Source: an uncultured Rhodospirillaceae bacterium
GTDB taxonomy: Bacteria; Pseudomonadota; Alphaproteobacteria; UBA8366
Direction: 5' to 3'
DNA: 64,000 bases
Assembly (NCBI GenBank): GCA_913043025.1
Contig: CAJWLM010000003.1
Span: 1-64,000 of the forward strand
The position numbers and the translations under genes are program-made. The notes beneath the pieces are model-generated. The model saw only the letters and a list, made by a program, of their open reading frames with translations, had not been told where the DNA came from and did no database searches. Positions 1-64,000 of the stretch are shown here, one piece after another. Every line of letters begins with the position of its first letter. The stretch's first letter is position 1.

Positions 1-2
1 TT

Positions 3-182
3 GAAAAACACGCACGAGCATATCCAACCAATGATCCAAGTGATGTGCGATTATATGCTGCCTCAGTTTTTGGTGATGTTAGGTTCTTTGATCCTATTCA
101 CGTGCAAGTTGAAGATGGCAGAGGATCCGTGTCTAAAGGGCCAGCATTTGCCGAGCCCGCAATTCTAAAACCCGCCGAATAG
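3..182 (+). CDS. C-terminal fragment of an unrecognised protein (cut by window edge)
   Basis: Frame 3 is open from the window edge for 59 codons to a TAG stop at 180-182. Its composition is protein-like, with a segment reading DVRLYAASVFGDVRFFDP and an end rich in Pro and Ala. The other two forward frames stop earlier or give implausible protein. I do not recognise the family and assign no function. The gene would run in the same direction as the MFS gene about 390 bases further on. Only the C-terminus is visible, so it could belong to a much larger enzyme. Confidence 0.5.
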   Translation, partial: EKHARAYPTNDPSDVRLYAASVFGDVRFFDPIHVQVEDGRGSVSKGPAFAEPAILKPAE

Positions 183-573
183 TCAACGTGTAAACTAAAA
201 AATTTAACCCGCAGAATAAAAAGTTTGGGCAGTACTGTTGTTTAATTGTGGATATCTAGATTTTTTTCCCAAGTCGGGCGCCCGAAAAGAAGAACCTTCC
301 AGCTGCTAAAAGCGCAACGATTGCTCTATTTATCCAGCGCATACTCAAGACCCAAGAGTTTGTAATATTTTAAACGCATCTGATTACTTTTTGAAGGGTG
401 GAAGAGTAATTCCTGGGATTAAAATTCTTACGCGTTTGAGCTTGCAGTAGACAACCCTAATATAAAAATCCGATTATTCGTTTAAGACGAGTATTTTCAG
501 TGTTTGATATAAACACCCTCGTGAATGAGTAACAACAATCAGAACCAGAAGCAACTGACGAGCTCGAAGAGAA
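183..573. other. Intergenic region upstream of the MFS gene
   Basis: No convincing gene was found in these 391 bases. The only structure I noticed is a perfect 12-base palindrome, TCGGGCGCCCGA, at 274-285. It has no loop and no T-tract, so it is not a terminator; it could be an operator. No clear promoter hexamers were seen. Confidence 0.5.
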
Positions 574-1887
574 ATGCCTCATAAATTCAGTGAAGTAGCC
601 TCTACAAGGATACGTGATTTAAATAGCATCACGCCGAGTGTGTTATTCGCTAACAGAAATTACCTCAAACTGTGGTTTAACGGCGGCACGGCAACAACCA
701 TGCGCTGGCTTGAATTGCTGGCGATAGGTTTTTTCACGCAGAAAGCCACTGAATCCGAATTTCTCGTAGCGATGATGTTTTTTCTTCGTTGGATACCAAT
801 GGTTCTTCTGGGAAGCTTCATTGGAGTACTTGCCGAAAGATTTGACCGACGCAAGCTGTTCCTCTGCGGCATTTTTATGCTTTGGATGGTGTCAGCTACA
901 CTTTTTGTTCTCACCTGGTGCGATACGCTAGAAATCTGGCACGTAGCTCTTGGGACAACCATTAATGGCTGTCTGAATGTTATCGAATTTCCAATTCGCC
1001 GAACTCTTATCGGAGATGTTGTAAAATCTAAAGAGCTTGTACCGGCCATGGCGCTGGACTCTGTTACCAACCAGTGCACTCGAATGGCCGGACCATTTCT
1101 TGGAGTAATTATCGAAGGATATCTTGGGATAATTGGGGTTTATTTCTTAGGTTTAATTCTTCATGCCATCGGCTTTGGACTACTGTACTCTCTTAAACCC
1201 CCTGCGCAAAAACCAAGAATAGAGAAAAAACGGGTGCTAACCGAGATAAGCGATGGGTTCAATCATATCAAAACACGTGACATGCTCATTGCTACATTAG
1301 TGATAACAGCGATAATGAACGCTTTTGCCATGTCATTTTCATCACTGATACCAGCGATAGCAGTTGGAGAACTAAATTTAGATACAAATCAGTCCAGCTT
1401 TCTTGCTGGCGCTGAAGGTTTGGGTGCATTTATTGGCGCTTTGATAATAGCAACGCGCCAGTTTACAACTCCCGGTCGTCTTTTTCTATTTGGCTCGATT
1501 ATGTTCGAAATTTTCCTTATCGCATTTTCCCATGCACCCGAACTCATTTTCGCGATACCCTTATTGGTGTTAAGCGGGATTGGCCATTCTGGTTTCTCCG
1601 CCAGCCAATCCGCACTAATGATTGCATATTCTGATCCGACAATGCGATCCCGTACTATGGGTGTACTTGCTGTGTGTATCGGTACCCAGCCATTCGGTAT
1701 TCTACTCCTTGGACTTATTGCCGAATTTTATGGGGCCCCTGTTGCAATTGCGATCTCCGCAAGTTTGGGAACAGTTTTACTCGTTTGGGCAGGCTATAAG
1801 TGGCCTGCAATCTGGAGTGGAAGTTTTTACGAACCACCAAATGACTTAAGCCATCAAAAGCAAGACAAAGATCGCTACAATAACTAG
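574..1887 (+). CDS. Major facilitator superfamily transporter
   Basis: The 437-residue product has about 12 hydrophobic segments and the MFS loop pattern after helix 2 (GVLAERFDRRKLF, about residues 83-95). It resembles the MFS_3/enterobactin-exporter-like group, which are inner-membrane proton antiporters; the substrate cannot be read from sequence. A GAAGAG element lies just upstream of the ATG. Its last 42 bases overlap the 3' end of the convergent EamA gene. The C-terminal tail is short, charged and cytoplasmic in character. It faces a leftward nitrile/amide cluster, so efflux or uptake of a related metabolite is possible but unproven. Confidence 0.8.
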   Translation: MPHKFSEVASTRIRDLNSITPSVLFANRNYLKLWFNGGTATTMRWLELLAIGFFTQKATESEFLVAMMFFLRWIPMVLLGSFIGVLAERFDRRKLFLCGIFMLWMVSATLFVLTWCDTLEIWHVALGTTINGCLNVIEFPIRRTLIGDVVKSKELVPAMALDSVTNQCTRMAGPFLGVIIEGYLGIIGVYFLGLILHAIGFGLLYSLKPPAQKPRIEKKRVLTEISDGFNHIKTRDMLIATLVITAIMNAFAMSFSSLIPAIAVGELNLDTNQSSFLAGAEGLGAFIGALIIATRQFTTPGRLFLFGSIMFEIFLIAFSHAPELIFAIPLLVLSGIGHSGFSASQSALMIAYSDPTMRSRTMGVLAVCIGTQPFGILLLGLIAEFYGAPVAIAISASLGTVLLVWAGYKWPAIWSGSFYEPPNDLSHQKQDKDRYNN

Positions 1888-2757
1888 TGACATGCCTATA
1901 AATTCATGGACCCGTGAACGTTCTTTAAATACCAGGTAAGAAACCAGTATTGAAAGAATAACTTCAAGCTGACTGACCGTTTTAACGTATGCCACACGCT
2001 CAAGTGTCATAGCACTAAACCAGCCAACAGAGCCAAGGGCGCTGAAAATGCCTACCATCAAACTAGGTTTCCAGTGCGTAATGATAGTTCGAGTTTCAGC
2101 CTTATCCTGAAAAAAAAGATAAAACACGATGAGAAACACCTCAATGGACAGCACTATTACGAGCACAAAACCTGCTCTTAGCAAGAAACCATCATCTGTT
2201 AACTCAAGCGCAGCTGCACGAATGAATACAGAAGCTGCAGCAATCCCAAAGCCGCTGAGAACCCCATAAACGGCAGCCCTAGTAAGGAGACCTGTAAAAA
2301 TGCTATTCAGATCAAATCTTCCGCCAACGGCCGATAATATCATTACACCTGCCATGCTAATGACTATCGCAACATACCCAGCCAAGGATATTTGATCGCC
2401 AACCAAAAATAGCCCCAACAGCGCCGACTGAATAATTTCAGTTTTTGTGTAAGTGATGCCAACGGCAAAGTTACGCTCCCTAAATAGAAGTATTAAGAAA
2501 AGCGTACCCAAAATTTGGGTTACTGCAGCACAGAAACAATAGACCCAAAAACCTAATGTGGTAGAGGGAATGAGCGCCCCATCGGAGTAGTATCTTAAGA
2601 TACCATAGTATAAAAACCCAAATGGTAAGCCGAAGATAAATCGAACGCAGACCACGCCGATCGAGCTCATGCTGGTAGTAAGATGCTTCTGCAGACTATG
2701 ACGGACGACCTGCATAACCACCGCAAAAAGGGTGATCCAAACCCAGAGTTCCAACAT
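1846..2757 (-). CDS. EamA/DMT-family transporter
   Basis: The 303-residue product is very hydrophobic, with about 10 transmembrane segments arranged as two EamA-like halves, the usual size and layout of drug/metabolite transporters. A good ribosome site (TAGGAG, 6 bases before ATG) supports the start. It lies 43 bases downstream of the nitrile-hydratase beta-like gene on the same strand and could be the distal gene of that cluster. Its 3' end overlaps the convergent MFS gene by 42 bases. Family members export amino acids, purines and other small metabolites; the substrate here is unknown. Confidence 0.8.
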   Translation of the reverse strand: MLELWVWITLFAVVMQVVRHSLQKHLTTSMSSIGVVCVRFIFGLPFGFLYYGILRYYSDGALIPSTTLGFWVYCFCAAVTQILGTLFLILLFRERNFAVGITYTKTEIIQSALLGLFLVGDQISLAGYVAIVISMAGVMILSAVGGRFDLNSIFTGLLTRAAVYGVLSGFGIAAASVFIRAAALELTDDGFLLRAGFVLVIVLSIEVFLIVFYLFFQDKAETRTIITHWKPSLMVGIFSALGSVGWFSAMTLERVAYVKTVSQLEVILSILVSYLVFKERSRVHEFIGMSLVIVAIFVLLLMA

Positions 2758-2800
2758 CAGAAACTCCTATTTTATACTACGAGGTAGTCTAAAGAACTTA

Positions 2801-3118
2801 TTACACCTTACGTTGGCGGCCGCGAACATCTTCAAGCTTTATCTTAAGTTCTTCGTCAGAAAATATCCCCTTCTCTATCAGTAACGCCTGCAAACTCCAA
2901 AGCTTGCGTTCATAATAGTTAAGCTTTTCATAATCTTCACCGAGAGCCTCAATAGCGCGTCGACCCTCGTGCGTGTTAGTTAAATTCGCTCCCCACGGGC
3001 GCAACAATTGGCCCATAGCATCGACACGCCACTCCCAAAAAGCCAGCTCGTGTTCGGCTGTATCAATTGGGCCAGCAGCTTCGCCTCCCATATCAGCTGG
3101 GTTTTTCTTCTTTCTCAT
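2801..3118 (-). CDS. Nitrile hydratase beta-subunit N-terminal-domain-like protein
   Basis: The 105-residue product matches only the helical N-terminal domain of nitrile hydratase beta (equivalent to the separate beta subunit of thiocyanate hydrolase). The clearest stretch is YYERKLWSLQALLIEKGIFS at about residues 68-87, the segment that contacts the alpha subunit. The SH3-like C-terminal barrel of a normal beta subunit (total about 220 residues) is absent here, and I found no gene for it in the window. The start ATG overlaps the alpha-gene stop (ATGA), so the two are translationally coupled. It could instead act as an assembly or activator partner, since nitrile hydratase activators resemble this domain. 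Confidence 0.7.
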   Translation of the reverse strand: MRKKKNPADMGGEAAGPIDTAEHELAFWEWRVDAMGQLLRPWGANLTNTHEGRRAIEALGEDYEKLNYYERKLWSLQALLIEKGIFSDEELKIKLEDVRGRQRKV

Positions 3119-3738
3119 GATGGCACTCTCACAGTAGTAACACCAATCATCGAGTCTCGAGTAACAATCTTAGAAAGCTCTTTTTCAGTCATATTTTTGG
3201 ATTGATCCGGGCGCATAGGCAACACCAAATAACGGAGATCTGCTGTACTATCGTGTACTCTCAACTCAATTTCTTCTGGTATATCAGTTCCGAATTCCTT
3301 CAGAACAGCCCGCGACTCTCGAATTACTCTACGCCGGTAATTCGAGCTTTTATACCAAGCCGGTGGTAGACCAAGCACTGGTCTAGGGTAACAAGAACAT
3401 AGTGTACAAACTACGACATTGTGGACCTCAGGTGTATTCTCAATAACTTTCAGTTCTAAGTCGCCCATCCCGACATTATATTGAGCGACCGCCTTAGTAC
3501 CGTCTTCCAAAAGTAGCTTCTTGAAATCATTATCGCACCATGCGCGTGCAATGATTTTACTCCCTAAAGCAGGCGTCTTCTGCTCCCAATCCTCAACTTG
3601 TTTTCGGATCTGGTCTGCAGTCAAAATACCCTTTTCAATTAAAAGTTCACGGACCGCTATCTCACGAACTTGTGTTTCTGTTACATCTGGCCCTTCAGTA
3701 TCTTTCTGGAATTCGGTTTTATCATGTTTATGCGGCAT
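3115..3738 (-). CDS. nthA: Nitrile hydratase alpha subunit / thiocyanate hydrolase gamma-like, cobalt type
   Basis: The 207-residue product carries the metal-claw motif VCTLCSCYPRPVLGLPPAWY. The ligands are Cys111, Cys114 and Cys116, with Thr112 as in cobalt-type enzymes (iron types have Ser there). The two outer cysteines are normally oxidised to sulfenic and sulfinic acids. The family hydrates nitriles to amides, or thiocyanate to carbonyl sulfide, in the cytoplasm. The N-terminal helical region and the C-terminal beta region are both present and the length is normal. It is coupled to the beta-like gene by an ATGA overlap and lies 59 bases downstream of a Rieske gene. No cobalt chaperone is seen nearby apart from possibly the beta-like protein. 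Confidence 0.88.
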   Translation of the reverse strand: MPHKHDKTEFQKDTEGPDVTETQVREIAVRELLIEKGILTADQIRKQVEDWEQKTPALGSKIIARAWCDNDFKKLLLEDGTKAVAQYNVGMGDLELKVIENTPEVHNVVVCTLCSCYPRPVLGLPPAWYKSSNYRRRVIRESRAVLKEFGTDIPEEIELRVHDSTADLRYLVLPMRPDQSKNMTEKELSKIVTRDSMIGVTTVRVPS

Positions 3739-3797
3739 AAATTACTTTCTCCAGCCGGTTCTAATAATTTTAAAAACTATGCTATTTGCCGATTCTT

Positions 3798-4181
3798 CTA
3801 ATCGGTTGTCGAAACTACTCTTGAGATTTCATCTACCACTTTTACTCCGGATCGAGTGTACACTATTTTATCCCCATCAAGAATAACCGCGGCGGGATAA
3901 AGCTTCTGGCCCTCACATGGCCCATCAATACACATCCCGTCTTCAACCCGAAAATATGCGGCATGTGAATTACAAAATAAAAGCTCTGGTTTCCCCTTAT
4001 TCATAAAGCGCCCAACCTCCCCATCTAATCTAGAGCCTATGTGCGGACAAAGATTAATGTAAGCCCTTATATCACTGCCAATACGAATTATTACTAAACG
4101 CTGAGATACAGTCCCACCCTCAACGCTAAATCCTTTTGCTTCTCCATCACAAAGATCAGTAAGTCGACACAGCTCAATCAT
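3798..4181 (-). CDS. Rieske [2Fe-2S] ferredoxin-like protein
   Basis: The 127-residue product is a single Rieske domain. Cluster ligands are visible as CPH at 45-47 and CNSH at 70-73, giving the C-x-H ... C-x-x-H pattern. There is no signal peptide or membrane anchor, so it is soluble and probably passes electrons to an oxygenase or reductase, or is a small regulatory Rieske. I chose the ATG at 4181 because an AAGGGG site lies about 8 bases upstream, while the GTG at 4190 has no room for one. It sits between the asparaginase-like gene and nitrile hydratase alpha, all leftward. No partner oxygenase is adjacent. Confidence 0.8.
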   Translation of the reverse strand: MIELCRLTDLCDGEAKGFSVEGGTVSQRLVIIRIGSDIRAYINLCPHIGSRLDGEVGRFMNKGKPELLFCNSHAAYFRVEDGMCIDGPCEGQKLYPAAVILDGDKIVYTRSGVKVVDEISRVVSTTD

Positions 4182-4264
4182 TGGGGCCACCCCTTTTGGC
4201 GCATCATTTAGATATCTCCCAATTAAGACAAAATCCTCAAATACTTTCCTCCGTCTGGTTTCTA

Positions 4265-4282
4265 TCTGTCGGTTCTGACAGA
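4265..4282. repeat. Short inverted repeat between asparaginase-like and Rieske genes
   Basis: TCTGTC and GACAGA form a perfect 6-base inverted repeat around a 6-base loop in the 171-base gap between the two leftward genes. No T-run follows on either strand, so it is a weak terminator candidate at best; an operator is equally possible. Confidence 0.3.
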
Positions 4283-4352
4283 CGACTTATCATTGGGTTC
4301 AATCAATGTAGTATGAAACTACTCCATAACTTTTCGGAAAACAGCTACTTGA

Positions 4353-5345
4353 TCAATATTCAGCAAACATTCGTCGCAACTCTGATGTTTCTTTTGATAC
4401 AGTAAGCGCCATCATAGTGAGTATCCGCGCCTTCTGAGGATTGAGATTATCTGCACTTATCCAACCCTGATTGAAATATTCGGAACGGTCTAATACCCGA
4501 CCGGAACCAGCTCGAGAGGAGAATATAACAGGTATGCCTTTGGCATTAGCTTCCTGCAGTGCCCGCTTTTGATCAGGGGCAGGAGTCCCAGGAGGCATGG
4601 TTGCCATCACAATTGCTTCAGCACCCCCTGAAATCACCGCCGCAACTTGATCGCCTGATGCACCAGCATACGAATAAATTATATCGACACGTGGCAGACT
4701 ATGCCGCCCAGCCACATTGAATTCTGTATCTGGCGCATGTCTTCGGGTGGGTTTCCGATAAACAGAGATGCGGTCATCTGGGTCCGCATGGCCAAGCATT
4801 CCCATGTCCGGAGCGCGGAAGGTCTGAAGCCTATAGGTTGAAGTCTTGGTAACTTCACGTGCACACTGAATCTCATTGTTGAGAATGGTCAGTACTCCCA
4901 TGCCTTTACATTCGGGCGCGCTAGCGACTTGAAGACCATTCCTAAGATTGGCACCTCCGTCAGTGGCAAACCCTGACGATGGCCTCTGAGCACCTATAAC
5001 CACAATTGTGTTGTGGGATTTGTGAGCCAAGTGGAGAAAATAGGCGGTTTCTTCTAAACTGGCAGTGCCATGAGTTATTACAACACCATCGTGGACCTTT
5101 GCGACATCTTCAACCTTGGCCAATAACTCAAGCCATGTCTCTGGCCCAATGGCAGAACTGGAGATCCTACCAAAGTCGACAGGCGTTACGTCGGCTACTG
5201 ACGCCGCCTCCGGGAATAAGTCTAATAATTCTTTCGGCCCATATCTCTCTCCGTGAGCCCCGTAGTCAAAGGTGTCAAGACTGTCTTTGCCCTTTGACCC
5301 TATCGTACCACCTGTGGTGACAAGAGCAATTTTTGGCTTAGTCAT
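4353..5345 (-). CDS. Asparaginase-fold amidohydrolase with altered active site
   Basis: The 330-residue product has the type II asparaginase layout. The TGGTI motif carries nucleophile Thr14, and THGT carries Thr94. A VTKT motif supplies Lys167, and a later C-terminal domain follows. The normally invariant Asp after Thr94 is Ala95 (HGTAS rather than HGTDT). In E. coli AnsB that Asp (Asp90) helps bind the substrate alpha-amino group and belongs to the Thr-Lys-Asp triad, so L-asparagine is a doubtful substrate. I chose the ATG at 5345, one base after the stop of the upstream lyase gene, because a GAGGTG ribosome site lies about 7 bases before it; the 5384 start would overlap the lyase gene. There is no signal peptide, so it is cytoplasmic. 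Confidence 0.8.
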   Translation of the reverse strand: MTKPKIALVTTGGTIGSKGKDSLDTFDYGAHGERYGPKELLDLFPEAASVADVTPVDFGRISSSAIGPETWLELLAKVEDVAKVHDGVVITHGTASLEETAYFLHLAHKSHNTIVVIGAQRPSSGFATDGGANLRNGLQVASAPECKGMGVLTILNNEIQCAREVTKTSTYRLQTFRAPDMGMLGHADPDDRISVYRKPTRRHAPDTEFNVAGRHSLPRVDIIYSYAGASGDQVAAVISGGAEAIVMATMPPGTPAPDQKRALQEANAKGIPVIFSSRAGSGRVLDRSEYFNQGWISADNLNPQKARILTMMALTVSKETSELRRMFAEY

Positions 5346-5346
5346 C

Positions 5347-6870
5347 TCAGGCACCTCGAATCTTGCAGAATTTTTTTGTGTCATTAATCAGTTTTTCTCG
5401 CGCCTTCGCTACACGACGAGAAATAGCACCAACATTCTTTTTATCTTCACGCAAAATATGATTTCTTGCTGCTATCATCTCACGCATCCTTTTGGAGCTC
5501 GGACCCCCCATGAGTCCACGCTGTTCGATGTTTCTCTCAGGGTCAAGTGCCTCGTTAATCAAGTTTTGAGACAAATTGAGCTTCTTGCCAAAAAGCTCCA
5601 GCGCTGCGCTGTCAAGGTCAGAGGATCTGATGTCGGTAGCAATTCCGCCTTTCGCCACCGTATTACGCACAACGGTACCAACTACATTGTGTGCCATACG
5701 GAATGAAAGACCAGTCTCGCGAACTATCACATCCGACAATTCTGTTGCAGTGCCGAAACCAATTTCAGCCTGCTTTTTCATAATGTCTTTATTTACGACA
5801 ATAGCGGAAAGCACTTCATCGATCAGTAACAATACACTACCTGCATGTTTGCACGCATCAAGCGCCGGTTCGTTGAGAGCAGTTACACCGTCAGCCACGT
5901 CACTAAGCGAAGTGTTCTTGACGCAGGCCGAAGCTGAGGTGAATGCGCCGTTCACAATCCCAGCTACTGCTTTAATATGTTCAAGAGCTGCCGGATTTTT
6001 TTTCTGCGGCATAATTGATGAAACAGCAGAGTGCTCGTCGCCAGTCTCAATAAACCTGTATTCAAAGGTATTCCATGCCTGTAAATCAAAGGCGAGACGG
6101 GAAATATTTGTCATAAAAATTGACAACGCTGCCGTCGATTCCATCGCATCGTCACGATTGGAAACTGCATCATAAGCGATTTCCATTGGTTGAGGAAAAC
6201 CAAGCGCTTTAGCCACAAACTTACGGTCCAGTGGAAACGCTGTTGTAGTCAACGCACCAGCGCCGAGTGGGCATTGATCAGTATTTTGAAGGGAAGCAAA
6301 AATGCGGGCAAAATCACGTTGCAATAGATCCGCCAAGGTCAACAGATAATAACCCAGCGTAATCGGCTGGGCATGTTGGGAATGCGTATAGCCTGGCATT
6401 ACTGTAGCGATGTGTCGTTGTGAAAGCCCCAAAACTGTTTTACGCAGTTCAACTAATCGGGACAGGATCTCAAGCAGTTCCGTCCGCAGTGCCATTCGCC
6501 AGGCAGTGGTGTGCATATCGTTGCGGCTACGGCCGGTATGCAATTTTCCTCCTACCTCTGGACCCAACTTCGACACTATGTAGCGCTCGGTGTAGGAGTA
6601 TAGGCCCTCCAGTTTATAATCAATGCTAAGTACTCTGTAGCCCTCATCTTGAATCTTCAGGATTAATTTTAGAATTTTTTTTATGTCTCGGGCTGGAACT
6701 ATTCCCTGTTTTACCAACATTAACCCGTGGGCCATATGTATCTGCATTTCTGAATCAAAGTTATATTCTAGGTCTTTCGCTACTTTGTTGCTGAAATAAG
6801 TCTGGACAAAAATATTAGATGGCGCACTCTTTAGACGCTCCCGCAAATTAACTTTTGATTTTACAACCAT
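5347..6870 (-). CDS. Argininosuccinate lyase-like C-N lyase
   Basis: The 507-residue product belongs to the fumarase/aspartase superfamily, ASL branch. It has HTGRSRND at 111-118, YTHSQHAQP at 161-169 and the signature loop SSIMPQKKNP at 284-293 that carries the catalytic Ser. It is longer than a typical ArgH (about 460-470) and lacks the usual WGGRF N-terminus. After SRND the ASL consensus QVATD is replaced by MHTTA, which suggests a substrate other than argininosuccinate. Its setting beside amide and nitrile genes, not arginine genes, also argues for a catabolic beta-elimination role. A strong AAAGGAGGG site precedes the ATG. It is the first gene of the leftward cluster and diverges from the enolase-superfamily gene. 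Confidence 0.8.
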   Translation of the reverse strand: MVVKSKVNLRERLKSAPSNIFVQTYFSNKVAKDLEYNFDSEMQIHMAHGLMLVKQGIVPARDIKKILKLILKIQDEGYRVLSIDYKLEGLYSYTERYIVSKLGPEVGGKLHTGRSRNDMHTTAWRMALRTELLEILSRLVELRKTVLGLSQRHIATVMPGYTHSQHAQPITLGYYLLTLADLLQRDFARIFASLQNTDQCPLGAGALTTTAFPLDRKFVAKALGFPQPMEIAYDAVSNRDDAMESTAALSIFMTNISRLAFDLQAWNTFEYRFIETGDEHSAVSSIMPQKKNPAALEHIKAVAGIVNGAFTSASACVKNTSLSDVADGVTALNEPALDACKHAGSVLLLIDEVLSAIVVNKDIMKKQAEIGFGTATELSDVIVRETGLSFRMAHNVVGTVVRNTVAKGGIATDIRSSDLDSAALELFGKKLNLSQNLINEALDPERNIEQRGLMGGPSSKRMREMIAARNHILREDKKNVGAISRRVAKAREKLINDTKKFCKIRGA

Positions 6871-6892
6871 ATGACCCTCCTTTGTTTCGTCG

Positions 6893-6917
6893 ACGAGTTT
6901 AAGCCAACCACACTCGT
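6893..6917. promoter_or_regulatory. Inverted repeat in divergent promoter region (candidate operator)
   Basis: ACGAGT and ACTCGT form a perfect 6-base inverted repeat with a 13-base spacer, within the 109-base gap between two divergent operons. The arrangement suits a dimeric repressor or activator, but no regulator gene is adjacent. Confidence 0.25.
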
Positions 6918-6979
6918 ATGGCTATCGCCCCGACAGCCCAAGATGTTACAAATATTCATAGAATTAAGGAGGATTTACA

Positions 6980-8089
6980 ATGAAGATTGATAAAGTTGAA
7001 GCTATAGCCATAGAAGTGCCACTACCAAAACCTTTTGCCGGGGCCACCTATACCGTACCAACCCGTAATACCATCGTAACTCGGATTTATACTGATGATG
7101 GTTTGGTGAGCGAGGTGTACAATGGTGACAATCGAAAGTGCGGCCCAGAAGTAGCAAGAATAGTCATGGAGGATATAGCTCCTTTGATTCTTGGCCTTAA
7201 TCCTATCTGTCATGAAAAAGTCTGGGAACATGCTTTCAAAATCACTACCCCACAAGGTGACCGTAAATATTTGATGGAGGCAATTGCTTGTGTGGACACC
7301 GCAGTTTGGGATTTGAAAGGCAAAGCACTCGGCTGCAGCGTCAACAAGTTGATGGGAGGATACCGCCAACGGATACCCATTACCGCAACCGGAGGCTACT
7401 ACCAAGAAGGACGAACGGTTGAAAGTTTCGGGGAGGAGATGCAATGGCTCATAAGTGTAGGAATGGGCGGCTGTAAATTTAAAGTTGGGGGCTTGAGCCC
7501 GGAAGAAGATTATGAACGCGTTGCCTCAGCTCGCGAAGGAGCGGGGCCTAATTTTATTCTAGGCTGTGACGCCAACCAGGGCTGGACGATAGATGAGGCA
7601 ACTCGATTTGCCGAACTAGTCGAGCCTCTAGACATTACGTGGTTTGAAGAACCCGTACGATGGCAGGATGATGTCTGCTCCATGGCAGAACTTAGAAAAC
7701 GTATCTCTATTCCAATCAATGCCGGCCAAAGTGAAATGACTAGTTGGGGTGTGCGACGTTTGCTTGATGCGGGCGCGGTGGATATTGTCAATTTCGATAT
7801 GTCGCATGGTGGGGGACCTACAGAATGGCTTCGCGCAGCAACTATGTGCGGATCAATTGGAGTAAAGCTTTTGCATCATGAGGAAACCCACCTAGCAGTT
7901 CATGCGTTAGCGGCAATTCCGCATGGTCTATACACAGACTGTTTTCCAGACCCTGAACGCGATCCGATTTGGGATAAAATGATCATAAATCGGCCGAATA
8001 TTTCTGACGGCTGGATAGATGTGCCTCAAGGGCCGGGATTTGACATCAAGCTTGATTGGGACGCCGTGCAAAAATACCGCACGAATTAA
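6980..8089 (+). CDS. Mandelate racemase/muconate lactonizing enzyme family protein
   Basis: The 369-residue product is an enolase-superfamily enzyme: an N-terminal capping domain (about 1-130) then a (beta/alpha)7 barrel. The catalytic Lys pair is KFK at 166-168. Metal ligands are Asp197, Glu223 or Glu224 (FEEP) and Glu252. HHEETH at 299-304 supplies the likely His base. This is the mandelate racemase subgroup, which abstracts the alpha-proton of a carboxylate; most members dehydrate sugar acids or related acids. The substrate is not predictable by eye. An AAGGAGG site lies 8 bases before the ATG. It heads a rightward series with the TauE/SafE permease and the rhodanese gene. Confidence 0.85.
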   Translation: MKIDKVEAIAIEVPLPKPFAGATYTVPTRNTIVTRIYTDDGLVSEVYNGDNRKCGPEVARIVMEDIAPLILGLNPICHEKVWEHAFKITTPQGDRKYLMEAIACVDTAVWDLKGKALGCSVNKLMGGYRQRIPITATGGYYQEGRTVESFGEEMQWLISVGMGGCKFKVGGLSPEEDYERVASAREGAGPNFILGCDANQGWTIDEATRFAELVEPLDITWFEEPVRWQDDVCSMAELRKRISIPINAGQSEMTSWGVRRLLDAGAVDIVNFDMSHGGGPTEWLRAATMCGSIGVKLLHHEETHLAVHALAAIPHGLYTDCFPDPERDPIWDKMIINRPNISDGWIDVPQGPGFDIKLDWDAVQKYRTN

Positions 8090-8115
8090 TCCCCCTGTGT
8101 AATTATCGTTGCTCT

Positions 8116-8904
8116 ATGATTTTTAGCTTTACCCCATTTGCTAATCTAAACACAGTAGAGATATTGCTACTAGTCGGCATAAATCTTTTTGGTTTCACGG
8201 TTCGCGGCGCGTTTGGGTTTGGCGCAGGGCTTCCGAATGTTTTACTGATGAGTTTAATAGTCCCACCGCACCAGGCGGTTATCTTACACAGCACAGCAAC
8301 GTTATTCTCACAGCTTCAACTTCTTCCACAGGGAGTGCGCGATGGTAACTGGCAAATCTCAAAGCGCCTTATATTTGGGTTCTTCTTTGCCACCATTGCA
8401 GGCGTATTGCTATTTTCCTCTTTAAATGAGGACCAACTAAAAATTTCAATAGGCCTACTCTTATTAATCATAATGTTCGCTGATTTGGCAAATCTTCTAG
8501 ATCGATTAAGCGTTCTTATTAATCTTAAGAGGCCAAGCGTGCCAGTTTTCTACGGTGCATTTTCTGGATTTATTGGAGCAATTGCAGGCGGTGGAACGGG
8601 CTATTTTCTGGCTGCATATCTCAAATGGGCAACTAAAAGCCCGATAAGTTTTCGCGGAACAAACCTTTTGATGGCAATTTTTTACGGCTTATGGAGATTT
8701 TTTCTACTAGTAATCGCCGGTTGGGTTGGGTGGCAAACCTTGCTGAATGCGTTGATACTGGTGCCGGCGGTCCTACTGGGCGGCATACTCGGGCGTTTAT
8801 TGTCTCAACGACTTAAAACCGCTACCTTCTACCGTGGCGTTCAATTAATATTGATACTCGCTGCAATCTTATTGATGGCCAAAGGATTAAAATTGTTCGA
8901 ATAA
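8116..8904 (+). CDS. TauE/SafE family sulfite/organic-anion exporter-like permease
   Basis: The 262-residue product has about 8 hydrophobic segments in two repeats. The conserved FGFGAG (near residue 35) and the second-half match GAIAGGGTGYF are typical of TauE/SafE proteins, which export sulfite, sulfoacetate or other anions across the inner membrane. I prefer the ATG at 8116 over an upstream in-frame start at 8056, which would overlap the preceding enolase-family gene. Its position between that gene and a rhodanese, with TauD-like dioxygenases downstream, fits disposal of sulfite, but that is inference. Confidence 0.8.
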   Translation: MIFSFTPFANLNTVEILLLVGINLFGFTVRGAFGFGAGLPNVLLMSLIVPPHQAVILHSTATLFSQLQLLPQGVRDGNWQISKRLIFGFFFATIAGVLLFSSLNEDQLKISIGLLLLIIMFADLANLLDRLSVLINLKRPSVPVFYGAFSGFIGAIAGGGTGYFLAAYLKWATKSPISFRGTNLLMAIFYGLWRFFLLVIAGWVGWQTLLNALILVPAVLLGGILGRLLSQRLKTATFYRGVQLILILAAILLMAKGLKLFE

Positions 8905-8982
8905 CTTACCGTCAAAACGCCTTGCCTTTAGCCTTTATTAATGACGCGACGAACACCACTAATCTGGAGAGGGGGTAAATAA

Positions 8983-10578
8983 ATGGCTTCTAAAATCAAC
9001 CCTGAGGATCTTAAGAAGATGCTGCATGATGGCGGCGAATTAGCATTACTTGATGTGCGCGAAGATGGAGAGTTTGGCGAAGGCCATATTCTCTATGCTA
9101 ATCCTTGTGCATATTCACATTTGGAGGCGCGTGTCACCGAACGAGTCCCGCGTAAAACTACTCGTATTGTATTGGTTGATGGAGGAAACGGCATTGCAGA
9201 ACAGGCTTCTAGACGTCTCTCGGAAATCGGTTATTCGAACATAACGATCCTGAACGGAGGCATCTCCAGTTGGGCTGAAGTTGGGTACACGCTATTTAAG
9301 GGGGTCAATGTGCCATGCAAGGCGTTTGGAGAGATGGTTGAACATTACACTAAGACACCTCACATCTCGCCCCACAAGTTAAAGGCCATTCAGGAAGACG
9401 GTAAACGCCATGTTATTCTAGATGGCCGAACACCGAAGGAATTTAATCGGATGAGCATCCCAGGGGGAATTAGCGTGCCAAACGCTGAACTAGTTTACCG
9501 CGTCCATGATTTAGCCCCAAACCCAGAAACTACAATCGTGGTAAATTGTGCTGGACGCACGCGCTCAATTATTGGAGCACAAACACTTATAAATGCTGGA
9601 TTGCCTAATCCAGTTGTTGCACTCAAGGGAGGAACAATGGGATGGACCCTAGCGGGTTTTAATCTTGAAAATGGCGCAACTCGGAAATACGACGAATTAT
9701 CGGAGGAAGGTAAAAAAACTGCCAAACAACGTGCTGGCAAAATCAAGAAAAATCTTCACATTGATACAGTTTCCTTTGATACCTTAAAATGCTGGCAAAG
9801 GGACTGCGAGCGCACACTTTTCCTTTTGGATGTTAGAAGTGCAGAAGAATTTGCGGATGGTCATTTACCCGAATCTACGCATGCTCCTGGCGGTCAATTA
9901 GTCCAGGCGTGTGATGAATGGATTGCTACTCTCGGCGCCCGCCTCATCTTACTCGACGATGAAAATAATATACGCGCAATTACAACCGCCCATTGGTTGA
10001 AACAGATGGGATGGGATGTTTGGATATTAGAGGGTGGCGTGCTACCGCACGTGGCAAACGTTGGATCAGAAACACCTAAATTTTGTGTCTCCCAAAAACT
10101 CAGTTTTGCGACCATCACTGCCGCGGAGCTGGAAAACGAGATCGCAAATGATGAAGTCGTAGTGGTTGATACTGATGTGAGCTGGCTCTACCGTGAAGAA
10201 CATATTCCTGGTGCCATATGGTGCACGCGCGCCCGTATTAATAACCTCGTTTCTAAGCTAATACCTGGCAAAAAAATTGTTTTATATTCCGAGCATGAAA
10301 CGAGAGCATGGCTACTCGCTATGGATCTTTCCGAAGTCGTTGAAGCGCCTATCGCAATACTCCGTGGGGGACGCGAGAAATGGCGGGAAGAGGGCCGCGC
10401 ATTAGAGAGCTCCCCTAAAGTGCCATCAAATTCTGAACAGCTTGATTTCTTGTTTTTCGTTCATGATCGCCATCAGGGAAATGAACAAGCAATGCGCGAG
10501 TATCTCGCCTGGGAGGAAGGGTTGCCGGCGCAGATTAGTGAGGACGGCGATGCGCGTTACCAAGTGTTCATGAAGTAA
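8983..10578 (+). CDS. Four-domain rhodanese-like protein
   Basis: The 531-residue product contains four rhodanese-like domains, at about 5-110, 127-235, 260-360 and 375-480, then a 50-residue tail. Only domain 2 keeps the catalytic loop Cys (NCAGRTRS, Cys189). The equivalent positions are Asp in domains 1 and 3 (VDGGNG, LDDENN) and Ser in domain 4 (YSEHET). One catalytic and three probable scaffold or regulatory domains are therefore predicted. Rhodaneses move sulfane sulfur from thiosulfate or persulfides to acceptors. No signal peptide is seen, so it is cytoplasmic. A GGAGAGGGGG site precedes the ATG. It lies downstream of the TauE-like permease and upstream of three TauD-like genes, suggesting organosulfur metabolism. 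Confidence 0.88.
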   Translation: MASKINPEDLKKMLHDGGELALLDVREDGEFGEGHILYANPCAYSHLEARVTERVPRKTTRIVLVDGGNGIAEQASRRLSEIGYSNITILNGGISSWAEVGYTLFKGVNVPCKAFGEMVEHYTKTPHISPHKLKAIQEDGKRHVILDGRTPKEFNRMSIPGGISVPNAELVYRVHDLAPNPETTIVVNCAGRTRSIIGAQTLINAGLPNPVVALKGGTMGWTLAGFNLENGATRKYDELSEEGKKTAKQRAGKIKKNLHIDTVSFDTLKCWQRDCERTLFLLDVRSAEEFADGHLPESTHAPGGQLVQACDEWIATLGARLILLDDENNIRAITTAHWLKQMGWDVWILEGGVLPHVANVGSETPKFCVSQKLSFATITAAELENEIANDEVVVVDTDVSWLYREEHIPGAIWCTRARINNLVSKLIPGKKIVLYSEHETRAWLLAMDLSEVVEAPIAILRGGREKWREEGRALESSPKVPSNSEQLDFLFFVHDRHQGNEQAMREYLAWEEGLPAQISEDGDARYQVFMK

Positions 10579-10804
10579 GGGATGTCGCGTCTAGCATGAC
10601 AAAAATATGCCTTAGAAAAGTTTAATCTGTCTTTCGTGCGCCGAGTGATCAATAGTGTGGTGTCTTTTGAAATAATTTAGACCGCCAAGAGCTCACACAG
10701 TCGAGCAATAGTGGGAACTTAAAAAAGAGCTATCAGAGAATAACTTATCAGTTTTATTCAGTCAGAACCAAGGGTGTCCATCCTCAGCAATAAAAGATGA
10801 GAAA

Positions 10805-11641
10805 ATGGAAATTAGAAAGCTAAGTGAATTTGTAGGAGCGGAGCTCGTAGGCATCGATGCCGGAGAGGTCATTAGTCAAAATATTAGAAAGGAAATATAT
10901 AAGGCGTGGGCGGACCACTCCGTATTATTACTGCGTAACCAGAATATCTCTCCACAAGAGTTTGTTTTTTTCGGTAGACAATTTGGGGTGCCCATAATTC
11001 AAACACTGAGCGATATGAACATTCAAGGCTGTCCTGAACTCGCCTACATATCCAGCGAAGACCGTGATGTTCACGGGTCAGGAAAACGAATTATTCGTGG
11101 AACCAGCTGGCATACGGATCACTCGTATGCACAAGTCCCACCAAAAGCAACCATATTACTAGCTGTAGACATCCCGGATAAGGGCGGAGACACCGAATTT
11201 ACGTCATCAACCGCGGCTTTTGAAGCACTCAGTGAGGAAGAACGTACAAACCTCGAAAATAAATTCTCAACACATGCCTATCAAAGCAGTCGTAGCCCAA
11301 GACCAATGGCTATTCGAGCCGCTGAAGACGAAAAACGGTATCCCGGTGATGTGACACATCCACTTGTCAGAACTAACCCTGACACAGGACGTAGGTCAAT
11401 TTACGTTAACACCGTGCGAACAGAGTGCATTCTGGACATGGACCGAGAAAAAAGTGATGCGTTGCTTGACAGAATATATGCTCATCTCGATCAAGAAAAA
11501 TTTCAATACCGCCACAAATGGCAATCTGGTGACATTATTATTTGGGATAATCGAAGTGTCCTCCATAAAGCAAATGGTGATTACAAGGGCAAACGGTTTC
11601 TTTACAGGATGATGATTGAGGGTGAAAAGCCGATTTTATAA
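10805..11641 (+). CDS. TauD/TfdA-family alpha-ketoglutarate-dependent dioxygenase, copy 1
   Basis: The 278-residue product is a non-heme Fe(II)/2-oxoglutarate dioxygenase. The iron ligands are His103 and Asp105 (WHTDHS) and His254 (VLHKANGDY); the Arg residues of the KRFLYRM tail bind 2-oxoglutarate. Family members hydroxylate taurine, sulfonates, 2,4-D or similar acids, often releasing sulfite or glyoxylate. It is the first of three tandem paralogs with very similar layouts. The ribosome site is weak (GATGAG). A 226-base gap separates it from the rhodanese gene, so it may have its own promoter, though none is obvious. Confidence 0.88.
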   Translation: MEIRKLSEFVGAELVGIDAGEVISQNIRKEIYKAWADHSVLLLRNQNISPQEFVFFGRQFGVPIIQTLSDMNIQGCPELAYISSEDRDVHGSGKRIIRGTSWHTDHSYAQVPPKATILLAVDIPDKGGDTEFTSSTAAFEALSEEERTNLENKFSTHAYQSSRSPRPMAIRAAEDEKRYPGDVTHPLVRTNPDTGRRSIYVNTVRTECILDMDREKSDALLDRIYAHLDQEKFQYRHKWQSGDIIIWDNRSVLHKANGDYKGKRFLYRMMIEGEKPIL

Positions 11642-11695
11642 GAGAGAAACATAGACGGGAGCCTCATCACGTTATGGGCTTAGGAGCGGGAAAGA

Positions 11696-12544
11696 ATGGC
11701 ATTTGAAGTATGTAAGCTTTCGAAAAGCTTAGGCGCCGAGGTGAAAGGTCTCGATTTGCGGGAAGCTTTGAATCCCTCGATCAGAACCAAGATAAATGAT
11801 GCCTTCGTTGAAAACGTTGTTTTAGTCTTTCGTAATCAGAACCTAACCGCGCAACAATTTCTTGCGGCCGCCAAGCAGCTTGGGCAGCCGGCGACTCAAA
11901 AGCTCTCGCAATATAAAGTACCTGGCTGCCCTATGGTATCCTACGTATCAAATCAGGAAAAAACTGATGCTGGAAACCCAAAATTACTCGGTAAAGCGTG
12001 GCATACAGATCATTCCTTCCAACCTGAACCACCGAAAGCCACACTACTTTATGGAGTTAAACTTCCCAAACGGGGAGGAGATACGTGGTTTGCGAACATG
12101 AAGCTTGCGTATGACACGTTACCGAACAAACTTAAAGATCGTATCAAAGGATTAGAAGCAATACATGCCTATCGAGAGAGCCGGGAAGTAATGAGTAAAA
12201 ATGAGCGCAATGCTGAAATACTTACGGATGCGGAAGAACGAAAATTAAACACAGTACACCCAGTGATTCGAACCCACGATATAAGTGGCTCCAAGTCAAT
12301 CTACCTTAATCCACTTCGAATAAAACGGTTTATAGGGATGAGTTCCGATGAAAGTTCTAAACTATTGGAACGCTTGATACTTCACTCCACCAAAGATAAT
12401 CTTGTTTATGTTCACAGATGGCAACAAGGAGATGTTATCATCTGGGATAATCGTCAGGCAATGCACCGCGTTGAACATAATTATGATTTAAGCGAGGAGC
12501 GCCTTATGCATCGAATCATTCTCAAGGGTATAAAGCCGGAGTGA
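11696..12544 (+). CDS. TauD/TfdA-family alpha-ketoglutarate-dependent dioxygenase, copy 2
   Basis: The 282-residue product has iron ligands His103, Asp105 (WHTDHS) and His257 (AMHRVEHNY), and the 2-oxoglutarate-binding Arg residues in the ERLMHRI tail. It lacks one residue relative to copy 3 in the loop before HTD and differs in the segment after HAYRESR, where these enzymes build the substrate pocket, so a different substrate is likely. A GGAGCGGG element precedes the ATG. It lies 54 bases after copy 1 and 9 bases before copy 3, so the three are probably one transcript. Confidence 0.88.
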   Translation: MAFEVCKLSKSLGAEVKGLDLREALNPSIRTKINDAFVENVVLVFRNQNLTAQQFLAAAKQLGQPATQKLSQYKVPGCPMVSYVSNQEKTDAGNPKLLGKAWHTDHSFQPEPPKATLLYGVKLPKRGGDTWFANMKLAYDTLPNKLKDRIKGLEAIHAYRESREVMSKNERNAEILTDAEERKLNTVHPVIRTHDISGSKSIYLNPLRIKRFIGMSSDESSKLLERLILHSTKDNLVYVHRWQQGDVIIWDNRQAMHRVEHNYDLSEERLMHRIILKGIKPE

Positions 12545-12553
12545 GGTAGGAAC

Positions 12554-13396
12554 ATGAAGATTGAGATTAACAAACTTACAAATACCATTGGTGCCGAAGT
12601 CATAGGTATTGACCTAACTCAAATTGTCGGGGCAGGGACAAAAAAAATGCTCAATAAGGCGCTTGCCGAGAATCTAGTTTTAGTTTTTCGCAATCAAACT
12701 CTCAGCCGGCCTCAGTTTAGAGATGCGGTTCTACTCTTTGGTAAAGCCAAATATCAACTGTTGCAACAGTATCTATATGAAGACACCCCTGAAATAGGTG
12801 TTGTTACTAATCGTGATCGGGACGAAGCGGGTGATGGTAAGGTTCTGATCCGTGGACACACGTGGCATACTGACCACTCCAATGAAGAGGTTCCAGCAAA
12901 GGCTACTGCCCTTTATGGCGTATCCCTCCCTGCCCAAGGCGGGGACACCATGTTTTGTAACTGTCAAGCTGCCTATGAGTGTTTACCTGAAGACATGAAA
13001 ACGATAGTTGACCCACTTAAAGCAATCCATACCTATAACAGCCGTTTCGCGCCCAGAAAACTTCCAAAGCGTACCGAGGAAGAAGTGGCCCGCTCACCAG
13101 ATGTTGCTCATCCTGTCGCGCGAACGCATCCAGAAACCGGCAAAAAAGCTATTTATGTCAATCCTATACGTATTGAGAAGTTTGAAGGAATGGAAATTGA
13201 AGAGAGCCAAACATTACTGGAAAAACTTATAAAATTCGCGAGCCAGGAAAAATTTATTTATCGGCACAAGTGGGTTTTGGGCGACATGGTGATTTGGGAT
13301 AATCGCCAAACGATGCACCAAGCAACCAAGGATTATGATATGTCACAATTCCGCAAGCTCTATCGCATGATGGTCGAGGGTGACCGGCCTGTTTAA
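12554..13396 (+). CDS. TauD/TfdA-family alpha-ketoglutarate-dependent dioxygenase, copy 3
   Basis: The 280-residue product has iron ligands His105, Asp107 (WHTDHS) and His255 (TMHQATKDY), and the tail FRKLYRM with the 2-oxoglutarate-binding Arg. The start is supported by GGTAGGAAC directly upstream and close spacing to copy 2. All three paralogs keep the DHSVLLLRNQ-type beta strand and the GGDT turn. The next 298 bases to the binding-protein gene hold no clear gene or terminator that I could see. Confidence 0.88.
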   Translation: MKIEINKLTNTIGAEVIGIDLTQIVGAGTKKMLNKALAENLVLVFRNQTLSRPQFRDAVLLFGKAKYQLLQQYLYEDTPEIGVVTNRDRDEAGDGKVLIRGHTWHTDHSNEEVPAKATALYGVSLPAQGGDTMFCNCQAAYECLPEDMKTIVDPLKAIHTYNSRFAPRKLPKRTEEEVARSPDVAHPVARTHPETGKKAIYVNPIRIEKFEGMEIEESQTLLEKLIKFASQEKFIYRHKWVLGDMVIWDNRQTMHQATKDYDMSQFRKLYRMMVEGDRPV

Positions 13397-13694
13397 TATT
13401 TCTCCAGCTTGTAATAAAACCGTGGAGAGGTACACATACAGTCAATTTATTGTGGCTGCATTGTCAATCTTATAAACTTTACAACTTGCAAGTGTTGGCA
13501 GGTCTCTAAAATCAAAGCAAATTAATTTGTCTCATTAATCCCACATCGCCAAAAGAAAGGCTAACCTGTCAAAAATAGGTATCGCATCGGTCTGCGGTTT
13601 CCATTTTGATAAAAATTAACCAGATATTTTTTGAGAAATACAGCGATTTTCTGTGAGCCCCTTAGATAGGGCTATATTAAGTTTTTGGGAGAAT

Positions 13695-14588
13695 ATGGTG
13701 AAAAAAATTAATGTAGGGTTTAGTCGGTATTCAGCATTCTATAGCCCTTTAATAGCAACAATTGCAGGCGGTTTTTTAAGGGAAGAGGGTTTAGAGCCCG
13801 AATATCATATTGCAGATGCACAGAAGTCGGTATTTGACATGATTGCCGATGGAACCGTCGAAGTAACACAATCAGCAGTTTCTGCAAGCTGGGTTCCGCT
13901 CGAGAAGGGTGAAAAATCACCAGTGCAGCATTTCGCGCAAATTAACATAAAGGATGGGTTTTTCATTGTTGCCAGAGAGCCGGATCCGAATTTTACATGG
14001 GACAAACTCAAAGGGAAAAAAATGATTGTAGACCATGGTGGACAGCCTATGGCGATGTTTCGCTTTGCCTGCCACCTGTCTGGATTACCCTTTGACTCCA
14101 TAGAGGCAATTGACTTGGGAGGTACGGATACAATGGAAGCTGGCTTTCGTGCTGGCCGAGCAGATTACGCACATTTTCAAGGTCCTACGCCACAACAATT
14201 AGAGGCAGAGGATGTGGGATATGTGGTTGCCTCTGTCGGCGAAGTAATTGGCCCCGTTGCCTTCTCTAGCCTGGCAGCATCACCGGAGTGGCTTTCTACT
14301 GATGACGCTGGGTCTTTCATGAGTGCCTATCGTAAAGCCCGCAAATATTGCATAGAGACATCCGCTGAAGATATTGCACACATGGAAGATGGCTACTTCA
14401 ATGGGATAGGCCAACCGGCATTAATCAATTGTCTCAATGCCTATAAAGGCCTCGGAAATTGGCATCCCTCAGTAGAAATATCATCAGCATCATACGAGCG
14501 CGCCTTAGATGTTTTTTCTAATTGCGGTCTGATCACTAAAAGACACCCCTTTGAGCAAGTAGCAGTTTTGCCACCAGATATTCAATAG
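13695..14588 (+). CDS. NMT1/THI5-like (SsuA/TauA-type) substrate-binding protein without signal peptide
   Basis: The 297-residue product resembles periplasmic binding proteins of nitrate/sulfonate/pyrimidine ABC systems. It has an N-terminal VGFSRYSAFYSP strand-loop, the GLEPEYHIAD segment and the SALAASPEW-like C-terminal half. I chose ATG 13695 because GGGAG lies just upstream; the GTG at 13653 has no such site. From this ATG there is no hydrophobic signal sequence, which is odd for a transport-binding protein. No ABC ATPase or permease gene is adjacent; the next gene is an MFS transporter. It could be a cytoplasmic ligand-binding protein or enzyme of the NMT1/THI5 fold. Confidence 0.7.
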   Translation: MVKKINVGFSRYSAFYSPLIATIAGGFLREEGLEPEYHIADAQKSVFDMIADGTVEVTQSAVSASWVPLEKGEKSPVQHFAQINIKDGFFIVAREPDPNFTWDKLKGKKMIVDHGGQPMAMFRFACHLSGLPFDSIEAIDLGGTDTMEAGFRAGRADYAHFQGPTPQQLEAEDVGYVVASVGEVIGPVAFSSLAASPEWLSTDDAGSFMSAYRKARKYCIETSAEDIAHMEDGYFNGIGQPALINCLNAYKGLGNWHPSVEISSASYERALDVFSNCGLITKRHPFEQVAVLPPDIQ

Positions 14589-14620
14589 CGCATATCGGGG
14601 CCAATATATGATTGAGCAGT

Positions 14621-15874
14621 ATGAAATTAAAAAGAGCTGATGACGGCCAGGCTGGTTGGAGATTATCTCTGGCCGTATTTGTTCTGGCTCACCTTGTAGG
14701 AACGGTCCATTCAACTGCCGTCACTGTAATGGTGCCTATAATTAAAACTTACTATCAAGCCCCATACACCGCCGTTGCAGCACTTATAACATGGTATAGT
14801 ATTGGACAAGCAGTTTCCTCGGTTCCCAACGGCAACATGATTGACCGTATTGGAGTACGAAATGGCCTACTAGTTGGCTTTGCTATTTTGTTCTCAGCGG
14901 CGGTTTTAGTTTCATTTGCAGAAAATATCCTTATGGCTTACATCGCCCTTTTTATGATGGGCTGGGGATATTCCGCCATTAATCCTGCTACCTCTAAAGG
15001 TGTTTTTTTATGTTTCCCCGCCAATCGTCGGGCCACAGCAATGGGTATCAAGCAAACCGGTGTGCCGCTTGGCGGCGTCCTGGCCGGTTTACTTGGCGGC
15101 CTAGCGGTGTCTCATAGAGTTGAGGCATCCGGTTGGAACCTGCATTGGCAGACTATAATGCTTATAATATCTGCAATAACGTTTGTTGGCGTCGGCCTAT
15201 GTTTTCTGTTACCTCCATCCCTGAATAAAACCGAGGATGTAACAGAAAAGCAAAGCGTATTTAGTGAACTCAAAGTACTTGCGTCAGACCGACAATTTAA
15301 TCGGTATGTTCTATCCACAATGGCATTCAATTTCGGACAGTATAATTTCTTTACTTTTTTAACGGCCTTTCTCACAAAAGTACTGAGCTTTGGTCAAGAG
15401 ACTGCCGGAGTCATCTACAGCTTTGTCCAAGCAGTAAGCGCTCTCGCGCGACCTTTCTGGGGGTTTGCGAGTGATTTTTTCTTACATAGCCGAAAAAAAG
15501 CACTCTGCTTAGTAATATGCTCCCTCGCAGTAATATGTTTTTCTGCATGCTCCCTAATTTCTTATGCGGGTGCGCCAGCATGGTTTGGAATAGGTATATC
15601 CGTTATTCTCGGTGCTACGATCGCCTCCTACCCTCCCTTGATACAAGCCATGACAGTTGAGGCAGTCGAACCCAAAAGGATAGGATCAGCGCTTGGTTAC
15701 ACGCATATGGGTATGCACACAGGTGCATGTTTAGGGCCTCTGGCCATGGGAGCTGCCCTCGACCTTTTTAATTATAGTGTGGGTTATGGTCTCACAGCCA
15801 TGGTGGTGCTTACTGGAGTTTTACTGTTGGGTTTTGGATTCCGGGAAGGGCCAGTTCATCAAAAGGAAAAATAG
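14621..15874 (+). CDS. Major facilitator superfamily transporter
   Basis: The 417-residue product has about 12 hydrophobic segments, an MFS motif after helix 2 (NGNMIDRIGVRNG) and GIKQTGVPLGG in helix 5, typical of anion:cation symporter or CynX/NarK-like MFS proteins. An in-frame TTG lies 9 bases upstream; neither start has a clear ribosome site. It follows the binding-protein gene by about 30 bases and is probably co-transcribed. The substrate may relate to the dioxygenase cluster, but this is inference. Confidence 0.8.
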   Translation: MKLKRADDGQAGWRLSLAVFVLAHLVGTVHSTAVTVMVPIIKTYYQAPYTAVAALITWYSIGQAVSSVPNGNMIDRIGVRNGLLVGFAILFSAAVLVSFAENILMAYIALFMMGWGYSAINPATSKGVFLCFPANRRATAMGIKQTGVPLGGVLAGLLGGLAVSHRVEASGWNLHWQTIMLIISAITFVGVGLCFLLPPSLNKTEDVTEKQSVFSELKVLASDRQFNRYVLSTMAFNFGQYNFFTFLTAFLTKVLSFGQETAGVIYSFVQAVSALARPFWGFASDFFLHSRKKALCLVICSLAVICFSACSLISYAGAPAWFGIGISVILGATIASYPPLIQAMTVEAVEPKRIGSALGYTHMGMHTGACLGPLAMGAALDLFNYSVGYGLTAMVVLTGVLLLGFGFREGPVHQKEK

Positions 15875-15991
15875 TGAAAAATATCTGACCATGTCTAGTC
15901 TTTCCCGATGCATTTACCTCTGGAAACCCCTACCACAACTTCAGCTTAAGTTATTTAGCCGATCTGTCCAGAAGCATCCTTAAAAACCTTA

Positions 15992-16017
15992 GCGCGGTAG
16001 AAACAAATTAGCCGCGC
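15992..16017 (-). terminator. Candidate terminator at the end of tctAB copy 1
   Basis: On the minus strand GCGCGG and CCGCGC form a 6-base GC stem with a 14-base loop that includes the gene's stop codon; a TTTTT run follows about 5 bases later. The long loop makes this only a moderate candidate. Confidence 0.4.
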
Positions 16018-18011
16018 CACAGCCTATCAAGGCCGATATTTACGAAATTCTGAAGTAACCCTTTTGGATATTCTAACGTCAAATAATACGCGAGGACACC
16101 CAAGAAAATCGTAAATGATAGCGCACAAATTAAGGCTCCCAAATGAGTCCGTTCGGCCTTCAACTTGGTAAACAAGTATATATAAACTGCAACTCCAATC
16201 TCAAATCCGAACACGGCACACAAGGCGAGCATGCCAACAAGCCAAAGCAGATGATATTCGTTCGTTCGTTTATCTTCGTGATCACCGAAATCTTCAAGTT
16301 CGGAGTCAAAGAAATGAGTTGCTGGCTTTTTACCAAACCCTATTTGTAAACCCAGAGGCAACAGCAGTAGCAATGCCAGGAAAGTTACAAATTGAGGATA
16401 GAAGCGCGTTAAGTCTTCTTTGTATAAGCTGTTGACGAACATCATCGCAACCCACGCTACCAAAACACCGTAAAACACTAATTGGGGAGCTTTATTTTTG
16501 TGGGTATGTGGACCGTCCTCAGCAAGACTCACCGGGCGAGGCTTATATTTGATGCAGGCGAATACAGAGAGCAGTATCAAAATGACCATAACAATCACAA
16601 TTGGTCGTTCGAAGAAAGAAAACCCGTAGACGGTGTATGTCTCGTAAACACCTTGCTCAACCTGCTTAGATAAAACAAAGCCAATCAGTAAAGCAGGGCG
16701 CGGCCAACCAAACCGCTTCATGTAAACACCAAGAGTGCCTACGATAAATAACATTAGAAGATCACCCCAATGACGGGTTGCCTGAAACGCAGCAAAATAA
16801 ATCAAACCCATCATGAATGGCGCAATTAAGGAATAACGAATAGTCGTCAACAATGCTATTTGATTTGCAAAAAATACACAGAAGCCAGCACCAAAGACGT
16901 TAGCGAGCGCCACGGACCAGATCATCACATACACCAGATCAAGCTGCTCCGTTACCATTTCTACACCGGGCTCGATGCCTATCAGAACGAAACCACCTAT
17001 TAAGATGGCCATGCTCCCAGAGCCTGGAATGCCAAATAACAATGTTGGCACTAACGCCCCACCTTCCTTGGCATTATTTGCTGATTCTGGTGCAATCACG
17101 CCACGAACATCGCCGGTGCCGTAATCGTCTTTGCGGTCGGTTGTTTGGATAGCATGACCATAAGCAATCCAATCGACTACCGAACCACCTAGACCCGGCA
17201 TTGCTCCAACTATGCAACCAATCACACAGCAACGAGTTGAGAGCCACCAATTTTGTGCCCAATCTTTGACACCCTGCACCCATCCACCCTGTGCCCGCAG
17301 GTCACCTGACTTCGAGATAGTCTGGCTCCGGCGTAATAAATCAATTATCTCGGGCATTGCAAACATGCCGAGACCAACGATTACCAACTTCACATTATCG
17401 AGAAAATAACCAGTATCAAGATCAAGAAAATCAAGCCGCAGCTCCGCCGTCATGGGCGCCGGACCTATAATTTTTACCATGAAACCCATCACGCATGCGA
17501 AAAGCCCTTTCCAAGCGTTGTCACCTGTGAGCATACCAATCATGGTGAGTGCCAAAACAATTAGCATCAATTGTTCAGAAAAACCCATCGCTAGGATCAA
17601 TGGTATGGCATAAAAAACAGCCACCGATAATACCAACGCTCCGAAGATACCACCATACATCGATGATATGAAAGCCGCCGAAAGGGCGCGTGCCGCCTCC
17701 CCCTTTTTCGACATAGGGAAACCATCCATGACAGTAGCCTGTGAGCTTGAGGTGCCTGGTATGCCCATCAGCACCGACGGAAACGTGTCTGAGGTTGCGG
17801 TAACAGATTGCAGACCTATCATCATTGCCAGCGCAATGGATGGATCAGCCCCAAAAAGAAAGGGCAGAATAAGCGACAAACCAGCGACACCACCAAGACC
17901 TGGCAATATTCCGACTACAAGCCCGAGGAAAACCCCCCCGCAAAGAGCAATTAGATGCCCCAGAGTAAACAACCTGGTAAACGCTGTTAAAACCGCTTCT
18001 TCGATGGACAT
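16008..18011 (-). CDS. Fused TctA-TctB tripartite tricarboxylate transporter permease, copy 1
   Basis: The 667-residue product joins a large TctA permease (about 1-500, some 11-12 membrane segments) with a TctB-like small membrane domain (about 510-667, 4 segments). In classical systems these are separate proteins of about 500 and 150 residues. Conserved TctA segments such as GILPGLGG, VLMGIPGTSSSQATVMDG and LLFGIPGSGSMAIL are intact. With TctC it would form a secondary, ion-driven importer of carboxylates. It is the last gene of a leftward tctC-tctAB-tctAB series, 129 bases after copy 2. The TctA halves of the two copies are nearly identical in many stretches, while the TctB halves differ more. 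Confidence 0.9.
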   Translation of the reverse strand: MSIEEAVLTAFTRLFTLGHLIALCGGVFLGLVVGILPGLGGVAGLSLILPFLFGADPSIALAMMIGLQSVTATSDTFPSVLMGIPGTSSSQATVMDGFPMSKKGEAARALSAAFISSMYGGIFGALVLSVAVFYAIPLILAMGFSEQLMLIVLALTMIGMLTGDNAWKGLFACVMGFMVKIIGPAPMTAELRLDFLDLDTGYFLDNVKLVIVGLGMFAMPEIIDLLRRSQTISKSGDLRAQGGWVQGVKDWAQNWWLSTRCCVIGCIVGAMPGLGGSVVDWIAYGHAIQTTDRKDDYGTGDVRGVIAPESANNAKEGGALVPTLLFGIPGSGSMAILIGGFVLIGIEPGVEMVTEQLDLVYVMIWSVALANVFGAGFCVFFANQIALLTTIRYSLIAPFMMGLIYFAAFQATRHWGDLLMLFIVGTLGVYMKRFGWPRPALLIGFVLSKQVEQGVYETYTVYGFSFFERPIVIVMVILILLSVFACIKYKPRPVSLAEDGPHTHKNKAPQLVFYGVLVAWVAMMFVNSLYKEDLTRFYPQFVTFLALLLLLPLGLQIGFGKKPATHFFDSELEDFGDHEDKRTNEYHLLWLVGMLALCAVFGFEIGVAVYIYLFTKLKAERTHLGALICALSFTIFLGVLAYYLTLEYPKGLLQNFVNIGLDRLWRG

Positions 18012-18140
18012 AGTCAGACACCTTCTTAAACTGTGCTACCGCGCTAGGGATTATGGGGTCTATATATCAAGAGCCCTGGCCCGAAACCAATAAAAATGGA
18101 ATAGCGGAACAGGGCCCTTTTAAAAAATACTAAATCCTGA

Positions 18141-20153
18141 TTAACCTCGCCAGAGAGAGTCTAACCCATAATCAAATAGGTAATTCTGGATAAAACCTTT
18201 CGGATACTCAAGCGTTAGATAATTCGCCAATAAGCCAAGAAATGCGACAAATATTAGGCCGCAAATTATACTCTTTGCATGAGACAGCTCAGCCTTTACT
18301 CTCACAAAAGAGTAAATGAAAAGTCCCACTCCAATCTCAAAACCGAATACTGCGGAAACAGCTAGCATTCCTAATAACCACATAAGATAGTGTTCCGCAG
18401 ACCGGGAAACAAAGCCATCCGCTTCAGGCACTGGCTCTCTTTCATTGTCGTAAAGATCTTTGGTAGGTTGTTTGGCTCGATGGAGTTTAAAGCCTAATGG
18501 AACCATGAAAATCATTGCCAACCAAAATGTGAAGACAGGAAATAGCTTTGTTAGCTCAGGTTTTTGCAAGCCATCAACAAACATAACAGTCAGACAGATC
18601 ATCAATATCCAATAAAAGATAAGTTGTGGACTTTTCTGCAAGTGTGTATGGGGACTGGTTTCGGTCATATTTGGTGTTGCAGGTTTAAAGCGCGCTGCGG
18701 CAATAATGGAAGCTATGGTCAAAGCAATCAAAACAAGCACAATCGGCTTTGTGAACATGTTTATCCCGTGCACCGTGTAGGTTAGATATACGCCTTTCTC
18801 CACCTTATCAGCAAGTACAAAACCTATAAGCAAAGCTGGCCGTGGCCAACCAAACCGTTTCATATAAACGCCGAGTGTGCCTAATACCATCAACAGCAAT
18901 AGGTCGCCCCAATGCCGAGTTGCTTGAAAAGCGGCAAAAAATATTAAACCAAACATGAAGGGTGCGACCAACGAGTAGCGAATTGTTGTGAGCTTTGCGA
19001 TTTGATTAGCGAAAAACACGCACGTTCCTGCTCCAATCACATTTGCGAGACCAACAGACCAAATCATAACATAAACAAGATCAAGCTGCTCAGTGACCAT
19101 CTCAACACCCGGTTCAATTCCTATCAGGACGAAACCACCAAGCAATATTGCCATGGAACCAGATCCAGGGATGCCGAATAGGAGCGTAGGCACAAGTGCT
19201 CCACCCTCTTTCGCATTGTTAGCCGACTCTGGCGCAATAACACCGCGCACGTCACCAGTACCATAATCGTCTTTACGATCCGTGGATTGGATGGCATGGC
19301 CGTAAGCAATCCAATCAATAACCGAACCACCTAGACCCGGCAACGCACCTACGAGACAGCCGATAGCTGCACAGCGTAACGACAACCACCAATTCTGAAG
19401 CCAGTCTTTAACGCCACGCAACCAGCCTCCTTTAGATCCAAGAACACCACTTTTGGAAATGGTTAAATTCCGCCGCAATAAGTCGACTATTTCGGGAAGG
19501 GCAAACATGGCGAGGCCGACCACCACCAATTTTACAGTATCAAGAAGATAGCCACTGCCAAAATCGAGAAACCCTAATCTAAGTTCGGCGGTCATTGGTG
19601 CAGGCCCTAGAACTGCAAGCGCAAGCCCGAGAACGCATGCAGCGAGGCCTTTCATTACACTAGTCCCGGTAAGCATACCTATCATAGTGAGAGCGAGTAC
19701 AATTAGCATCAATTGCTCAGAGAAGCCCATGGCAAGTATTAATGGGATCGCAAAGAAAACAGCAACTGAGAGGACTACCGCACCAAATATTCCACCAAAC
19801 ATCGATGAAATAAATGCTGCCGACAGTGCTCTTGCAGCTTCACCCCGCTTCGACATCGGGAAGCCATCCATAACTGTTGCCTGAGAACTAGCAGTGCCTG
19901 GAATGCCCATCAATACCGATGGAAATGTATCAGATGTTGCTGTCACTGATTGAAGGCCGATCATCATGGCAAGCGCTAGAGAGGGTTCGACACCGAACAA
20001 AAACGGCAAAATAAGAGACAACCCGGCAGTTCCCCCGAGACCTGGTAGAATACCAACCGATAAACCTAAGAATACGCCCCCCGCTAGGGCTGCAACGTGA
20101 CTCAAAGTAAATATTTGCGATAACGCTGCCAGCGCGGCTTGCTCTATTGAAAT
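18141..20153 (-). CDS. Fused TctA-TctB tripartite tricarboxylate transporter permease, copy 2 (probable ATT start)
   Basis: The 670-residue product has the same TctA (about 1-500) plus TctB (about 510-670) fusion as its neighbour. The paralog begins MSIEEAVLTAF; here the gap-free equivalent is ATT followed by SIEQAALAAL, with a strong GGGGAGGG site exactly 7 bases upstream and an in-frame TAA shortly before it. No ATG, GTG or TTG lies between. The first conventional start, TTG at 20105, would remove 16 conserved residues and has no ribosome site. I therefore place the start at ATT 20153. It follows tctC after a terminator, so its expression is probably lower than that of the binding protein. 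Confidence 0.85.
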   Translation of the reverse strand: MSIEQAALAALSQIFTLSHVAALAGGVFLGLSVGILPGLGGTAGLSLILPFLFGVEPSLALAMMIGLQSVTATSDTFPSVLMGIPGTASSQATVMDGFPMSKRGEAARALSAAFISSMFGGIFGAVVLSVAVFFAIPLILAMGFSEQLMLIVLALTMIGMLTGTSVMKGLAACVLGLALAVLGPAPMTAELRLGFLDFGSGYLLDTVKLVVVGLAMFALPEIVDLLRRNLTISKSGVLGSKGGWLRGVKDWLQNWWLSLRCAAIGCLVGALPGLGGSVIDWIAYGHAIQSTDRKDDYGTGDVRGVIAPESANNAKEGGALVPTLLFGIPGSGSMAILLGGFVLIGIEPGVEMVTEQLDLVYVMIWSVGLANVIGAGTCVFFANQIAKLTTIRYSLVAPFMFGLIFFAAFQATRHWGDLLLLMVLGTLGVYMKRFGWPRPALLIGFVLADKVEKGVYLTYTVHGINMFTKPIVLVLIALTIASIIAAARFKPATPNMTETSPHTHLQKSPQLIFYWILMICLTVMFVDGLQKPELTKLFPVFTFWLAMIFMVPLGFKLHRAKQPTKDLYDNEREPVPEADGFVSRSAEHYLMWLLGMLAVSAVFGFEIGVGLFIYSFVRVKAELSHAKSIICGLIFVAFLGLLANYLTLEYPKGFIQNYLFDYGLDSLWRG

Positions 20154-20160
20154 CGGACCA

Positions 20161-20168
20161 CCCTCCCC
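20161..20168 (-). promoter_or_regulatory. Ribosome binding site deciding the ATT start of tctAB copy 2
   Basis: GGGGAGGG on the minus strand sits 7 bases before ATT at 20153. It is the only strong Shine-Dalgarno element in the gap and matches the start predicted from the paralog alignment. Confidence 0.7.
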
Positions 20169-20238
20169 ATTAGCGACTTACTGAAAACGACTTCCAACTG
20201 AAAATTTTACAACATTAAAATATATAAAAGAAATCTAT

Positions 20239-20274
20239 AAAAAAGTGGGACCGGCCCTACAATAGGCCGGTCCC
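20239..20274 (-). terminator. Rho-independent terminator between tctC and tctAB
   Basis: A perfect 10-base stem (GGGACCGGCC with GGCCGGTCCC), an 8-base loop and a run of six T on the minus strand lie 10 bases after the tctC stop. It should end most tctC transcripts and let only some readthrough reach the permease genes, a usual way to make binding protein in excess. Confidence 0.88.
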
Positions 20275-20284
20275 CCTTATCAGT

Positions 20285-21367
20285 TTATTTACCGAATTTT
20301 TTAATCAACCAAGCATCCATCCACTTCTTACCCTCGGGACTCATGCTAGTCGCAAACTTAATTATGTTCTGAGCATCTCCACCAAATGAATGCGGATATT
20401 TACCCATGTCCTTTTTTATGAAATCCAAGAACTTTGGGTCCTTATAGATTTTCTTAAAGGTAGCAACATAAGTGTCGTAGACATCCTTCGATGCATCTCC
20501 CGGCAGAGCCATTGATTTAGATGCACTTACGCCCATTGCGATAAAGTTCTTCATAACTTCCCAATGAACACCAGATGGCTTTTTACCATTAACAGCTTCG
20601 TAAGCTTCAGCCACACTTGGAGTTTCATCGCCTAGATATGGATCTTTGACAACTTTGCCTGACGGCAGAAGTAGGCCAAGGTTCATGAGAGGTGTAACGG
20701 TGCCCTTCTTGATCCACTTCGTGACAGATTTGTTGTATTTGGCGGCACTGTCATAGTTGATGTTAAGCTCACCACGCAATATTGCCTTGCGCTGTTTACC
20801 TGTCGAAAGACCAAAAACTGGCTTAGGGAAATATCCAAGAAGGTCAAAGGCCAAAAAGGCACGAAGTTCAGCCGAGGTTTTGTTTTTGGCACCGAAAACA
20901 AGATTCGCTTTCCGGAGAGCCATTACATCAGCCTTAGCACCTTTATTCTTGATCCCAGTCTGGTCTGACCGAGCATAGAATGCAGTCCCTAATGGGTTCG
21001 CGACAACTACCTTCCAGCTATTAGGATTATATTTGACTTTGTTCCCACCAAAAAGAAAGCTGGTCAAAGTCGATGTCGAGACGGTTAGAATAGTAAGACC
21101 GTCACCTTTTTGCTTCTGGAAATAGTTTGCACCAAGGATTGAGCTACCGCCTGGCTTGTTGAGAACAACAACCTTGGGATTTCCTGGCAGATATTGTTGT
21201 AGAAATGGTTGCCAGGTGCGACCGTAACGGCTTGCACCGCCACCCTCTTTAAAGGGAACGATAATTGTTACGGTTTTGCCGCTGAAGTCAGCAGCTGACA
21301 CCGCAATTGGTGCCATAGCGAGGCCTCCGCCCAAAGCGGCGGCGGCCATGATCTTACGTAAAGACAT
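20285..21367 (-). CDS. TctC/Bug-family tripartite tricarboxylate transporter binding protein
   Basis: The 360-residue product has a clear signal peptide (basic start, hydrophobic core, VSA-A cleavage at about residue 26). A Bug/TctC-like domain follows, with the early strand VTIIVPFKEGGGASRYGRTW and the NKPGGSS turn that contacts carboxylate ligands in the family. It is periplasmic and delivers a carboxylate to the TctAB permeases encoded downstream. An AGGGAGG site lies 7 bases before the ATG. It is longer than most Bug proteins (about 320), with an extended C-terminal part. The ligand cannot be told from sequence. Confidence 0.87.
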   Translation of the reverse strand: MSLRKIMAAAALGGGLAMAPIAVSAADFSGKTVTIIVPFKEGGGASRYGRTWQPFLQQYLPGNPKVVVLNKPGGSSILGANYFQKQKGDGLTILTVSTSTLTSFLFGGNKVKYNPNSWKVVVANPLGTAFYARSDQTGIKNKGAKADVMALRKANLVFGAKNKTSAELRAFLAFDLLGYFPKPVFGLSTGKQRKAILRGELNINYDSAAKYNKSVTKWIKKGTVTPLMNLGLLLPSGKVVKDPYLGDETPSVAEAYEAVNGKKPSGVHWEVMKNFIAMGVSASKSMALPGDASKDVYDTYVATFKKIYKDPKFLDFIKKDMGKYPHSFGGDAQNIIKFATSMSPEGKKWMDAWLIKKFGK

Positions 21368-21692
21368 ATTTATGCCTCCCTAAAACTACCGCGGGCAGGC
21401 CCTTCGCCATCATGGCAAAAGATGAATACACCGATTATAATGACTATTTTTATTTAACAGTCCATTATACCCAATAAAATCCACCGGCAACCCTCCCTTA
21501 GGCTGATGAAATTGCCGCTGATATCTATTGTTTTGCCTATCAAAGTGTAAGTCAAGCAGGGATTTCAACAGACCCACTAACAAATCCCTAAATTAGTACC
21601 ATGAACTCACTACAACCCGCGGCTACAGACCTTTTCCTGACCAATATGATTATTTCGTTCTAAGCAAATTGGTTTCTTTTGACTGCACCGCT
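21368..21692. other. Intergenic region upstream of tctC
   Basis: These 325 bases separate the GSA-like gene's 3' end from tctC, both leftward. No gene was found. The part near tctC holds two TATAAT-type hexamers on the minus strand (complements at 21464-21469 and 21434-21439). The rest is AT-rich with nothing I can name. Confidence 0.5.
21464..21490 (-). promoter_or_regulatory. Candidate sigma-70 promoter of the tct operon
   Basis: On the minus strand TTGCCG (21485-21490) is followed after 15 bases by a perfect TATAAT (21464-21469), about 100 bases before the tctC start. The spacer is two bases short of ideal. A second TATAAT at 21434-21439 could serve as an alternative. Confidence 0.5.
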
Positions 21693-22985
21693 CTACCCAC
21701 GAGTGATGGCTTTACAAGCTGCATCTAGAGCTAAAACACTTTCCTCTAAATCTTCATTTGTGTGGGCCGCGGAAACGAAACGCCTCGTATTTGGCATAAC
21801 AAATACTCCTTCACGGCTAAGCGCAAGATCTAGCAATTCTGTTTTTAACATATCAGACGCCAAAAAATCCGCATAATCAACTGGCTCATGGCACCCTGAA
21901 AAAAACTGCCACCAAGATTCACTTCCTATCACTCTTATTCCAAGTCCATGCTGATCCAAAACCTCTTGAAATGCCGAGCGCAGGGCATCCCCCTTTGCGC
22001 GCAAATCGTCGTAAGGGTTGAGATCCCTTAATGTCTGCAAACAAGCTAATCCTGCTGCCGCACTTAATGGATTTCCGTGTAGCGTGCCGCTTATGGCTAT
22101 GCCCTTGCTATCTCCCGTGACACCGGGGTTCCCATTGAGCAAAATATCCTCCCGCCCTGCCACCGCACCGAGCGCCATGCCACCGCCCATCACCTTGCCA
22201 TAACAAGCAATGTCTGGTGTTACCCCAAAAGCCTCCTGTGCACCCCCGTAAGCAAGCCGAAAGCCTGTCACCACTTCATCAAAGATAAGAAGAACATTGG
22301 CCTCATCGCAAAGATTTTTTAGGCCTGTTAAAAACCCGCTCCGAGGAAATATTACTCGCTGCACCGGTTCCAGCATTACAGCTGCTAACTGGTCCTTATG
22401 CTCTTTTATTATTCTTGCCGCAGCATCAATGTCATTGAATGGAGCAACCATTACTGTCTCTTGTACACCACTGGGAATCCCAAGTGCATCCGGCTGTCCT
22501 CCCGGATAATTAGATGCCGCCTTTGGCGCCACACTTAGATTTGAATAATCATGGTTACCGTGATATCCACCCTCGAATTTTAATATAAGATCACGCCCAG
22601 TGTGTGCACGCGCTAACCGCATGGCGTAATAGGTAGACTCCGAACCTGTTGTGGTAAAAATTACCCTTTCAGCGCAGGGCACCGCCTTGATCATTTCTTC
22701 AGCGAGATCAAGCGCTTTGTCGTTTACCAAACCAAAAAAATGCGTCCCCTTAGCAGACTGTTCCTGAACGGCTGTGACAATAGCGGGATGCGCGTGACCA
22801 AGTATCAGAGCCCCAGCACCACCCACATAATCAATTCGCCATCTTCCGTCGGTTCCAAGAACACGAGAACCTTTTCCTTCACAAATCACAAAATTTACAT
22901 CTGACGGAAGAGCATTCTTTGTCATACGTCCTCCCGGGAATAAACTTTGCAACTGGTCTTCGGTCGCCCGAGAAATGTCAGACAT
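21693..22985 (-). CDS. Glutamate-1-semialdehyde aminomutase-like class III aminotransferase
   Basis: The 430-residue product is a class III PLP enzyme close in layout to HemL. It has TGSES near 113-117 for phosphate contact, YHGNHD at 141-146, FDEV with PLP-ring Asp236, and GKVMGGG with Schiff-base Lys263. I chose ATG 22985, spaced 9 bases from GGAT; the upstream TTG at 22994 is less likely. HemL converts glutamate-1-semialdehyde to 5-aminolevulinate, but most alphaproteobacteria make 5-aminolevulinate through HemA/ALAS. A catabolic aminotransferase or aminomutase role near the transporter operon is therefore at least as likely. Confidence 0.82.
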   Translation of the reverse strand: MSDISRATEDQLQSLFPGGRMTKNALPSDVNFVICEGKGSRVLGTDGRWRIDYVGGAGALILGHAHPAIVTAVQEQSAKGTHFFGLVNDKALDLAEEMIKAVPCAERVIFTTTGSESTYYAMRLARAHTGRDLILKFEGGYHGNHDYSNLSVAPKAASNYPGGQPDALGIPSGVQETVMVAPFNDIDAAARIIKEHKDQLAAVMLEPVQRVIFPRSGFLTGLKNLCDEANVLLIFDEVVTGFRLAYGGAQEAFGVTPDIACYGKVMGGGMALGAVAGREDILLNGNPGVTGDSKGIAISGTLHGNPLSAAAGLACLQTLRDLNPYDDLRAKGDALRSAFQEVLDQHGLGIRVIGSESWWQFFSGCHEPVDYADFLASDMLKTELLDLALSREGVFVMPNTRRFVSAAHTNEDLEESVLALDAACKAITRG

Positions 22986-23014
22986 ATTTTCCAATCCTTT
23001 TCGTGTTTGAAAAA

Positions 23015-23665
23015 TCAGGATATTCGCTTACGCAGAAATGAGATTGCAGCATTCAGCTGACTCATCCGGTGAGTATCTCCGAATATCGCATCTGGGTGAT
23101 AAATTTGTGCGAGCATTCTGAAACGATTCTTGACATCGGCTCGAGTGGGTCTGGAGTGAGGGTGAAATCCGAGTACGTACAGTGCATCCGCCTTCGTTTC
23201 AATTCCACGCTCTATTGGTTGATATGAAATTGCACTAAGTGCACTCGTCAATCTCTTTATGTTTCCTTCCGCTGATTCTAAACGATCCTCGATGCGCGGA
23301 TGATTAATATCTTTCAAAACAACCTCCAAGGTGCCGGCATTAAGTGCCAAAGCCAGCCCCAGTGCTCTTCTAATATCAACAATTTCATAACCGGCTGGAA
23401 GCCGAACTTGCAATCTTGGCTTTCGCCGCCACGGCTTACCAGCGTTGATGCCAGTTTTAAGAATAACTTCTTCTCTGTCATTCGGCAAAGGTTCGCCTGG
23501 GTCTGGATAGGCTCGAATAGCTCCATTGGGGACAAGTAACATTACAGAACGGGCTATATCTGCAGTGTTTACTCCATTTACCTCGGCTAATGCTGCGACA
23601 GCGTCACGAAGCCCGGACGAACAGGGGACCACGTAAGATTTCTTGCTTTTCCCTTTGTGGGCCAT
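23015..23665 (-). CDS. J-domain protein of unknown role
   Basis: The product (216 residues from ATG 23665, 220 from 23677) ends in a J domain with an intact HPD motif (YHPDAIFGD, about 30 residues from the end), so it should stimulate an Hsp70 ATPase. The N-terminal 150 residues are unlike DnaJ: there is no Gly/Phe region or zinc finger. They include GLRDAVAALAEVNGV and LGLALAL segments that resemble a small helix-turn-helix or ribbon-helix-helix element. It lies between pheT and the GSA-like gene, all leftward, with 278 bases upstream that contain no gene. A client-specific DnaK co-chaperone is the likely role. Confidence 0.75.
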   Translation of the reverse strand: MAHKGKSKKSYVVPCSSGLRDAVAALAEVNGVNTADIARSVMLLVPNGAIRAYPDPGEPLPNDREEVILKTGINAGKPWRRKPRLQVRLPAGYEIVDIRRALGLALALNAGTLEVVLKDINHPRIEDRLESAEGNIKRLTSALSAISYQPIERGIETKADALYVLGFHPHSRPTRADVKNRFRMLAQIYHPDAIFGDTHRMSQLNAAISFLRKRIS

Positions 23666-23943
23666 TTCGAGTCCCATGCCTCAGCCAATATTTTAAATTT
23701 CCAGGCTCGCTGATTTCACCATGCACGTCCACAGAATTCAGGTCTTATTGGATAACTTCTTTGGAACCGGTAAGAAAATGAAACTCAATTTGACCCTTCT
23801 CCAAAAAATCCTCCCCTAAACTGGAAAGTCAACACAGTCGCTATGAGAAGATATCCTAACCTTCAAGTACATTCGTTTGTTCGCCCATCAAAAAAGAGCG
23901 TCGGCACAAAAAAATTCACGCATATGGCCGGCCTTGTTGTCAA

Positions 23944-26346
23944 TTAAGACCTCAGCACAGCACCTGTTTGCTTGTTGACGAGTGAGATCATTTTATCTGC
24001 TATTGTATCGATCTCTTTGTCGGTGAATGTTTGTTGCTGAGGCTGCAACGTTACCTGCAACGCCACGGATTTTTTCATTTTCCCCAAGCCCTCCCCTTCG
24101 AATATGTCGAACACCTCAACTCCGGTAATAAGCTGCTTGTCTGCTCGCTGTGCTGCACGGGCTACGTCAGCTGCTGGGGTATCAATATCAACCACAAAAG
24201 CAAAATCACGGGTGACCGGCTGAAACGATGATAAGATTAACGGTGGCCGTTTCTTTGTCGATGCAGTCTTTGGCAGAGGAAGGGATTCAAGAAAGATTTC
24301 AAATCCTGCTGCCGTGCCTGAAAGATCCATCTCTCGCAATACACTGGGATGAATTTCACCAAATTGCGCCAAATTCGTCCGGCCGAGAGAAAGAGTCCCA
24401 GCCCGACCAGGGTGATACCATTTGGGCACCTCGGTTTTTGTCATAAGATTTTCTACAGGTACCCCACAGGCCTCTAAAGCCGCTAGTGCATCAGCCTTTG
24501 CATCAAAAGCATCCACGGGCCGGGACCTTTCACACCAGTGACGCCGAATAAAGTTTCCATGACGCAAACCACCAATTACCAGTTCCTGGCCATCAGGAGT
24601 ATCATCGTGAAAAGTAGGACCATGTTCGAAAAATGCGAGATCTGGAAACCCTCTATCTGAATTTCGCCTAGCCGCGCCGATCAGGTTTGCTAGCAAAGAC
24701 GGGCGCATTTCATCGAGATCGGAACTTATAGGGTTGTCTATCCGCAGGTTGGAGTGTCCCCCGCCAAATAGAGAGGCATGAGTGGATGATAAAAACGACC
24801 ACGTCACAACCTCCATCATTCCGCGGGCTGCAAGCGAGCGTTTTGCAGATGCGGAATGACGTTGGCGATGGGTAAGTATGGGGTGCGACAAGACTGTTTC
24901 ACGCTCCAACGGCACAGATGAAACTTTGTCATACCCGTAGATACGAAGAACTTCTTCGATTAAACAGTTTTCACCCTCTATATCTGGACGCCAGCTAGGT
25001 GGAGTGACCTCCAATGTTTTGCCTTTTCCTGACACAACAAACCCAAGCGACTCGAAAATTCTAGAAGTCTCTGATGCCGTGATTGAAATTCCTCCAAAAC
25101 TTTTCAGGCGACCAACTCGAAATGAAATGGCTGGCGGGCCGCTCGGGATAGTGCCGGCTATGGTCAACTCACTAGCCTCACCTCCGCATAAACTCAGAAT
25201 CATGCTACTAGCCGCCTCAGTCCCCCAAATAACCGACTGCGTATCAACACCTCGCTCAAAACGATATCGTGCGTCTGATTCGATTCCGAGTTTGCGCCCC
25301 GCAGTTGCCGTGCGAACTGGGTCGAATAGTGCAACTTCTAAAAAAACTTCGGTGGTGGATTCCGTGCACCCGGAGCTGAGCCCACCCATCAGTCCCCCAA
25401 TACTCTGCACACCTGATTCATCCGAAATTACTGTAATGCTATCGTCCAACTCATAAGCTTTTTCATCAAGCGCGGTAATTTTTTCACCCTTTTTGGCAAA
25501 CCGCATTGTGAGGTTACCCGTCAACTTCGCACTATCGAAAATATGCAGTGGGCGGCCAAGATCATATGAAAGGTAGTTACTTATATCGACTAAGCGGGAG
25601 ATTGGCCGGAGCCCTACAGCATTTAATCTATCCTGCAACCATTTCGGGCTAGGCCCGTTAACAACTCCCCTGAAACTACGGCCGACTACTATCGGACTTG
25701 CATTCCCATCACCCTCTGGGAAAATTCGCTGCCAATGAATCGGACAATCAAAACTCCCATTAATTTTTGCTTCACCATTCGACTTTAATACACCAAGACC
25801 GGCGGCGGCCAGATCTCGAGCTATGCCACGAACCCCGAGACAGTCGCCTCTGTTCGGTGTAATTGCTATTTCAATAATGGGATCGTCCAAGCCCGCGACC
25901 TCAGCAAACGGTACCCCAATCTCCGTATCATCAGGTAACTCTATAATGCCAGAGTGCTCTTCCGAGATTTCGAGCTCTTTTTCACTCAGAAGCATACCAT
26001 GCGATTCCACGCCGCGTATCTTTGCTCTTTTGAGCTTTATTCCAAGACCGGGAATATATGCACCTTCTTGCGCGAACACGCCCTTCATTCCAGCACGGGC
26101 ATTCGGCGCTCCACACACCACCTGAAAATCAGCATCAATTGTTGATACGGTACATATCTGAAGCCGATCAGCGTTTGGATGCGGCTTCGTTGAAACCACG
26201 TGCGCACTCCTGAATTCCGACAGGGCATCACCCCTATCGATAACGCTCTCCACCTCAAGACCAAGCATTGTGAGCCGCTCAGTAATCTCATCAAGGGAAG
26301 CTACCGTATCTAGGTGCTCCTTCAACCACGATAAAGTAAATTTCAT
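23944..26346 (-). CDS. pheT: Phenylalanyl-tRNA synthetase beta subunit
   Basis: The 800-residue product has the full bacterial PheT layout. An N-terminal EMAP/tRNA-binding domain (about 40-150, VVSTKPHPNADRLQICTV) comes first, then B3/B4 editing (about 210-390), B5 (about 400-475), the catalytic-like core, and a C-terminal FDX-ACB domain (from about 705, VTRDFAFVVD) that binds the tRNA anticodon. It works as an alpha2beta2 enzyme with PheS in the cytoplasm, charging tRNA-Phe and editing Tyr-tRNA-Phe. Its ATG overlaps the pheS stop (TGATG), so translation is coupled. Confidence 0.97.
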   Translation of the reverse strand: MKFTLSWLKEHLDTVASLDEITERLTMLGLEVESVIDRGDALSEFRSAHVVSTKPHPNADRLQICTVSTIDADFQVVCGAPNARAGMKGVFAQEGAYIPGLGIKLKRAKIRGVESHGMLLSEKELEISEEHSGIIELPDDTEIGVPFAEVAGLDDPIIEIAITPNRGDCLGVRGIARDLAAAGLGVLKSNGEAKINGSFDCPIHWQRIFPEGDGNASPIVVGRSFRGVVNGPSPKWLQDRLNAVGLRPISRLVDISNYLSYDLGRPLHIFDSAKLTGNLTMRFAKKGEKITALDEKAYELDDSITVISDESGVQSIGGLMGGLSSGCTESTTEVFLEVALFDPVRTATAGRKLGIESDARYRFERGVDTQSVIWGTEAASSMILSLCGGEASELTIAGTIPSGPPAISFRVGRLKSFGGISITASETSRIFESLGFVVSGKGKTLEVTPPSWRPDIEGENCLIEEVLRIYGYDKVSSVPLERETVLSHPILTHRQRHSASAKRSLAARGMMEVVTWSFLSSTHASLFGGGHSNLRIDNPISSDLDEMRPSLLANLIGAARRNSDRGFPDLAFFEHGPTFHDDTPDGQELVIGGLRHGNFIRRHWCERSRPVDAFDAKADALAALEACGVPVENLMTKTEVPKWYHPGRAGTLSLGRTNLAQFGEIHPSVLREMDLSGTAAGFEIFLESLPLPKTASTKKRPPLILSSFQPVTRDFAFVVDIDTPAADVARAAQRADKQLITGVEVFDIFEGEGLGKMKKSVALQVTLQPQQQTFTDKEIDTIADKMISLVNKQTGAVLRS

Positions 26347-27422
26347 CAGCTTAATCCACGCACAAGGCTTGGTGTCTCCAGAGGCATAAACCCATGATGC
26401 TTAAGCCACCGGAGATCAGCATCGAAGAAAGTGCGAAGGTCGGGAATTCCATATTTTAGCATGGCCATTCGTTCAACGCCTAAGCCAAAAGCAAACCCCT
26501 GATATTCATCTGGGTCAATACCGCATGCAGAAAGCACGTTGTTGTGCACCATTCCGCACCCTAGAATCTCCAGCCAATCCTCGCCCCCGCCAATTTGAAT
26601 TTCTCCTCCATCGCGGGAACAACCAATATCGGCCTCTGCCGACGGCTCAGTAAAAGGAAAAAAGCTTGGCCTAAACCGAAGGGGTAATTCTTCCACCTCA
26701 AAGAATGCCGCAAGAAAATTCAAGAGACACCCCTTTAAATGACCAAAATGAGTTTCTTTGTCTATTACCAATCCTTCTATCTGGTGAAACATAGGCGTGT
26801 GCGTCATGTCTGAGTCACAACGGTATGTTCGGCCAGGTGCTATTACGCGTAATGGCGGCTTAACCGCCTCCAGCGTTCGTATCTGTACGGGCGAGGTATG
26901 GGTGCGTAAAACCGGCCGACTGCCATCTTCTTTCTCTGGCAAATAAAATGTATCGTGCATCTGCCGTGCCGGGTGTTCAGGTGGGATATTGAGTGCAGTG
27001 AAGTTATGAAAATCATCCTCTATTTCTGGTCCCTCCGCTACCACGAAACCCATCTCGCCTAATATTGCTACAGCTTCGTCAATTGTTTGCGTGATGGGGT
27101 GTAAGCGGCCTAGTTCAGTTGGACGAACTGGAAGCGACACATCTATTGACTCGTCTGACAGCTTGGCATCCAGTTGAGCAGATTCTAATAAAATCCTCTT
27201 AGCGTTTATTGCTTCAGCGATAGAGCTTTTAACCAGGTTCAAATGTTGGCCAAAGGTCTTGCGATCACTGGGGGGCAGGCTCCCCAAACCCTGCATGCGC
27301 TGCGAGATAGTACCCTTCTTGCCAAGGGCTCCAACACGAACGGTTTCCAGAGCCGCTAAATCCGAGGCTACGTCTATGCTTGCCAGCAATTCATCGCGAA
27401 GTTGGTCTAAATCATTGGTCAT
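26346..27422 (-). CDS. pheS: Phenylalanyl-tRNA synthetase alpha subunit
   Basis: The 358-residue product has an N-terminal coiled coil (about 1-90) and a class II catalytic core. Motif 2 is seen in [23 protein letters not shown], quoted here in part as [17 protein letters not shown], and motif 3 as [12 protein letters not shown]. It catalyses phenylalanine activation. GAAGGA precedes the ATG. It follows rplT by 49 bases and overlaps pheT by one base; the order rpmI-rplT-pheS-pheT is common. Confidence 0.97.
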
Positions 27423-27471
27423 CGAAATCCTTCACGGCCTGATTGGCCGGCGATCACGAGGAATCTGCCGC

Positions 27472-27828
27472 TTAAAGTAATGCAGCCTGGGCCTGTTCAG
27501 CCAACGCTTTGAAAGTAAGCGGCTCACGAACCGCCAAGTCAGCAAGTACTTTTCTGTCGATCTCAATTCCAGCTTTTTTTATTCCGTTTACAAACTGTGA
27601 GTACGTCATACCGTGTTCACGCGATGCAGCGTTGATGCGCTGAATCCAGAGACCTCGAAATATGCGCTTCTTCCGACGACGGTCGCGGTAGGCGTACTGA
27701 AGATTTTTATCAACTCTTTGCTTTGCCGCGCGAAATGTATTTTTTTGCCGCCCGCGAGCACCTTTCGCACGATCAACAACCTTTTTGTGCCGGGCATGCT
27801 TTGTCACACCGCGTTTTACACGTGCCAT
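27472..27828 (-). CDS. rplT: 50S ribosomal protein L20
   Basis: The 118-residue product starts [17 protein letters not shown] and is highly basic, with the typical L20 N-terminal extension and C-terminal globular half. L20 is needed early in 50S assembly and in several bacteria represses its own operon by binding the mRNA leader. It lies 25 bases downstream of rpmI. Confidence 0.98.
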
Positions 27829-27853
27829 TTTAGATGTTTCCTTCTATCTCAGA

Positions 27854-28054
27854 CTAACCAATACGCAAAAAATTGCGTTTTACAATGCGGGAATCCGCCT
27901 TGCTCATAATCTGCGTGCCTCGATTAGTACGCTTCATCTTCTGTGACCGACGACGCAGCATGTGCCTAAGTTTTGCGCTATTAAAACGCACCTGCCCCGT
28001 TGCAGTCAGACGGAAACGCTTTTTTGCGCTCGATTTGTTCTTCAACTTGGGCAT
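27854..28054 (-). CDS. rpmI: 50S ribosomal protein L35
   Basis: The 66-residue product begins MPKLKNKSSAKKRFRLTATG, the conserved L35 start, and keeps the basic middle RRRSQKMKR. AGGAG precedes the ATG. Because the usual upstream partner infC is cut off by an opposite-strand gene, rpmI must have its own promoter in the 28055-28201 gap shared with the enoyl-CoA hydratase gene. Confidence 0.97.
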   Translation of the reverse strand: MPKLKNKSSAKKRFRLTATGQVRFNSAKLRHMLRRRSQKMKRTNRGTQIMSKADSRIVKRNFLRIG

Positions 28055-28093
28055 TTATTTCTCCTAGCGGCTAGAGTGGTTTTTATAGAACGG

Positions 28094-28116
28094 ACAGGCA
28101 TACCCAGAAAGCCTGT
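28094..28116 (-). promoter_or_regulatory. Stem-loop in the rpmI leader
   Basis: ACAGGC and GCCTGT form a perfect 6-base stem with an 11-base loop about 40 bases before rpmI. It lies where an L20-type leader control element could be, but no T-run follows and the match to known L20 sites was not tested. Confidence 0.3.
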
Positions 28117-28201
28117 TATCGTTTTACTGTAAAGCTTTTATACAAGAAGCGGCCTTATAACGCCCGAATTGAAAACGTGCAAGCAGAATGGGAGTTACAA
28201 A

Positions 28202-28981
28202 ATGTATGGACGTAAACTGGTAACTACAAATTTTCAATATTCTGACACGGGACAGATCGCTTTGGTAGCCTTTGATAATGCAGCTCGGGCAAATTGCCTT
28301 TCCTGTGATGTGATAAATGAAATTAGATATGCTTTTGATACACTTAGTAAGAATAGAAGTCTTCGGGTTGCTGTCTTGGCAAGTGCCGGAAATGGGGCCT
28401 TTTGTGCCGGTGCCGACCTCAAGGAGCTCAGTGGTTTTGACCCGAACAAAGCACGGGCGTACATATGTGATCTTCATGCAACAATCCGTGCCATACGCAC
28501 TTTACAAGTTCCCGTTATAGCTCGAATCCAAGGCGCGTGCGTGGGGGCTGGACTAGAACTTGCAGCAGGATGCGATCTCCGCATTTGTGCCGACCACGCA
28601 AAATTCTCTATGCCAGAAGTAGAGTTGGATATTCCATCAGTAATTGAGGCAGCCTTGTTACCGCGACTGATTGGCTGGGGCCGAACATCTTGGCTTCTTT
28701 ATCGCGGTGATGCGATAGATGCACGCACTGCTGAAGATTGGGGCCTCATTGAGAAGGCAGTGCCCTCCCAAATACTTGACGGTGCCATCGAAGAATGTTC
28801 AAAAAAACTCGCCTCCAACGGTGCTACCGGTATGCGTTTACAAAAGAAACTCATGCAAAAATGGGAAAATAGTTTTCTTGAACAAGCCATAGAGGCTGGC
28901 ATAGATGCATTTGCCGAGTCCTACTCGGCTGGTGACGCAAATAAGAGAATTCAAGAAGCCATAAGCAAACCAAAGCGTTAA
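28202..28981 (+). CDS. Enoyl-CoA hydratase/isomerase family protein
   Basis: The 259-residue product is a crotonase-fold protein. It has AGNGAFCAGADLKEL (about 65-79), the first oxyanion-hole segment, and GACVGAGLELAAGCDLRI (about 108-125), the second. The usual catalytic Glu positions appear as Glu in GAGLELAAG and in the later MPEVELD region. I chose ATG 28202 with GGGAG about 7 bases upstream over the TTG at 28169. Such proteins hydrate enoyl-CoAs or isomerise or cleave acyl-CoAs. It lies opposite in strand between rpmI and infC, an unusual insertion into a conserved translation block; convergent infC ends 100 bases away. Confidence 0.88.
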   Translation: MYGRKLVTTNFQYSDTGQIALVAFDNAARANCLSCDVINEIRYAFDTLSKNRSLRVAVLASAGNGAFCAGADLKELSGFDPNKARAYICDLHATIRAIRTLQVPVIARIQGACVGAGLELAAGCDLRICADHAKFSMPEVELDIPSVIEAALLPRLIGWGRTSWLLYRGDAIDARTAEDWGLIEKAVPSQILDGAIEECSKKLASNGATGMRLQKKLMQKWENSFLEQAIEAGIDAFAESYSAGDANKRIQEAISKPKR

Positions 28982-29081
28982 GGGCAAGAAGAACGTACAA
29001 TTTTGTATATGCTATAACTCAGCAATTTGCTTCAAAACAGAACTTCGGCTTTCCCTCAGCTTAAACTGCCATTACCAAAAT

Positions 29082-29618
29082 TTATCGCGGAACTAGAATC
29101 ATCGTCATCTGGCGCCCTTCAAGTTGAGGCATCTGCTCGACTTTTGCTGCCTCATCCATCTCATCTCGCACTCGCTTTAAGACATTCATCCCTAAATGCT
29201 GATGCACCATTTCGCGCCCGCGGAACCGTAGAGTTACCTTAACTTTATCACCCTCATCAAGGAAACGTCTCATTGCACGCATCTTCACGTCATAATCGTG
29301 CTGCTCAATGTTGGGACGGAACTTTATTTCTTTCAGTTCGATTATCTTCTGCTTTTTTCGAGCCTCACTCTTTTTCTTTTGTGCTTCGTATTTGTATTTA
29401 CCCAAATCAAGAATCTTGCATACAGGTGGCGATACATTTGGAGAAACTTCCACGAGGTCTAGTCCCGAGTCTACGGCCATCGAGATGGCTTCACTAATAC
29501 CAACTACACCTACCTGCCCCCCTTCCGCATCAATCAGTCGAACTTCTGCGGCATCGATTTGTTCATTAGCCTTTGGTCCTTCCTTGACCGGCGGGCTCAT
29601 CATTGGTCGTCTTGCTAT
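29082..29618 (-). CDS. infC: Translation initiation factor IF-3 (probable ATA start)
   Basis: The product is 178 residues from ATA at 29618, or 173 from the first in-frame ATG at 29603. The N-domain (about 15-85, [18 protein letters not shown]) and C-domain (about 95-178, [29 protein letters not shown]) are intact. A GAGGAGG site lies 8 bases before ATA, but about 23 bases before the ATG. The extra residues ARRP agree with N-termini I recall from alphaproteobacterial IF-3. infC of E. coli starts with AUU, and rare starts let IF-3 repress its own translation. It is downstream of thrS as usual, while rpmI-rplT is separated by an antisense gene. Confidence 0.95.
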
Positions 29619-29626
29619 AGAACTAT

Positions 29627-29633
29627 CCTCCTC
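29627..29633 (-). promoter_or_regulatory. Ribosome binding site deciding the ATA start of infC
   Basis: GAGGAGG on the minus strand ends 8 bases before ATA at 29616-29618. It is too far from the ATG at 29603 to serve it, so it supports a non-AUG, autoregulated start. Confidence 0.65.
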
Positions 29634-29720
29634 AATCGTTGATCAGGCTGTACTTTTCTCATGTATGTACCTTGCATCCGTTTTCGCTACCAGCGCCTTT
29701 AAAGGTAACGTCCAAATGGT

Positions 29721-31649
29721 TTATTTAGCATCCGGAGGTAAGGCTTCTTTTGTAAGTCTAGTTATCGCGTCAGTAAGCGCAAGAACTTCTTGCTGTTTTC
29801 CACCTAGACGTCGAATTGCAACCGTGCCCTCATCAGCCTCTCTTTTGCCTATCACGTACAATATAGGCACTTTCGCATGCGAATGTTCTCGGACCTTATA
29901 ATTAATCTTCTCGTTTCGAGTATCAGCCTCGGCACGAAGTCCATTCGCCTCACACATTTCTAAAACCTTAGCTGCATAGTCGTCTGCATCACTCGTTATA
30001 GTGGTTATGACAACTTGCACCGGGGCGAGCCACAGGGGCAGGTTTCCCGAATAATGCTCCAATAATATACCAGTGAAACGCTCAAGAGAACCAAACAAAG
30101 CCCTATGTAGCATCACGGGAGTATGTTTTTCACCATCAGCCCCGACATAGGTTGCCCCAAGCCGACCTGGAAGATTAAGATCAACTTGCAACGTGCCGCA
30201 CTGCCAATCACGACCGATAGCATCACGCAAAACAAACTCGAGCTTGGGCCCGTAGAATGCTCCTTCTCCTGGATTAGTTACACAAACTAGGCCCGTCGCT
30301 TCAACCGCTGCTTTCAAAGCTGCTTCAGATTTATCCCAAATTGCATCAGATCCAATACGAGTTGCTGGCCTATCTGAAAACTTGATGCGTACATCTGTAA
30401 AACCAAAATCTCGATAAATTTCTAAAATAAGTTGACATACCGTGCAGCACTCTTGAGTGATTTGCTCCTCCGTGCAAAATATATGTGCGTCGTCTTGAGT
30501 AAAAGCACGCACGCGCATTAGGCCGTGAAGGGCACCAGATGGTTCAAAGCGGTGTACCTTGCCAAATTCGGCAATGCGTTGGGGTAAGTCTCGGTAGCTT
30601 TTTATACCCTGCTTATAAACCTGAACGCCACCTGGGCAATTCATAGGTTTTAAGGCAAAAATACGGTCCTCTCGTGCTTCAGTCGTAAACATATTTTCAC
30701 CGAATTTCTCCCAATGGCCGGATTGTTCCCAAAGACTTCGCTCCATGATATCTGGGGTGTTGATTTCTAAATACCCTGCTCGGCTTTGACGTTTTCGCAT
30801 ATAATCGATAAGAGCCTGAAACAGCGACCAGCCCTTTGCATGCCAAAAAATAGATCCCGGAGCCTGCTCCTGCAAATGAAATAAATCCATCGCACGCCCT
30901 AGCTTACGATGGTCTCGCTTTTCAGCTTCTTCGAGCCGAACAAGGTGGGCCTTCAGCTCTTTTTCACTGCGCCAGCACGTACCGTATATACGCTGGAGTT
31001 GTTCATTACTTGAGTCACCACGCCAATATGCGCCAGCAAGTTTGGTCAACTTGAAAGCCTTACCAATTTTACCTGTTGACTGGGAATGGGGTCCACGACA
31101 AAGATCTAACCAATCCCCTTGCCGGTAGATGGTGATCTCCTCATCAAATGGAAGATCCTCTATTATTTTTACCTTATAATCTTCACGCTTTTCTTTGAAA
31201 AATTTAATAGCCCTTTCCCGATCCCAGACCTCTCTCGTAAAAACTTCATCGCGTGCAATAATTTCAGACATGCGTTTTTCAATTTCTAAAAGGTCCTCCA
31301 GAGTGAAGGGTGTCTCACGAGCAAAGTCATAATAAAACCCATTTTCAATGGGCGGGCCTATCGTGACCTGCACATCAGGCCATATCTCCTGCACTGCCTC
31401 AGCCAAAACATGGGCACAATCATGACGAAGCAATGCTAACGCCTCATCGGAATCTCTAGTGATGATGGAAACAGTTGAATCTTGCTCGATCCGTCGGGTT
31501 AGATCCCACTCAACGCCATTCACAACTACTGCAAGGGCCGATTTAGCCAACCCGGGGCCAATTGATGATGCCACCTCAGCCCCAGTAGTTGGACCTTCAA
31601 AAACTTTCTTGCTACCATCCGGCAACGTAATATTAACAATTCTACCCAT
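29721..31649 (-). CDS. thrS: Threonyl-tRNA synthetase
   Basis: The 642-residue product has the normal bacterial layout. A TGS domain (about 1-62, [13 protein letters not shown]) is followed by an N2 editing domain with the HxxxH motif (HDCAH, near 75-79) and later a Cys-containing site. The class II core carries motifs 2 and 3 ([17 protein letters not shown]) with zinc ligands Cys, His, His, and a C-terminal anticodon domain starts at about 540. It charges tRNA-Thr and hydrolyses Ser-tRNA-Thr. It is the first gene of the thrS-infC transcript. No T-box or riboswitch leader was recognised. Confidence 0.98.
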
Positions 31650-31711
31650 AACACTCGTCTTCTAGTTCAGAATTGATGCTGAGAGTCTTTTCGCCGTTTT
31701 GCTCAGCGAGG

Positions 31712-32653
31712 TCAACGCCCTTGCACATTTTTCAGCGCGCAGACTACATCGTTACTATCTAAATCAACCAGCGAGTCCCTTCTAATAATATTTACCGCCT
31801 CTCCGCGTTGACCGCATAAAACGGGATCCGAATAAGCAGAATATAGGACTACGGATGGACATCCGACTGCAGTAGTAATGTGCATGAGCCCAGTGTCATT
31901 TCCTACTGCAGCCGCCGCGCGTCGGGCTAGCCCAGCCACCTCAAAAAGGTTAGTCTTAGCACAAAGATTACGCGCTTGACTGCAGCCAAGATGAATAGAT
32001 TCCAGAACATCTTTTTCATCCTCCCCTCCCAACAAGACCGGCAGCAGACCGCTAAGGAGCAAGTTATTAGCAAGGTCGATGTATTTATCGACCGGCCAAC
32101 GCTTCTTCAGTCGGCGAGCTGAACCACCGGGAACGATCAGAACAAAATTTTCATCAAGTGAAAAATGATCAACATCTGCATCGAACCAATCGAGATTAGG
32201 TGCCGGCACATTTGAAATACCTGCCATATGCAGTTGCTCTCCTTGACGCTCGATTGTGTGCATAAGATCACGGCTGGGGTTATCGTGAGGATGAGAACAA
32301 CCTTTAGCAATACCCGACCATTCTGGATTAAATCCCTGGAACATCATCAAAAAAGCACTGCTACGCCTAGAAGTTTGCAAGTCATAGACTCGCGTAAACC
32401 TGCTTCTGTTGAGGAAACCCTTGAGTCTCGATCTTTCGCCAAAATGCCACCAAGCAGACGGGACATCAGTAAAGATTTTATCAAAAAAATCACTGCCAGC
32501 GGCGACATCTGAGAACTTCGAAGTTGTCAAAAGAGTAATGTGAGCGGACTGGTGATGCTGGCGTATTGCTTGGAAAGGTCCCAGGGCCTGAACAAAATCG
32601 CCAAGCGCACCAAGCTTGATTACCAATATGTGCTCTCGGTTGTCGCAAATCAC
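31712..32653 (-). CDS. Glycosyltransferase family 9 (heptosyltransferase-like)
   Basis: The 313-residue product has the GT9 pattern. The N-terminal LVIKLGALGDFVQALG loop, where Asp is the catalytic base of heptosyltransferases, is present. The C-terminal nucleotide-sugar site VVPGGSARRLKKRWP and GNDTGLMHITTAVGCPSVVLY are also clear. It probably adds heptose or another sugar to lipid A core at the inner face of the inner membrane. The start is GTG. It is followed upstream by a GT4 gene 76 bases away, so the pair likely works on LPS or another surface glycan. Confidence 0.85.
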   Translation of the reverse strand: MICDNREHILVIKLGALGDFVQALGPFQAIRQHHQSAHITLLTTSKFSDVAAGSDFFDKIFTDVPSAWWHFGERSRLKGFLNRSRFTRVYDLQTSRRSSAFLMMFQGFNPEWSGIAKGCSHPHDNPSRDLMHTIERQGEQLHMAGISNVPAPNLDWFDADVDHFSLDENFVLIVPGGSARRLKKRWPVDKYIDLANNLLLSGLLPVLLGGEDEKDVLESIHLGCSQARNLCAKTNLFEVAGLARRAAAAVGNDTGLMHITTAVGCPSVVLYSAYSDPVLCGQRGEAVNIIRRDSLVDLDSNDVVCALKNVQGR

Positions 32654-32729
32654 GGCATTCTCGCTTTACGATGGACTTTCTCGAAATTGTTGAAACTAGT
32701 CCTTTTTACAAAATTATAAATTCGCGATG

Positions 32730-33890
32730 TCAATCGAGAACCTCTCGATAAACATCGATTGTTTTTGCACACATTTGAGTACAGGAGAAATTGGCCTGCA
32801 CATTGGAAATCGCACGCAAGGCTAGTTCCTCCCGGAATGACGTATTAAGTGACAGTACATGCTTCAGCATGCTAGCCAGCGCATCAGGCTTGTTTGGAGG
32901 CACCAACCACCCAGTTTCGTTGGGCAAAATAAGTTCCCGACTGGCGCCATGGTCAGCTCCAATAACAGGTTTACCAAGGGCCTGACCCTCCGCCATCACG
33001 CGCCCAAATGCTTCCGGATCCGTTGATGCCGAGATAACAACATCGGCCAACATGTATGCAGCAGGCATATCATCACAGTGGCCAACAAAATGTACCTTGC
33101 TGCCAAGCCGAAGCTTTTTAACAAGCGACACCAGTTCCTGACGGTAACCAGAACGGCCCTGGTCGTCCCCAACCAAAAGACACCTAAAATCCCTTTCTCC
33201 AAGCTCGGCCAGCGCCCTGATAAGCACGGACTGCCCTTTCCATCTGGTAAGTCGACCTGGAAGAATGATTACCGGAACGCCGTCTGAAAGGCGCCACTTT
33301 TCAGCCAATTGTACAATACGACCAGCCGGGACTGCTGAAGGGTTGTAAGTATCGACATCAACTCCTCTATAAATAAGTCTGATCTTCTCTGGTTTGGCCT
33401 GATACTCATTCTCCATATGGTCGGCGATAAACCTTGAGATCGCAATGGTTAGCTTGCCTCGTGTCATGATTGAATTGTAGTGTCGCTTCAGAGCTGATGT
33501 AATATTATATGTCCCGTGAAAGGTTGTCATAAAGTGGGCTTTTGTAGCATCGCATGCTTTATAACAACTCCAAGCCGGCGCGCGACTTCTAGCGTGCACA
33601 ATATCCACGTTGAAATCTCTGATGACAGTTATCAATCTATTGACGTTCATATGCATACGTACAGGATTCTTAGTATTCACCGGCATTGTGATGTGATGCA
33701 CCCCAGCGCGGTCTAAATCGCGCACCATTTTGCCGCCGCTGGATGCCACAATCGCAATACCGCCTGATTCTGTGATTGCCTTCGCAACATCGATACAGCC
33801 TTTTTCCGCTCCCCCAGTTTCCAAAGAAGGTAACACCTGCAAAATAACAGGCCGGGACTTAATGGAAGGCTTTTCTTCAAATTCTGTCAT
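32730..33890 (-). CDS. Glycosyltransferase family 4 protein
   Basis: The 386-residue product is a GT-B retaining glycosyltransferase. It has the N-terminal LPSLETGGAEKGCIDVA acceptor loop, the middle VIILPGRLTRWKGQSVLI hinge, and the EX7E-type motif EAFGRVMAEGQALGKPVIG near the C-terminus that binds the nucleotide sugar. It has no membrane segments, so it is peripheral and cytoplasmic. It lies directly upstream of the GT9 gene. Donor and acceptor are unknown; LPS core or capsule assembly is most likely. Confidence 0.87.
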   Translation of the reverse strand: MTEFEEKPSIKSRPVILQVLPSLETGGAEKGCIDVAKAITESGGIAIVASSGGKMVRDLDRAGVHHITMPVNTKNPVRMHMNVNRLITVIRDFNVDIVHARSRAPAWSCYKACDATKAHFMTTFHGTYNITSALKRHYNSIMTRGKLTIAISRFIADHMENEYQAKPEKIRLIYRGVDVDTYNPSAVPAGRIVQLAEKWRLSDGVPVIILPGRLTRWKGQSVLIRALAELGERDFRCLLVGDDQGRSGYRQELVSLVKKLRLGSKVHFVGHCDDMPAAYMLADVVISASTDPEAFGRVMAEGQALGKPVIGADHGASRELILPNETGWLVPPNKPDALASMLKHVLSLNTSFREELALRAISNVQANFSCTQMCAKTIDVYREVLD

Positions 33891-33948
33891 ATTAAAAGGG
33901 GACGCTCTATAATTCTAATAAAGTTTAAACTTGGGAAGGATATCCCAC

Positions 33949-34710
33949 ATGGTCAATGAGCCAGCAAGTCTTGCTTGTATCGACGGAAACAGCCTTGCCT
34001 ATCACTATTCGGCTGGGGACGGACCAGGAGTCCTTTTCTGTACTGGTTTTCGTTCCAACATGACTGGAAAGAAAGCAACTTCACTCGAGAATTGGTGTCA
34101 AAGCCAAGGGCAACAATTTACAAGGTTCGACTATCGCGGCCACGGTAAGTCTGGGGGCAACTTCAGAGATTTAACCATTGGCGATTGGCTAAAAGACACA
34201 ATTTCAATCCTCGATTCGGTAGCGAATGGACCCCAACTTTTGGTGGGGTCCTCTATGGGTGGTTGGATTTCATTCCTTGCCGCCAATGCCCGCCCTGAAA
34301 AAGTCGCTGGCATTATAGCTATCGCACCAGCAGTTGACATGACAAAACGTGCCCTTTCGAACTTAAACGCAGAGGCAAAACGCGAACTTTCTGAGAAGGG
34401 AGAATGGATGCGCCCATCCAAATATGATGCCCAAGGTTATCCGATCACAAAAAAACTTCTGGACGAGGGGGAACTCCACCTTCTCTTGCCTGGCCCAATC
34501 GGTTTTGACGGACCCGTCAGAATCCTACATGGAATGAGGGATGATGCGGTGCCTTGGGAATTATCTTTGGAAATTGCAGCCGCTTTAACCTCGAACGACG
34601 TACATATAAACCTTGTGAAAGATGGAGACCACAGATTATCAAGACCCAACGATATTCAACTTCTTTTGAGGCTGGTCAGCTCATTTTTGACGAGCTCAAA
34701 AGGCTTTTAA
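33949..34710 (+). CDS. Alpha/beta hydrolase
   Basis: The 253-residue product has the alpha/beta-hydrolase order: RGHGKSGG after strand 4, the nucleophile elbow GSSMGGW, the acid in GMRDDAVPWE, and His in GDHRLSRP. GGGAAGGA lies 8 bases before ATG 33949, which fixes the start over an upstream TTG. It is a serine hydrolase of uncertain substrate; close relatives are called esterases or peptidase-like hydrolases. It diverges from the glycosyltransferase genes and its last 35 bases overlap the 3' end of the convergent SDR gene. Confidence 0.85.
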   Translation: MVNEPASLACIDGNSLAYHYSAGDGPGVLFCTGFRSNMTGKKATSLENWCQSQGQQFTRFDYRGHGKSGGNFRDLTIGDWLKDTISILDSVANGPQLLVGSSMGGWISFLAANARPEKVAGIIAIAPAVDMTKRALSNLNAEAKRELSEKGEWMRPSKYDAQGYPITKKLLDEGELHLLLPGPIGFDGPVRILHGMRDDAVPWELSLEIAAALTSNDVHINLVKDGDHRLSRPNDIQLLLRLVSSFLTSSKGF

Positions 34711-35563
34711 GGCCCTCCCTGTAGTCGGGCCATTTAAGTTGAACCCCTAACTCCTTACTCAGTCTTAAATTGGAAACCCGCTTGTTTTCGGCATAAAAAC
34801 TGCGTGCCATGGGAGAAAGATCGGCCTCCTCAAAAGGCACAAGCGGTGGAGGTTCAACCCCTAACAAATAGCAAGCATAAGAGATTACGTCTTGCGGAGG
34901 AGCCGCTTCATTATCGCAAACGTTATAGACCCGGCTTGGATGTGGCATTGAAATTGATGCCGAGAGCACCTGCGAAATATCGTCCACATGAATACGACTA
35001 AACACCTGCCCCCGCTTCTTAATTCGACGCGCACGACCTGTCCTTACGGTCTCGATCGCGTTTCGCCCCGGCCCATAAATCCCCGCAAGACGAAAAATGT
35101 GCACAGGCACACCAAATTGTTCCCAAAGCTTTAACCACCCATTCTCTGCCTTTATTCTATCAATGCCACGTTCGTTTATTGTTTTTAATTCTGAACTTTC
35201 GTCAACCCAATCCCCTTTCCAGTCACCATAGACGCCAGTAGTGGATAGGTAGCCTACCCAGGCAAGTTTGTTAAGTTTAGCCAAGTCATCACAATGATGG
35301 GCAAGAACTGGATCTATTCCAGCCGTAGGTGGGGCTGAGCACAATACATGACTTGCATTTAGAAAGGCGCTTGGTGGCGGACACATCGGTGTATTTCCGT
35401 CGAATACGTATGCTTCAATGCCCTCCTTAGTCAGGGACGACACTGATTCCTTAGAACGGCAGGTGCCTGCTATTTGCCAACCCGCATCTCGAAGTGTGCT
35501 CAACAACGCAAGGGCACAGTAGCCAAGCCCAAAACAAAAAAGACGCCCTTTATGATTCCTCAT
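34676..35563 (-). CDS. NAD(P)-dependent epimerase/dehydratase-like protein (YeeZ type)
   Basis: The 295-residue product begins with a modified Rossmann loop LFCFGLGYCALALL, as in the YeeZ/short extended-SDR group. It keeps LSTTGVYGDWKGDWVDE, where the Tyr of the YxxxK-like region is seen, and RLAGIYGPGRN. I chose ATG 35563, within a cluster of TTG alternatives at up to 35584; ribosome sites are weak for all. Function in the family is poorly defined. The 3' end overlaps the convergent hydrolase gene by 35 bases. Confidence 0.75.
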   Translation of the reverse strand: MRNHKGRLFCFGLGYCALALLSTLRDAGWQIAGTCRSKESVSSLTKEGIEAYVFDGNTPMCPPPSAFLNASHVLCSAPPTAGIDPVLAHHCDDLAKLNKLAWVGYLSTTGVYGDWKGDWVDESSELKTINERGIDRIKAENGWLKLWEQFGVPVHIFRLAGIYGPGRNAIETVRTGRARRIKKRGQVFSRIHVDDISQVLSASISMPHPSRVYNVCDNEAAPPQDVISYACYLLGVEPPPLVPFEEADLSPMARSFYAENKRVSNLRLSKELGVQLKWPDYREGLKSLLSSSKMS

Positions 35564-35905
35564 GCTCAATTTTTTAGTGTCCAAACGCCATATATATTTT
35601 TTAAAAAAATATCACATGAACCATAATTCTGTCTCTTTGACACTGCCAACAAATCATTACGCCTTTACGATACTGTTTATCTTCTAGCTACGCTTTCACA
35701 ATGAATTTTTATAATAGTAGCATGCGCATCTTTTATCCAACCGTGCTTCGGCAACGGGTTTTCTGTCTATTTCGCTGCTGAAATGAGACAAAAAACGCCT
35801 TAACACCACACAAATATTTTGGCGTAGGGCTGTTTTTTAAATCAAGAATTTCAAAGGCATTGCAAGGGCGAATTGAGCTGAACTTCTCCTCTAAATACTT
35901 TTTGC
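35564..35905. other. Intergenic region between fzlA-like and SDR genes
   Basis: These 342 bases hold no convincing gene; a reading frame that enters here from 36035 on the minus strand is out of phase with the GST-like gene. The region contains a terminator candidate at 35789-35825 and an 8-base palindrome ATGCGCAT near 35723. Confidence 0.5.
35789..35825 (-). terminator. Candidate terminator after the fzlA-like gene
   Basis: On the minus strand ACGCC and GGCGT pair around a 21-base loop and are followed by TTTTTT. It lies about 80 bases after the fzlA-like stop. The long loop lowers confidence. Confidence 0.45.
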
Positions 35906-36574
35906 TCAGAAATCTGGATCGGCATAATACTCGGGTGGTGGGTAGCCTGGTATGTGATCGCCGAGGATCTCGCGAAAGCTTGGACGTGATTTCATCCTCG
36001 CATACCACTCTTTCGCCGGAAGGTGCTCTTCCCATGGCACGTCGCCCAAATAGTCAACGCAAGAGAGATGCGCCGCTGCTGATATATCTGCATAACTAAA
36101 TCTATCGCCAGCCAGCCACTGACGTTCTTCAATCAACCATCCGATGTAGTCAAGGTGATAATGAATGTTGGTAGAACCAGCTCGTATTGCCTCAGAATTT
36201 GGCTCACCCATTTTTAAAAACCGTTTCAGAATCTTCTCGTCCACCAAATTGGTAGTGACTTCGCTTTGAAATTTGTCGTCAAACCAGGAGACCAAACGAC
36301 GCACCTCAGCGCGGGCTTCAGGAGTGTCTCCATACAGCTGAGGCTCTGGATACTTATCGTCTAGGTATTCGGCGAGTGCGTAAGATTCGCATATAATTTT
36401 GTGCCCAGGTTCCTCAAGTACTGGCACATCGCACGCCGGGTTCATGGCTACAAATTCTTCTCGCCGCTCCCACACCTTTTCTAGCTTCATGTCGAATTGA
36501 AGTTTTTTTTCCGACATAGCTACTCGTATTTTTCGGCAGCCCGGCGACAACCATAAATGATAAAGAGTGCGCAT
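35906..36574 (-). CDS. fzlA: FzlA-like glutathione S-transferase fold protein
   Basis: The 222-residue product has an N-terminal thioredoxin-like GST domain (MRTLYHLWLSPGCRKIRVA, VPVLEEP, ESYALAEYL) and an alpha-helical C-terminal domain. Its end, PGYPPPEYYADPDF, resembles the conserved C-terminal tail of alphaproteobacterial FzlA, which binds FtsZ and controls constriction rate. I chose ATG 36574, where the family's usual MRTLYH start begins, not the upstream 36634. If it is FzlA it acts in the cytoplasm at the division ring and not as a glutathione enzyme. A generic GST is the alternative. Confidence 0.75.
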   Translation of the reverse strand: MRTLYHLWLSPGCRKIRVAMSEKKLQFDMKLEKVWERREEFVAMNPACDVPVLEEPGHKIICESYALAEYLDDKYPEPQLYGDTPEARAEVRRLVSWFDDKFQSEVTTNLVDEKILKRFLKMGEPNSEAIRAGSTNIHYHLDYIGWLIEERQWLAGDRFSYADISAAAHLSCVDYLGDVPWEEHLPAKEWYARMKSRPSFREILGDHIPGYPPPEYYADPDF

Positions 36575-36711
36575 GTTAATACCGACACGTTTATTTAAAA
36601 AATCCAGTTTGTCAAAGACAGCTAATTTTAGCAATTTAACATATCAAGTTGCCTATTTTATTATGTAATCTATGCTTTGTTAGTAACAATTTGCTTGGAG
36701 GCACAATATCT

Positions 36712-37509
36712 ATGGAGCTCTACCAGCTCACTATTCTGGCCTTAGTGCAGGGTGTAACAGAATTTTTCCCTATAAGTTCCTCCGGCCATTTAGTCATAAT
36801 CTCCAAAGTGTTCGGTTGGTCCGATCAAGGGCTGACGATTGATATCGCATTACACTTCGGAACACTCGGCGCCGTCCTGGTCTATTTTTGGCGAGACCTT
36901 TGGCAAATGCTGCTTGGTTTGGGCCGTTTGTGCTTGGGGATACCAAATGCTCATTCAAAACGCGCAATTAATTTGCTTGTGGCAACCACTCCAGTTGCGC
37001 TGCTCGCCTTTTTTGCTCGCGATCAAGTGGAAGCATATTTCCGAAATTTGGAAGTCATTGCGTGGGCAACCCTTGGATTCGGCATTTTGCTGTGGATCGC
37101 TGACAAAGTAACCCTTACCATACACAGGTGTGATGACCTTAAATTCTTTCATGCACTATTTATCGGCGTTGCACAGGTTCTTGCATTTATCCCCGGAACT
37201 AGTAGAGCAGGCATCACCATAACAGCTGGAAGGCTACTGAGCATGGACCGAGCTGAAGCAGCTCGCTTCTCAATGTTACTTTCAATACCAACAATCGCCG
37301 GAATTTCCGCAGTTTCCGCACTTGAGCTTTACCAACAAGAAAACATCACGATTCAAATGGAGGCGTTAATAGCTGTTGGGCTCTCCTTTATTGCAGGTTT
37401 GATAGCAATTGCAACGTTGCTTCGCTGGCTGAGTCATTCAAGCTTTACACCATTTGTGGTTTATCGGCTCATTTTGGGTGGAGGGCTGCTGTTTATGGTT
37501 TACTCCTAA
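36712..37509 (+). CDS. uppP: Undecaprenyl-diphosphatase
   Basis: The 265-residue product is an integral membrane protein of about 8 segments with both BacA/UppP signatures: VTEFFPISSSGHL (about 16-28) and PGTSRAGITITAGRLLSM (about 160-177), which hold the catalytic Glu, Ser and Arg. It dephosphorylates undecaprenyl pyrophosphate for peptidoglycan and LPS synthesis. TTGGAGG lies about 9 bases before ATG 36712, so I use this start, not 36649. It converges with the NDUFA9-like gene 6 bases away. Confidence 0.96.
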   Translation: MELYQLTILALVQGVTEFFPISSSGHLVIISKVFGWSDQGLTIDIALHFGTLGAVLVYFWRDLWQMLLGLGRLCLGIPNAHSKRAINLLVATTPVALLAFFARDQVEAYFRNLEVIAWATLGFGILLWIADKVTLTIHRCDDLKFFHALFIGVAQVLAFIPGTSRAGITITAGRLLSMDRAEAARFSMLLSIPTIAGISAVSALELYQQENITIQMEALIAVGLSFIAGLIAIATLLRWLSHSSFTPFVVYRLILGGGLLFMVYS

Positions 37510-37515
37510 AGACAA

Positions 37516-38511
37516 TTAGGCTCCACTAAAACGACTGAACCGTCCCCCCTTACAATATTTATCAAGATAACTGGGGAGCATTACGTCGACAGAGGTAGGC
37601 GTAATACCAAACGGCAAAAACCCATTGGCTCCACCATCAAGCACACTATCATTTCTGAGCAGCTTAACTTGGTCACGCGTCAATGGTGGAACAGGCAGCA
37701 ATTCAGCAAGGAATGCGACTGTTAAGGCCAATCCGAAAGGCACGGGTATCACAAGATTTCTTCGTCCGGTACTGTGCAAAATTTTTTCTATTATTTCTTT
37801 GAAACTGAAAACTTCAGGACCCCCGAGTTCGCAGATTTTGCCTGCGTAAGTATCATTTTCTATAGTCTGGACGATTGCGTCAGCTATATCACCAGCATAA
37901 ACCGGCTGGAAACGGGTACCTCCATTTCCAAAAAAGTCTATCCTGCCTGCATTGTATTTTGGATACGGGCAACCCAGGACAGGCATGACCGGTGAAAAGC
38001 AAGCTAGCGCAGCCAACCGATTAAAGAAATCGTCTTGCGGTCCGAAAACGATACTTGGCCTTATAATAGTCGCATTTGGAAAGGCTTCTGTTACGGATTT
38101 TTCTCCATCCGCTTTACTTTTCGAATACACCGACGGTGAGCGCAGTGAGGCACCAAGTGCGGACATGTGCACCAAGAACTTACTTCCAACATCCGCTGCT
38201 GCTTGCGCAACATTCTTGGCGCCTTGGTAATGAACTGCATCGAAACGCTGCCTGCCAATTTGTCGAAATATACCGACTAAGTTTATTACCCCATCAGCCC
38301 CATCTATTACTTTAATAACTGATTCTTTATAGCGAACATTAGCCTGTACCGGCGTTACTTGACCCACATCACCCATGGGTTTTAAAAAAGATGCACCAGA
38401 CGGATCTCGAACGGCAGCACGGACGAGGTAGCCACGCTTCGCCAACCTCTTTACTACATAGCTACCGATGAATCCAGATGCTCCAAATACCGTTATTAGC
38501 CTCGATTTCAT
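37516..38511 (-). CDS. NDUFA9-like NAD(P)H-binding SDR protein
   Basis: The 331-residue product is an atypical short-chain dehydrogenase with the GASGFIG nucleotide loop at about residues 9-15. It matches the layout of the complex I NDUFA9 family common in alphaproteobacteria: ADGVINLVGIF, FLVHMSALGA, SKADGEKSV and IIRPSIVFGPQDDFF. GGAGGG lies 6 bases before ATG 38511. In mitochondria NDUFA9 is a structural NADPH-binding complex I subunit; the bacterial role is less certain. A ubiquinone-biosynthesis or quinone-related function is also proposed for related proteins. Confidence 0.83.
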   Translation of the reverse strand: MKSRLITVFGASGFIGSYVVKRLAKRGYLVRAAVRDPSGASFLKPMGDVGQVTPVQANVRYKESVIKVIDGADGVINLVGIFRQIGRQRFDAVHYQGAKNVAQAAADVGSKFLVHMSALGASLRSPSVYSKSKADGEKSVTEAFPNATIIRPSIVFGPQDDFFNRLAALACFSPVMPVLGCPYPKYNAGRIDFFGNGGTRFQPVYAGDIADAIVQTIENDTYAGKICELGGPEVFSFKEIIEKILHSTGRRNLVIPVPFGLALTVAFLAELLPVPPLTRDQVKLLRNDSVLDGGANGFLPFGITPTSVDVMLPSYLDKYCKGGRFSRFSGA

Positions 38512-38600
38512 ACTTTCCCTCCGAACCAAGCTACGGCAATATATTTATGACTTAATAAACGTATACAAAGCCCAATAACGCAAGGCCAGTATAAATGCTG

Positions 38601-38629
38601 TTGACAAGTTCCTCCCAGAGGGTCATCAC
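38601..38629 (+). promoter_or_regulatory. Candidate promoter of tRNA-Leu
   Basis: A perfect TTGACA at 38601-38606 with a weak -10 (CATCAC at 38624-38629, 17-base spacing) lies 15 bases before the tRNA 5' end, a fitting distance for a short leader. Confidence 0.5.
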
Positions 38630-38643
38630 TTTTCGCCATTTTA

Positions 38644-38730
38644 GCCCAGGTGGCGGAATTGGTAGACGCGCAGGTTTCAGGTACCTGTGGGGGAAACCCC
38701 GTGGAAGTTCGAGTCTTCTCCTGGGCACCA
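38644..38730 (+). tRNA. tRNA-Leu (anticodon CAG)
   Basis: The 87-base gene folds as a class II tRNA. The acceptor GCCCAGG pairs with CCTGGGC. The anticodon stem CAGGT/ACCTG encloses loop TTCAGGT, so the anticodon is CAG, reading CUG. A long variable arm (GGGGGAAACCCC region) is typical of Leu. The T arm is GGAAG/CTTCT with loop TTCGAGT. CCA is encoded at 38728-38730. Confidence 0.96.
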
Positions 38731-38856
38731 ATGGCTTGATTTTTGACTTTTAATAGGCCGAGCTGTGCTTAACGGTGGCGTTAGCCCTCCTAAGAAAGCT
38801 ATGTTACTCTCCAATATAGGAAGTTGTTTGATATAAAATTAATCAGGATTTTTACT

Positions 38857-39471
38857 TTGAGTATTCATTTGCATCTTGGCGACTTGCCAAACGATCTCGA
38901 TCTCGGCAACCTTGTGGCAGTTGATACTGAGACTATGGGGTTGAAATTGCACAGAGACCGTCTCTGCGTGGTCCAGCTCTCGGCCGGGGACGGAGACGCC
39001 CATGTAGTAAAGATACCACAAAATAATATTTGTGCACCAAACCTTGTCAGATTATTTTCACATCAGAAGACGGTTAAACTTTTCCACTTTGCTCGGTTCG
39101 ACATAGGCGTTTTAACTCATTACCTTAACTGCCAATGTCAGCCCGTATTTTGCACCAAGATAGCGTCTCGTTTAGTTCGAACGTACACTGACAAGCACGG
39201 CTTAAAGGATTTGTGTAAAGCACTTCTTGATTTGGACATATCGAAACAGCAACAATCGTCGGACTGGGGGGCTTCAGAGCTATCAAAAGCGCAAATTGAA
39301 TATGCTGCAAGCGATGTACTGTATCTTCATGCTATCTGGGAGAAACTCAAAGAAATGCTGATACGCGAGGGTCTCATGGATTTAGCGCAAGCTACGTTTG
39401 ACTTTTTACCAATTCGTTCCGCATTAGACATAAACGGATTCGAAGATGACGATATTTTCGCGCATCACTAA
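38857..39471 (+). CDS. rnd: Ribonuclease D-like 3'-5' exonuclease
   Basis: The 204-residue product is a DEDD-family exonuclease domain alone. Exo I is VDTETMGL, exo II is FHFARFDIGVL, and exo III is YAASDVLYLHAIW with the Tyr of the DEDDy type. It lacks the HRDC domains of E. coli RNase D, as is common for short alphaproteobacterial versions. I prefer TTG 38857, with AGGA about 8 bases upstream, over the TTG at 38824, whose ribosome site would be too close. It trims tRNA and other RNA 3' ends, which suits its place after tRNA-Leu. Confidence 0.87.
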   Translation: MSIHLHLGDLPNDLDLGNLVAVDTETMGLKLHRDRLCVVQLSAGDGDAHVVKIPQNNICAPNLVRLFSHQKTVKLFHFARFDIGVLTHYLNCQCQPVFCTKIASRLVRTYTDKHGLKDLCKALLDLDISKQQQSSDWGASELSKAQIEYAASDVLYLHAIWEKLKEMLIREGLMDLAQATFDFLPIRSALDINGFEDDDIFAHH

Positions 39472-39524
39472 ACAAAGGCCAACCCTTTCTTTATCGTTTC
39501 TCAGCCCTGCATTGGAATAATTAA

Positions 39525-40529
39525 ATGACGGCAGCAAGTGAATTAAACTCTGAGGATTCTTCAACAAAGACTAAGAAGCGAGAACTTAACGCTGCGAAAT
39601 ACGTGCTTCGACTTGAGGCTGAGGCAATTTCTACCCTCGCTGATCACATCGACGGAACCTTCGCTCATGCAATTAAAATCCTTCATAATATAGAGGGCCG
39701 CATTATAGTGACAGGCATGGGCAAGAGTGGTCACATTGCTCGCAAAATAGCGGCTACTTTGTCCTCAACCGGAAGCCCCGCTCAATATGTGCATCCTGGA
39801 GAAGCGAGCCATGGCGATCTAGGTATGATTACAGATGAAGATGCCGTGATAGCGCTGTCAAATTCGGGGGAAACGAATGAACTTCGAGATTTATTGGAAT
39901 ATACCCGCCGATTTTCAATTCCTCTGATAGCAATTACTGGACGCACAGAGAGCACTCTTGGTGAAATGGCAGATACAGTAATATTGTTGCCAGATGTGCC
40001 AGAGGGTTGCCCAATGGGCTTGGCACCAACTACTTCAACCACTGCGAGCTTAGCCATAGGAGATGCAATTGCGGTTGCCTTGCTGGAAGTGAATGGCTTT
40101 TCAGCTAATGATTTTCGCGTTTTACATCCTGGAGGCAAACTGGGCTCCAGTCTACTTCGAGTTTCAGATTTAATGCATCGTGGACCTTCAATGCCAATTG
40201 TAAAACCCGCCGCACTCATGAGTGAGACCATATTAGAAATGACCTCAAAGAGCCTTGGCTGTGTGGGAATTGTAGATTCGGGAAAACTAATTGGAATTGT
40301 AACGGATGGTGATTTGCGTCGCCATATCAATAGCGATATGCGCAAGGTAACCGCCGGTGAGATTATGACTGGTGCTCCCGCAACAATCCGAGTTCATGCT
40401 TTGGCGGGAGAGGCGATCGCTATGATGAACGAGAAGTCTATAACAAATCTTTTCGTTATCGATGATGATCAAGGAGCGCTAGTTGGTGTGCTGCACATTC
40501 ATGATTGCCTAAGAGCTGGACTGGTTTAG
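39525..40529 (+). CDS. kdsD: Arabinose-5-phosphate isomerase
   Basis: The 334-residue product has an N-terminal SIS sugar-isomerase domain (about 40-175, GMGKSGHIARKIAATLSSTG and HGDLGMI) and two C-terminal CBS domains (about 210-330). It converts ribulose-5-phosphate to arabinose-5-phosphate, the first step to Kdo of LPS. It heads the block kdsD-lptC-lptA-lptB-rpoN, with 4 bases to lptC. The length is typical for KdsD/KpsF/GutQ. Confidence 0.95.
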   Translation: MTAASELNSEDSSTKTKKRELNAAKYVLRLEAEAISTLADHIDGTFAHAIKILHNIEGRIIVTGMGKSGHIARKIAATLSSTGSPAQYVHPGEASHGDLGMITDEDAVIALSNSGETNELRDLLEYTRRFSIPLIAITGRTESTLGEMADTVILLPDVPEGCPMGLAPTTSTTASLAIGDAIAVALLEVNGFSANDFRVLHPGGKLGSSLLRVSDLMHRGPSMPIVKPAALMSETILEMTSKSLGCVGIVDSGKLIGIVTDGDLRRHINSDMRKVTAGEIMTGAPATIRVHALAGEAIAMMNEKSITNLFVIDDDQGALVGVLHIHDCLRAGLV

Positions 40530-40533
40530 CGCA

Positions 40534-41253
40534 ATGGATGAAACCTCTATGTTGGCTCAATCCGCTCAAAACAATGGGCATGTATCTGGATTAAAAAAAC
40601 CTGATCAACGCATACAACGTCGCGACATCCCTATCTCGGCCCGACAGCAGATTAGTGTATCTCCTTTCTACGGTCGTTTTGTGGGAACAATGCGCGTTTT
40701 GCTCCCAACTATCGCTACAGGCCTCATGGTTCTTGTTCTTGTTTGGCCTCAGTTAGACCAGCAGCAACGTAGGTTTACACTGGGCCCCGCAAAGATTGAT
40801 AAAAGTGCAGCTAAGAACTTAACGATGCTCAATGGTCGATATGCGGGAATATTGGAAGAAAAGCCATTCACGATAACAGCGACAAAAGCACACCAGAAGA
40901 ATGCGACAGATATGGAGTTCTCGTTACAAGGACCCAAAGTAGACGTAATGATGCAGAATGGTTCGTGGGCTGCTATCACGGCAAAAGACGGATTTTACAA
41001 TCACAAAATGCAGCTTTTAGAGCTAACGGGGGGAGTAAACCTTTTTCACGACACTGGATACGAATTCCACACCGAAAATACAGTCGTCGATTTGAAGGCA
41101 GGGGATGCGCGTGGTGTTGACCCCGTCGAAGGTCAAGGTCCCTTGGGTAACCTTCAATCTGAAGGGTTCGTCCTTTTTTACAAGTCCAAGCGTATACTTT
41201 TTACCGGACGTTCAAAATTGACGCTATTCCCACACCGGATGAAAGAAGGATGA
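40534..41253 (+). CDS. lptC: LPS export protein LptC
   Basis: The 239-residue product has one N-terminal membrane anchor (about 52-70, VLLPTIATGLMVLVLVWP) and a periplasmic beta-jellyroll of the LptC family. It receives LPS from the LptB2FG transporter and passes it to LptA. Its extended N-terminus (about 50 residues before the helix) is charged and cytoplasmic. The lptA start overlaps its stop (ATGA). The family is sequence-poor, and context adds much of the confidence. Confidence 0.9.
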   Translation: MDETSMLAQSAQNNGHVSGLKKPDQRIQRRDIPISARQQISVSPFYGRFVGTMRVLLPTIATGLMVLVLVWPQLDQQQRRFTLGPAKIDKSAAKNLTMLNGRYAGILEEKPFTITATKAHQKNATDMEFSLQGPKVDVMMQNGSWAAITAKDGFYNHKMQLLELTGGVNLFHDTGYEFHTENTVVDLKAGDARGVDPVEGQGPLGNLQSEGFVLFYKSKRILFTGRSKLTLFPHRMKEG

Positions 41254-42110
41254 GGACACCTTATTCGGTCATATTGGCTACGGTTTTTCTTTGGCTTGGA
41301 AAAGTTCTTGTATCATCTACAACACATGCCCAGTCAGTAAACATACCTATGGCCGATGGCGACAATACCTCTCCCTTAGTAATAGAGGCAGACGACGGTC
41401 TTGAGTGGATTCCTAAGCAGGGGAAATATATTGCACGTGGCAATGCGAGAGCGGCACGCGGAAAGGTAACCCTGCACGCAGAAGAGCTTATCGCTCATTA
41501 TCGAGATACAGAAACGGGGCAGGGCCAAGAAATGGTTAGGCTTGATGCAAAAGGACAAGTCAAAATAGTTTCATTGGGCAAAGATCAAACAGGGAAACCG
41601 GCAAAGACGACTGCGACTGGAGACATGGCCGTTTATCACGTCAAAGAGTCAGTCTTCGTCCTCAATGGCAAAAAGCTCCAGATGGTTTCGCCTCAAGGCG
41701 TTTTGAAAGCACGAGATAGTCTCGAGTATTGGGATAAACGTCAAACAGCTGTCGCGCGAGGAAAGGCGGTAGTTATTCAAAACAAACAGCGTCTGCACGC
41801 AGATATTCTTACTGCTTATTTCACTTCTCCCGGCCCTAATAACAAAACATCAAACACGAATGGGCAGCGAATCGACAGAGTAGATGCCATTGGTAACGTC
41901 CACGTTTCAGTTTCAAATGCAATTATAAGGGGAGATAAAGGAGAGTATTATCCCAAGACGAGTGTGGCAACATTAAAGGGAAACGTTAAAATCACGAGCA
42001 ATAATAACCAGTTAAATGGAGACACGGCAAAAGTAAATTTAAAAACAGGTATTTATAAGCTTGTCGGTAAGCGTGTAAAAGGTTTGATAACCCCCAACCA
42101 GACGCGATAA
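41250..42110 (+). CDS. lptA: LPS export protein LptA
   Basis: The 286-residue product has a signal peptide (cleavage after about THA, residue 27) and repeated beta strands of the OstA/LptA fold: IEADDGLEWIPKQGKYIARGNA, given here in part as DDGLEWIPKQGKYIARGN, then LKARDSLEYWDKRQTAVARG and further repeats. It is the periplasmic bridge for LPS. At 286 residues it is longer than E. coli LptA (185), with additional OstA repeats, as in other alphaproteobacteria. Confidence 0.92.
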   Translation: MRTPYSVILATVFLWLGKVLVSSTTHAQSVNIPMADGDNTSPLVIEADDGLEWIPKQGKYIARGNARAARGKVTLHAEELIAHYRDTETGQGQEMVRLDAKGQVKIVSLGKDQTGKPAKTTATGDMAVYHVKESVFVLNGKKLQMVSPQGVLKARDSLEYWDKRQTAVARGKAVVIQNKQRLHADILTAYFTSPGPNNKTSNTNGQRIDRVDAIGNVHVSVSNAIIRGDKGEYYPKTSVATLKGNVKITSNNNQLNGDTAKVNLKTGIYKLVGKRVKGLITPNQTR

Positions 42111-42165
42111 AATCGTGTTATAGATATTGAGTTTTAGGAAATACAATACTGGAGTATCAACTCAA

Positions 42166-42993
42166 GTGAGCCAATCGTCCGAACCTCCAATCCATTCATC
42201 CCTGATGACATCAAACCAGTCGTCAGGCAAAAGTCAAAGTAATCAAGAGGGGCCGCAACTTATCGCCTCTAATTCAGGATTGGTAGTGCGTAACCTGGGG
42301 AAGCAATTCAAGAAACGCCCAATACTTAGGGATGTAAGCCTCTATCTGCAACGCGGCGAAGTAATTGGTCTGCTAGGTCCAAATGGTGCCGGCAAGACAA
42401 CTTGTTTTTATATTATTACCGGGCTGATTGCCGCAGACTATGGAGCCGTCTTAATGGACGGACATGATATCACAACTCTTCCTATGTATAGGCGCGCTCG
42501 TTTGGGTATTGGTTATTTGCCTCAAGAGCCATCTATATTTCGCGGTCTTAACGTTGAGCAAAATATTCGTGGCGTCCTTGAGGTAGTCGAAGGAAATAGA
42601 GAACAACGCGAAGCAATGCTCGAGGCATTGCTTGCCGAGTTCTCAATAACACATTTGCGCCGCACTCCATCACTTGCACTATCCGGCGGAGAGAGACGTC
42701 GGGTAGAAATTGCGCGCGCCTTAGCCTCCCAGCCTAATTTTATTCTTCTAGACGAACCCCTCGCAGGTATCGACCCTATAGCAGTACGAGACATTAGAGA
42801 GCTCGTTATTCATTTAAAAGACCGTGGCATTGGCGTGCTTATTACGGACCATAATGTGCGTGAAACGCTCGAGGTTGTTGATCGTGCATATATTCTCCAT
42901 GATGGTAGATTATTGATGGAAGGGCGCCCAGACGAAATTGTCGCAAATAATGAAGTTCGTCGTGTCTATCTTGGAGAACGGTTCAGCCTTTAA
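42166..42993 (+). CDS. lptB: LPS export ABC transporter ATP-binding protein LptB
   Basis: The product is 275 residues from GTG 42166. The start is uncertain: TTG 42127 (288 residues) and ATG 42205 are alternatives, and GGAG lies 11 bases before the GTG. Walker A is [11 protein letters not shown], the Q-loop is YLPQEPS, the signature is [15 protein letters not shown], Walker B is [12 protein letters not shown] and the switch His is in ITDHNVRET. It powers LPS extraction with LptFG. A Ser/Gln-rich N-terminal tail precedes the domain. The 3' end lies within the out-of-frame upstream extension of rpoN, but the chosen rpoN start at 43013 gives no overlap. Confidence 0.96.
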
Positions 42994-43012
42994 AGGCAGA
43001 ATCACCCACATA

Positions 43013-44587
43013 ATGGTTCTCTCACAACGCCTCGATTTACGCCAATCCCAAAGCCTAGTCATGACACCACAGTTGCAACAAGCTATTAAGCTTTTGCAAT
43101 TTTCCAGTAATGAGTTGCGGGAATTTGTCGAAGCCGAGCTGCAACAGAATCCTATGCTCGAACGTGATGAGCAAGCTGGTGATGAGCCGAGCGTAGCAGA
43201 GCGTTCACGCGACAGCACAGGCACTGATAGTCATAGCGAACAACAACCAAATGATGACGGCACAACCCCCGACACTCTAGAATTTGCCACAGGCGCCGCA
43301 ACCACCGATGAAGCTGAAAGTCCGCTCGATATAGACCATGACTCTGTTTGGGAAAGTGAAAGCCCAAGTGATGCTGGAACAGCTCTAAATGATAACGGAA
43401 GAAATGAGCAGGGTCTTTCTCTCGACAAACTTAGTAGTGCCCAAGGTGGACGCAGCGATTTCAGCACGCCAATAAATGACATTGAAGCTACCCTTAGTGA
43501 GGCCAAGTCCTTGCGAGATCACCTGTCAGAGCAACTCACCGTAGACATTTTAGATGCTAAGGACCGAATGGTGGGCCGTCATTTGATAGAATTACTTGAT
43601 CAGTCAGGCTGGATCAGCTCTCCACTAAAAGATTTATCAGCTACTTTGGGCTGCTCAACAGAGAGAGTAGAAAGAGTGCTTAACGCATTACAGAGATTTG
43701 ATCCTCCGGGCATATTTGCGCGCGATCTGAAAGAATGCTTGGCTCTACAACTGCAAGATCGTGACCGTTATGACCCAGCCATGGAAGCTTTGCTGGATAA
43801 TCTCGACCTCCTCGCAAAACAGGATAAAGCAGCGCTCATAAAAATATGCGGCGTTGATGAAGAGGATTTGACTGATATGGTCGCTGAAGTCCGAGCTTTA
43901 GATCCAAAACCAGCACAGAATTTTGAACGCGAGATTATACAAACAGTTATTCCCGATATCTTAATGCGACCACATCCTGATGGTGACTGGATTGTTGAAC
44001 TTAATCCTGAAACTCTTCCGCGCGTACTTATAAACAAAGATTACCATACGAGGGTAGCCGGCGAGGCTCGCAAAAAAGATGAAAAGGAATACATCGCTGA
44101 GCAACTTCAATCCGCGAATTGGCTCATGAAATCACTGCATCAGCGAGCAACCACAATACTGAGGGTGTCTCGTGAGATCGTGCGCCAGCAACACGGCTTC
44201 TTTAGTAAGGGAGTAGAACATCTTCGCCCGCTTGTCCTTCGCGATATTGCTGAAGCTATAGAGATGCACGAAAGTACAGTGAGCCGTGTTACTTCAAATA
44301 AATACATTCACACACCTCGCGGCACTTTTGAATTAAAGTATTTCTTCACTTCATCGATTAGCGGCGTCGGCGGCATGTCAGAATACTCTGCTGAGTCTGT
44401 GCGCCACCGCATAAAAACACTGATCGATGAGGAAGACCCCGGATCAATACTGTCAGACGACGGAATCGTCTCTATTCTGCAAAAGGAAGGCATAGACATC
44501 GCAAGGCGCACAGTTGCAAAATACCGAGAGTCAATGAAAATTTCTTCTTCTGTACAGCGACGGCGAGAAAAGAATAAACGTATATAA
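43013..44587 (+). CDS. rpoN: RNA polymerase sigma-54 factor
   Basis: The 524-residue product has Gln-rich region I (LRQSQSLVMTPQLQQAIKLL), acidic region II (about 55-130), the core-binding domain and the C-terminal DNA-binding part, ending with the RpoN box ARRTVAKYRESMKI. ATG 43013 gives the family's usual MxLSQRLDLRQ start. It directs transcription of genes controlled by enhancer-binding proteins. Position after lptB is canonical. The hibernation factor (hpf) and ptsN genes that often follow are missing; the next gene is on the opposite strand. Confidence 0.97.
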   Translation: MVLSQRLDLRQSQSLVMTPQLQQAIKLLQFSSNELREFVEAELQQNPMLERDEQAGDEPSVAERSRDSTGTDSHSEQQPNDDGTTPDTLEFATGAATTDEAESPLDIDHDSVWESESPSDAGTALNDNGRNEQGLSLDKLSSAQGGRSDFSTPINDIEATLSEAKSLRDHLSEQLTVDILDAKDRMVGRHLIELLDQSGWISSPLKDLSATLGCSTERVERVLNALQRFDPPGIFARDLKECLALQLQDRDRYDPAMEALLDNLDLLAKQDKAALIKICGVDEEDLTDMVAEVRALDPKPAQNFEREIIQTVIPDILMRPHPDGDWIVELNPETLPRVLINKDYHTRVAGEARKKDEKEYIAEQLQSANWLMKSLHQRATTILRVSREIVRQQHGFFSKGVEHLRPLVLRDIAEAIEMHESTVSRVTSNKYIHTPRGTFELKYFFTSSISGVGGMSEYSAESVRHRIKTLIDEEDPGSILSDDGIVSILQKEGIDIARRTVAKYRESMKISSSVQRRREKNKRI

Positions 44588-44604
44588 AAATTTAAACCCC
44601 CGAC

Positions 44605-44651
44605 GCCAAAGCTCGTATATTAGTTAGTCTCTTCCGGAAAATAGCTTTGGC
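44605..44651. repeat. Long-loop inverted repeat between rpoN and MmgE/PrpD genes
   Basis: GCCAAAGCT (44605-44613) and AGCTTTGGC (44643-44651) are a perfect 9-base inverted repeat with a 29-base loop in the convergent gap. No T-run follows on either strand, so it may be a factor-dependent or bidirectional end structure. Confidence 0.35.
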
Positions 44652-44696
44652 CCCCATATGGAGTTCTTGGGGGAAGCTCATAGGGGCCGACATTCT

Positions 44697-46118
44697 CTAC
44701 GCGGAAGTTAAATTTGACGTCAATTCACATGCCGGTTTTTTATCGAGTTCAAGCACGGCATCGCGAATTGATTCCGCTCGATCTCTCGGTATCTCCAGAA
44801 GGGCGTTATCAAAAAATTTCGATAAGATTTCAGCTTCACTCAATGCTCTTTCACCAGCCCCACGGTTTATACGCTCGTAATGCACATGTTCAGTATCATC
44901 TTTAGTCGTGATAATAACTCCGCCTGAATAATAGTCTGGGTACCCCGTTTGTGGGTCAACCTCATACTCAACCTTTGATGCTAATTTCAAAATAGCCTCA
45001 TCATTGAGAACATCATCTGCAAGTTCTGAGAGCCCAAATTTTCCTTTGTGTAAACAGGCTGCAACTATAAACTGAGCAGAAAATTTAGCATCGTAATCGC
45101 TGGCAGGTCTGAGTTTATTTGCTGCTGGCTCCGCTATTAAGTTAACTGCTATTTCTGGCATTTGAACCAATATTTTTTGGATATTCTCTGGCTCGATTGA
45201 TCGGGAACGCCTTAACTCCAATGCTGAGTCTGCCAAAGCATGTGTAAAATGACAACTAGGAAACGGCTTAACCGCCGTATCTGAACACTCCCAAACATCG
45301 CCTAGTCCAGCAGTAAGACATCCATAATCGACATGTTCTTCATCATCATGCAGGTGACTATTATAAAATCCAAATCGACCCTCGTACGGGCAAGTTGGTC
45401 CAACAAATCCGTTTTTGGCCAAATAAGCAGCGGTTATTCCTGCTGCGCCGCCCCAGCCCGGATGTAATCTCTTATTCCAGCCTCCCTCTTCAACGAATTC
45501 CATACTTGCTGCAGCTGTGCTGCCTGCAAACGCTTGTGCACTTGCCAATTCCTTCACATCTAAGCCCAAAAGCCGCCCAGCTGCTAAAGCACTGGAAAAA
45601 TGCGCGCACACCCCTGTCGGATGATAGCCCCACTTGTGTAATCCTCCCTTCGCAGCCATCCCAATGCGAATGATACTCTCCATTGCAATCACATAAGTGG
45701 TCAGCAACTCCCTCCCATCAACACCGCAATGCTCACTCAGGCCTAAAACCGTGCTTAAGGAACTAGCCGTGGGATGCACAACGCTTCTTAAGTGTGTGTC
45801 ATCGTAGTCTAGACCGTGTATCAGCGCACCATTCATTATTACCGCATCCCTCAAAGGTAATTTCTCTTGAAACCCTATAACCGAGGCAACCCCAGCACCC
45901 GCTGCATCTAGAAGGCCATTCAGTATCTTCTCTGAAAAGGGGTAATGACGGGAGGCAAAAGCGATACCAACAGCATCTAATATCAGGTATTTTGCACGAT
46001 CGCGCACCGAAGCTGGTATATCCTCAAAGTGCAAGGACTGGGCAAATTTGGCAAAACTAAGCGCAATCGGCTGTGTAAATTGGGCTTCAGATTTATTCGA
46101 TGCTAAATTTTTGACCAT
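44697..46118 (-). CDS. MmgE/PrpD family protein
   Basis: The 473-residue product has the MmgE/PrpD layout. An all-helical N-terminal domain (DAVGIAFASRHYP, IHGLDYDDTHLRSVVHPTA) is followed by a small mixed C-terminal domain. The DYDDTH and HPT segments are conserved near the active site of 2-methylcitrate dehydratase and immune-responsive cis-aconitate decarboxylase relatives. GGAGAGGG precedes ATG 46118. No prpB or prpC is nearby, so methylcitrate is doubtful; a dehydratase or decarboxylase on another tricarboxylate-like acid is possible. It diverges from the AtuA-family gene across 236 bases. Confidence 0.87.
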   Translation of the reverse strand: MVKNLASNKSEAQFTQPIALSFAKFAQSLHFEDIPASVRDRAKYLILDAVGIAFASRHYPFSEKILNGLLDAAGAGVASVIGFQEKLPLRDAVIMNGALIHGLDYDDTHLRSVVHPTASSLSTVLGLSEHCGVDGRELLTTYVIAMESIIRIGMAAKGGLHKWGYHPTGVCAHFSSALAAGRLLGLDVKELASAQAFAGSTAAASMEFVEEGGWNKRLHPGWGGAAGITAAYLAKNGFVGPTCPYEGRFGFYNSHLHDDEEHVDYGCLTAGLGDVWECSDTAVKPFPSCHFTHALADSALELRRSRSIEPENIQKILVQMPEIAVNLIAEPAANKLRPASDYDAKFSAQFIVAACLHKGKFGLSELADDVLNDEAILKLASKVEYEVDPQTGYPDYYSGGVIITTKDDTEHVHYERINRGAGERALSEAEILSKFFDNALLEIPRDRAESIRDAVLELDKKPACELTSNLTSA

Positions 46119-46354
46119 TTCCCTCTCCAAAGAACAAACGCCAGCTGGTAGCCGCAACCGGCCGAATTAGAAAACCATAGAAATAAGGTTCTCATGGTGT
46201 TGAAACCAAGCTATCTTACGGAGGTGTTTCTTTTTTTAAAACCTCTGTTTGCATCAATATCTGTATGTAGCCCTGACTGGTCAAGTATTTGTACCTGATT
46301 TATCGGTAAGACGATTAGTGGATATTTTTTTTAAAGTCCGGGAGGAATTCAAAA

Positions 46355-47719
46355 ATGGCTGAATTGCGTATGATGGCAACTACCGGGATGGTTGGGTATG
46401 GCTACACAGAGGAAGCCTTCAATAGAGGTCTTGAACAGGGTTTAGATTTTATAGCCGCCGATGGTGGGTCTATGGACCCGGGCCCTCACTACCTCGGCCA
46501 GGGAATTCCTTTTGTTTCGCGCCAAGCAATCAAGAGAGATCTCTCTTTGATGCTTGAGGCTGCTATCAAACAACAGATCCCAATGCTTGTTGGCTCCTGC
46601 GGTGGCGGAGGAAGTGACCCACAGCTAAATTTTGTGCGCGATGTCGTCAAAGAAATTGCTGAAGACAAGGATCTGCATTTCAACATGGCCTTAATTCGTG
46701 CCGAGCAATCGGCCGCCTACCTAAAACAAAAGTGTGCTGCCGGAAAAATTGAGTCACTTGGCCCGATCTCTGAAATGACCCCAAACATGATTGACGAAAG
46801 TCATAGGGTTGTAGGCATGATGGGTGTAGAACCATTTCAAAAAGCTATTAATGATGGAGCACAAGTTGTCTTGGCAGGTCGGGCTACAGATGCGTCTATC
46901 TATTCTGCAATACCGTTAATGCGTGGTTTCGATCCTGGGCTTTGTTGGCATTTATCGAAAATTATTGAGTGCGCAGGACAAGTAACCACCCCGCGGACTG
47001 GCCAAGACTGCGTTATAGGCACACTGCACGACGATTATTTCCTTGTTGAGCCGGGTCATCCCGACAAACGCTGCACGCGCATGCGTATTGCGGCACATAC
47101 ACTCTATGAAAATCCGAGTCCCTACCATCTAGAGGAGCCCGAAGGCACGCTAGTCACAACACATTCAAATTACGAGCAACTAGATGAAAGAATAGTCAAG
47201 GTAAGCGGCAGCCGTTTCGAAGACGCCAATCGCTACACTGTTAAACTTGAAGGTGTAAAGTCATCGGGCTACCGTACTGTCTTTATCGCGGGAGTACGCG
47301 ATCCAATACTCATTTCTGTAATAGATGAATTTATTCAAGCTTGCCACGAACGCGTAGCAGTAGAAGCAGGTAATCTCAGTATCAGCCGAGACCAATACCG
47401 ACTTAACATTCGAGTTTACGGGAAAAATGCCACCATGGGACCGAGGGAGCCTGTTAAGTATACCCAAGCCCACGAAATCGGGTTACTTGTAGACGTGCTA
47501 GCGAATGACCCTGAGACCAGCAAAGCTATAATGGCAAAAGCGCGTTATGCATTGCTGCATACTGATTTCCCTGGCCGAAAATGCATCTCTGGGAACCTCG
47601 CAATCCCATTTTCACCTTCCGATATGCCTGTTGGCCAAACGTATGAGTTTAGTATTTGGCATAGGATGGAAATCAAAAACCCACTGGAACCTTTTCCAAT
47701 AGAAATGGTGGAGGTGTAA
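46355..47719 (+). CDS. AtuA family protein (DUF1446)
   Basis: The 454-residue product matches the acyclic terpene utilisation AtuA/DUF1446 family: GLDFIAADGGSMDPGPHYLG near the start, VGSCGGGGSDP and AGRATDASIYS in the middle. The enzyme activity of the family is not well established; AtuA is needed for citronellol/geraniol catabolism in Pseudomonas. GGGAGG lies 9 bases before the ATG. The next gene, 5 bases on, encodes DUF4387, its common partner. It opens a nine-gene rightward run that ends with F420 synthesis. No atuC/atuF carboxylase genes are present. Confidence 0.87.
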   Translation: MAELRMMATTGMVGYGYTEEAFNRGLEQGLDFIAADGGSMDPGPHYLGQGIPFVSRQAIKRDLSLMLEAAIKQQIPMLVGSCGGGGSDPQLNFVRDVVKEIAEDKDLHFNMALIRAEQSAAYLKQKCAAGKIESLGPISEMTPNMIDESHRVVGMMGVEPFQKAINDGAQVVLAGRATDASIYSAIPLMRGFDPGLCWHLSKIIECAGQVTTPRTGQDCVIGTLHDDYFLVEPGHPDKRCTRMRIAAHTLYENPSPYHLEEPEGTLVTTHSNYEQLDERIVKVSGSRFEDANRYTVKLEGVKSSGYRTVFIAGVRDPILISVIDEFIQACHERVAVEAGNLSISRDQYRLNIRVYGKNATMGPREPVKYTQAHEIGLLVDVLANDPETSKAIMAKARYALLHTDFPGRKCISGNLAIPFSPSDMPVGQTYEFSIWHRMEIKNPLEPFPIEMVEV

Positions 47720-47724
47720 TTATT

Positions 47725-48036
47725 ATGACAACTCTTTCGGAATTAACATCTGTTTTGCGATCAAAAAATGCCGGCGCATTGCTCTGCACACTCGATCTTA
47801 TGTTTGAAGACCAAATTACCTATGAGAAAGTACGCGACAGTGGCGTACTAACACCCAGCTTAATCGCCGACCTTTATGGGTTATCCGATAACGAAGTATC
47901 AATTATTCCTTACGACGTTGCCTATGCAATCAAAATCACCATACCCAGACTTTACAAGTCTGGCGATCCTGACGATTCTGATATCTATGGTGCGCAGCAA
48001 CACGCACCCTTACTCGATATTGATATCCCCGTCTAA
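47725..48036 (+). CDS. DUF4387 domain protein
   Basis: The 103-residue product fits DUF4387: LRSKNAGALLCTLDLMFED, quoted in part here, then a VLTPSLIADLYGL helix and a C-terminal YGAQQHAPLLDIDIP that is characteristic. Proteins of this family are nearly always encoded after AtuA/DUF1446, often fused or adjacent, and probably form a complex with it. Function is unknown. It starts 5 bases after the AtuA-family stop and lies 25 bases before the aldolase-like gene. Confidence 0.83.
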   Translation: MTTLSELTSVLRSKNAGALLCTLDLMFEDQITYEKVRDSGVLTPSLIADLYGLSDNEVSIIPYDVAYAIKITIPRLYKSGDPDDSDIYGAQQHAPLLDIDIPV

Positions 48037-48061
48037 TTGAGACACACACAGCAAAGAAGTT

Positions 48062-49150
48062 ATGGCAACCCAAGTCCTGCCTTTTGAAGACGTTAAACGT
48101 TTCGCAGCGCGCCTCGGCGCTGACATAAATCTAGTGCAAGGCCGTAGTGGCACGCTTTCAGTAAAACATAGTGGTTTAATGTGGGTGCGAGCCGAAATGG
48201 CGAGTCTCGCCATTGCCGAACAATCCGAAATATTCATACCATTACGCATCGACAAAGTATTAAGCGGTATCGCTGCTGATCTCAATGACCCAAATGAAGG
48301 AGCAACACTGGAGGCAGAGTTAAATCAACAAACAGATAAAATTGTCCGTCCACTGCCCTACGCCGCTCTAGATGCCCTAATTGAGCATCCTTTAGTCTCG
48401 CACGTGACCCCCCCCGATCTTTTGGCTATAACCTCCGAAGCAAATGCCCAAGAAATCCTTTCTGAACGCCTCAAGGGATTACGCTGGGCCTTTGCATCGA
48501 TGGCGGCGCCGGGCGCAAACCTCAATCGTTCCGTTGCTACCGCGCTAGGACAAAAGTCAGGCACAATAGATATTCTCATAATTTCGCATTGGGGCGCTGT
48601 TGTGAGTGGAGCCGATCCAGCTACTGTCTCAGCACATCTGAGTGCACTTACCCAAAGGTTAGCACGACCTTCAAGGCCTATACCCGAGCCTGCTCTTAGT
48701 GATCTTAAAGCGATGATCACCAATGACGAATCATGGCGACTGCCCAAATATCAAGAAATACACGCACTGGGCTGTGACACACACTCACTCGAAGCATGCA
48801 TGAAAGGGCTCTTAACGCTTGGCCAGGCCATGACGCTTGGATTGGGTCTACCTGTAGCAAAGCCTAGAGAGCCTCTTTGGCAAACCGCATTGCGTCATGA
48901 GAAAGAATTCCATGAGAGACCGGGTTATATTATTATTCCCCATGTAGGCGTCGTCGTTGCTTCAGAGCTCACTCCGCAGACTGAAGCCTTGCTGAGTGGA
49001 TTTGCGCGCATGACACTGCGATTGCAAACTACAACCGATCTTCTGACATTTACAGTGGATGATATAAAACAGTATTTGGAATGGCAAAAAAATCGCTGGT
49101 TTGAAGAAAGTAATTCTCCTGAGTTTTCTGGAGTTAGCACAAAAGTCTAA
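48062..49150 (+). CDS. Class II aldolase-like protein with degenerate metal site
   Basis: The 362-residue product resembles the class II aldolase/adducin half of YuxG-like proteins (rhamnulose-phosphate aldolase type). It has GRSGTLSVKHSG near residue 26, the LPYAALDALIEHPLVSHV helix and strand, and ISHWGAVV (the third metal His region). The usual HxH metal pair is reduced to SHVT, and the preceding catalytic Glu/His of the SxETxLH region is replaced by AALDAL, so normal zinc-dependent aldolase chemistry is doubtful. The C-terminal 140 residues are not recognised in detail. It is in line with AtuA/DUF4387 upstream and the hydrolase downstream. Confidence 0.65.
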   Translation: MATQVLPFEDVKRFAARLGADINLVQGRSGTLSVKHSGLMWVRAEMASLAIAEQSEIFIPLRIDKVLSGIAADLNDPNEGATLEAELNQQTDKIVRPLPYAALDALIEHPLVSHVTPPDLLAITSEANAQEILSERLKGLRWAFASMAAPGANLNRSVATALGQKSGTIDILIISHWGAVVSGADPATVSAHLSALTQRLARPSRPIPEPALSDLKAMITNDESWRLPKYQEIHALGCDTHSLEACMKGLLTLGQAMTLGLGLPVAKPREPLWQTALRHEKEFHERPGYIIIPHVGVVVASELTPQTEALLSGFARMTLRLQTTTDLLTFTVDDIKQYLEWQKNRWFEESNSPEFSGVSTKV

Positions 49151-49215
49151 ATGCCCGTAAAAGAGACAAATGTGAAACTTACATTTAATGCACTGCATCA
49201 ACGAAAGAGGTTCTA

Positions 49216-50007
49216 ATGAGTAATAAAATTCATGCTAATGGCATCGACATAAATTATGAATTCGACGGCCCTACTGATGCACCTGTTTTGATGCTCAGTA
49301 ATTCACTCGCCTCAAATCTTCATATGTGGGATGCCCAAGTTGAGGCCCTTGCCTCCAAATTTAGAGTATTGCGTGCTGATACTCGCGGCCATGGCAAGAC
49401 AGAAGTCACTCCCCCTCCTTACACGGTGCAGTTGTTGCTTGATGACGCCATCGCACTACTAGACGCACTCCAAATCCAAAAGGTTCATTTTTGTGGACTC
49501 TCGCTCGGTGGAATGATTGGACAACGATTTGGAGCGTTTCATGGAGATAGATTGCATAGCTTGACGCTCTGCGATACTACCTCACAAATGCGGGATCCTT
49601 CAATTTGGGACGAACGTGTGAAAATGGCAAAGGAGCGGGGCATGGCTGGAATCCAATCAGCAACCATGGCCCGTTGGTTCACAGAAAATTTTTTTTCCAC
49701 CGGGGGAGCCGTAATTAAGGAGATCCAGGAGATGATCGAAGCGACCCCATTAGTCGGATTTATCGGCTGCTGTGAAGCTATCAAAGAAATGAACCAGGCT
49801 GATATTTTAAATAAAATTCAATCCCCAACATTAATTATTGTGGGAGAAGATGACCAAAGCACTCCATTGGCAGCCGCACAATTCCTCAAAGAAAATATTG
49901 AAGGATCAGGGCTTGTTGTGATTAAGTCGGCGGCCCATCTGGCAAACATAGAGCAACATGAAGCATTTAATGTTGCGCTTGAAGCACATATTGAAACAAT
50001 AAACTAG
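49216..50007 (+). CDS. 3-oxoadipate enol-lactonase-like alpha/beta hydrolase
   Basis: The 263-residue product is an alpha/beta hydrolase close to PcaD. It has NSLASNLHMWDAQ (oxyanion hole), RADTRGHGKTEV, the nucleophile elbow GLSLGGMIG with Ser at about 96, Asp in VGEDDQSTP and His in SAAHLANIEQ. PcaD hydrolyses beta-ketoadipate enol-lactone, but no other protocatechuate genes are seen, so it may open a different lactone or ester. AAGAGG precedes the ATG. It ends 17 bases before npdG, linking the catabolic part of the run to the F420 genes. Confidence 0.83.
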   Translation: MSNKIHANGIDINYEFDGPTDAPVLMLSNSLASNLHMWDAQVEALASKFRVLRADTRGHGKTEVTPPPYTVQLLLDDAIALLDALQIQKVHFCGLSLGGMIGQRFGAFHGDRLHSLTLCDTTSQMRDPSIWDERVKMAKERGMAGIQSATMARWFTENFFSTGGAVIKEIQEMIEATPLVGFIGCCEAIKEMNQADILNKIQSPTLIIVGEDDQSTPLAAAQFLKENIEGSGLVVIKSAAHLANIEQHEAFNVALEAHIETIN

Positions 50008-50024
50008 CATTGCGGGGGTAAGAA

Positions 50025-50693
50025 GTGACTTGTAAAAAACTGTCCATAGCTATCATAGGCGGCACCGGCGATCTCGGCTCAGGTCTCGCTCTTAGGTGGG
50101 CCAAAGCGGGTTACCCTATTATAATTGGATCACGATCCAAAGCAGCAGCCGAGGAAGCTGCAAAAAAACTTGCCAAAATTTCTGGGGGGCAAGTTACCGG
50201 AGACGAAAATAGCCTGGCTGCCGCATCCGCTGGCTTAGTTGTACTCACCGTTCCCTTTTCAAACCATGAGCCTATGCTGAATATTATAAAAGACGGCGTA
50301 CATGGGAAAATATTGATCGACGTAACTGTGCCCTTAGCGCCGCCTAAAGTTATGAGGGTGAAATTACCCGTCGGCGGATCCGCCGCGAAAGAAACACAAG
50401 ATTTTTTAGGTGATGAAGTTCGCGTTGTTTCTGCTTTTCAGAATATCGCTGCAGATTTATTGCACGATTTAACAGCGACTATCGAATGCGAAGTGCTCGT
50501 TTGCGGAAATAATAAAGATGCACGCGCCGAAGTGGTTGAGCTTGCCAAATCTGCTGGAATGACCGCATGGCACGCCGGGCCTATTGACAACTCTGCCGCC
50601 GCAGAGGCTTTGACGTCCCTATTAATCTTCATCAATAAGAATGGGCCCGTTACTCACGCAGGCATACGTGTGACTGGTGACCCGAAGTCGTGA
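50025..50693 (+). CDS. npdG: F420:NADP+ oxidoreductase
   Basis: The 222-residue product has an N-terminal Rossmann domain with IIGGTGDLGSGLALRWAKAG and IIGSRS (the Ser/Arg pair that selects NADP), and the F420-side segment AFQNIAADLLHD in the C-terminal half. This is the Fno/NpdG pattern. It exchanges hydride between NADPH and F420 and here would be the route to F420H2; no glucose-6-phosphate F420 dehydrogenase is present in the window. The start is GTG with a GGGGG site 7 bases upstream. Its stop overlaps the GTG of cofE. Confidence 0.9.
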   Translation: MTCKKLSIAIIGGTGDLGSGLALRWAKAGYPIIIGSRSKAAAEEAAKKLAKISGGQVTGDENSLAAASAGLVVLTVPFSNHEPMLNIIKDGVHGKILIDVTVPLAPPKVMRVKLPVGGSAAKETQDFLGDEVRVVSAFQNIAADLLHDLTATIECEVLVCGNNKDARAEVVELAKSAGMTAWHAGPIDNSAAAEALTSLLIFINKNGPVTHAGIRVTGDPKS

Positions 50694-51448
50694 CACCAAG
50701 AAAGCTCGAAGTTATCGCTCTTGATGACTTCCCCTTTATTTCGCCAGGCGATGACCTTGCCAGCATTATATTGGAGAGATCACATACAGCTGGACTTCAC
50801 GATGGCGATATTCTCGTTATTGCTCAAAAAATTGTTTCCAAAGCTGAGAACCGGTATAGAAATCTGAACGATATCAATCCTTCAACAGAGGCAATTGAGC
50901 TTGCTGCTGAGACCGAGAAGGATCCGTCTTTGGTCGAATTGATTTTGCAAGAGTCCGTGGAAATTGTTCGCCACCGCCCGAGTGTAATAATTGCGAGACA
51001 CCGGTTAGGCTATGTGCTCGCAAATGCAGGAATTGATGCCTCGAATGTTGGTCGCACGAGAGAACATGTTCTCTTGTTACCAGAGGACCCTAACAAAACC
51101 TGCCAAGAATTACTTCAAGTGTTTTCTGATTCCTGCGACGCCCGTTTGGGGGTAATAATTAACGACAGCCTTGGACGCGCCTGGAGACGAGGAACCGCCT
51201 CGATTGCACTCGGCTCAGCTGGATTTCCTGCGTTACTTGACCTTCGAGAGAATCCGGATCTTGATCAGAGGCCTCTTAAAGTGAGCATGGTGGGTCTCGC
51301 AGATGAATTAGCGTCTGCAGCCTCATTAGTCCAAGGACAAGGGAATGAAGGTAGGCCAGTTGCTATTATAAAAGGTTTTGATCCATTTAATTTTGAGGTG
51401 TCCGGAACAGAATTAACCAGACCTGAAGATGAGGATTTATTCAGATGA
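50690..51448 (+). CDS. cofE: Coenzyme F420-0:L-glutamate ligase
   Basis: The 252-residue product matches CofE/FbiB N-terminal domain: DILVIAQKIVSKAENR, RLGYVLANAGIDASNV and the metal and GTP-contact segment INDSLGRAWRRGT. It adds glutamate residues to F420-0 with GTP. It ends at the CofE length and lacks the C-terminal nitroreductase-like domain that mycobacterial FbiB uses to reduce dehydro-F420. The start is GTG, overlapping npdG by 4 bases; its stop overlaps the cofD ATG (ATGA). The overlaps imply strict co-translation. Confidence 0.93.
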   Translation: MTPRKLEVIALDDFPFISPGDDLASIILERSHTAGLHDGDILVIAQKIVSKAENRYRNLNDINPSTEAIELAAETEKDPSLVELILQESVEIVRHRPSVIIARHRLGYVLANAGIDASNVGRTREHVLLLPEDPNKTCQELLQVFSDSCDARLGVIINDSLGRAWRRGTASIALGSAGFPALLDLRENPDLDQRPLKVSMVGLADELASAASLVQGQGNEGRPVAIIKGFDPFNFEVSGTELTRPEDEDLFR

Positions 51449-52392
51449 CCCGATGCATCGCTTTAACCGGGGGGGTCGGTGGCACAAAACTTGTGCTAGG
51501 TCTGACCCAAATCCTTTCTCCAGAGGAACTTTTAATTGCAGTCAATACAGGTGATGATTTTGAACACCTCGGTCTGACTATATGTCCCGATATAGATACG
51601 GTACTTTACACTCTAGCGGGCATTGCTAATCCGGACACAGGTTGGGGGCGCGCACAAGAGAGCTGGAAAACAATGGAAACTCTTGAGAGATTGGGTGGCG
51701 AAACTTGGTTCCGACTTGGAGATCAAGATTTGGCGCTTCATCTAGCCCGAAGACATCAAATGACCCTTGGTGCCACCCTTACTGAAATCACAGCTAATCT
51801 AGCTAAAAAGCTTAACATTCGTCATCCGATAGTTCCGATGAGCGACCACCCAGTGCGCACAATGGTTTTAACAGAGGAAGGTGAGATGCCCTTCCAGGAA
51901 TATTTTGTGAAAAATCGTTGCTTGCCCGCTATAAATGGTTTTCGATTTGCTGGAATTAAAAGTGCAATCCCCTCATCAAAACTGCTAAGAGCATTTGAGG
52001 ATCCAGCGCTAGAGTTGCTAATTATTTGTCCGTCAAACCCGTTTATAAGTATTGATCCTATCCTTAAATTACCCGGCCTAAAAAAGGCAATAGAGAACTC
52101 CCAAATCTGCGTCTTAGCGGTGTCTCCCATCGTAGGGGGCCAAGCACTAAAGGGGCCTACAGCCAAAATGTTAAAAGAGCTTGGCCTGAAATCAGATGCG
52201 TCTTCGATAGCACAACATTACGGTAAAATTCTCGATGGCTTTGTGATTGATACGAAAGATAGCAGCCTAGGGAAGCAAATAAGAAAGAAAGGACACAAGG
52301 TTTTTGTTACTCAAACCATAATGAAATCGCTTGATGATAAAGTGACTTTGGCTAATGATATCTTGGATTTCGCAGCAGGTATTTCTTTGTGA
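51445..52392 (+). CDS. cofD: 2-phospho-L-lactate transferase
   Basis: The 315-residue product shows the CofD/FbiA hallmarks: GGVGGTKLVLGL at about residues 9-20, NTGDDFEHLGLTICPDIDTV (about 34-53), the DHPVRTMV loop and SNPFISIDPIL. It transfers the phospholactyl (or phosphoenolpyruvyl/phosphoglyceryl) group from the GDP-activated donor to Fo, giving F420-0 or an analogue. The start overlaps cofE. A 79-base gap separates it from cofC. Confidence 0.95.
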   Translation: MTRCIALTGGVGGTKLVLGLTQILSPEELLIAVNTGDDFEHLGLTICPDIDTVLYTLAGIANPDTGWGRAQESWKTMETLERLGGETWFRLGDQDLALHLARRHQMTLGATLTEITANLAKKLNIRHPIVPMSDHPVRTMVLTEEGEMPFQEYFVKNRCLPAINGFRFAGIKSAIPSSKLLRAFEDPALELLIICPSNPFISIDPILKLPGLKKAIENSQICVLAVSPIVGGQALKGPTAKMLKELGLKSDASSIAQHYGKILDGFVIDTKDSSLGKQIRKKGHKVFVTQTIMKSLDDKVTLANDILDFAAGISL

Positions 52393-52471
52393 ACAGTGAC
52401 TGTGACAACCTCAAATGCTCTGCTATAACTGTTACATAATTTAAAACCTTCCGCTTAATAAGGAGAGTTCA

Positions 52472-53149
52472 ATGTGGGCCGTCCTGCCCGCGAAAGACTT
52501 TCGCAATGCCAAAAAGAGACTGTCCCCTGCTTTGACTCCGCAGGAACGTCAATCTCTTTTCGCCGTTATGCTAGAGGATGTTCTAGAGGCCGCCGTCAAC
52601 GCACCTTCTCTGGATGGAGTAATGATAGTAACTCGGGACCCCCAAGCTGCAAGCTTAGCGCGCAAATATAACGTAGAAGTTAACAATGAACCAACTAATG
52701 ATGGGCAAAGTGCAGCGGTAACACGTGCTGCTTACCAATTAAATCAAACAAGAAGAGATGGTATCCTAACGCTGCCCGGCGACACCCCAAATCTACGATC
52801 GAGCGAGATCGAGGCTATAATCGCCAGGCACCCACCAGCTCCAGCTATGAGCATTGTTCCATCCCATGACAAACTTGGCTCAAATTGTATTGCCTTAACC
52901 CCACCAGACCTAATACCTTTCCATTTTGGACATGAGAGCTTTCAACCCCATCTCGATGAAGCAGCAAAACGTCAAATCGAACCAGTAGTCCACCTCGATC
53001 TTCCGGGCATAGGGCTCGACATAGACACACCAGCAGATCTAGTGAGGTTTTTAAAAGAGGGCGGAAAAACACGGACACACCAATACCTTCGGGCAAGCGG
53101 GATTGCCGAAATCTTTCTCTCAAAACAGCATATACCAGGCATTGGATGA
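52472..53149 (+). CDS. cofC: 2-phospho-L-lactate guanylyltransferase
   Basis: The 225-residue product is a nucleotidyltransferase of the CofC/FbiD family: VLPAKDFRNAKKRLSP at the N-terminus binds GTP, and ILTLPGDTPNL carries the metal Asp. It makes the GDP-activated donor used by CofD. Known bacterial versions use phosphoenolpyruvate or 3-phosphoglycerate as well as 2-phospholactate; which one applies here cannot be told by eye. AAGGAGAG lies 6 bases before the ATG. The last 4 bases overlap the cofGH start. Confidence 0.93.
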   Translation: MWAVLPAKDFRNAKKRLSPALTPQERQSLFAVMLEDVLEAAVNAPSLDGVMIVTRDPQAASLARKYNVEVNNEPTNDGQSAAVTRAAYQLNQTRRDGILTLPGDTPNLRSSEIEAIIARHPPAPAMSIVPSHDKLGSNCIALTPPDLIPFHFGHESFQPHLDEAAKRQIEPVVHLDLPGIGLDIDTPADLVRFLKEGGKTRTHQYLRASGIAEIFLSKQHIPGIG

Positions 53150-55518
53150 TGAAATTGCAAGATCTTTTAACAAAAAGTTTAGACGAACTAATGGCGTCTG
53201 CAAGCGCCAAACGCGATGAACAGTATGGAAATATAATTAGCTATTCACGCAAAGTTTTTATTCCCCTCACAACCCTTTGCCGTGACGTTTGTCATTACTG
53301 CACTTTCGCAAAACCTCCTCAGAAAGGGTGCCGAGCCTATCTAGATTCTCACGAGGTTTTGGCTATTGCCGAAGCCGGAAAAGACTCTGGCTGTAAAGAG
53401 GCCTTATTTACTCTCGGTGACAAACCAGAGGCTCGCTACCGTACTGCGCGAGAAGAACTATCTCTACTCGGTCATGAAACTACATTGTCATATTTATCGG
53501 AAATGGCAGCACTTGTATTTGAAAAGACTGGCCTGTTACCACATCTCAATCCGGGAGTTATGTCCAAAAAGGAAGTTTCCGATTTACGAGAGGTTTCAGT
53601 ATCGCAAGGTATAATGCTCGAAAGCACATCTAAGCGCCTTTGCCAAAAGGGCGGGCCTCACTATGGCTCACCCGACAAGGAACCTTCAGCGCGGTTAATG
53701 ACGATTGATGTGGCCGGCGCGCTATCCGTTCCCTTTACATCTGGTCTTCTAATCGGAATAGGGGAGACTAAAGCGGAGCGGATAGAAACATTGGTTGCAC
53801 TTCGTGATGCCCATACAAAACACAGTCATATTCAAGAAGTAATTATTCAAAACTTCCGCGCTAAACCCAATACAAAGATGGCGCAAGCTCAAAACCCTGG
53901 ACTAGAAGAGTTACTTTGGACTATTGCAGTTGCCCGCTTAATTTTACCCTCCTCAATCAACATACAGGTTCCACCCAATTTGAATGACGGAGTACTACCT
54001 CAACTGATCGCAGCTGGTATAAATGATTGGGGAGGTGTTTCACCTGTAACGCCAGATCACGTCAACCCAGAGGCTCCTTGGCCACACCTAGATAAATTAG
54101 CAAGTGAAACTGCTCATGACGGAAAGCAATTGACTGAACGACTTGCTGTCTATCCCCACTATGCTCAAAATATCGATGCTTGGGCGGCCCCTACCATCGC
54201 GTCTGCAGTGAGACAAAAAAGTGATAGTGAGGGATATGCCCGGTGTGAGGATTGGACCCCGGGCTCAGACATCCCTGTGCCTATTTTGAAGAAAAAAGGG
54301 CCTTGCGACCATGCACTACTTCAAACCCTAAAGAAAGCTCAGGCTGGTCATCGCCTTTGCGAGCAAGAGATAGCGCATTTATTCTCGGCACGTGGTGGCA
54401 ATTTTAGGAAAGTTTGCGAGACTGCCGATGATATTCGACGTGAGACAGTCGGTAACGATATTACTTATGTAGTTAATCGCAACATAAACTATACAAATGT
54501 TTGCTCCTATCGTTGCCAATTCTGTGCGTTCTCCAAAGGTAAGCTCAGCGAGAATCTCCGCGGTCGACCGTATGTTCTTGATCTTGATGAGGTGGCTCGG
54601 AGGGCAAAAGAAGCGTGGGAAAGAGGCGCGACAGAGATTTGTATGCAGGGTGGTATTCATCCACAATATACCGGCGACACATATGTAGAGCTCGTCAAAA
54701 CCGTGCGTACAGCGGCACCAGGCCTTCACATTCATGCTTTCACTCCGCTTGAGATAAGGCAGGGCGCCAGAACACTCGGTCTTTCCATACGTAATTTTCT
54801 CATCAAACTACAGGCAGCGGGACTTGGGACCTTGCCTGGAACCGCAGCAGAGATTCTCGACGATGACGTGCGTGCAGTCATCTGTCCAGACAAGCTATCC
54901 TCCTCCGAGTGGCTTGACGTAATGAAAATGGCTCATGAGCTTGGGTTAAAGACCACCGCCACAATTATGTTTGGGCATGTTGACAAGCCACTTCATTGGG
55001 CGCGTCACCTGAGAAAAATCCGAGACCTTCAAGAATTAACTAACGGATTTACAGAGTTAGTCCCTCTTCCCTTTGTACCTATGGAAGCACCAATCTATTT
55101 AAAAGGCCAGGCCCGATTCGGACCCACTTATCGCGAATCTATTTTAATGCACGCCGTGTCACGAATTGTCTTGCACCCGGTCATTTCCAATATTCAAGCC
55201 TCTTGGGTTAAGATGGGAATTGATGGCATGAAAGATTGTTTAGAATCGGGCGCCAACGATGCCGGCGGCACACTTATGAACGAAACTATCACACGAGCTG
55301 CTGGCGCCCAGCATGGACAGGAAATGCCAACATCTCAGATGGTAGATATTATTATAGGATTGGGACGGAGTGCTAGACAACGAACAACGCTTTACGAGAC
55401 AGCCGATGCGAAAAGAGTTGCTGCAGCCAAATATGCCAAACCGCTAACGACGGTAGTTAACACCCCGGCCGCAAATTATTCCCGCCAAAGTTCAACAGCT
55501 TTAACAGCGGCGGAGTAA
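53146..55518 (+). CDS. fbiC: Fused 7,8-didemethyl-8-hydroxy-5-deazariboflavin (Fo) synthase
   Basis: The 790-residue product joins CofG (about 1-345) and CofH (about 400-775), the FbiC arrangement found in bacteria. Each half is a radical-SAM domain: the first cluster motif is CRDVCHYC (Cys45, Cys49, Cys52), the second CSYRCQFC (Cys453, Cys457, Cys460). It makes the deazaflavin Fo from tyrosine and 5-amino-6-ribitylaminouracil. The start ATG overlaps cofC; a second ATG follows at once. It is the last gene of the rightward run and its stop is one base from the stop of the convergent LLM gene. The linker (about 345-400) is poorly conserved. Confidence 0.96.
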   Translation: MMKLQDLLTKSLDELMASASAKRDEQYGNIISYSRKVFIPLTTLCRDVCHYCTFAKPPQKGCRAYLDSHEVLAIAEAGKDSGCKEALFTLGDKPEARYRTAREELSLLGHETTLSYLSEMAALVFEKTGLLPHLNPGVMSKKEVSDLREVSVSQGIMLESTSKRLCQKGGPHYGSPDKEPSARLMTIDVAGALSVPFTSGLLIGIGETKAERIETLVALRDAHTKHSHIQEVIIQNFRAKPNTKMAQAQNPGLEELLWTIAVARLILPSSINIQVPPNLNDGVLPQLIAAGINDWGGVSPVTPDHVNPEAPWPHLDKLASETAHDGKQLTERLAVYPHYAQNIDAWAAPTIASAVRQKSDSEGYARCEDWTPGSDIPVPILKKKGPCDHALLQTLKKAQAGHRLCEQEIAHLFSARGGNFRKVCETADDIRRETVGNDITYVVNRNINYTNVCSYRCQFCAFSKGKLSENLRGRPYVLDLDEVARRAKEAWERGATEICMQGGIHPQYTGDTYVELVKTVRTAAPGLHIHAFTPLEIRQGARTLGLSIRNFLIKLQAAGLGTLPGTAAEILDDDVRAVICPDKLSSSEWLDVMKMAHELGLKTTATIMFGHVDKPLHWARHLRKIRDLQELTNGFTELVPLPFVPMEAPIYLKGQARFGPTYRESILMHAVSRIVLHPVISNIQASWVKMGIDGMKDCLESGANDAGGTLMNETITRAAGAQHGQEMPTSQMVDIIIGLGRSARQRTTLYETADAKRVAAAKYAKPLTTVVNTPAANYSRQSSTALTAAE

Positions 55519-55519
55519 C

Positions 55520-56536
55520 TTATGCACCAGCCACTTTTGGCATAACCTGCTCTGCAAAAAGATGCATTGATTCTAACATCTGATTTTGGGGCATGCCCAC
55601 ACCTTGCATTCCCAAAACCATATGAGTTACGCCAAGCCGTTTCTCATAACTAATGATCTGTTCTGCAACTTCATCTGGTGAACCGAATAAAAAACGGTCT
55701 TTGGTTAACTCATCAAAATCAAGGTCTAAATTATCATCGCCCTTGGGCATTGCTTTATCTTGCCCCCATTGATGGTATACTTTGTACTTTTCTTCGAGAT
55801 ATGGGCGCGCAATTTCCTTTGCTTTATCGCGGGTCTCAGCAACAAAAATTTCACGCATCATCGGAAGCTCGTCAGGAAAGGGTTTCCCAAATTCATCCAA
55901 TGCTCTCTTGTATATCTCGAGCTGCCGTTCAATTGTATCCATCCGTTGATGCGGGTTTATGAACCAGGTATCAACGATCTCTGCAGCACGTCGTACCGCA
56001 GCATCTGCATTGGCCCCCATCCACAAGGGAGGATGGGGCTTTTGCATTGGTTTCAGAGACAATGTGGTGTCAGAAAGCTCAAAGTGAGAGCCCTTCATAT
56101 TGACATGGTCTTCAGTCCACAATTTTTTAATAGCCTCTAAATTTTCAATTAGCCGCGGCACGCGTTCCTTAGTTGTTGTTCCAAAGCCTCGAAATTCAAC
56201 CTCACGGTATCCTAGACCACAGCCAAAAACTAGTCTGCCGCCTGACATTACATCCATTGATGAGAGTTGCTCTGCTATATCCAATGGCTTGTGTAAAGAT
56301 AGAAGAATAATACCCGTAATTAAACGCATACGTTTTGTCTCGGCCATGGCGCGCGACAAGAAGGGTATCAACTGAAACTGTTGCAAAGGATAACCAGCAT
56401 AATGCATGCCCGATATTAAATCATCAAAACCAAGCTGCTCGGCCATCCGAACCTGTTCCATAAGTTCCTCGAACCGGGCATTCATATTAGATTCTTTCGC
56501 ACGGTACTGACCGCGGATAAATAGGCCGTACTTCAT
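55520..56536 (-). CDS. LLM-class oxidoreductase, array member 5 (distal)
   Basis: The 338-residue product is a luciferase-like (beta/alpha)8-barrel enzyme. It has LISGMHYAGYPLQQF early, SGGRLVFGCGLGYREVEF in the middle and PPLWMGANADAAVRRAA. It is the most divergent array member in the loop after GYREVEF: TTKERVPR instead of KEIVRR or KGTGVxRF. AGGAG precedes the ATG. LLM enzymes use FMN or F420; beside a full F420 operon, F420 is a reasonable guess, but cofactor residues do not settle it. It is transcribed toward, and ends one base from, the cofGH stop. Confidence 0.87.
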   Translation of the reverse strand: MKYGLFIRGQYRAKESNMNARFEELMEQVRMAEQLGFDDLISGMHYAGYPLQQFQLIPFLSRAMAETKRMRLITGIILLSLHKPLDIAEQLSSMDVMSGGRLVFGCGLGYREVEFRGFGTTTKERVPRLIENLEAIKKLWTEDHVNMKGSHFELSDTTLSLKPMQKPHPPLWMGANADAAVRRAAEIVDTWFINPHQRMDTIERQLEIYKRALDEFGKPFPDELPMMREIFVAETRDKAKEIARPYLEEKYKVYHQWGQDKAMPKGDDNLDLDFDELTKDRFLFGSPDEVAEQIISYEKRLGVTHMVLGMQGVGMPQNQMLESMHLFAEQVMPKVAGA

Positions 56537-56545
56537 TTTTTTCTC

Positions 56546-57568
56546 CTAAAGTCCTTGCCTCACTTTTGGCATTACATCTTTGGCAAACATCTCGATATTT
56601 TCCATGACCATACTGTGTGGCATGCCAGGCCATTGGCATGATGTTATAAAATTGTTGGTCCCAAGCAACCTACAATAATCTATTATTTCTTCTACAACTT
56701 CATCCGCATTTCCAAAGATGAAACGATTCTGCAATAAGTCGTCAAATGCTAGCCCGAGGGTATCACCTTGGGGCATCGGCTCGGACTGACCCCATGCATG
56801 ATAGGTTGAATATTTAAGGCCCAAATAAGGCCTAACCGCTTCGATAGCAGCCTCGCGAGAGTCTGCTATATACACCTCACGCCTTAATGGCCATTCAGTC
56901 GGAAATGGTTTTTTATATTTTTCTAAACAACGCTTGTAAAATTCGACCTGTCTGTACAATGTATCTTTACGATGATGCGCGCTAATATACCAAGCATCAC
57001 CAATCCTTGCTGCCCGATCTACTGCTACATCAGCATTTGCGCCAATCCAAATTGGGGGATGGGGCTTTTGCACACATGGCATGGAGACTGAGGCATTATC
57101 GAGTTCAAAGTAGTCGCCCTTCATATTTACTCTGTCCTCAGTCCACAAACGTCGAATAGCTTTCAGATTTTGTTCGAACCTCTTAACACCTGTGCCTTTC
57201 TTTATGTTGAAAGCCTTATACTCCACATCACGATAACCGAGCGCAGCACCAAAGACGAGCTTCCCGCCTGACATTACATCCATGGTCGCAAAATACTCTG
57301 CTATCTCAAGTGGCTTATGAAGTGCCAGCAATACAATTCCCGCAATCAACCGCATATCGGGAGCGTCAGCCATCAACCTGCAGAGCAGTGGTAACTGCTG
57401 AAATTCATAAAACGGGTCACTAGAATAATGATTACCCTTTGCAAACGAATCATAGCCTAGGGCATTTAAAAGCTGCACCTGCTGGAGAAGTTCCTCAAAA
57501 CGAGTAGGCATATCTTCGGTTCGAGTATACTGGCACCGCGTCATGTAGCCAAACTCGATCTTTCCCAT
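56546..57568 (-). CDS. LLM-class oxidoreductase, array member 4
   Basis: The 340-residue product has the same luciferase-like layout: FAKGNHYSSDPFYEF, SGGKLVFGAALGYRDVEYKA, and PPIWIGANADVAVDRAAR. Its KKGTGVKRFEQN loop groups it with member 3. It differs from the others in QCPWPGMPH-type ends (SCQWPGMPHS), which resembles member 1. AGGGG precedes the ATG and 9 bases separate it from member 5. The substrate is unknown. Confidence 0.87.
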   Translation of the reverse strand: MGKIEFGYMTRCQYTRTEDMPTRFEELLQQVQLLNALGYDSFAKGNHYSSDPFYEFQQLPLLCRLMADAPDMRLIAGIVLLALHKPLEIAEYFATMDVMSGGKLVFGAALGYRDVEYKAFNIKKGTGVKRFEQNLKAIRRLWTEDRVNMKGDYFELDNASVSMPCVQKPHPPIWIGANADVAVDRAARIGDAWYISAHHRKDTLYRQVEFYKRCLEKYKKPFPTEWPLRREVYIADSREAAIEAVRPYLGLKYSTYHAWGQSEPMPQGDTLGLAFDDLLQNRFIFGNADEVVEEIIDYCRLLGTNNFITSCQWPGMPHSMVMENIEMFAKDVMPKVRQGL

Positions 57569-57579
57569 CTTTAATACCC

Positions 57580-58599
57580 CTAAGCCGCGCGAACTTTGGG
57601 CATTACCTCCTCGGCAACGAGTGAGAGTGTGTCAAGTACCTGACCCTGCGGCATGCCTACCCCTTGCACACTCATAATAATATGGTTGACCCCGAGTTCT
57701 CTGTTGTATCTTACGTACTCTTCCGCAACTTCATCTGGGTCACCAACTATAAACCTGTCTCTAGCAAGCTCTGCGTATTCCTGTGTTATGTCACGATCCT
57801 CTGCTGGCATCGCCTTATCCTGGCCCCACGTTTTATATGCATCGTACATTCCCTTGATGTAAGGCGCAGCCAGTTCTACTGCCTCATCATGCGTGGGAGC
57901 ACAAAATACCTCTCGACGTATTGGAAGCTCTTGCGGAAAAGGTTTGTTATATTTTTCCAATTCTTCTCTATAAAGATCCATTTGACGGAGTAATGTTTCT
58001 ACTTTTTGATGCGGGTTTAGATACCAACAATCACCAAGCCGGGCCGCACGTCGAATTGCTACATCGGCGTTCGCCCCAATCCAGATGGGCGGATGTGGGT
58101 CCTGCTGCAAAGGCACTGAAATTCGTGCCTCGTCGAGCTCAAAGTTAGTGCCCTTCATAGAAACTTTTTCATCTGTCCAAAGCCTGCGTACCGCCTCAAG
58201 GTTTTCCTCAAATCGGGTCACGCCAGTACCCTTTTCTACGCCAAACGCCTTATATTCGACCTCGCGATATCCCAGTGCGCAACCAAAAATCATGCGCCCT
58301 CCACTCATAAGATCCATAGTTGCGAAATAATCTGCCACTTCCATGGGATTATGTAGGGCTAACAGTACAATACCGGCGTTCAGGCGTACGTTCGGCGCCT
58401 CTGACATAATTCGGCAAAGAAAAGGTATCTGTGTCATTTCCTGGTGGGGATAGGTTGAAAAGTGCGAGCCCTTGGTAATACAGTCATAACCCAATTTATC
58501 GATCAAACGAGCTTGCTCCATCAGCTCATTGAATCGCACTTTCATGTCGTCATCCCAGTCAAAAAGGCCGCGCAACATGACACCAAATTGCATATCCAT
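57580..58599 (-). CDS. LLM-class oxidoreductase, array member 3
   Basis: The 339-residue product keeps the family blocks: ITKGSHFSTYPHQEM, SGGRMIFGCALGYREVEYKA, and PPIWIGANADVAIRRAARLG. The EKGTGVTRFEEN loop pairs it with member 4. GGAG precedes the ATG. It is 11 bases upstream of member 4 and 14 bases downstream of member 2, so it is part of one transcript. It has no signal peptide and is cytoplasmic. Confidence 0.87.
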   Translation of the reverse strand: MDMQFGVMLRGLFDWDDDMKVRFNELMEQARLIDKLGYDCITKGSHFSTYPHQEMTQIPFLCRIMSEAPNVRLNAGIVLLALHNPMEVADYFATMDLMSGGRMIFGCALGYREVEYKAFGVEKGTGVTRFEENLEAVRRLWTDEKVSMKGTNFELDEARISVPLQQDPHPPIWIGANADVAIRRAARLGDCWYLNPHQKVETLLRQMDLYREELEKYNKPFPQELPIRREVFCAPTHDEAVELAAPYIKGMYDAYKTWGQDKAMPAEDRDITQEYAELARDRFIVGDPDEVAEEYVRYNRELGVNHIIMSVQGVGMPQGQVLDTLSLVAEEVMPKVRAA

Positions 58600-58613
58600 T
58601 TAATATCTCCAGT

Positions 58614-59636
58614 TCATGCGTTTTTCAGGTTGGGCAAAACTTCTTCGCCTAACATATAAAGGGCCTCCAATACCTGGCTCTGGGGCATGCCAGCACCCTG
58701 CACACTTGCAATAATATGATTGACCCCCAAAGTCTCATGCAAGTCTAGCAACTGTTCGCAAACTTCTGCAGGCGACCCAAGTACGAAACGATCATCTAAT
58801 AATTCTTCCCAATCCAGATCCAGATTATTATCACCTTCAGGCATAACCGTATCCTGCCCCCATGAATGATAAACCTTGTATTTTAATCCAATGGCTGGCT
58901 TAGCTAATTCAATAGCTTTTTCACGCGTCTCAGCCACAAATACCTCCTTACGCATCGGAAATTCTTTTGGAAAGGGTCTATCTGCCGCGTCTAAAGCACG
59001 CTTATAAACTTCAAGTTGACGATATAGTGTTTCATTACGGCTGTGGGGGTTTACATACCAACAATCACCAATTTGTGCTGCACGTTCAATTGCCGGGTCG
59101 GCGTTAGCACCAATCCAGATGGGAGGACGCGGCTTTTGGAGTGGCTTAATTGAGCAAGATGCTTCATCAAGTTCGAAAAAGCTTCCTTTCATGGTCACCT
59201 TGTCCTCCGTCCAAAGTCTTTTGATCGCCTCAATATTTTCAGTAAACCGTCGAACAATTTCCTTTTTTTGTACGCCGAACGCTTTAAGTTCGACCTCGCG
59301 GTAACCAAGCGCAGCACCAAAAATAATTCTCCCGCCAGATAACACATCCATGGTCGCTACCAACTCAGCGTAGTCTAGCGGTTTATGTAAGGCTAATAAT
59401 ACTATCCCCATATTAAGGCGCATTTTTTTCGTTTCTGCCATAACTCGAGACAGATAAGGGACCATCTGAATATCTTGGAGTGGCCAGCTAGAATAGTGCA
59501 TACCCTTCGTGATGCACGAGAAACCTAGTTTATCCGCTAGGCGTATTTGTTCGAACATTTCCTCGAACCGGAGTTGCATATCATCCCCTTGTGGAAACTG
59601 TCCGCGTGTCATCAGACCTAATTGAATATCAGCCAT
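58614..59636 (-). CDS. LLM-class oxidoreductase, array member 2
   Basis: The 340-residue product has ITKGMHYSSWPLQDI, SGGRIIFGAALGYREVELKA, QKKEIVRRFTEN and PPIWIGANADPAIERAAQ. The KEIVRR loop and ANADPAIERAA pair it with member 1. Its ribosome site is weak (GGATGA). LLM barrels of about 340 residues include alkanal, sulfonate and F420-dependent enzymes; nothing here fixes the substrate. Confidence 0.87.
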   Translation of the reverse strand: MADIQLGLMTRGQFPQGDDMQLRFEEMFEQIRLADKLGFSCITKGMHYSSWPLQDIQMVPYLSRVMAETKKMRLNMGIVLLALHKPLDYAELVATMDVLSGGRIIFGAALGYREVELKAFGVQKKEIVRRFTENIEAIKRLWTEDKVTMKGSFFELDEASCSIKPLQKPRPPIWIGANADPAIERAAQIGDCWYVNPHSRNETLYRQLEVYKRALDAADRPFPKEFPMRKEVFVAETREKAIELAKPAIGLKYKVYHSWGQDTVMPEGDNNLDLDWEELLDDRFVLGSPAEVCEQLLDLHETLGVNHIIASVQGAGMPQSQVLEALYMLGEEVLPNLKNA

Positions 59637-59675
59637 TATTCATCCGTATAAAAGTTAAGCAGCGTGAAGAGTGCT

Positions 59676-60701
59676 TCACATGCCCTCGCGCACTTTTGGG
59701 AAAACCTCTTCCGCTAATAACTGAATTGTTTCCATCGCCAAGGATTGCGGCATGCCAGGCCATTGAACACTAAAAACATGGTGGTTTATTCCAGTTTCGT
59801 GGCTGTATTTTATAATTTGTTCTGCCACTTCATCTGGTCCCCCAAGAAAAAAACGATCCTTGATCAAGTCATCAAAATCAACATCGAAATTATTATCTCC
59901 TTCCGGCATAACTTTGTCCTGACCCCATGCATGATAAACTTCGTATTTTTTAGCAAGGTAGGGCTTGCATAGCCTAATAGCTTCCTCTCGCGAGGCTGCC
60001 ACAAAACATTCCCGCCGACCGGGAAATTCCGTGGGAAACGGCTTATCTAACTTTTCTAATGCCCTCTTATAAACATCGATCTGATTGCGAATTGTATCAA
60101 CACGATTGTGCGGGTTGACATACCAACAATCCCCTATCCGCGCCGCTCTCTCGATAGCAGGATCAGCATTGGCGCCAATCCAAACTGGGGGATGCGGCCG
60201 CTGAATAGGTTTGACTGAGCAGGAAGCATCAAGCAATTCAAAAAATGTTCCATCCATAGAAACTGAGTCTTCCGTCCAAAGTCGCTTAATGGCATCCACA
60301 TTCTCTGTCAATCGCCGAACTATCTCCTTACGTTTTACTCCGAAAGCAGCAAGCTCAACTTCCCGGTAACCCAGAGCTGCGCCAAAAATAACGCGCCCAT
60401 TTGTCATGACATCTAGTGATGCAAGTTGTTCTGCAATTTCCAGCGGCTTATGTAGGGCAAGAAGTATGATGCCAAAGTTATGACGCAGGTTTTTTGTTTC
60501 CGCTGCCATACGTGAATGGAACACCATCTGATTGAAAACCTGCATGGGTGATGACGAGTAATGCATGCCCTTCGTCAATGAGGCGAAACCCAGCTTATCG
60601 ATCAGACGTACTTGCTCCACCATTTCATCAAACCGTTTCCTCATGTCCTCTTCTTGAGGAAACTGCCCTCTGATCATTAACCCAAATTGCATATCTGACA
60701 T
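59676..60701 (-). CDS. LLM-class oxidoreductase, array member 1 (promoter-proximal)
   Basis: The 341-residue product opens the LLM array. It has LTKGMHYSSSPMQVF, TNGRVIFGAALGYREVELAA, KRKEIVRRLTEN and PPVWIGANADPAIERAAR, close to member 2. AGAAGGG precedes the ATG, 3 bases after the stop of the DUF962 gene, so translation is coupled. Its C-terminal SVQWPGMPQSLAM differs from member 2's SVQGAGMPQS, a region near the active-site mouth in LLM folds, suggesting different substrate choice. Confidence 0.87.
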   Translation of the reverse strand: MSDMQFGLMIRGQFPQEEDMRKRFDEMVEQVRLIDKLGFASLTKGMHYSSSPMQVFNQMVFHSRMAAETKNLRHNFGIILLALHKPLEIAEQLASLDVMTNGRVIFGAALGYREVELAAFGVKRKEIVRRLTENVDAIKRLWTEDSVSMDGTFFELLDASCSVKPIQRPHPPVWIGANADPAIERAARIGDCWYVNPHNRVDTIRNQIDVYKRALEKLDKPFPTEFPGRRECFVAASREEAIRLCKPYLAKKYEVYHAWGQDKVMPEGDNNFDVDFDDLIKDRFFLGGPDEVAEQIIKYSHETGINHHVFSVQWPGMPQSLAMETIQLLAEEVFPKVREGM

Positions 60702-60704
60702 AGT

Positions 60705-61040
60705 CTACCCTTCTTTGATACCGTGCTTGACAAGTTCCGCTTGAAGCTTGCCGCTTGCGGCGAGAACAAACATTTTAAGATCTGATAACGCTGCCCACAC
60801 AGCGTGTGAGCCAACCAATGCTTTATTACCTTCAATTAATGGATGGCTCGCAACCGCAATACTGTAGCCTAAAAAGATTCCCAACGGTACTAGCCACCAA
60901 ACTCCAAACACTATGGCCCCCAAAGCGCAACCTATTCCCACGACAGTTGCAACGTAGTGACAAAACCTTGTTGCTGGTTTTTGATGCGCCCGCAAATAAA
61001 TTGGCCAAAATTCATTAAATGATTTGTATTCTTGGGACAT
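60705..61040 (-). CDS. DUF962/Mpo1-like membrane protein
   Basis: The 111-residue product fits the Mpo1/DUF962 family: YKSFNEFWPIYLRAHQKPATR at the N-terminus, quoted in part, FCHYVATVVG in the first helix and ASHPLIEGNKA near the C-terminal side, with about 3 membrane segments. His residues HQK, FCHY and SHP are the conserved metal-binding set of Mpo1, an iron-dependent dioxygenase of 2-hydroxy fatty acids in yeast. I use ATG 61040 with GAAGG upstream, not 61061. It is coupled to LLM member 1. Confidence 0.83.
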   Translation of the reverse strand: MSQEYKSFNEFWPIYLRAHQKPATRFCHYVATVVGIGCALGAIVFGVWWLVPLGIFLGYSIAVASHPLIEGNKALVGSHAVWAALSDLKMFVLAASGKLQAELVKHGIKEG

Positions 61041-61127
61041 AATCGGCCTTCGTGGAAACAAAAAACTAATCGCGCCTAAACCTGTGGATTGTTCACACTA
61101 AAGCATGGAATGCAACATCGCAAAATA

Positions 61128-62150
61128 TTACATCGATAATTTCGGCATTACACGACGCGCATAGCCTGCATCTGAAAGCCAGGTGACCTCATCACGCAAA
61201 GATTCGATGATTGGCCTTTGCGGAATACCGAGCTCTTTGATTGCCTTTGAGCTGTCTAATGCCGCCTCAGTGCTAGCAAGTCTAACACCAGTAACTGGCG
61301 CAGTGGGTGCTCGTCGGGTTACCCAATTGGAAATTATTTCGTCAACACACGCTGCGCCAAAGGCCATCCAATAAGGTACCCGACGCTTTGGCATCTCAAG
61401 GCCAGTGATTTCCTCTAAAAGTTCTAAGACTGCACTCAAACGTATATTTTCGTTTCCTAGAATATAGCGCTCCCCCACCCGCCCTTTTTCGGCCGCGAGG
61501 ATATGTCCCCGGGCGATATCACGAACATCATTAATGTTTAGCAGACATTCTAAGTATGCAGGATGGCAACCATTCAAAAAGCCTAAAATCATACGAGTCG
61601 GTGGAGTGATTTTATAATCTCCCGGACCAACAGGCAGTGTAGGATTTACAATCACAACTGGCTGCCCATCTCGTGCAGCTTCACGGGCTGCTTGCTCGGC
61701 AAAAAATTTGGACCGACAATATGGCCCCGGCATATCGCTCGGAGCCCGTTCAATAGTCTCGTCGATAACTGAGCCAGGATCTGGTTTACGCCCTATCAAA
61801 ATTGACTCTGTTGAGGTAAATATAATCTTCTCGAGATCAAACCGCGCTGCTGCTCGTAAAACAATCTCAGTGCCGTGGAAATTTGTCTCTGCAAAATGGG
61901 ATCTATTCGGCGCCCAAAGGTTTGGGTCTCCAGCAACGTGGTACAGAATATCGATGCCAGCAAGTGCTCTTCTCACACAATCTTCATCTAAAATAGAACC
62001 CTTTAAAATCTCAACTTCGTTTGCAAAATTGCCACAAGGCTGAAGATCGAGCACTCGCACCCGACAACCATCGGTCAGCAGTTGTTCGACCAAATGGCGG
62101 CCTATGAACCCTGCTCCGCCAGTGACCAGACAAGCTTTCTGGCTTGCCAT
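61128..62150 (-). CDS. NAD-dependent epimerase/dehydratase (dihydroflavonol reductase-like)
   Basis: The 340-residue product is an extended SDR: TGGAGFIGRHL at residues 10-20 binds NAD(P), ILYHVAGDP is seen mid-domain, and the active-site Tyr and Lys fall in YCRSKFFAEQ (YxxxK). Proteins of this kind reduce or oxidise sterol-, flavonoid- or hopanoid-like ketones and sugars. GGGGG precedes the ATG. It lies 87 bases upstream of the DUF962 gene on the same strand and may be the first gene of the LLM transcript. Confidence 0.85.
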   Translation of the reverse strand: MASQKACLVTGGAGFIGRHLVEQLLTDGCRVRVLDLQPCGNFANEVEILKGSILDEDCVRRALAGIDILYHVAGDPNLWAPNRSHFAETNFHGTEIVLRAAARFDLEKIIFTSTESILIGRKPDPGSVIDETIERAPSDMPGPYCRSKFFAEQAAREAARDGQPVVIVNPTLPVGPGDYKITPPTRMILGFLNGCHPAYLECLLNINDVRDIARGHILAAEKGRVGERYILGNENIRLSAVLELLEEITGLEMPKRRVPYWMAFGAACVDEIISNWVTRRAPTAPVTGVRLASTEAALDSSKAIKELGIPQRPIIESLRDEVTWLSDAGYARRVMPKLSM

Positions 62151-62178
62151 GCGTTATGCCCCCAACAAAAATGGAAAA

Positions 62179-63231
62179 CTAATCTAATCCCAATTCTTTG
62201 GCACATCCAAATTCGATTGCGAGCCCAGTCAATTTTTCCCACGTCGAATCCTCAACAAAAATGCCATCTTTCAACCTTTTTTCAGTCTTGAGGTGCTCAG
62301 GTTCTCCGGGATAATAGACACGATCGTACCCCGGCTGAGGAGGTGTAGTATTCAAGTAGTGCGCAAACTCAGTAACCTCATTTTTAAAGGTCTCAAGATC
62401 CCGAAACGCAGCAACGTTAAAACAGGACATGAAAACACCATCGTTGTGACGGCCAGAGGGATCAATCCCAAAACCCAGTCCTGGCAGCACTCCGGACATC
62501 AACTCGATCATGGCAGAAAGAGCATAACCTTTATAACCCTCCGCTCCTCCGAGCGGAAGAATAGCCCCGCCTGCTCGCTGCTTGGCAGGATCAGTGGTTG
62601 GGTTTCCATCACTATCGATAAGCCAACCCTCAGGAACCTGTTCACCACGGCTCAAAGCCACTTCTAATTTACCGGACGCTCCTGCGCTAGTTGCAAAGTC
62701 AAAAAAGAACGGACCATCCAAATTAGATGGCATGGCTATGCAAAGCGGGTTAGTTCCAAGCCTCGTCTCGCGTCCGCCAAATGGCGCTACAGCCTTATTC
62801 GATCGGCCTGAGTCCGCCGTCATAATACTGATCATGCCTTCCTTAATTGCCATCAAAGGATAGTCTGTCAGCCGCCCCACATGGCTCTGCTGGTACACAG
62901 TTGTTGCCGCCACACCACACTTTTTGGCCTTTTCTATCGTAATTTCCATTGCGCGTTCTGACACAACGTACCCAAACCCCCAATTGCCGTTTATGTGGGT
63001 AGTACCATCAGTTTCACGCTCAATCACAAATGGCGCCCCTGGAACAATATGCCCATCTTTAACACGCTGAATGTATGTTGGAATCTTGATAATACCATGA
63101 GAGTCATGACCCGCTAAGTTGGAGTCAATAGAATGCCGCGCAACAATATTTGCTTCTTTGTCACTAGCTCCAGCACCTTTCAACAAAGCTATTTCAATCT
63201 CTAACAGACGATCGGCTGCTTCAACAGGCAT
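62179..63231 (-). CDS. Ldh-family (type 2 malate/L-lactate dehydrogenase) oxidoreductase
   Basis: The 350-residue product has the Ldh_2 pattern: AGHDSHGIIKIPTYIQRV, given here in part as HDSHGIIKIPTYIQR, with the catalytic His, TADSGRSNKAVAPFGG for nucleotide, and LPLGGAEGYKGYAL. The family reduces 2-oxo acids (malate, lactate, sulfolactate, ureidoglycolate, diketogulonate) with NAD(P)H. GGGAGGG lies a few bases before ATG 63231, so I drop the upstream extension to 63312. It precedes the epimerase gene by 28 bases on the same strand. The substrate is unknown. Confidence 0.87.
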   Translation of the reverse strand: MPVEAADRLLEIEIALLKGAGASDKEANIVARHSIDSNLAGHDSHGIIKIPTYIQRVKDGHIVPGAPFVIERETDGTTHINGNWGFGYVVSERAMEITIEKAKKCGVAATTVYQQSHVGRLTDYPLMAIKEGMISIMTADSGRSNKAVAPFGGRETRLGTNPLCIAMPSNLDGPFFFDFATSAGASGKLEVALSRGEQVPEGWLIDSDGNPTTDPAKQRAGGAILPLGGAEGYKGYALSAMIELMSGVLPGLGFGIDPSGRHNDGVFMSCFNVAAFRDLETFKNEVTEFAHYLNTTPPQPGYDRVYYPGEPEHLKTEKRLKDGIFVEDSTWEKLTGLAIEFGCAKELGLD

Positions 63232-63348
63232 GGTTCCCTCCCATAAATCAACCCAACAAAAACATTTTAAAAACAAAACCCACTTAAGAGAATCTAATCC
63301 AAATTGCCACACCAGCGGTCAAGGCTATGTATACGAATTACTCAATAG

Positions 63349-63424
<76 letters not shown>

Positions 63425-63506
63425 ATTTTCTTCACAACCACTCCCGTTGTCGTGACCATGAAGTCTTACAAGAAGATACACATCAAAAGCAAAGAAAAGT
63501 TATGCC

Positions 63507-63833
63507 TTACGTATCATCTTTCTTGTCGTCCCCAGGGGCATCTACCACGCCCGCCAGCTCGTCGCCGCCACCAAGATCACTGGCATCTTCTAACACAGCG
63601 TCATCATTAGTGTCGTCATCCTCTAATTCTGCGTCGTCAGTGTCTTTCTTTTCTTCGTCCAAAGCAGGTTTGGAGTCTGCAGGTGCCGACCTCGATCGCT
63701 TTAGGCGCGTCAATTGTTCGGGCTCAAAACTCGACTCACATTTAGGGCAAGTGATCGGCACATTATTCAGATCATAGAAGGCTGCCCCGCAGCTTGGACA
63801 AAAGCGTTTAATTCCCCATTCAGGCTTCGCCAC
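63507..63833 (-). CDS. FYDLN-acid (TIGR02300-type) zinc-ribbon protein
   Basis: The 108-residue product begins (V/M)AKPEWGIKRFCPSCGAAFYD in part, with CPSC and a later CPKC forming a four-Cys zinc ribbon, the FYDLN signature between them, and a long acidic tail. I start at GTG 63833, 6 bases after a GGAG site, because the family begins MAKPEWG; ATG 63845 and further starts lack a good site. The protein is common in alphaproteobacteria next to tRNA-Ala; function is unknown. Confidence 0.9.
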   Translation of the reverse strand: MAKPEWGIKRFCPSCGAAFYDLNNVPITCPKCESSFEPEQLTRLKRSRSAPADSKPALDEEKKDTDDAELEDDDTNDDAVLEDASDLGGGDELAGVVDAPGDDKKDDT

Positions 63834-63900
63834 GTCACGCTCCATTCTTCTTACTATAAAGGTAGGGGCCAATTGCCATGATCAGAGCTTGGGAGCAAGC

Positions 63901-63924
63901 GCAAATTTCACAGATAAAATTTGC
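63901..63924. repeat. Inverted repeat upstream of the FYDLN-acid gene
   Basis: GCAAATTT and AAATTTGC form a perfect 8-base inverted repeat with an 8-base gap, 67-91 bases before the GTG start. No T-run follows, so an operator or the edge of a neighbouring unit is more likely than a terminator. Nothing else was recognised between 63834 and 64000. Confidence 0.35.
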
Positions 63925-64000
63925 CAAAAACTATTACGGATGTCCTATTCCATGCTAGACACTGAATTCAAAGAGCTTTTTACTTCTCTTAAACTATAAC

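Follow-up and report, generated by a model that had tools for sequence, protein, structure and literature searches.

A conserved five-gene array of luciferase-like proteins facing an F420 biosynthesis operon in Alphaproteobacteria, with a probable dependence on F420

What might Proteobacteria use the rare redox cofactor F420 for? In a 2021 review the reason for its production by these bacteria was listed as an open question, and its role in bacteria beyond Actinobacteria had had no experimental study (PMC8498797). The locus described here raises the question in a concrete form. In a 64,000-nucleotide stretch of DNA from an uncultured Rhodospirillaceae bacterium (the window), five paralogous genes for LLM oxidoreductases face a set of cof genes. 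As it singles out five particular conserved enzymes linked to the cofactor genes, it makes the proteobacterial F420 question directly testable.

The array lies on the minus strand. LLM1, its first gene (59676..60701, 341 aa; PF00296 E-value 3.6e-53), is followed head to tail by LLM2 (58614..59636, 340 aa; 4.8e-49), LLM3 (57580..58599, 339 aa; 1.2e-51), LLM4 (56546..57568, 340 aa; 2.1e-43) and the final gene, LLM5 (55520..56536, 338 aa; 2.5e-58), which is convergent with the gene for CofGH. The scores in the Pfam profile search, 149–198 bits against a cut-off of 27.9, and the E-values of 2e-43 to 2.5e-58 exclude a chance match. The initial annotation had described five genes of 338–341 codons with gaps of 9–39 bases, and the open reading frame coordinates bear this out, all five genes being full-length and the gaps from LLM5 to LLM1 in coordinate order being 9, 11, 14 and 39 bases. 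A single base separates the end of the CofGH gene (55518, plus strand) from the stop codon of LLM5 (55520), again as described. The GYRxVE and PPxWxGANAD blocks are found in all five proteins, which share 49–63% identity in pairs. The minus-strand run is longer than the interval originally delimited (55520–60701). Three bases upstream of LLM1 it continues with a gene for an Mpo1-like protein of the 2-hydroxy fatty acid dioxygenase family (60705..61061, minus; PF06127 E-value 1.2e-19, synteny), and then with those for an HpnA-like sugar epimerase/SDR (61128..62150, minus; TIGR03466 359.9 bits, narrowly below the cut-off of 367.65) and an Ldh_2 malate/lactate/sulfolactate-type dehydrogenase (Ldh2; 62179..63312, minus; PF02615 E-value 1.8e-106, 89–98% conserved in synteny). 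A promoter and terminator scan gave hits no more frequent than in shuffled sequences, and codon bias was uninformative as a sign of high expression. The whole genome has 16 PF00296 matches; those outside the array include two clear proteins of the F420 family TIGR03617, one closest to the F420-dependent Mer, one NtaA-like (FMN) and one MsnO8-like.

On the opposite strand the F420 biosynthesis operon, Fno-CofE-CofD-CofC-CofGH, is complete, as CofC, CofD, CofE and CofGH are all found. CofGH, an FbiC-type deazaflavin FO synthase, is encoded by a single fused gene (53146..55518, plus; NF006687 1139.9 bits, cut-off 1018). It is preceded by genes for the guanylyltransferase CofC (52472..53149, plus; PF01983 E-value 4.4e-24), the transferase CofD (51445..52392, plus; PF01933 E-value 1.8e-39), the single-domain F420-0:L-glutamate ligase CofE (50690..51448, plus; TIGR01916 248.4 bits, cut-off 180.65) and an Fno-like NADP-F420 oxidoreductase (50025..50693, plus; PF03807 E-value 2e-16), which is the likely source of F420H2. 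Directly upstream of the cof genes, and kept across the family, is a gene for an alpha/beta hydrolase (49216..50007, plus; PF00561 E-value 8.8e-23, synteny), and an AtuA-like and DUF4387 pair also lies upstream of the operon (46355..48036, plus; PF07287 and PF14330, 85–89% conserved in synteny). CofE is without an FbiB-type nitroreductase domain and the operon has no separate dehydro-F420 reductase; synthesis of the cofactor may therefore follow either the 2-phospholactate or the 3-phosphoglycerate route.

The fold and the family scores of the array proteins lean towards FMN as the cofactor. The AF2 model of LLM1 (pLDDT 93) is a TIM barrel of the LLM fold, and LLM2–5, which are 53–63% identical to LLM1, would be expected to adopt the same fold. 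The closest solved folds are RslO1 (7BIP) and Atu2307 (2I7G), with a Z-score of 38.5 and an rmsd of 2.0, yet the identity to these proteins is 25% or less; 7BIP is also the best sequence match in the PDB. Z-scores were 36–37 against luciferases and 30–32 against the F420 enzymes Mer, Adf and Fgd. In a quick, weak tree without support values the array proteins lie nearer the FMN anchors. Among the NCBIfam profiles, TIGR03619 (F420_Rv2161c) was the best match for each of the five proteins, though with partial coverage and at 111–147 bits against a cut-off of 166.9, and no curated F420 LLM family had its cut-off reached by any of the five. Their placement in one of the named LLM families was rejected, as no family score was over its cut-off.

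The array could on this evidence encode FMN-dependent two-component monooxygenases, with genes that travel with those for F420 through a common niche or pathway. That FMN enzymes rank first in the fold and profile matches, and that the quick tree groups the array proteins with FMN anchors, is in keeping with such enzymes, as is a flavin reductase gene in one distant haloarchaeal neighbourhood. For RslO1 itself, FMN dependence was assigned on the grounds of structural similarity and of a reductase as its putative partner (PMC8093152). Among the annotated genes between 44697 and 63312, however, there is no flavin reductase, although a more distant gene of the genome could encode the partner; unlike RslO1-type FMN monooxygenases, the array tracks F420 in its distribution and gene context and not flavin reductases. 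The cofactor site also departs from the luciferases. Where these have EHH and Mer has TDHY, the array proteins have KGxHY, and their KGxHY and GYREVE motifs stand against the DH motif and GPGD-type segment of Mer. They carry Leu or Ile at the position that aligns with the phosphate-binding Arg of luciferases of this type (R107 of LuxA), and this substitution counts against FMN. Taken together, the residues of the site are intermediate between the F420 and FMN types. With the distribution and gene context below, we regard FMN-dependent monooxygenases as an unlikely, if still credible, account of the array.

Earlier reasoning on LLM enzymes of mycobacteria combined profile and site analysis (discussed in PMC5300114); here the profile reasoning was followed, and TIGR03860 and TIGR03619 were added as control families. 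In a class sample of 289 alphaproteobacterial genomes, with membership set at E below 1e-60, the subfamily of the array is present in 15, all of which have cofG, compared with 46 of the 289 overall (p = 1.2e-13, a value that overstates independence, as the genomes are related; nine families are involved). In the same genomes the FMN control, NtaA/DmoA (TIGR03860), has 45 carriers, 22 of them without cofG, and the F420 control TIGR03619 has 38, one of them without cofG. The difference between the array subfamily (0/15) and TIGR03860 (22/45) in occurrence outside cof-positive genomes is significant (p = 3e-4). The subfamily thus shares with TIGR03619 a restriction to cof-positive genomes that the true FMN family does not show, which argues against the FMN monooxygenases. 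In the same sample, one 93%-complete alphaproteobacterial genome (G286) has a strong TIGR03619 protein and no cofG over the cut-off; it may scavenge F420 or may be incomplete.

The pattern extends beyond the class. Similarity to LLM1 led to 34 genomes from Burkholderiales, Rokubacteria, Nitrospinota, alphaproteobacteria and others, and cofG was over the cut-off in 31. Two more have CofGH fragments, one of them with CofD adjoining, and a Propionibacteriales bin (G090) has CofD-type genes only, without cofG. Among the 22 near relatives that carry the subfamily, 19 have cofG over the cut-off and two have fragments; the one without cofG is a 62%-complete bin. Plasmid matches were all haloarchaeal (15/15 among the matches listed), and haloarchaea are known F420 makers. 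A search in the class and outside it for the subfamily in genomes without cof genes found no clear case, and the array itself, whose frequent occurrence in such genomes the initial annotation had named as evidence against its proposal, was not found in them either (15/15 carriers cof-positive in the 289-genome sample).

The link to the cof genes is also physical. A search for the array beside cof genes elsewhere, as the initial annotation had proposed, found it opposite CofGH in four further genomes within the family. Two to five subfamily genes face CofGH in G003, G007, G011, G022, G037 and G039, and related LLM genes adjoin cofGH in other families too (contigs L015, L014, L026 and L030 are those of G005, G009, G003 and G007 and were counted once). 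In G151 and G259 a subfamily gene lies inside the cof operon, between CofC and CofGH and on the same strand, a position that further weakens the case for FMN monooxygenases. In the nearest genera the gene order is kept, with Ldh2-HpnA-Mpo1-LLM1-LLM5 facing CofGH-CofC-CofD-CofE-Fno-hydrolase, followed by DUF4387 and AtuA. The proposal of an expanded F420H2-dependent family therefore stands in its genetic part, through the cof-positive carriers (15/15), the controls and the synteny, and is qualified by a fold closest to FMN enzymes and by the failure to reach any F420 family cut-off. On balance it would seem likely, judging from the sequences, that the array enzymes are F420-dependent.

Do five such genes represent five functions? 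They could instead be redundant or decaying duplicates without separate roles, and LLM2 lends this some colour. Intact in the window, it survives in G002, a genome of the same genus, as a frameshifted remnant with part of its interior deleted; in G001, the sequence of which contains ambiguous bases, it is frame-broken at the same place. The frameshifted remnants in the two same-genus genomes lie at about 10373–10649 of contig L092 and at 1848–2922 of L013. Despite the broken LLM2, LLM1, 3, 4 and 5 are 94–99% identical in G001 and G002, so these four genes appear firmly constrained and LLM2 dispensable in those sister species. Across genera LLM1–5 are 83–91% identical, compared with about 90% for Ldh2, 85–89% for AtuA and DUF4387 and only 58–68% for CofGH, CofC, CofD and CofE; the array genes are thus more conserved than the biosynthesis genes that they face. 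In a maximum-likelihood tree of 85 subfamily proteins each array gene forms a separate orthologous clade with 100% support. Given this conservation and separation, redundancy is very improbable. Recent tandem duplication was ruled out, as every array gene is an old separate clade.

The clades of LLM3, LLM4 and LLM5 extend to other genera or families. That of LLM3 (support 100/100) includes another family of the same order, and that of LLM5 includes relatives likewise flanking CofGH. The nearest kin of LLM1 are same-family orthologues (91–98%) and then solo Burkholderiales genes (76–80%), to which the LLM1 of the host family is sister in the tree, while in two other alphaproteobacteria its counterparts cluster with those of Rokubacteria. 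The simplest reading of this distribution would be transfer.

We propose that the five genes form an operon-like array and encode ancient, non-redundant enzymes of the luciferase-like hydride-transferase type, for which the convergent Fno-CofE-CofD-CofC-CofGH operon makes F420. NADPH would most likely reduce F420 to F420H2 through the neighbouring Fno, and the five enzymes would move hydride between F420H2 and small molecules that are related to one another, each probably reducing (or oxidising) a different member of a family of small organic-acid type metabolites. Substrate recognition might use the conserved YxxYxxWGQ...MP..D segment common to all five. Key positions of this segment (YxxYxxWGQ..xMPxxD) are invariant across 48 diverse subfamily members, which suggests a substrate or cofactor-tail feature in common. 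Positions that cleanly separate the five orthologue groups are few, several of them at residues 50–61. That the enzymes act on several related compounds, as the initial annotation suggested, is plausible, since the five belong to separate ancient lineages and have a single lid-like motif in common.

Only the neighbouring genes hint at a role, which may lie in the breakdown of organic acids. Around the nearest relatives elsewhere these vary (judged by eye for genes outside the family searches), with amidohydrolase, RidA and CoA ligase types in Rokubacteria and Ldh2, TctC and TauD types in Burkholderiales. In haloarchaea the annotated neighbours are MmgE/PrpD, TctABC, CoA ester lyase and nitrile hydratase, and on haloarchaeal plasmids MmgE/PrpD occurs with TctABC or CoA ester lyase near a subfamily member. 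With neighbours so varied, the organic-acid theme stays vague; it derives, tentatively, from the recurrence of Ldh2, AtuA, DUF4387 and MmgE on contig L055 and of MmgE/PrpD on the haloarchaeal plasmids. L055 belongs to a Propionibacteriales bin with no detectable cofG, and at 9947–18750 it carries an LLM relative with Ldh2, two MmgE/PrpD genes, DUF4387 and AtuA, a set that matches the genes around the cof block of the window. A bolder, rather improbable reading would take Ldh2-HpnA-Mpo1-LLM1-5, CofGH to Fno, DUF4387 and AtuA as one supercluster for an undescribed F420-dependent catabolism of organic acids in Proteobacteria, its LLM subfamily, of FMN-like ancestry, having adopted F420 separately from the known clade of F420-using LLM enzymes.

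How does the array compare with known systems? With the F420-dependent LLM hydride transferases (Mer, Fgd, Adf, fHMAD and Apd6) it shares the LLM TIM barrel, sequence motifs, co-occurrence with F420 biosynthesis and several paralogues per genome, whereas it falls below the curated cut-offs and is structurally closer to FMN members. The mycobacterial expanded LLM/LLHT sets likewise comprise many predicted F420-dependent paralogues per genome; the array differs in being an alphaproteobacterial orthologous block that either converges on the cof operon or lies within it, and in belonging to a subfamily without a name. The initial annotation had considered such an expansion undescribed. Expanded F420-linked LLM sets are in fact known from Actinobacteria (PMC8498797, PMC5300114), and what is new is the unnamed subfamily, with its array of five orthologous genes and its attachment to cof operons of Proteobacteria. 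A single origin of F420 use in the LLM superfamily has been reported (PMC6279831), and this would be challenged if the array enzymes use F420 despite their FMN-like fold.

Elsewhere in the window, three predicted TauD/TfdA-like dioxygenase paralogues of 278–282 aa lie in tandem (10805–13396, plus) and appear to form another small paralogue array. A tandem pair of putative TctA-like permeases (654 and 667 aa) with an adjoining TctC-like binding protein occupies 16008–21367 (minus). The gene at 3115–3738 (minus) encodes a protein that resembles nitrile hydratase alpha and has a CTLCSC metal motif, and in Halalkalicoccus a nitrile hydratase gene also adjoins a distant relative of the array.
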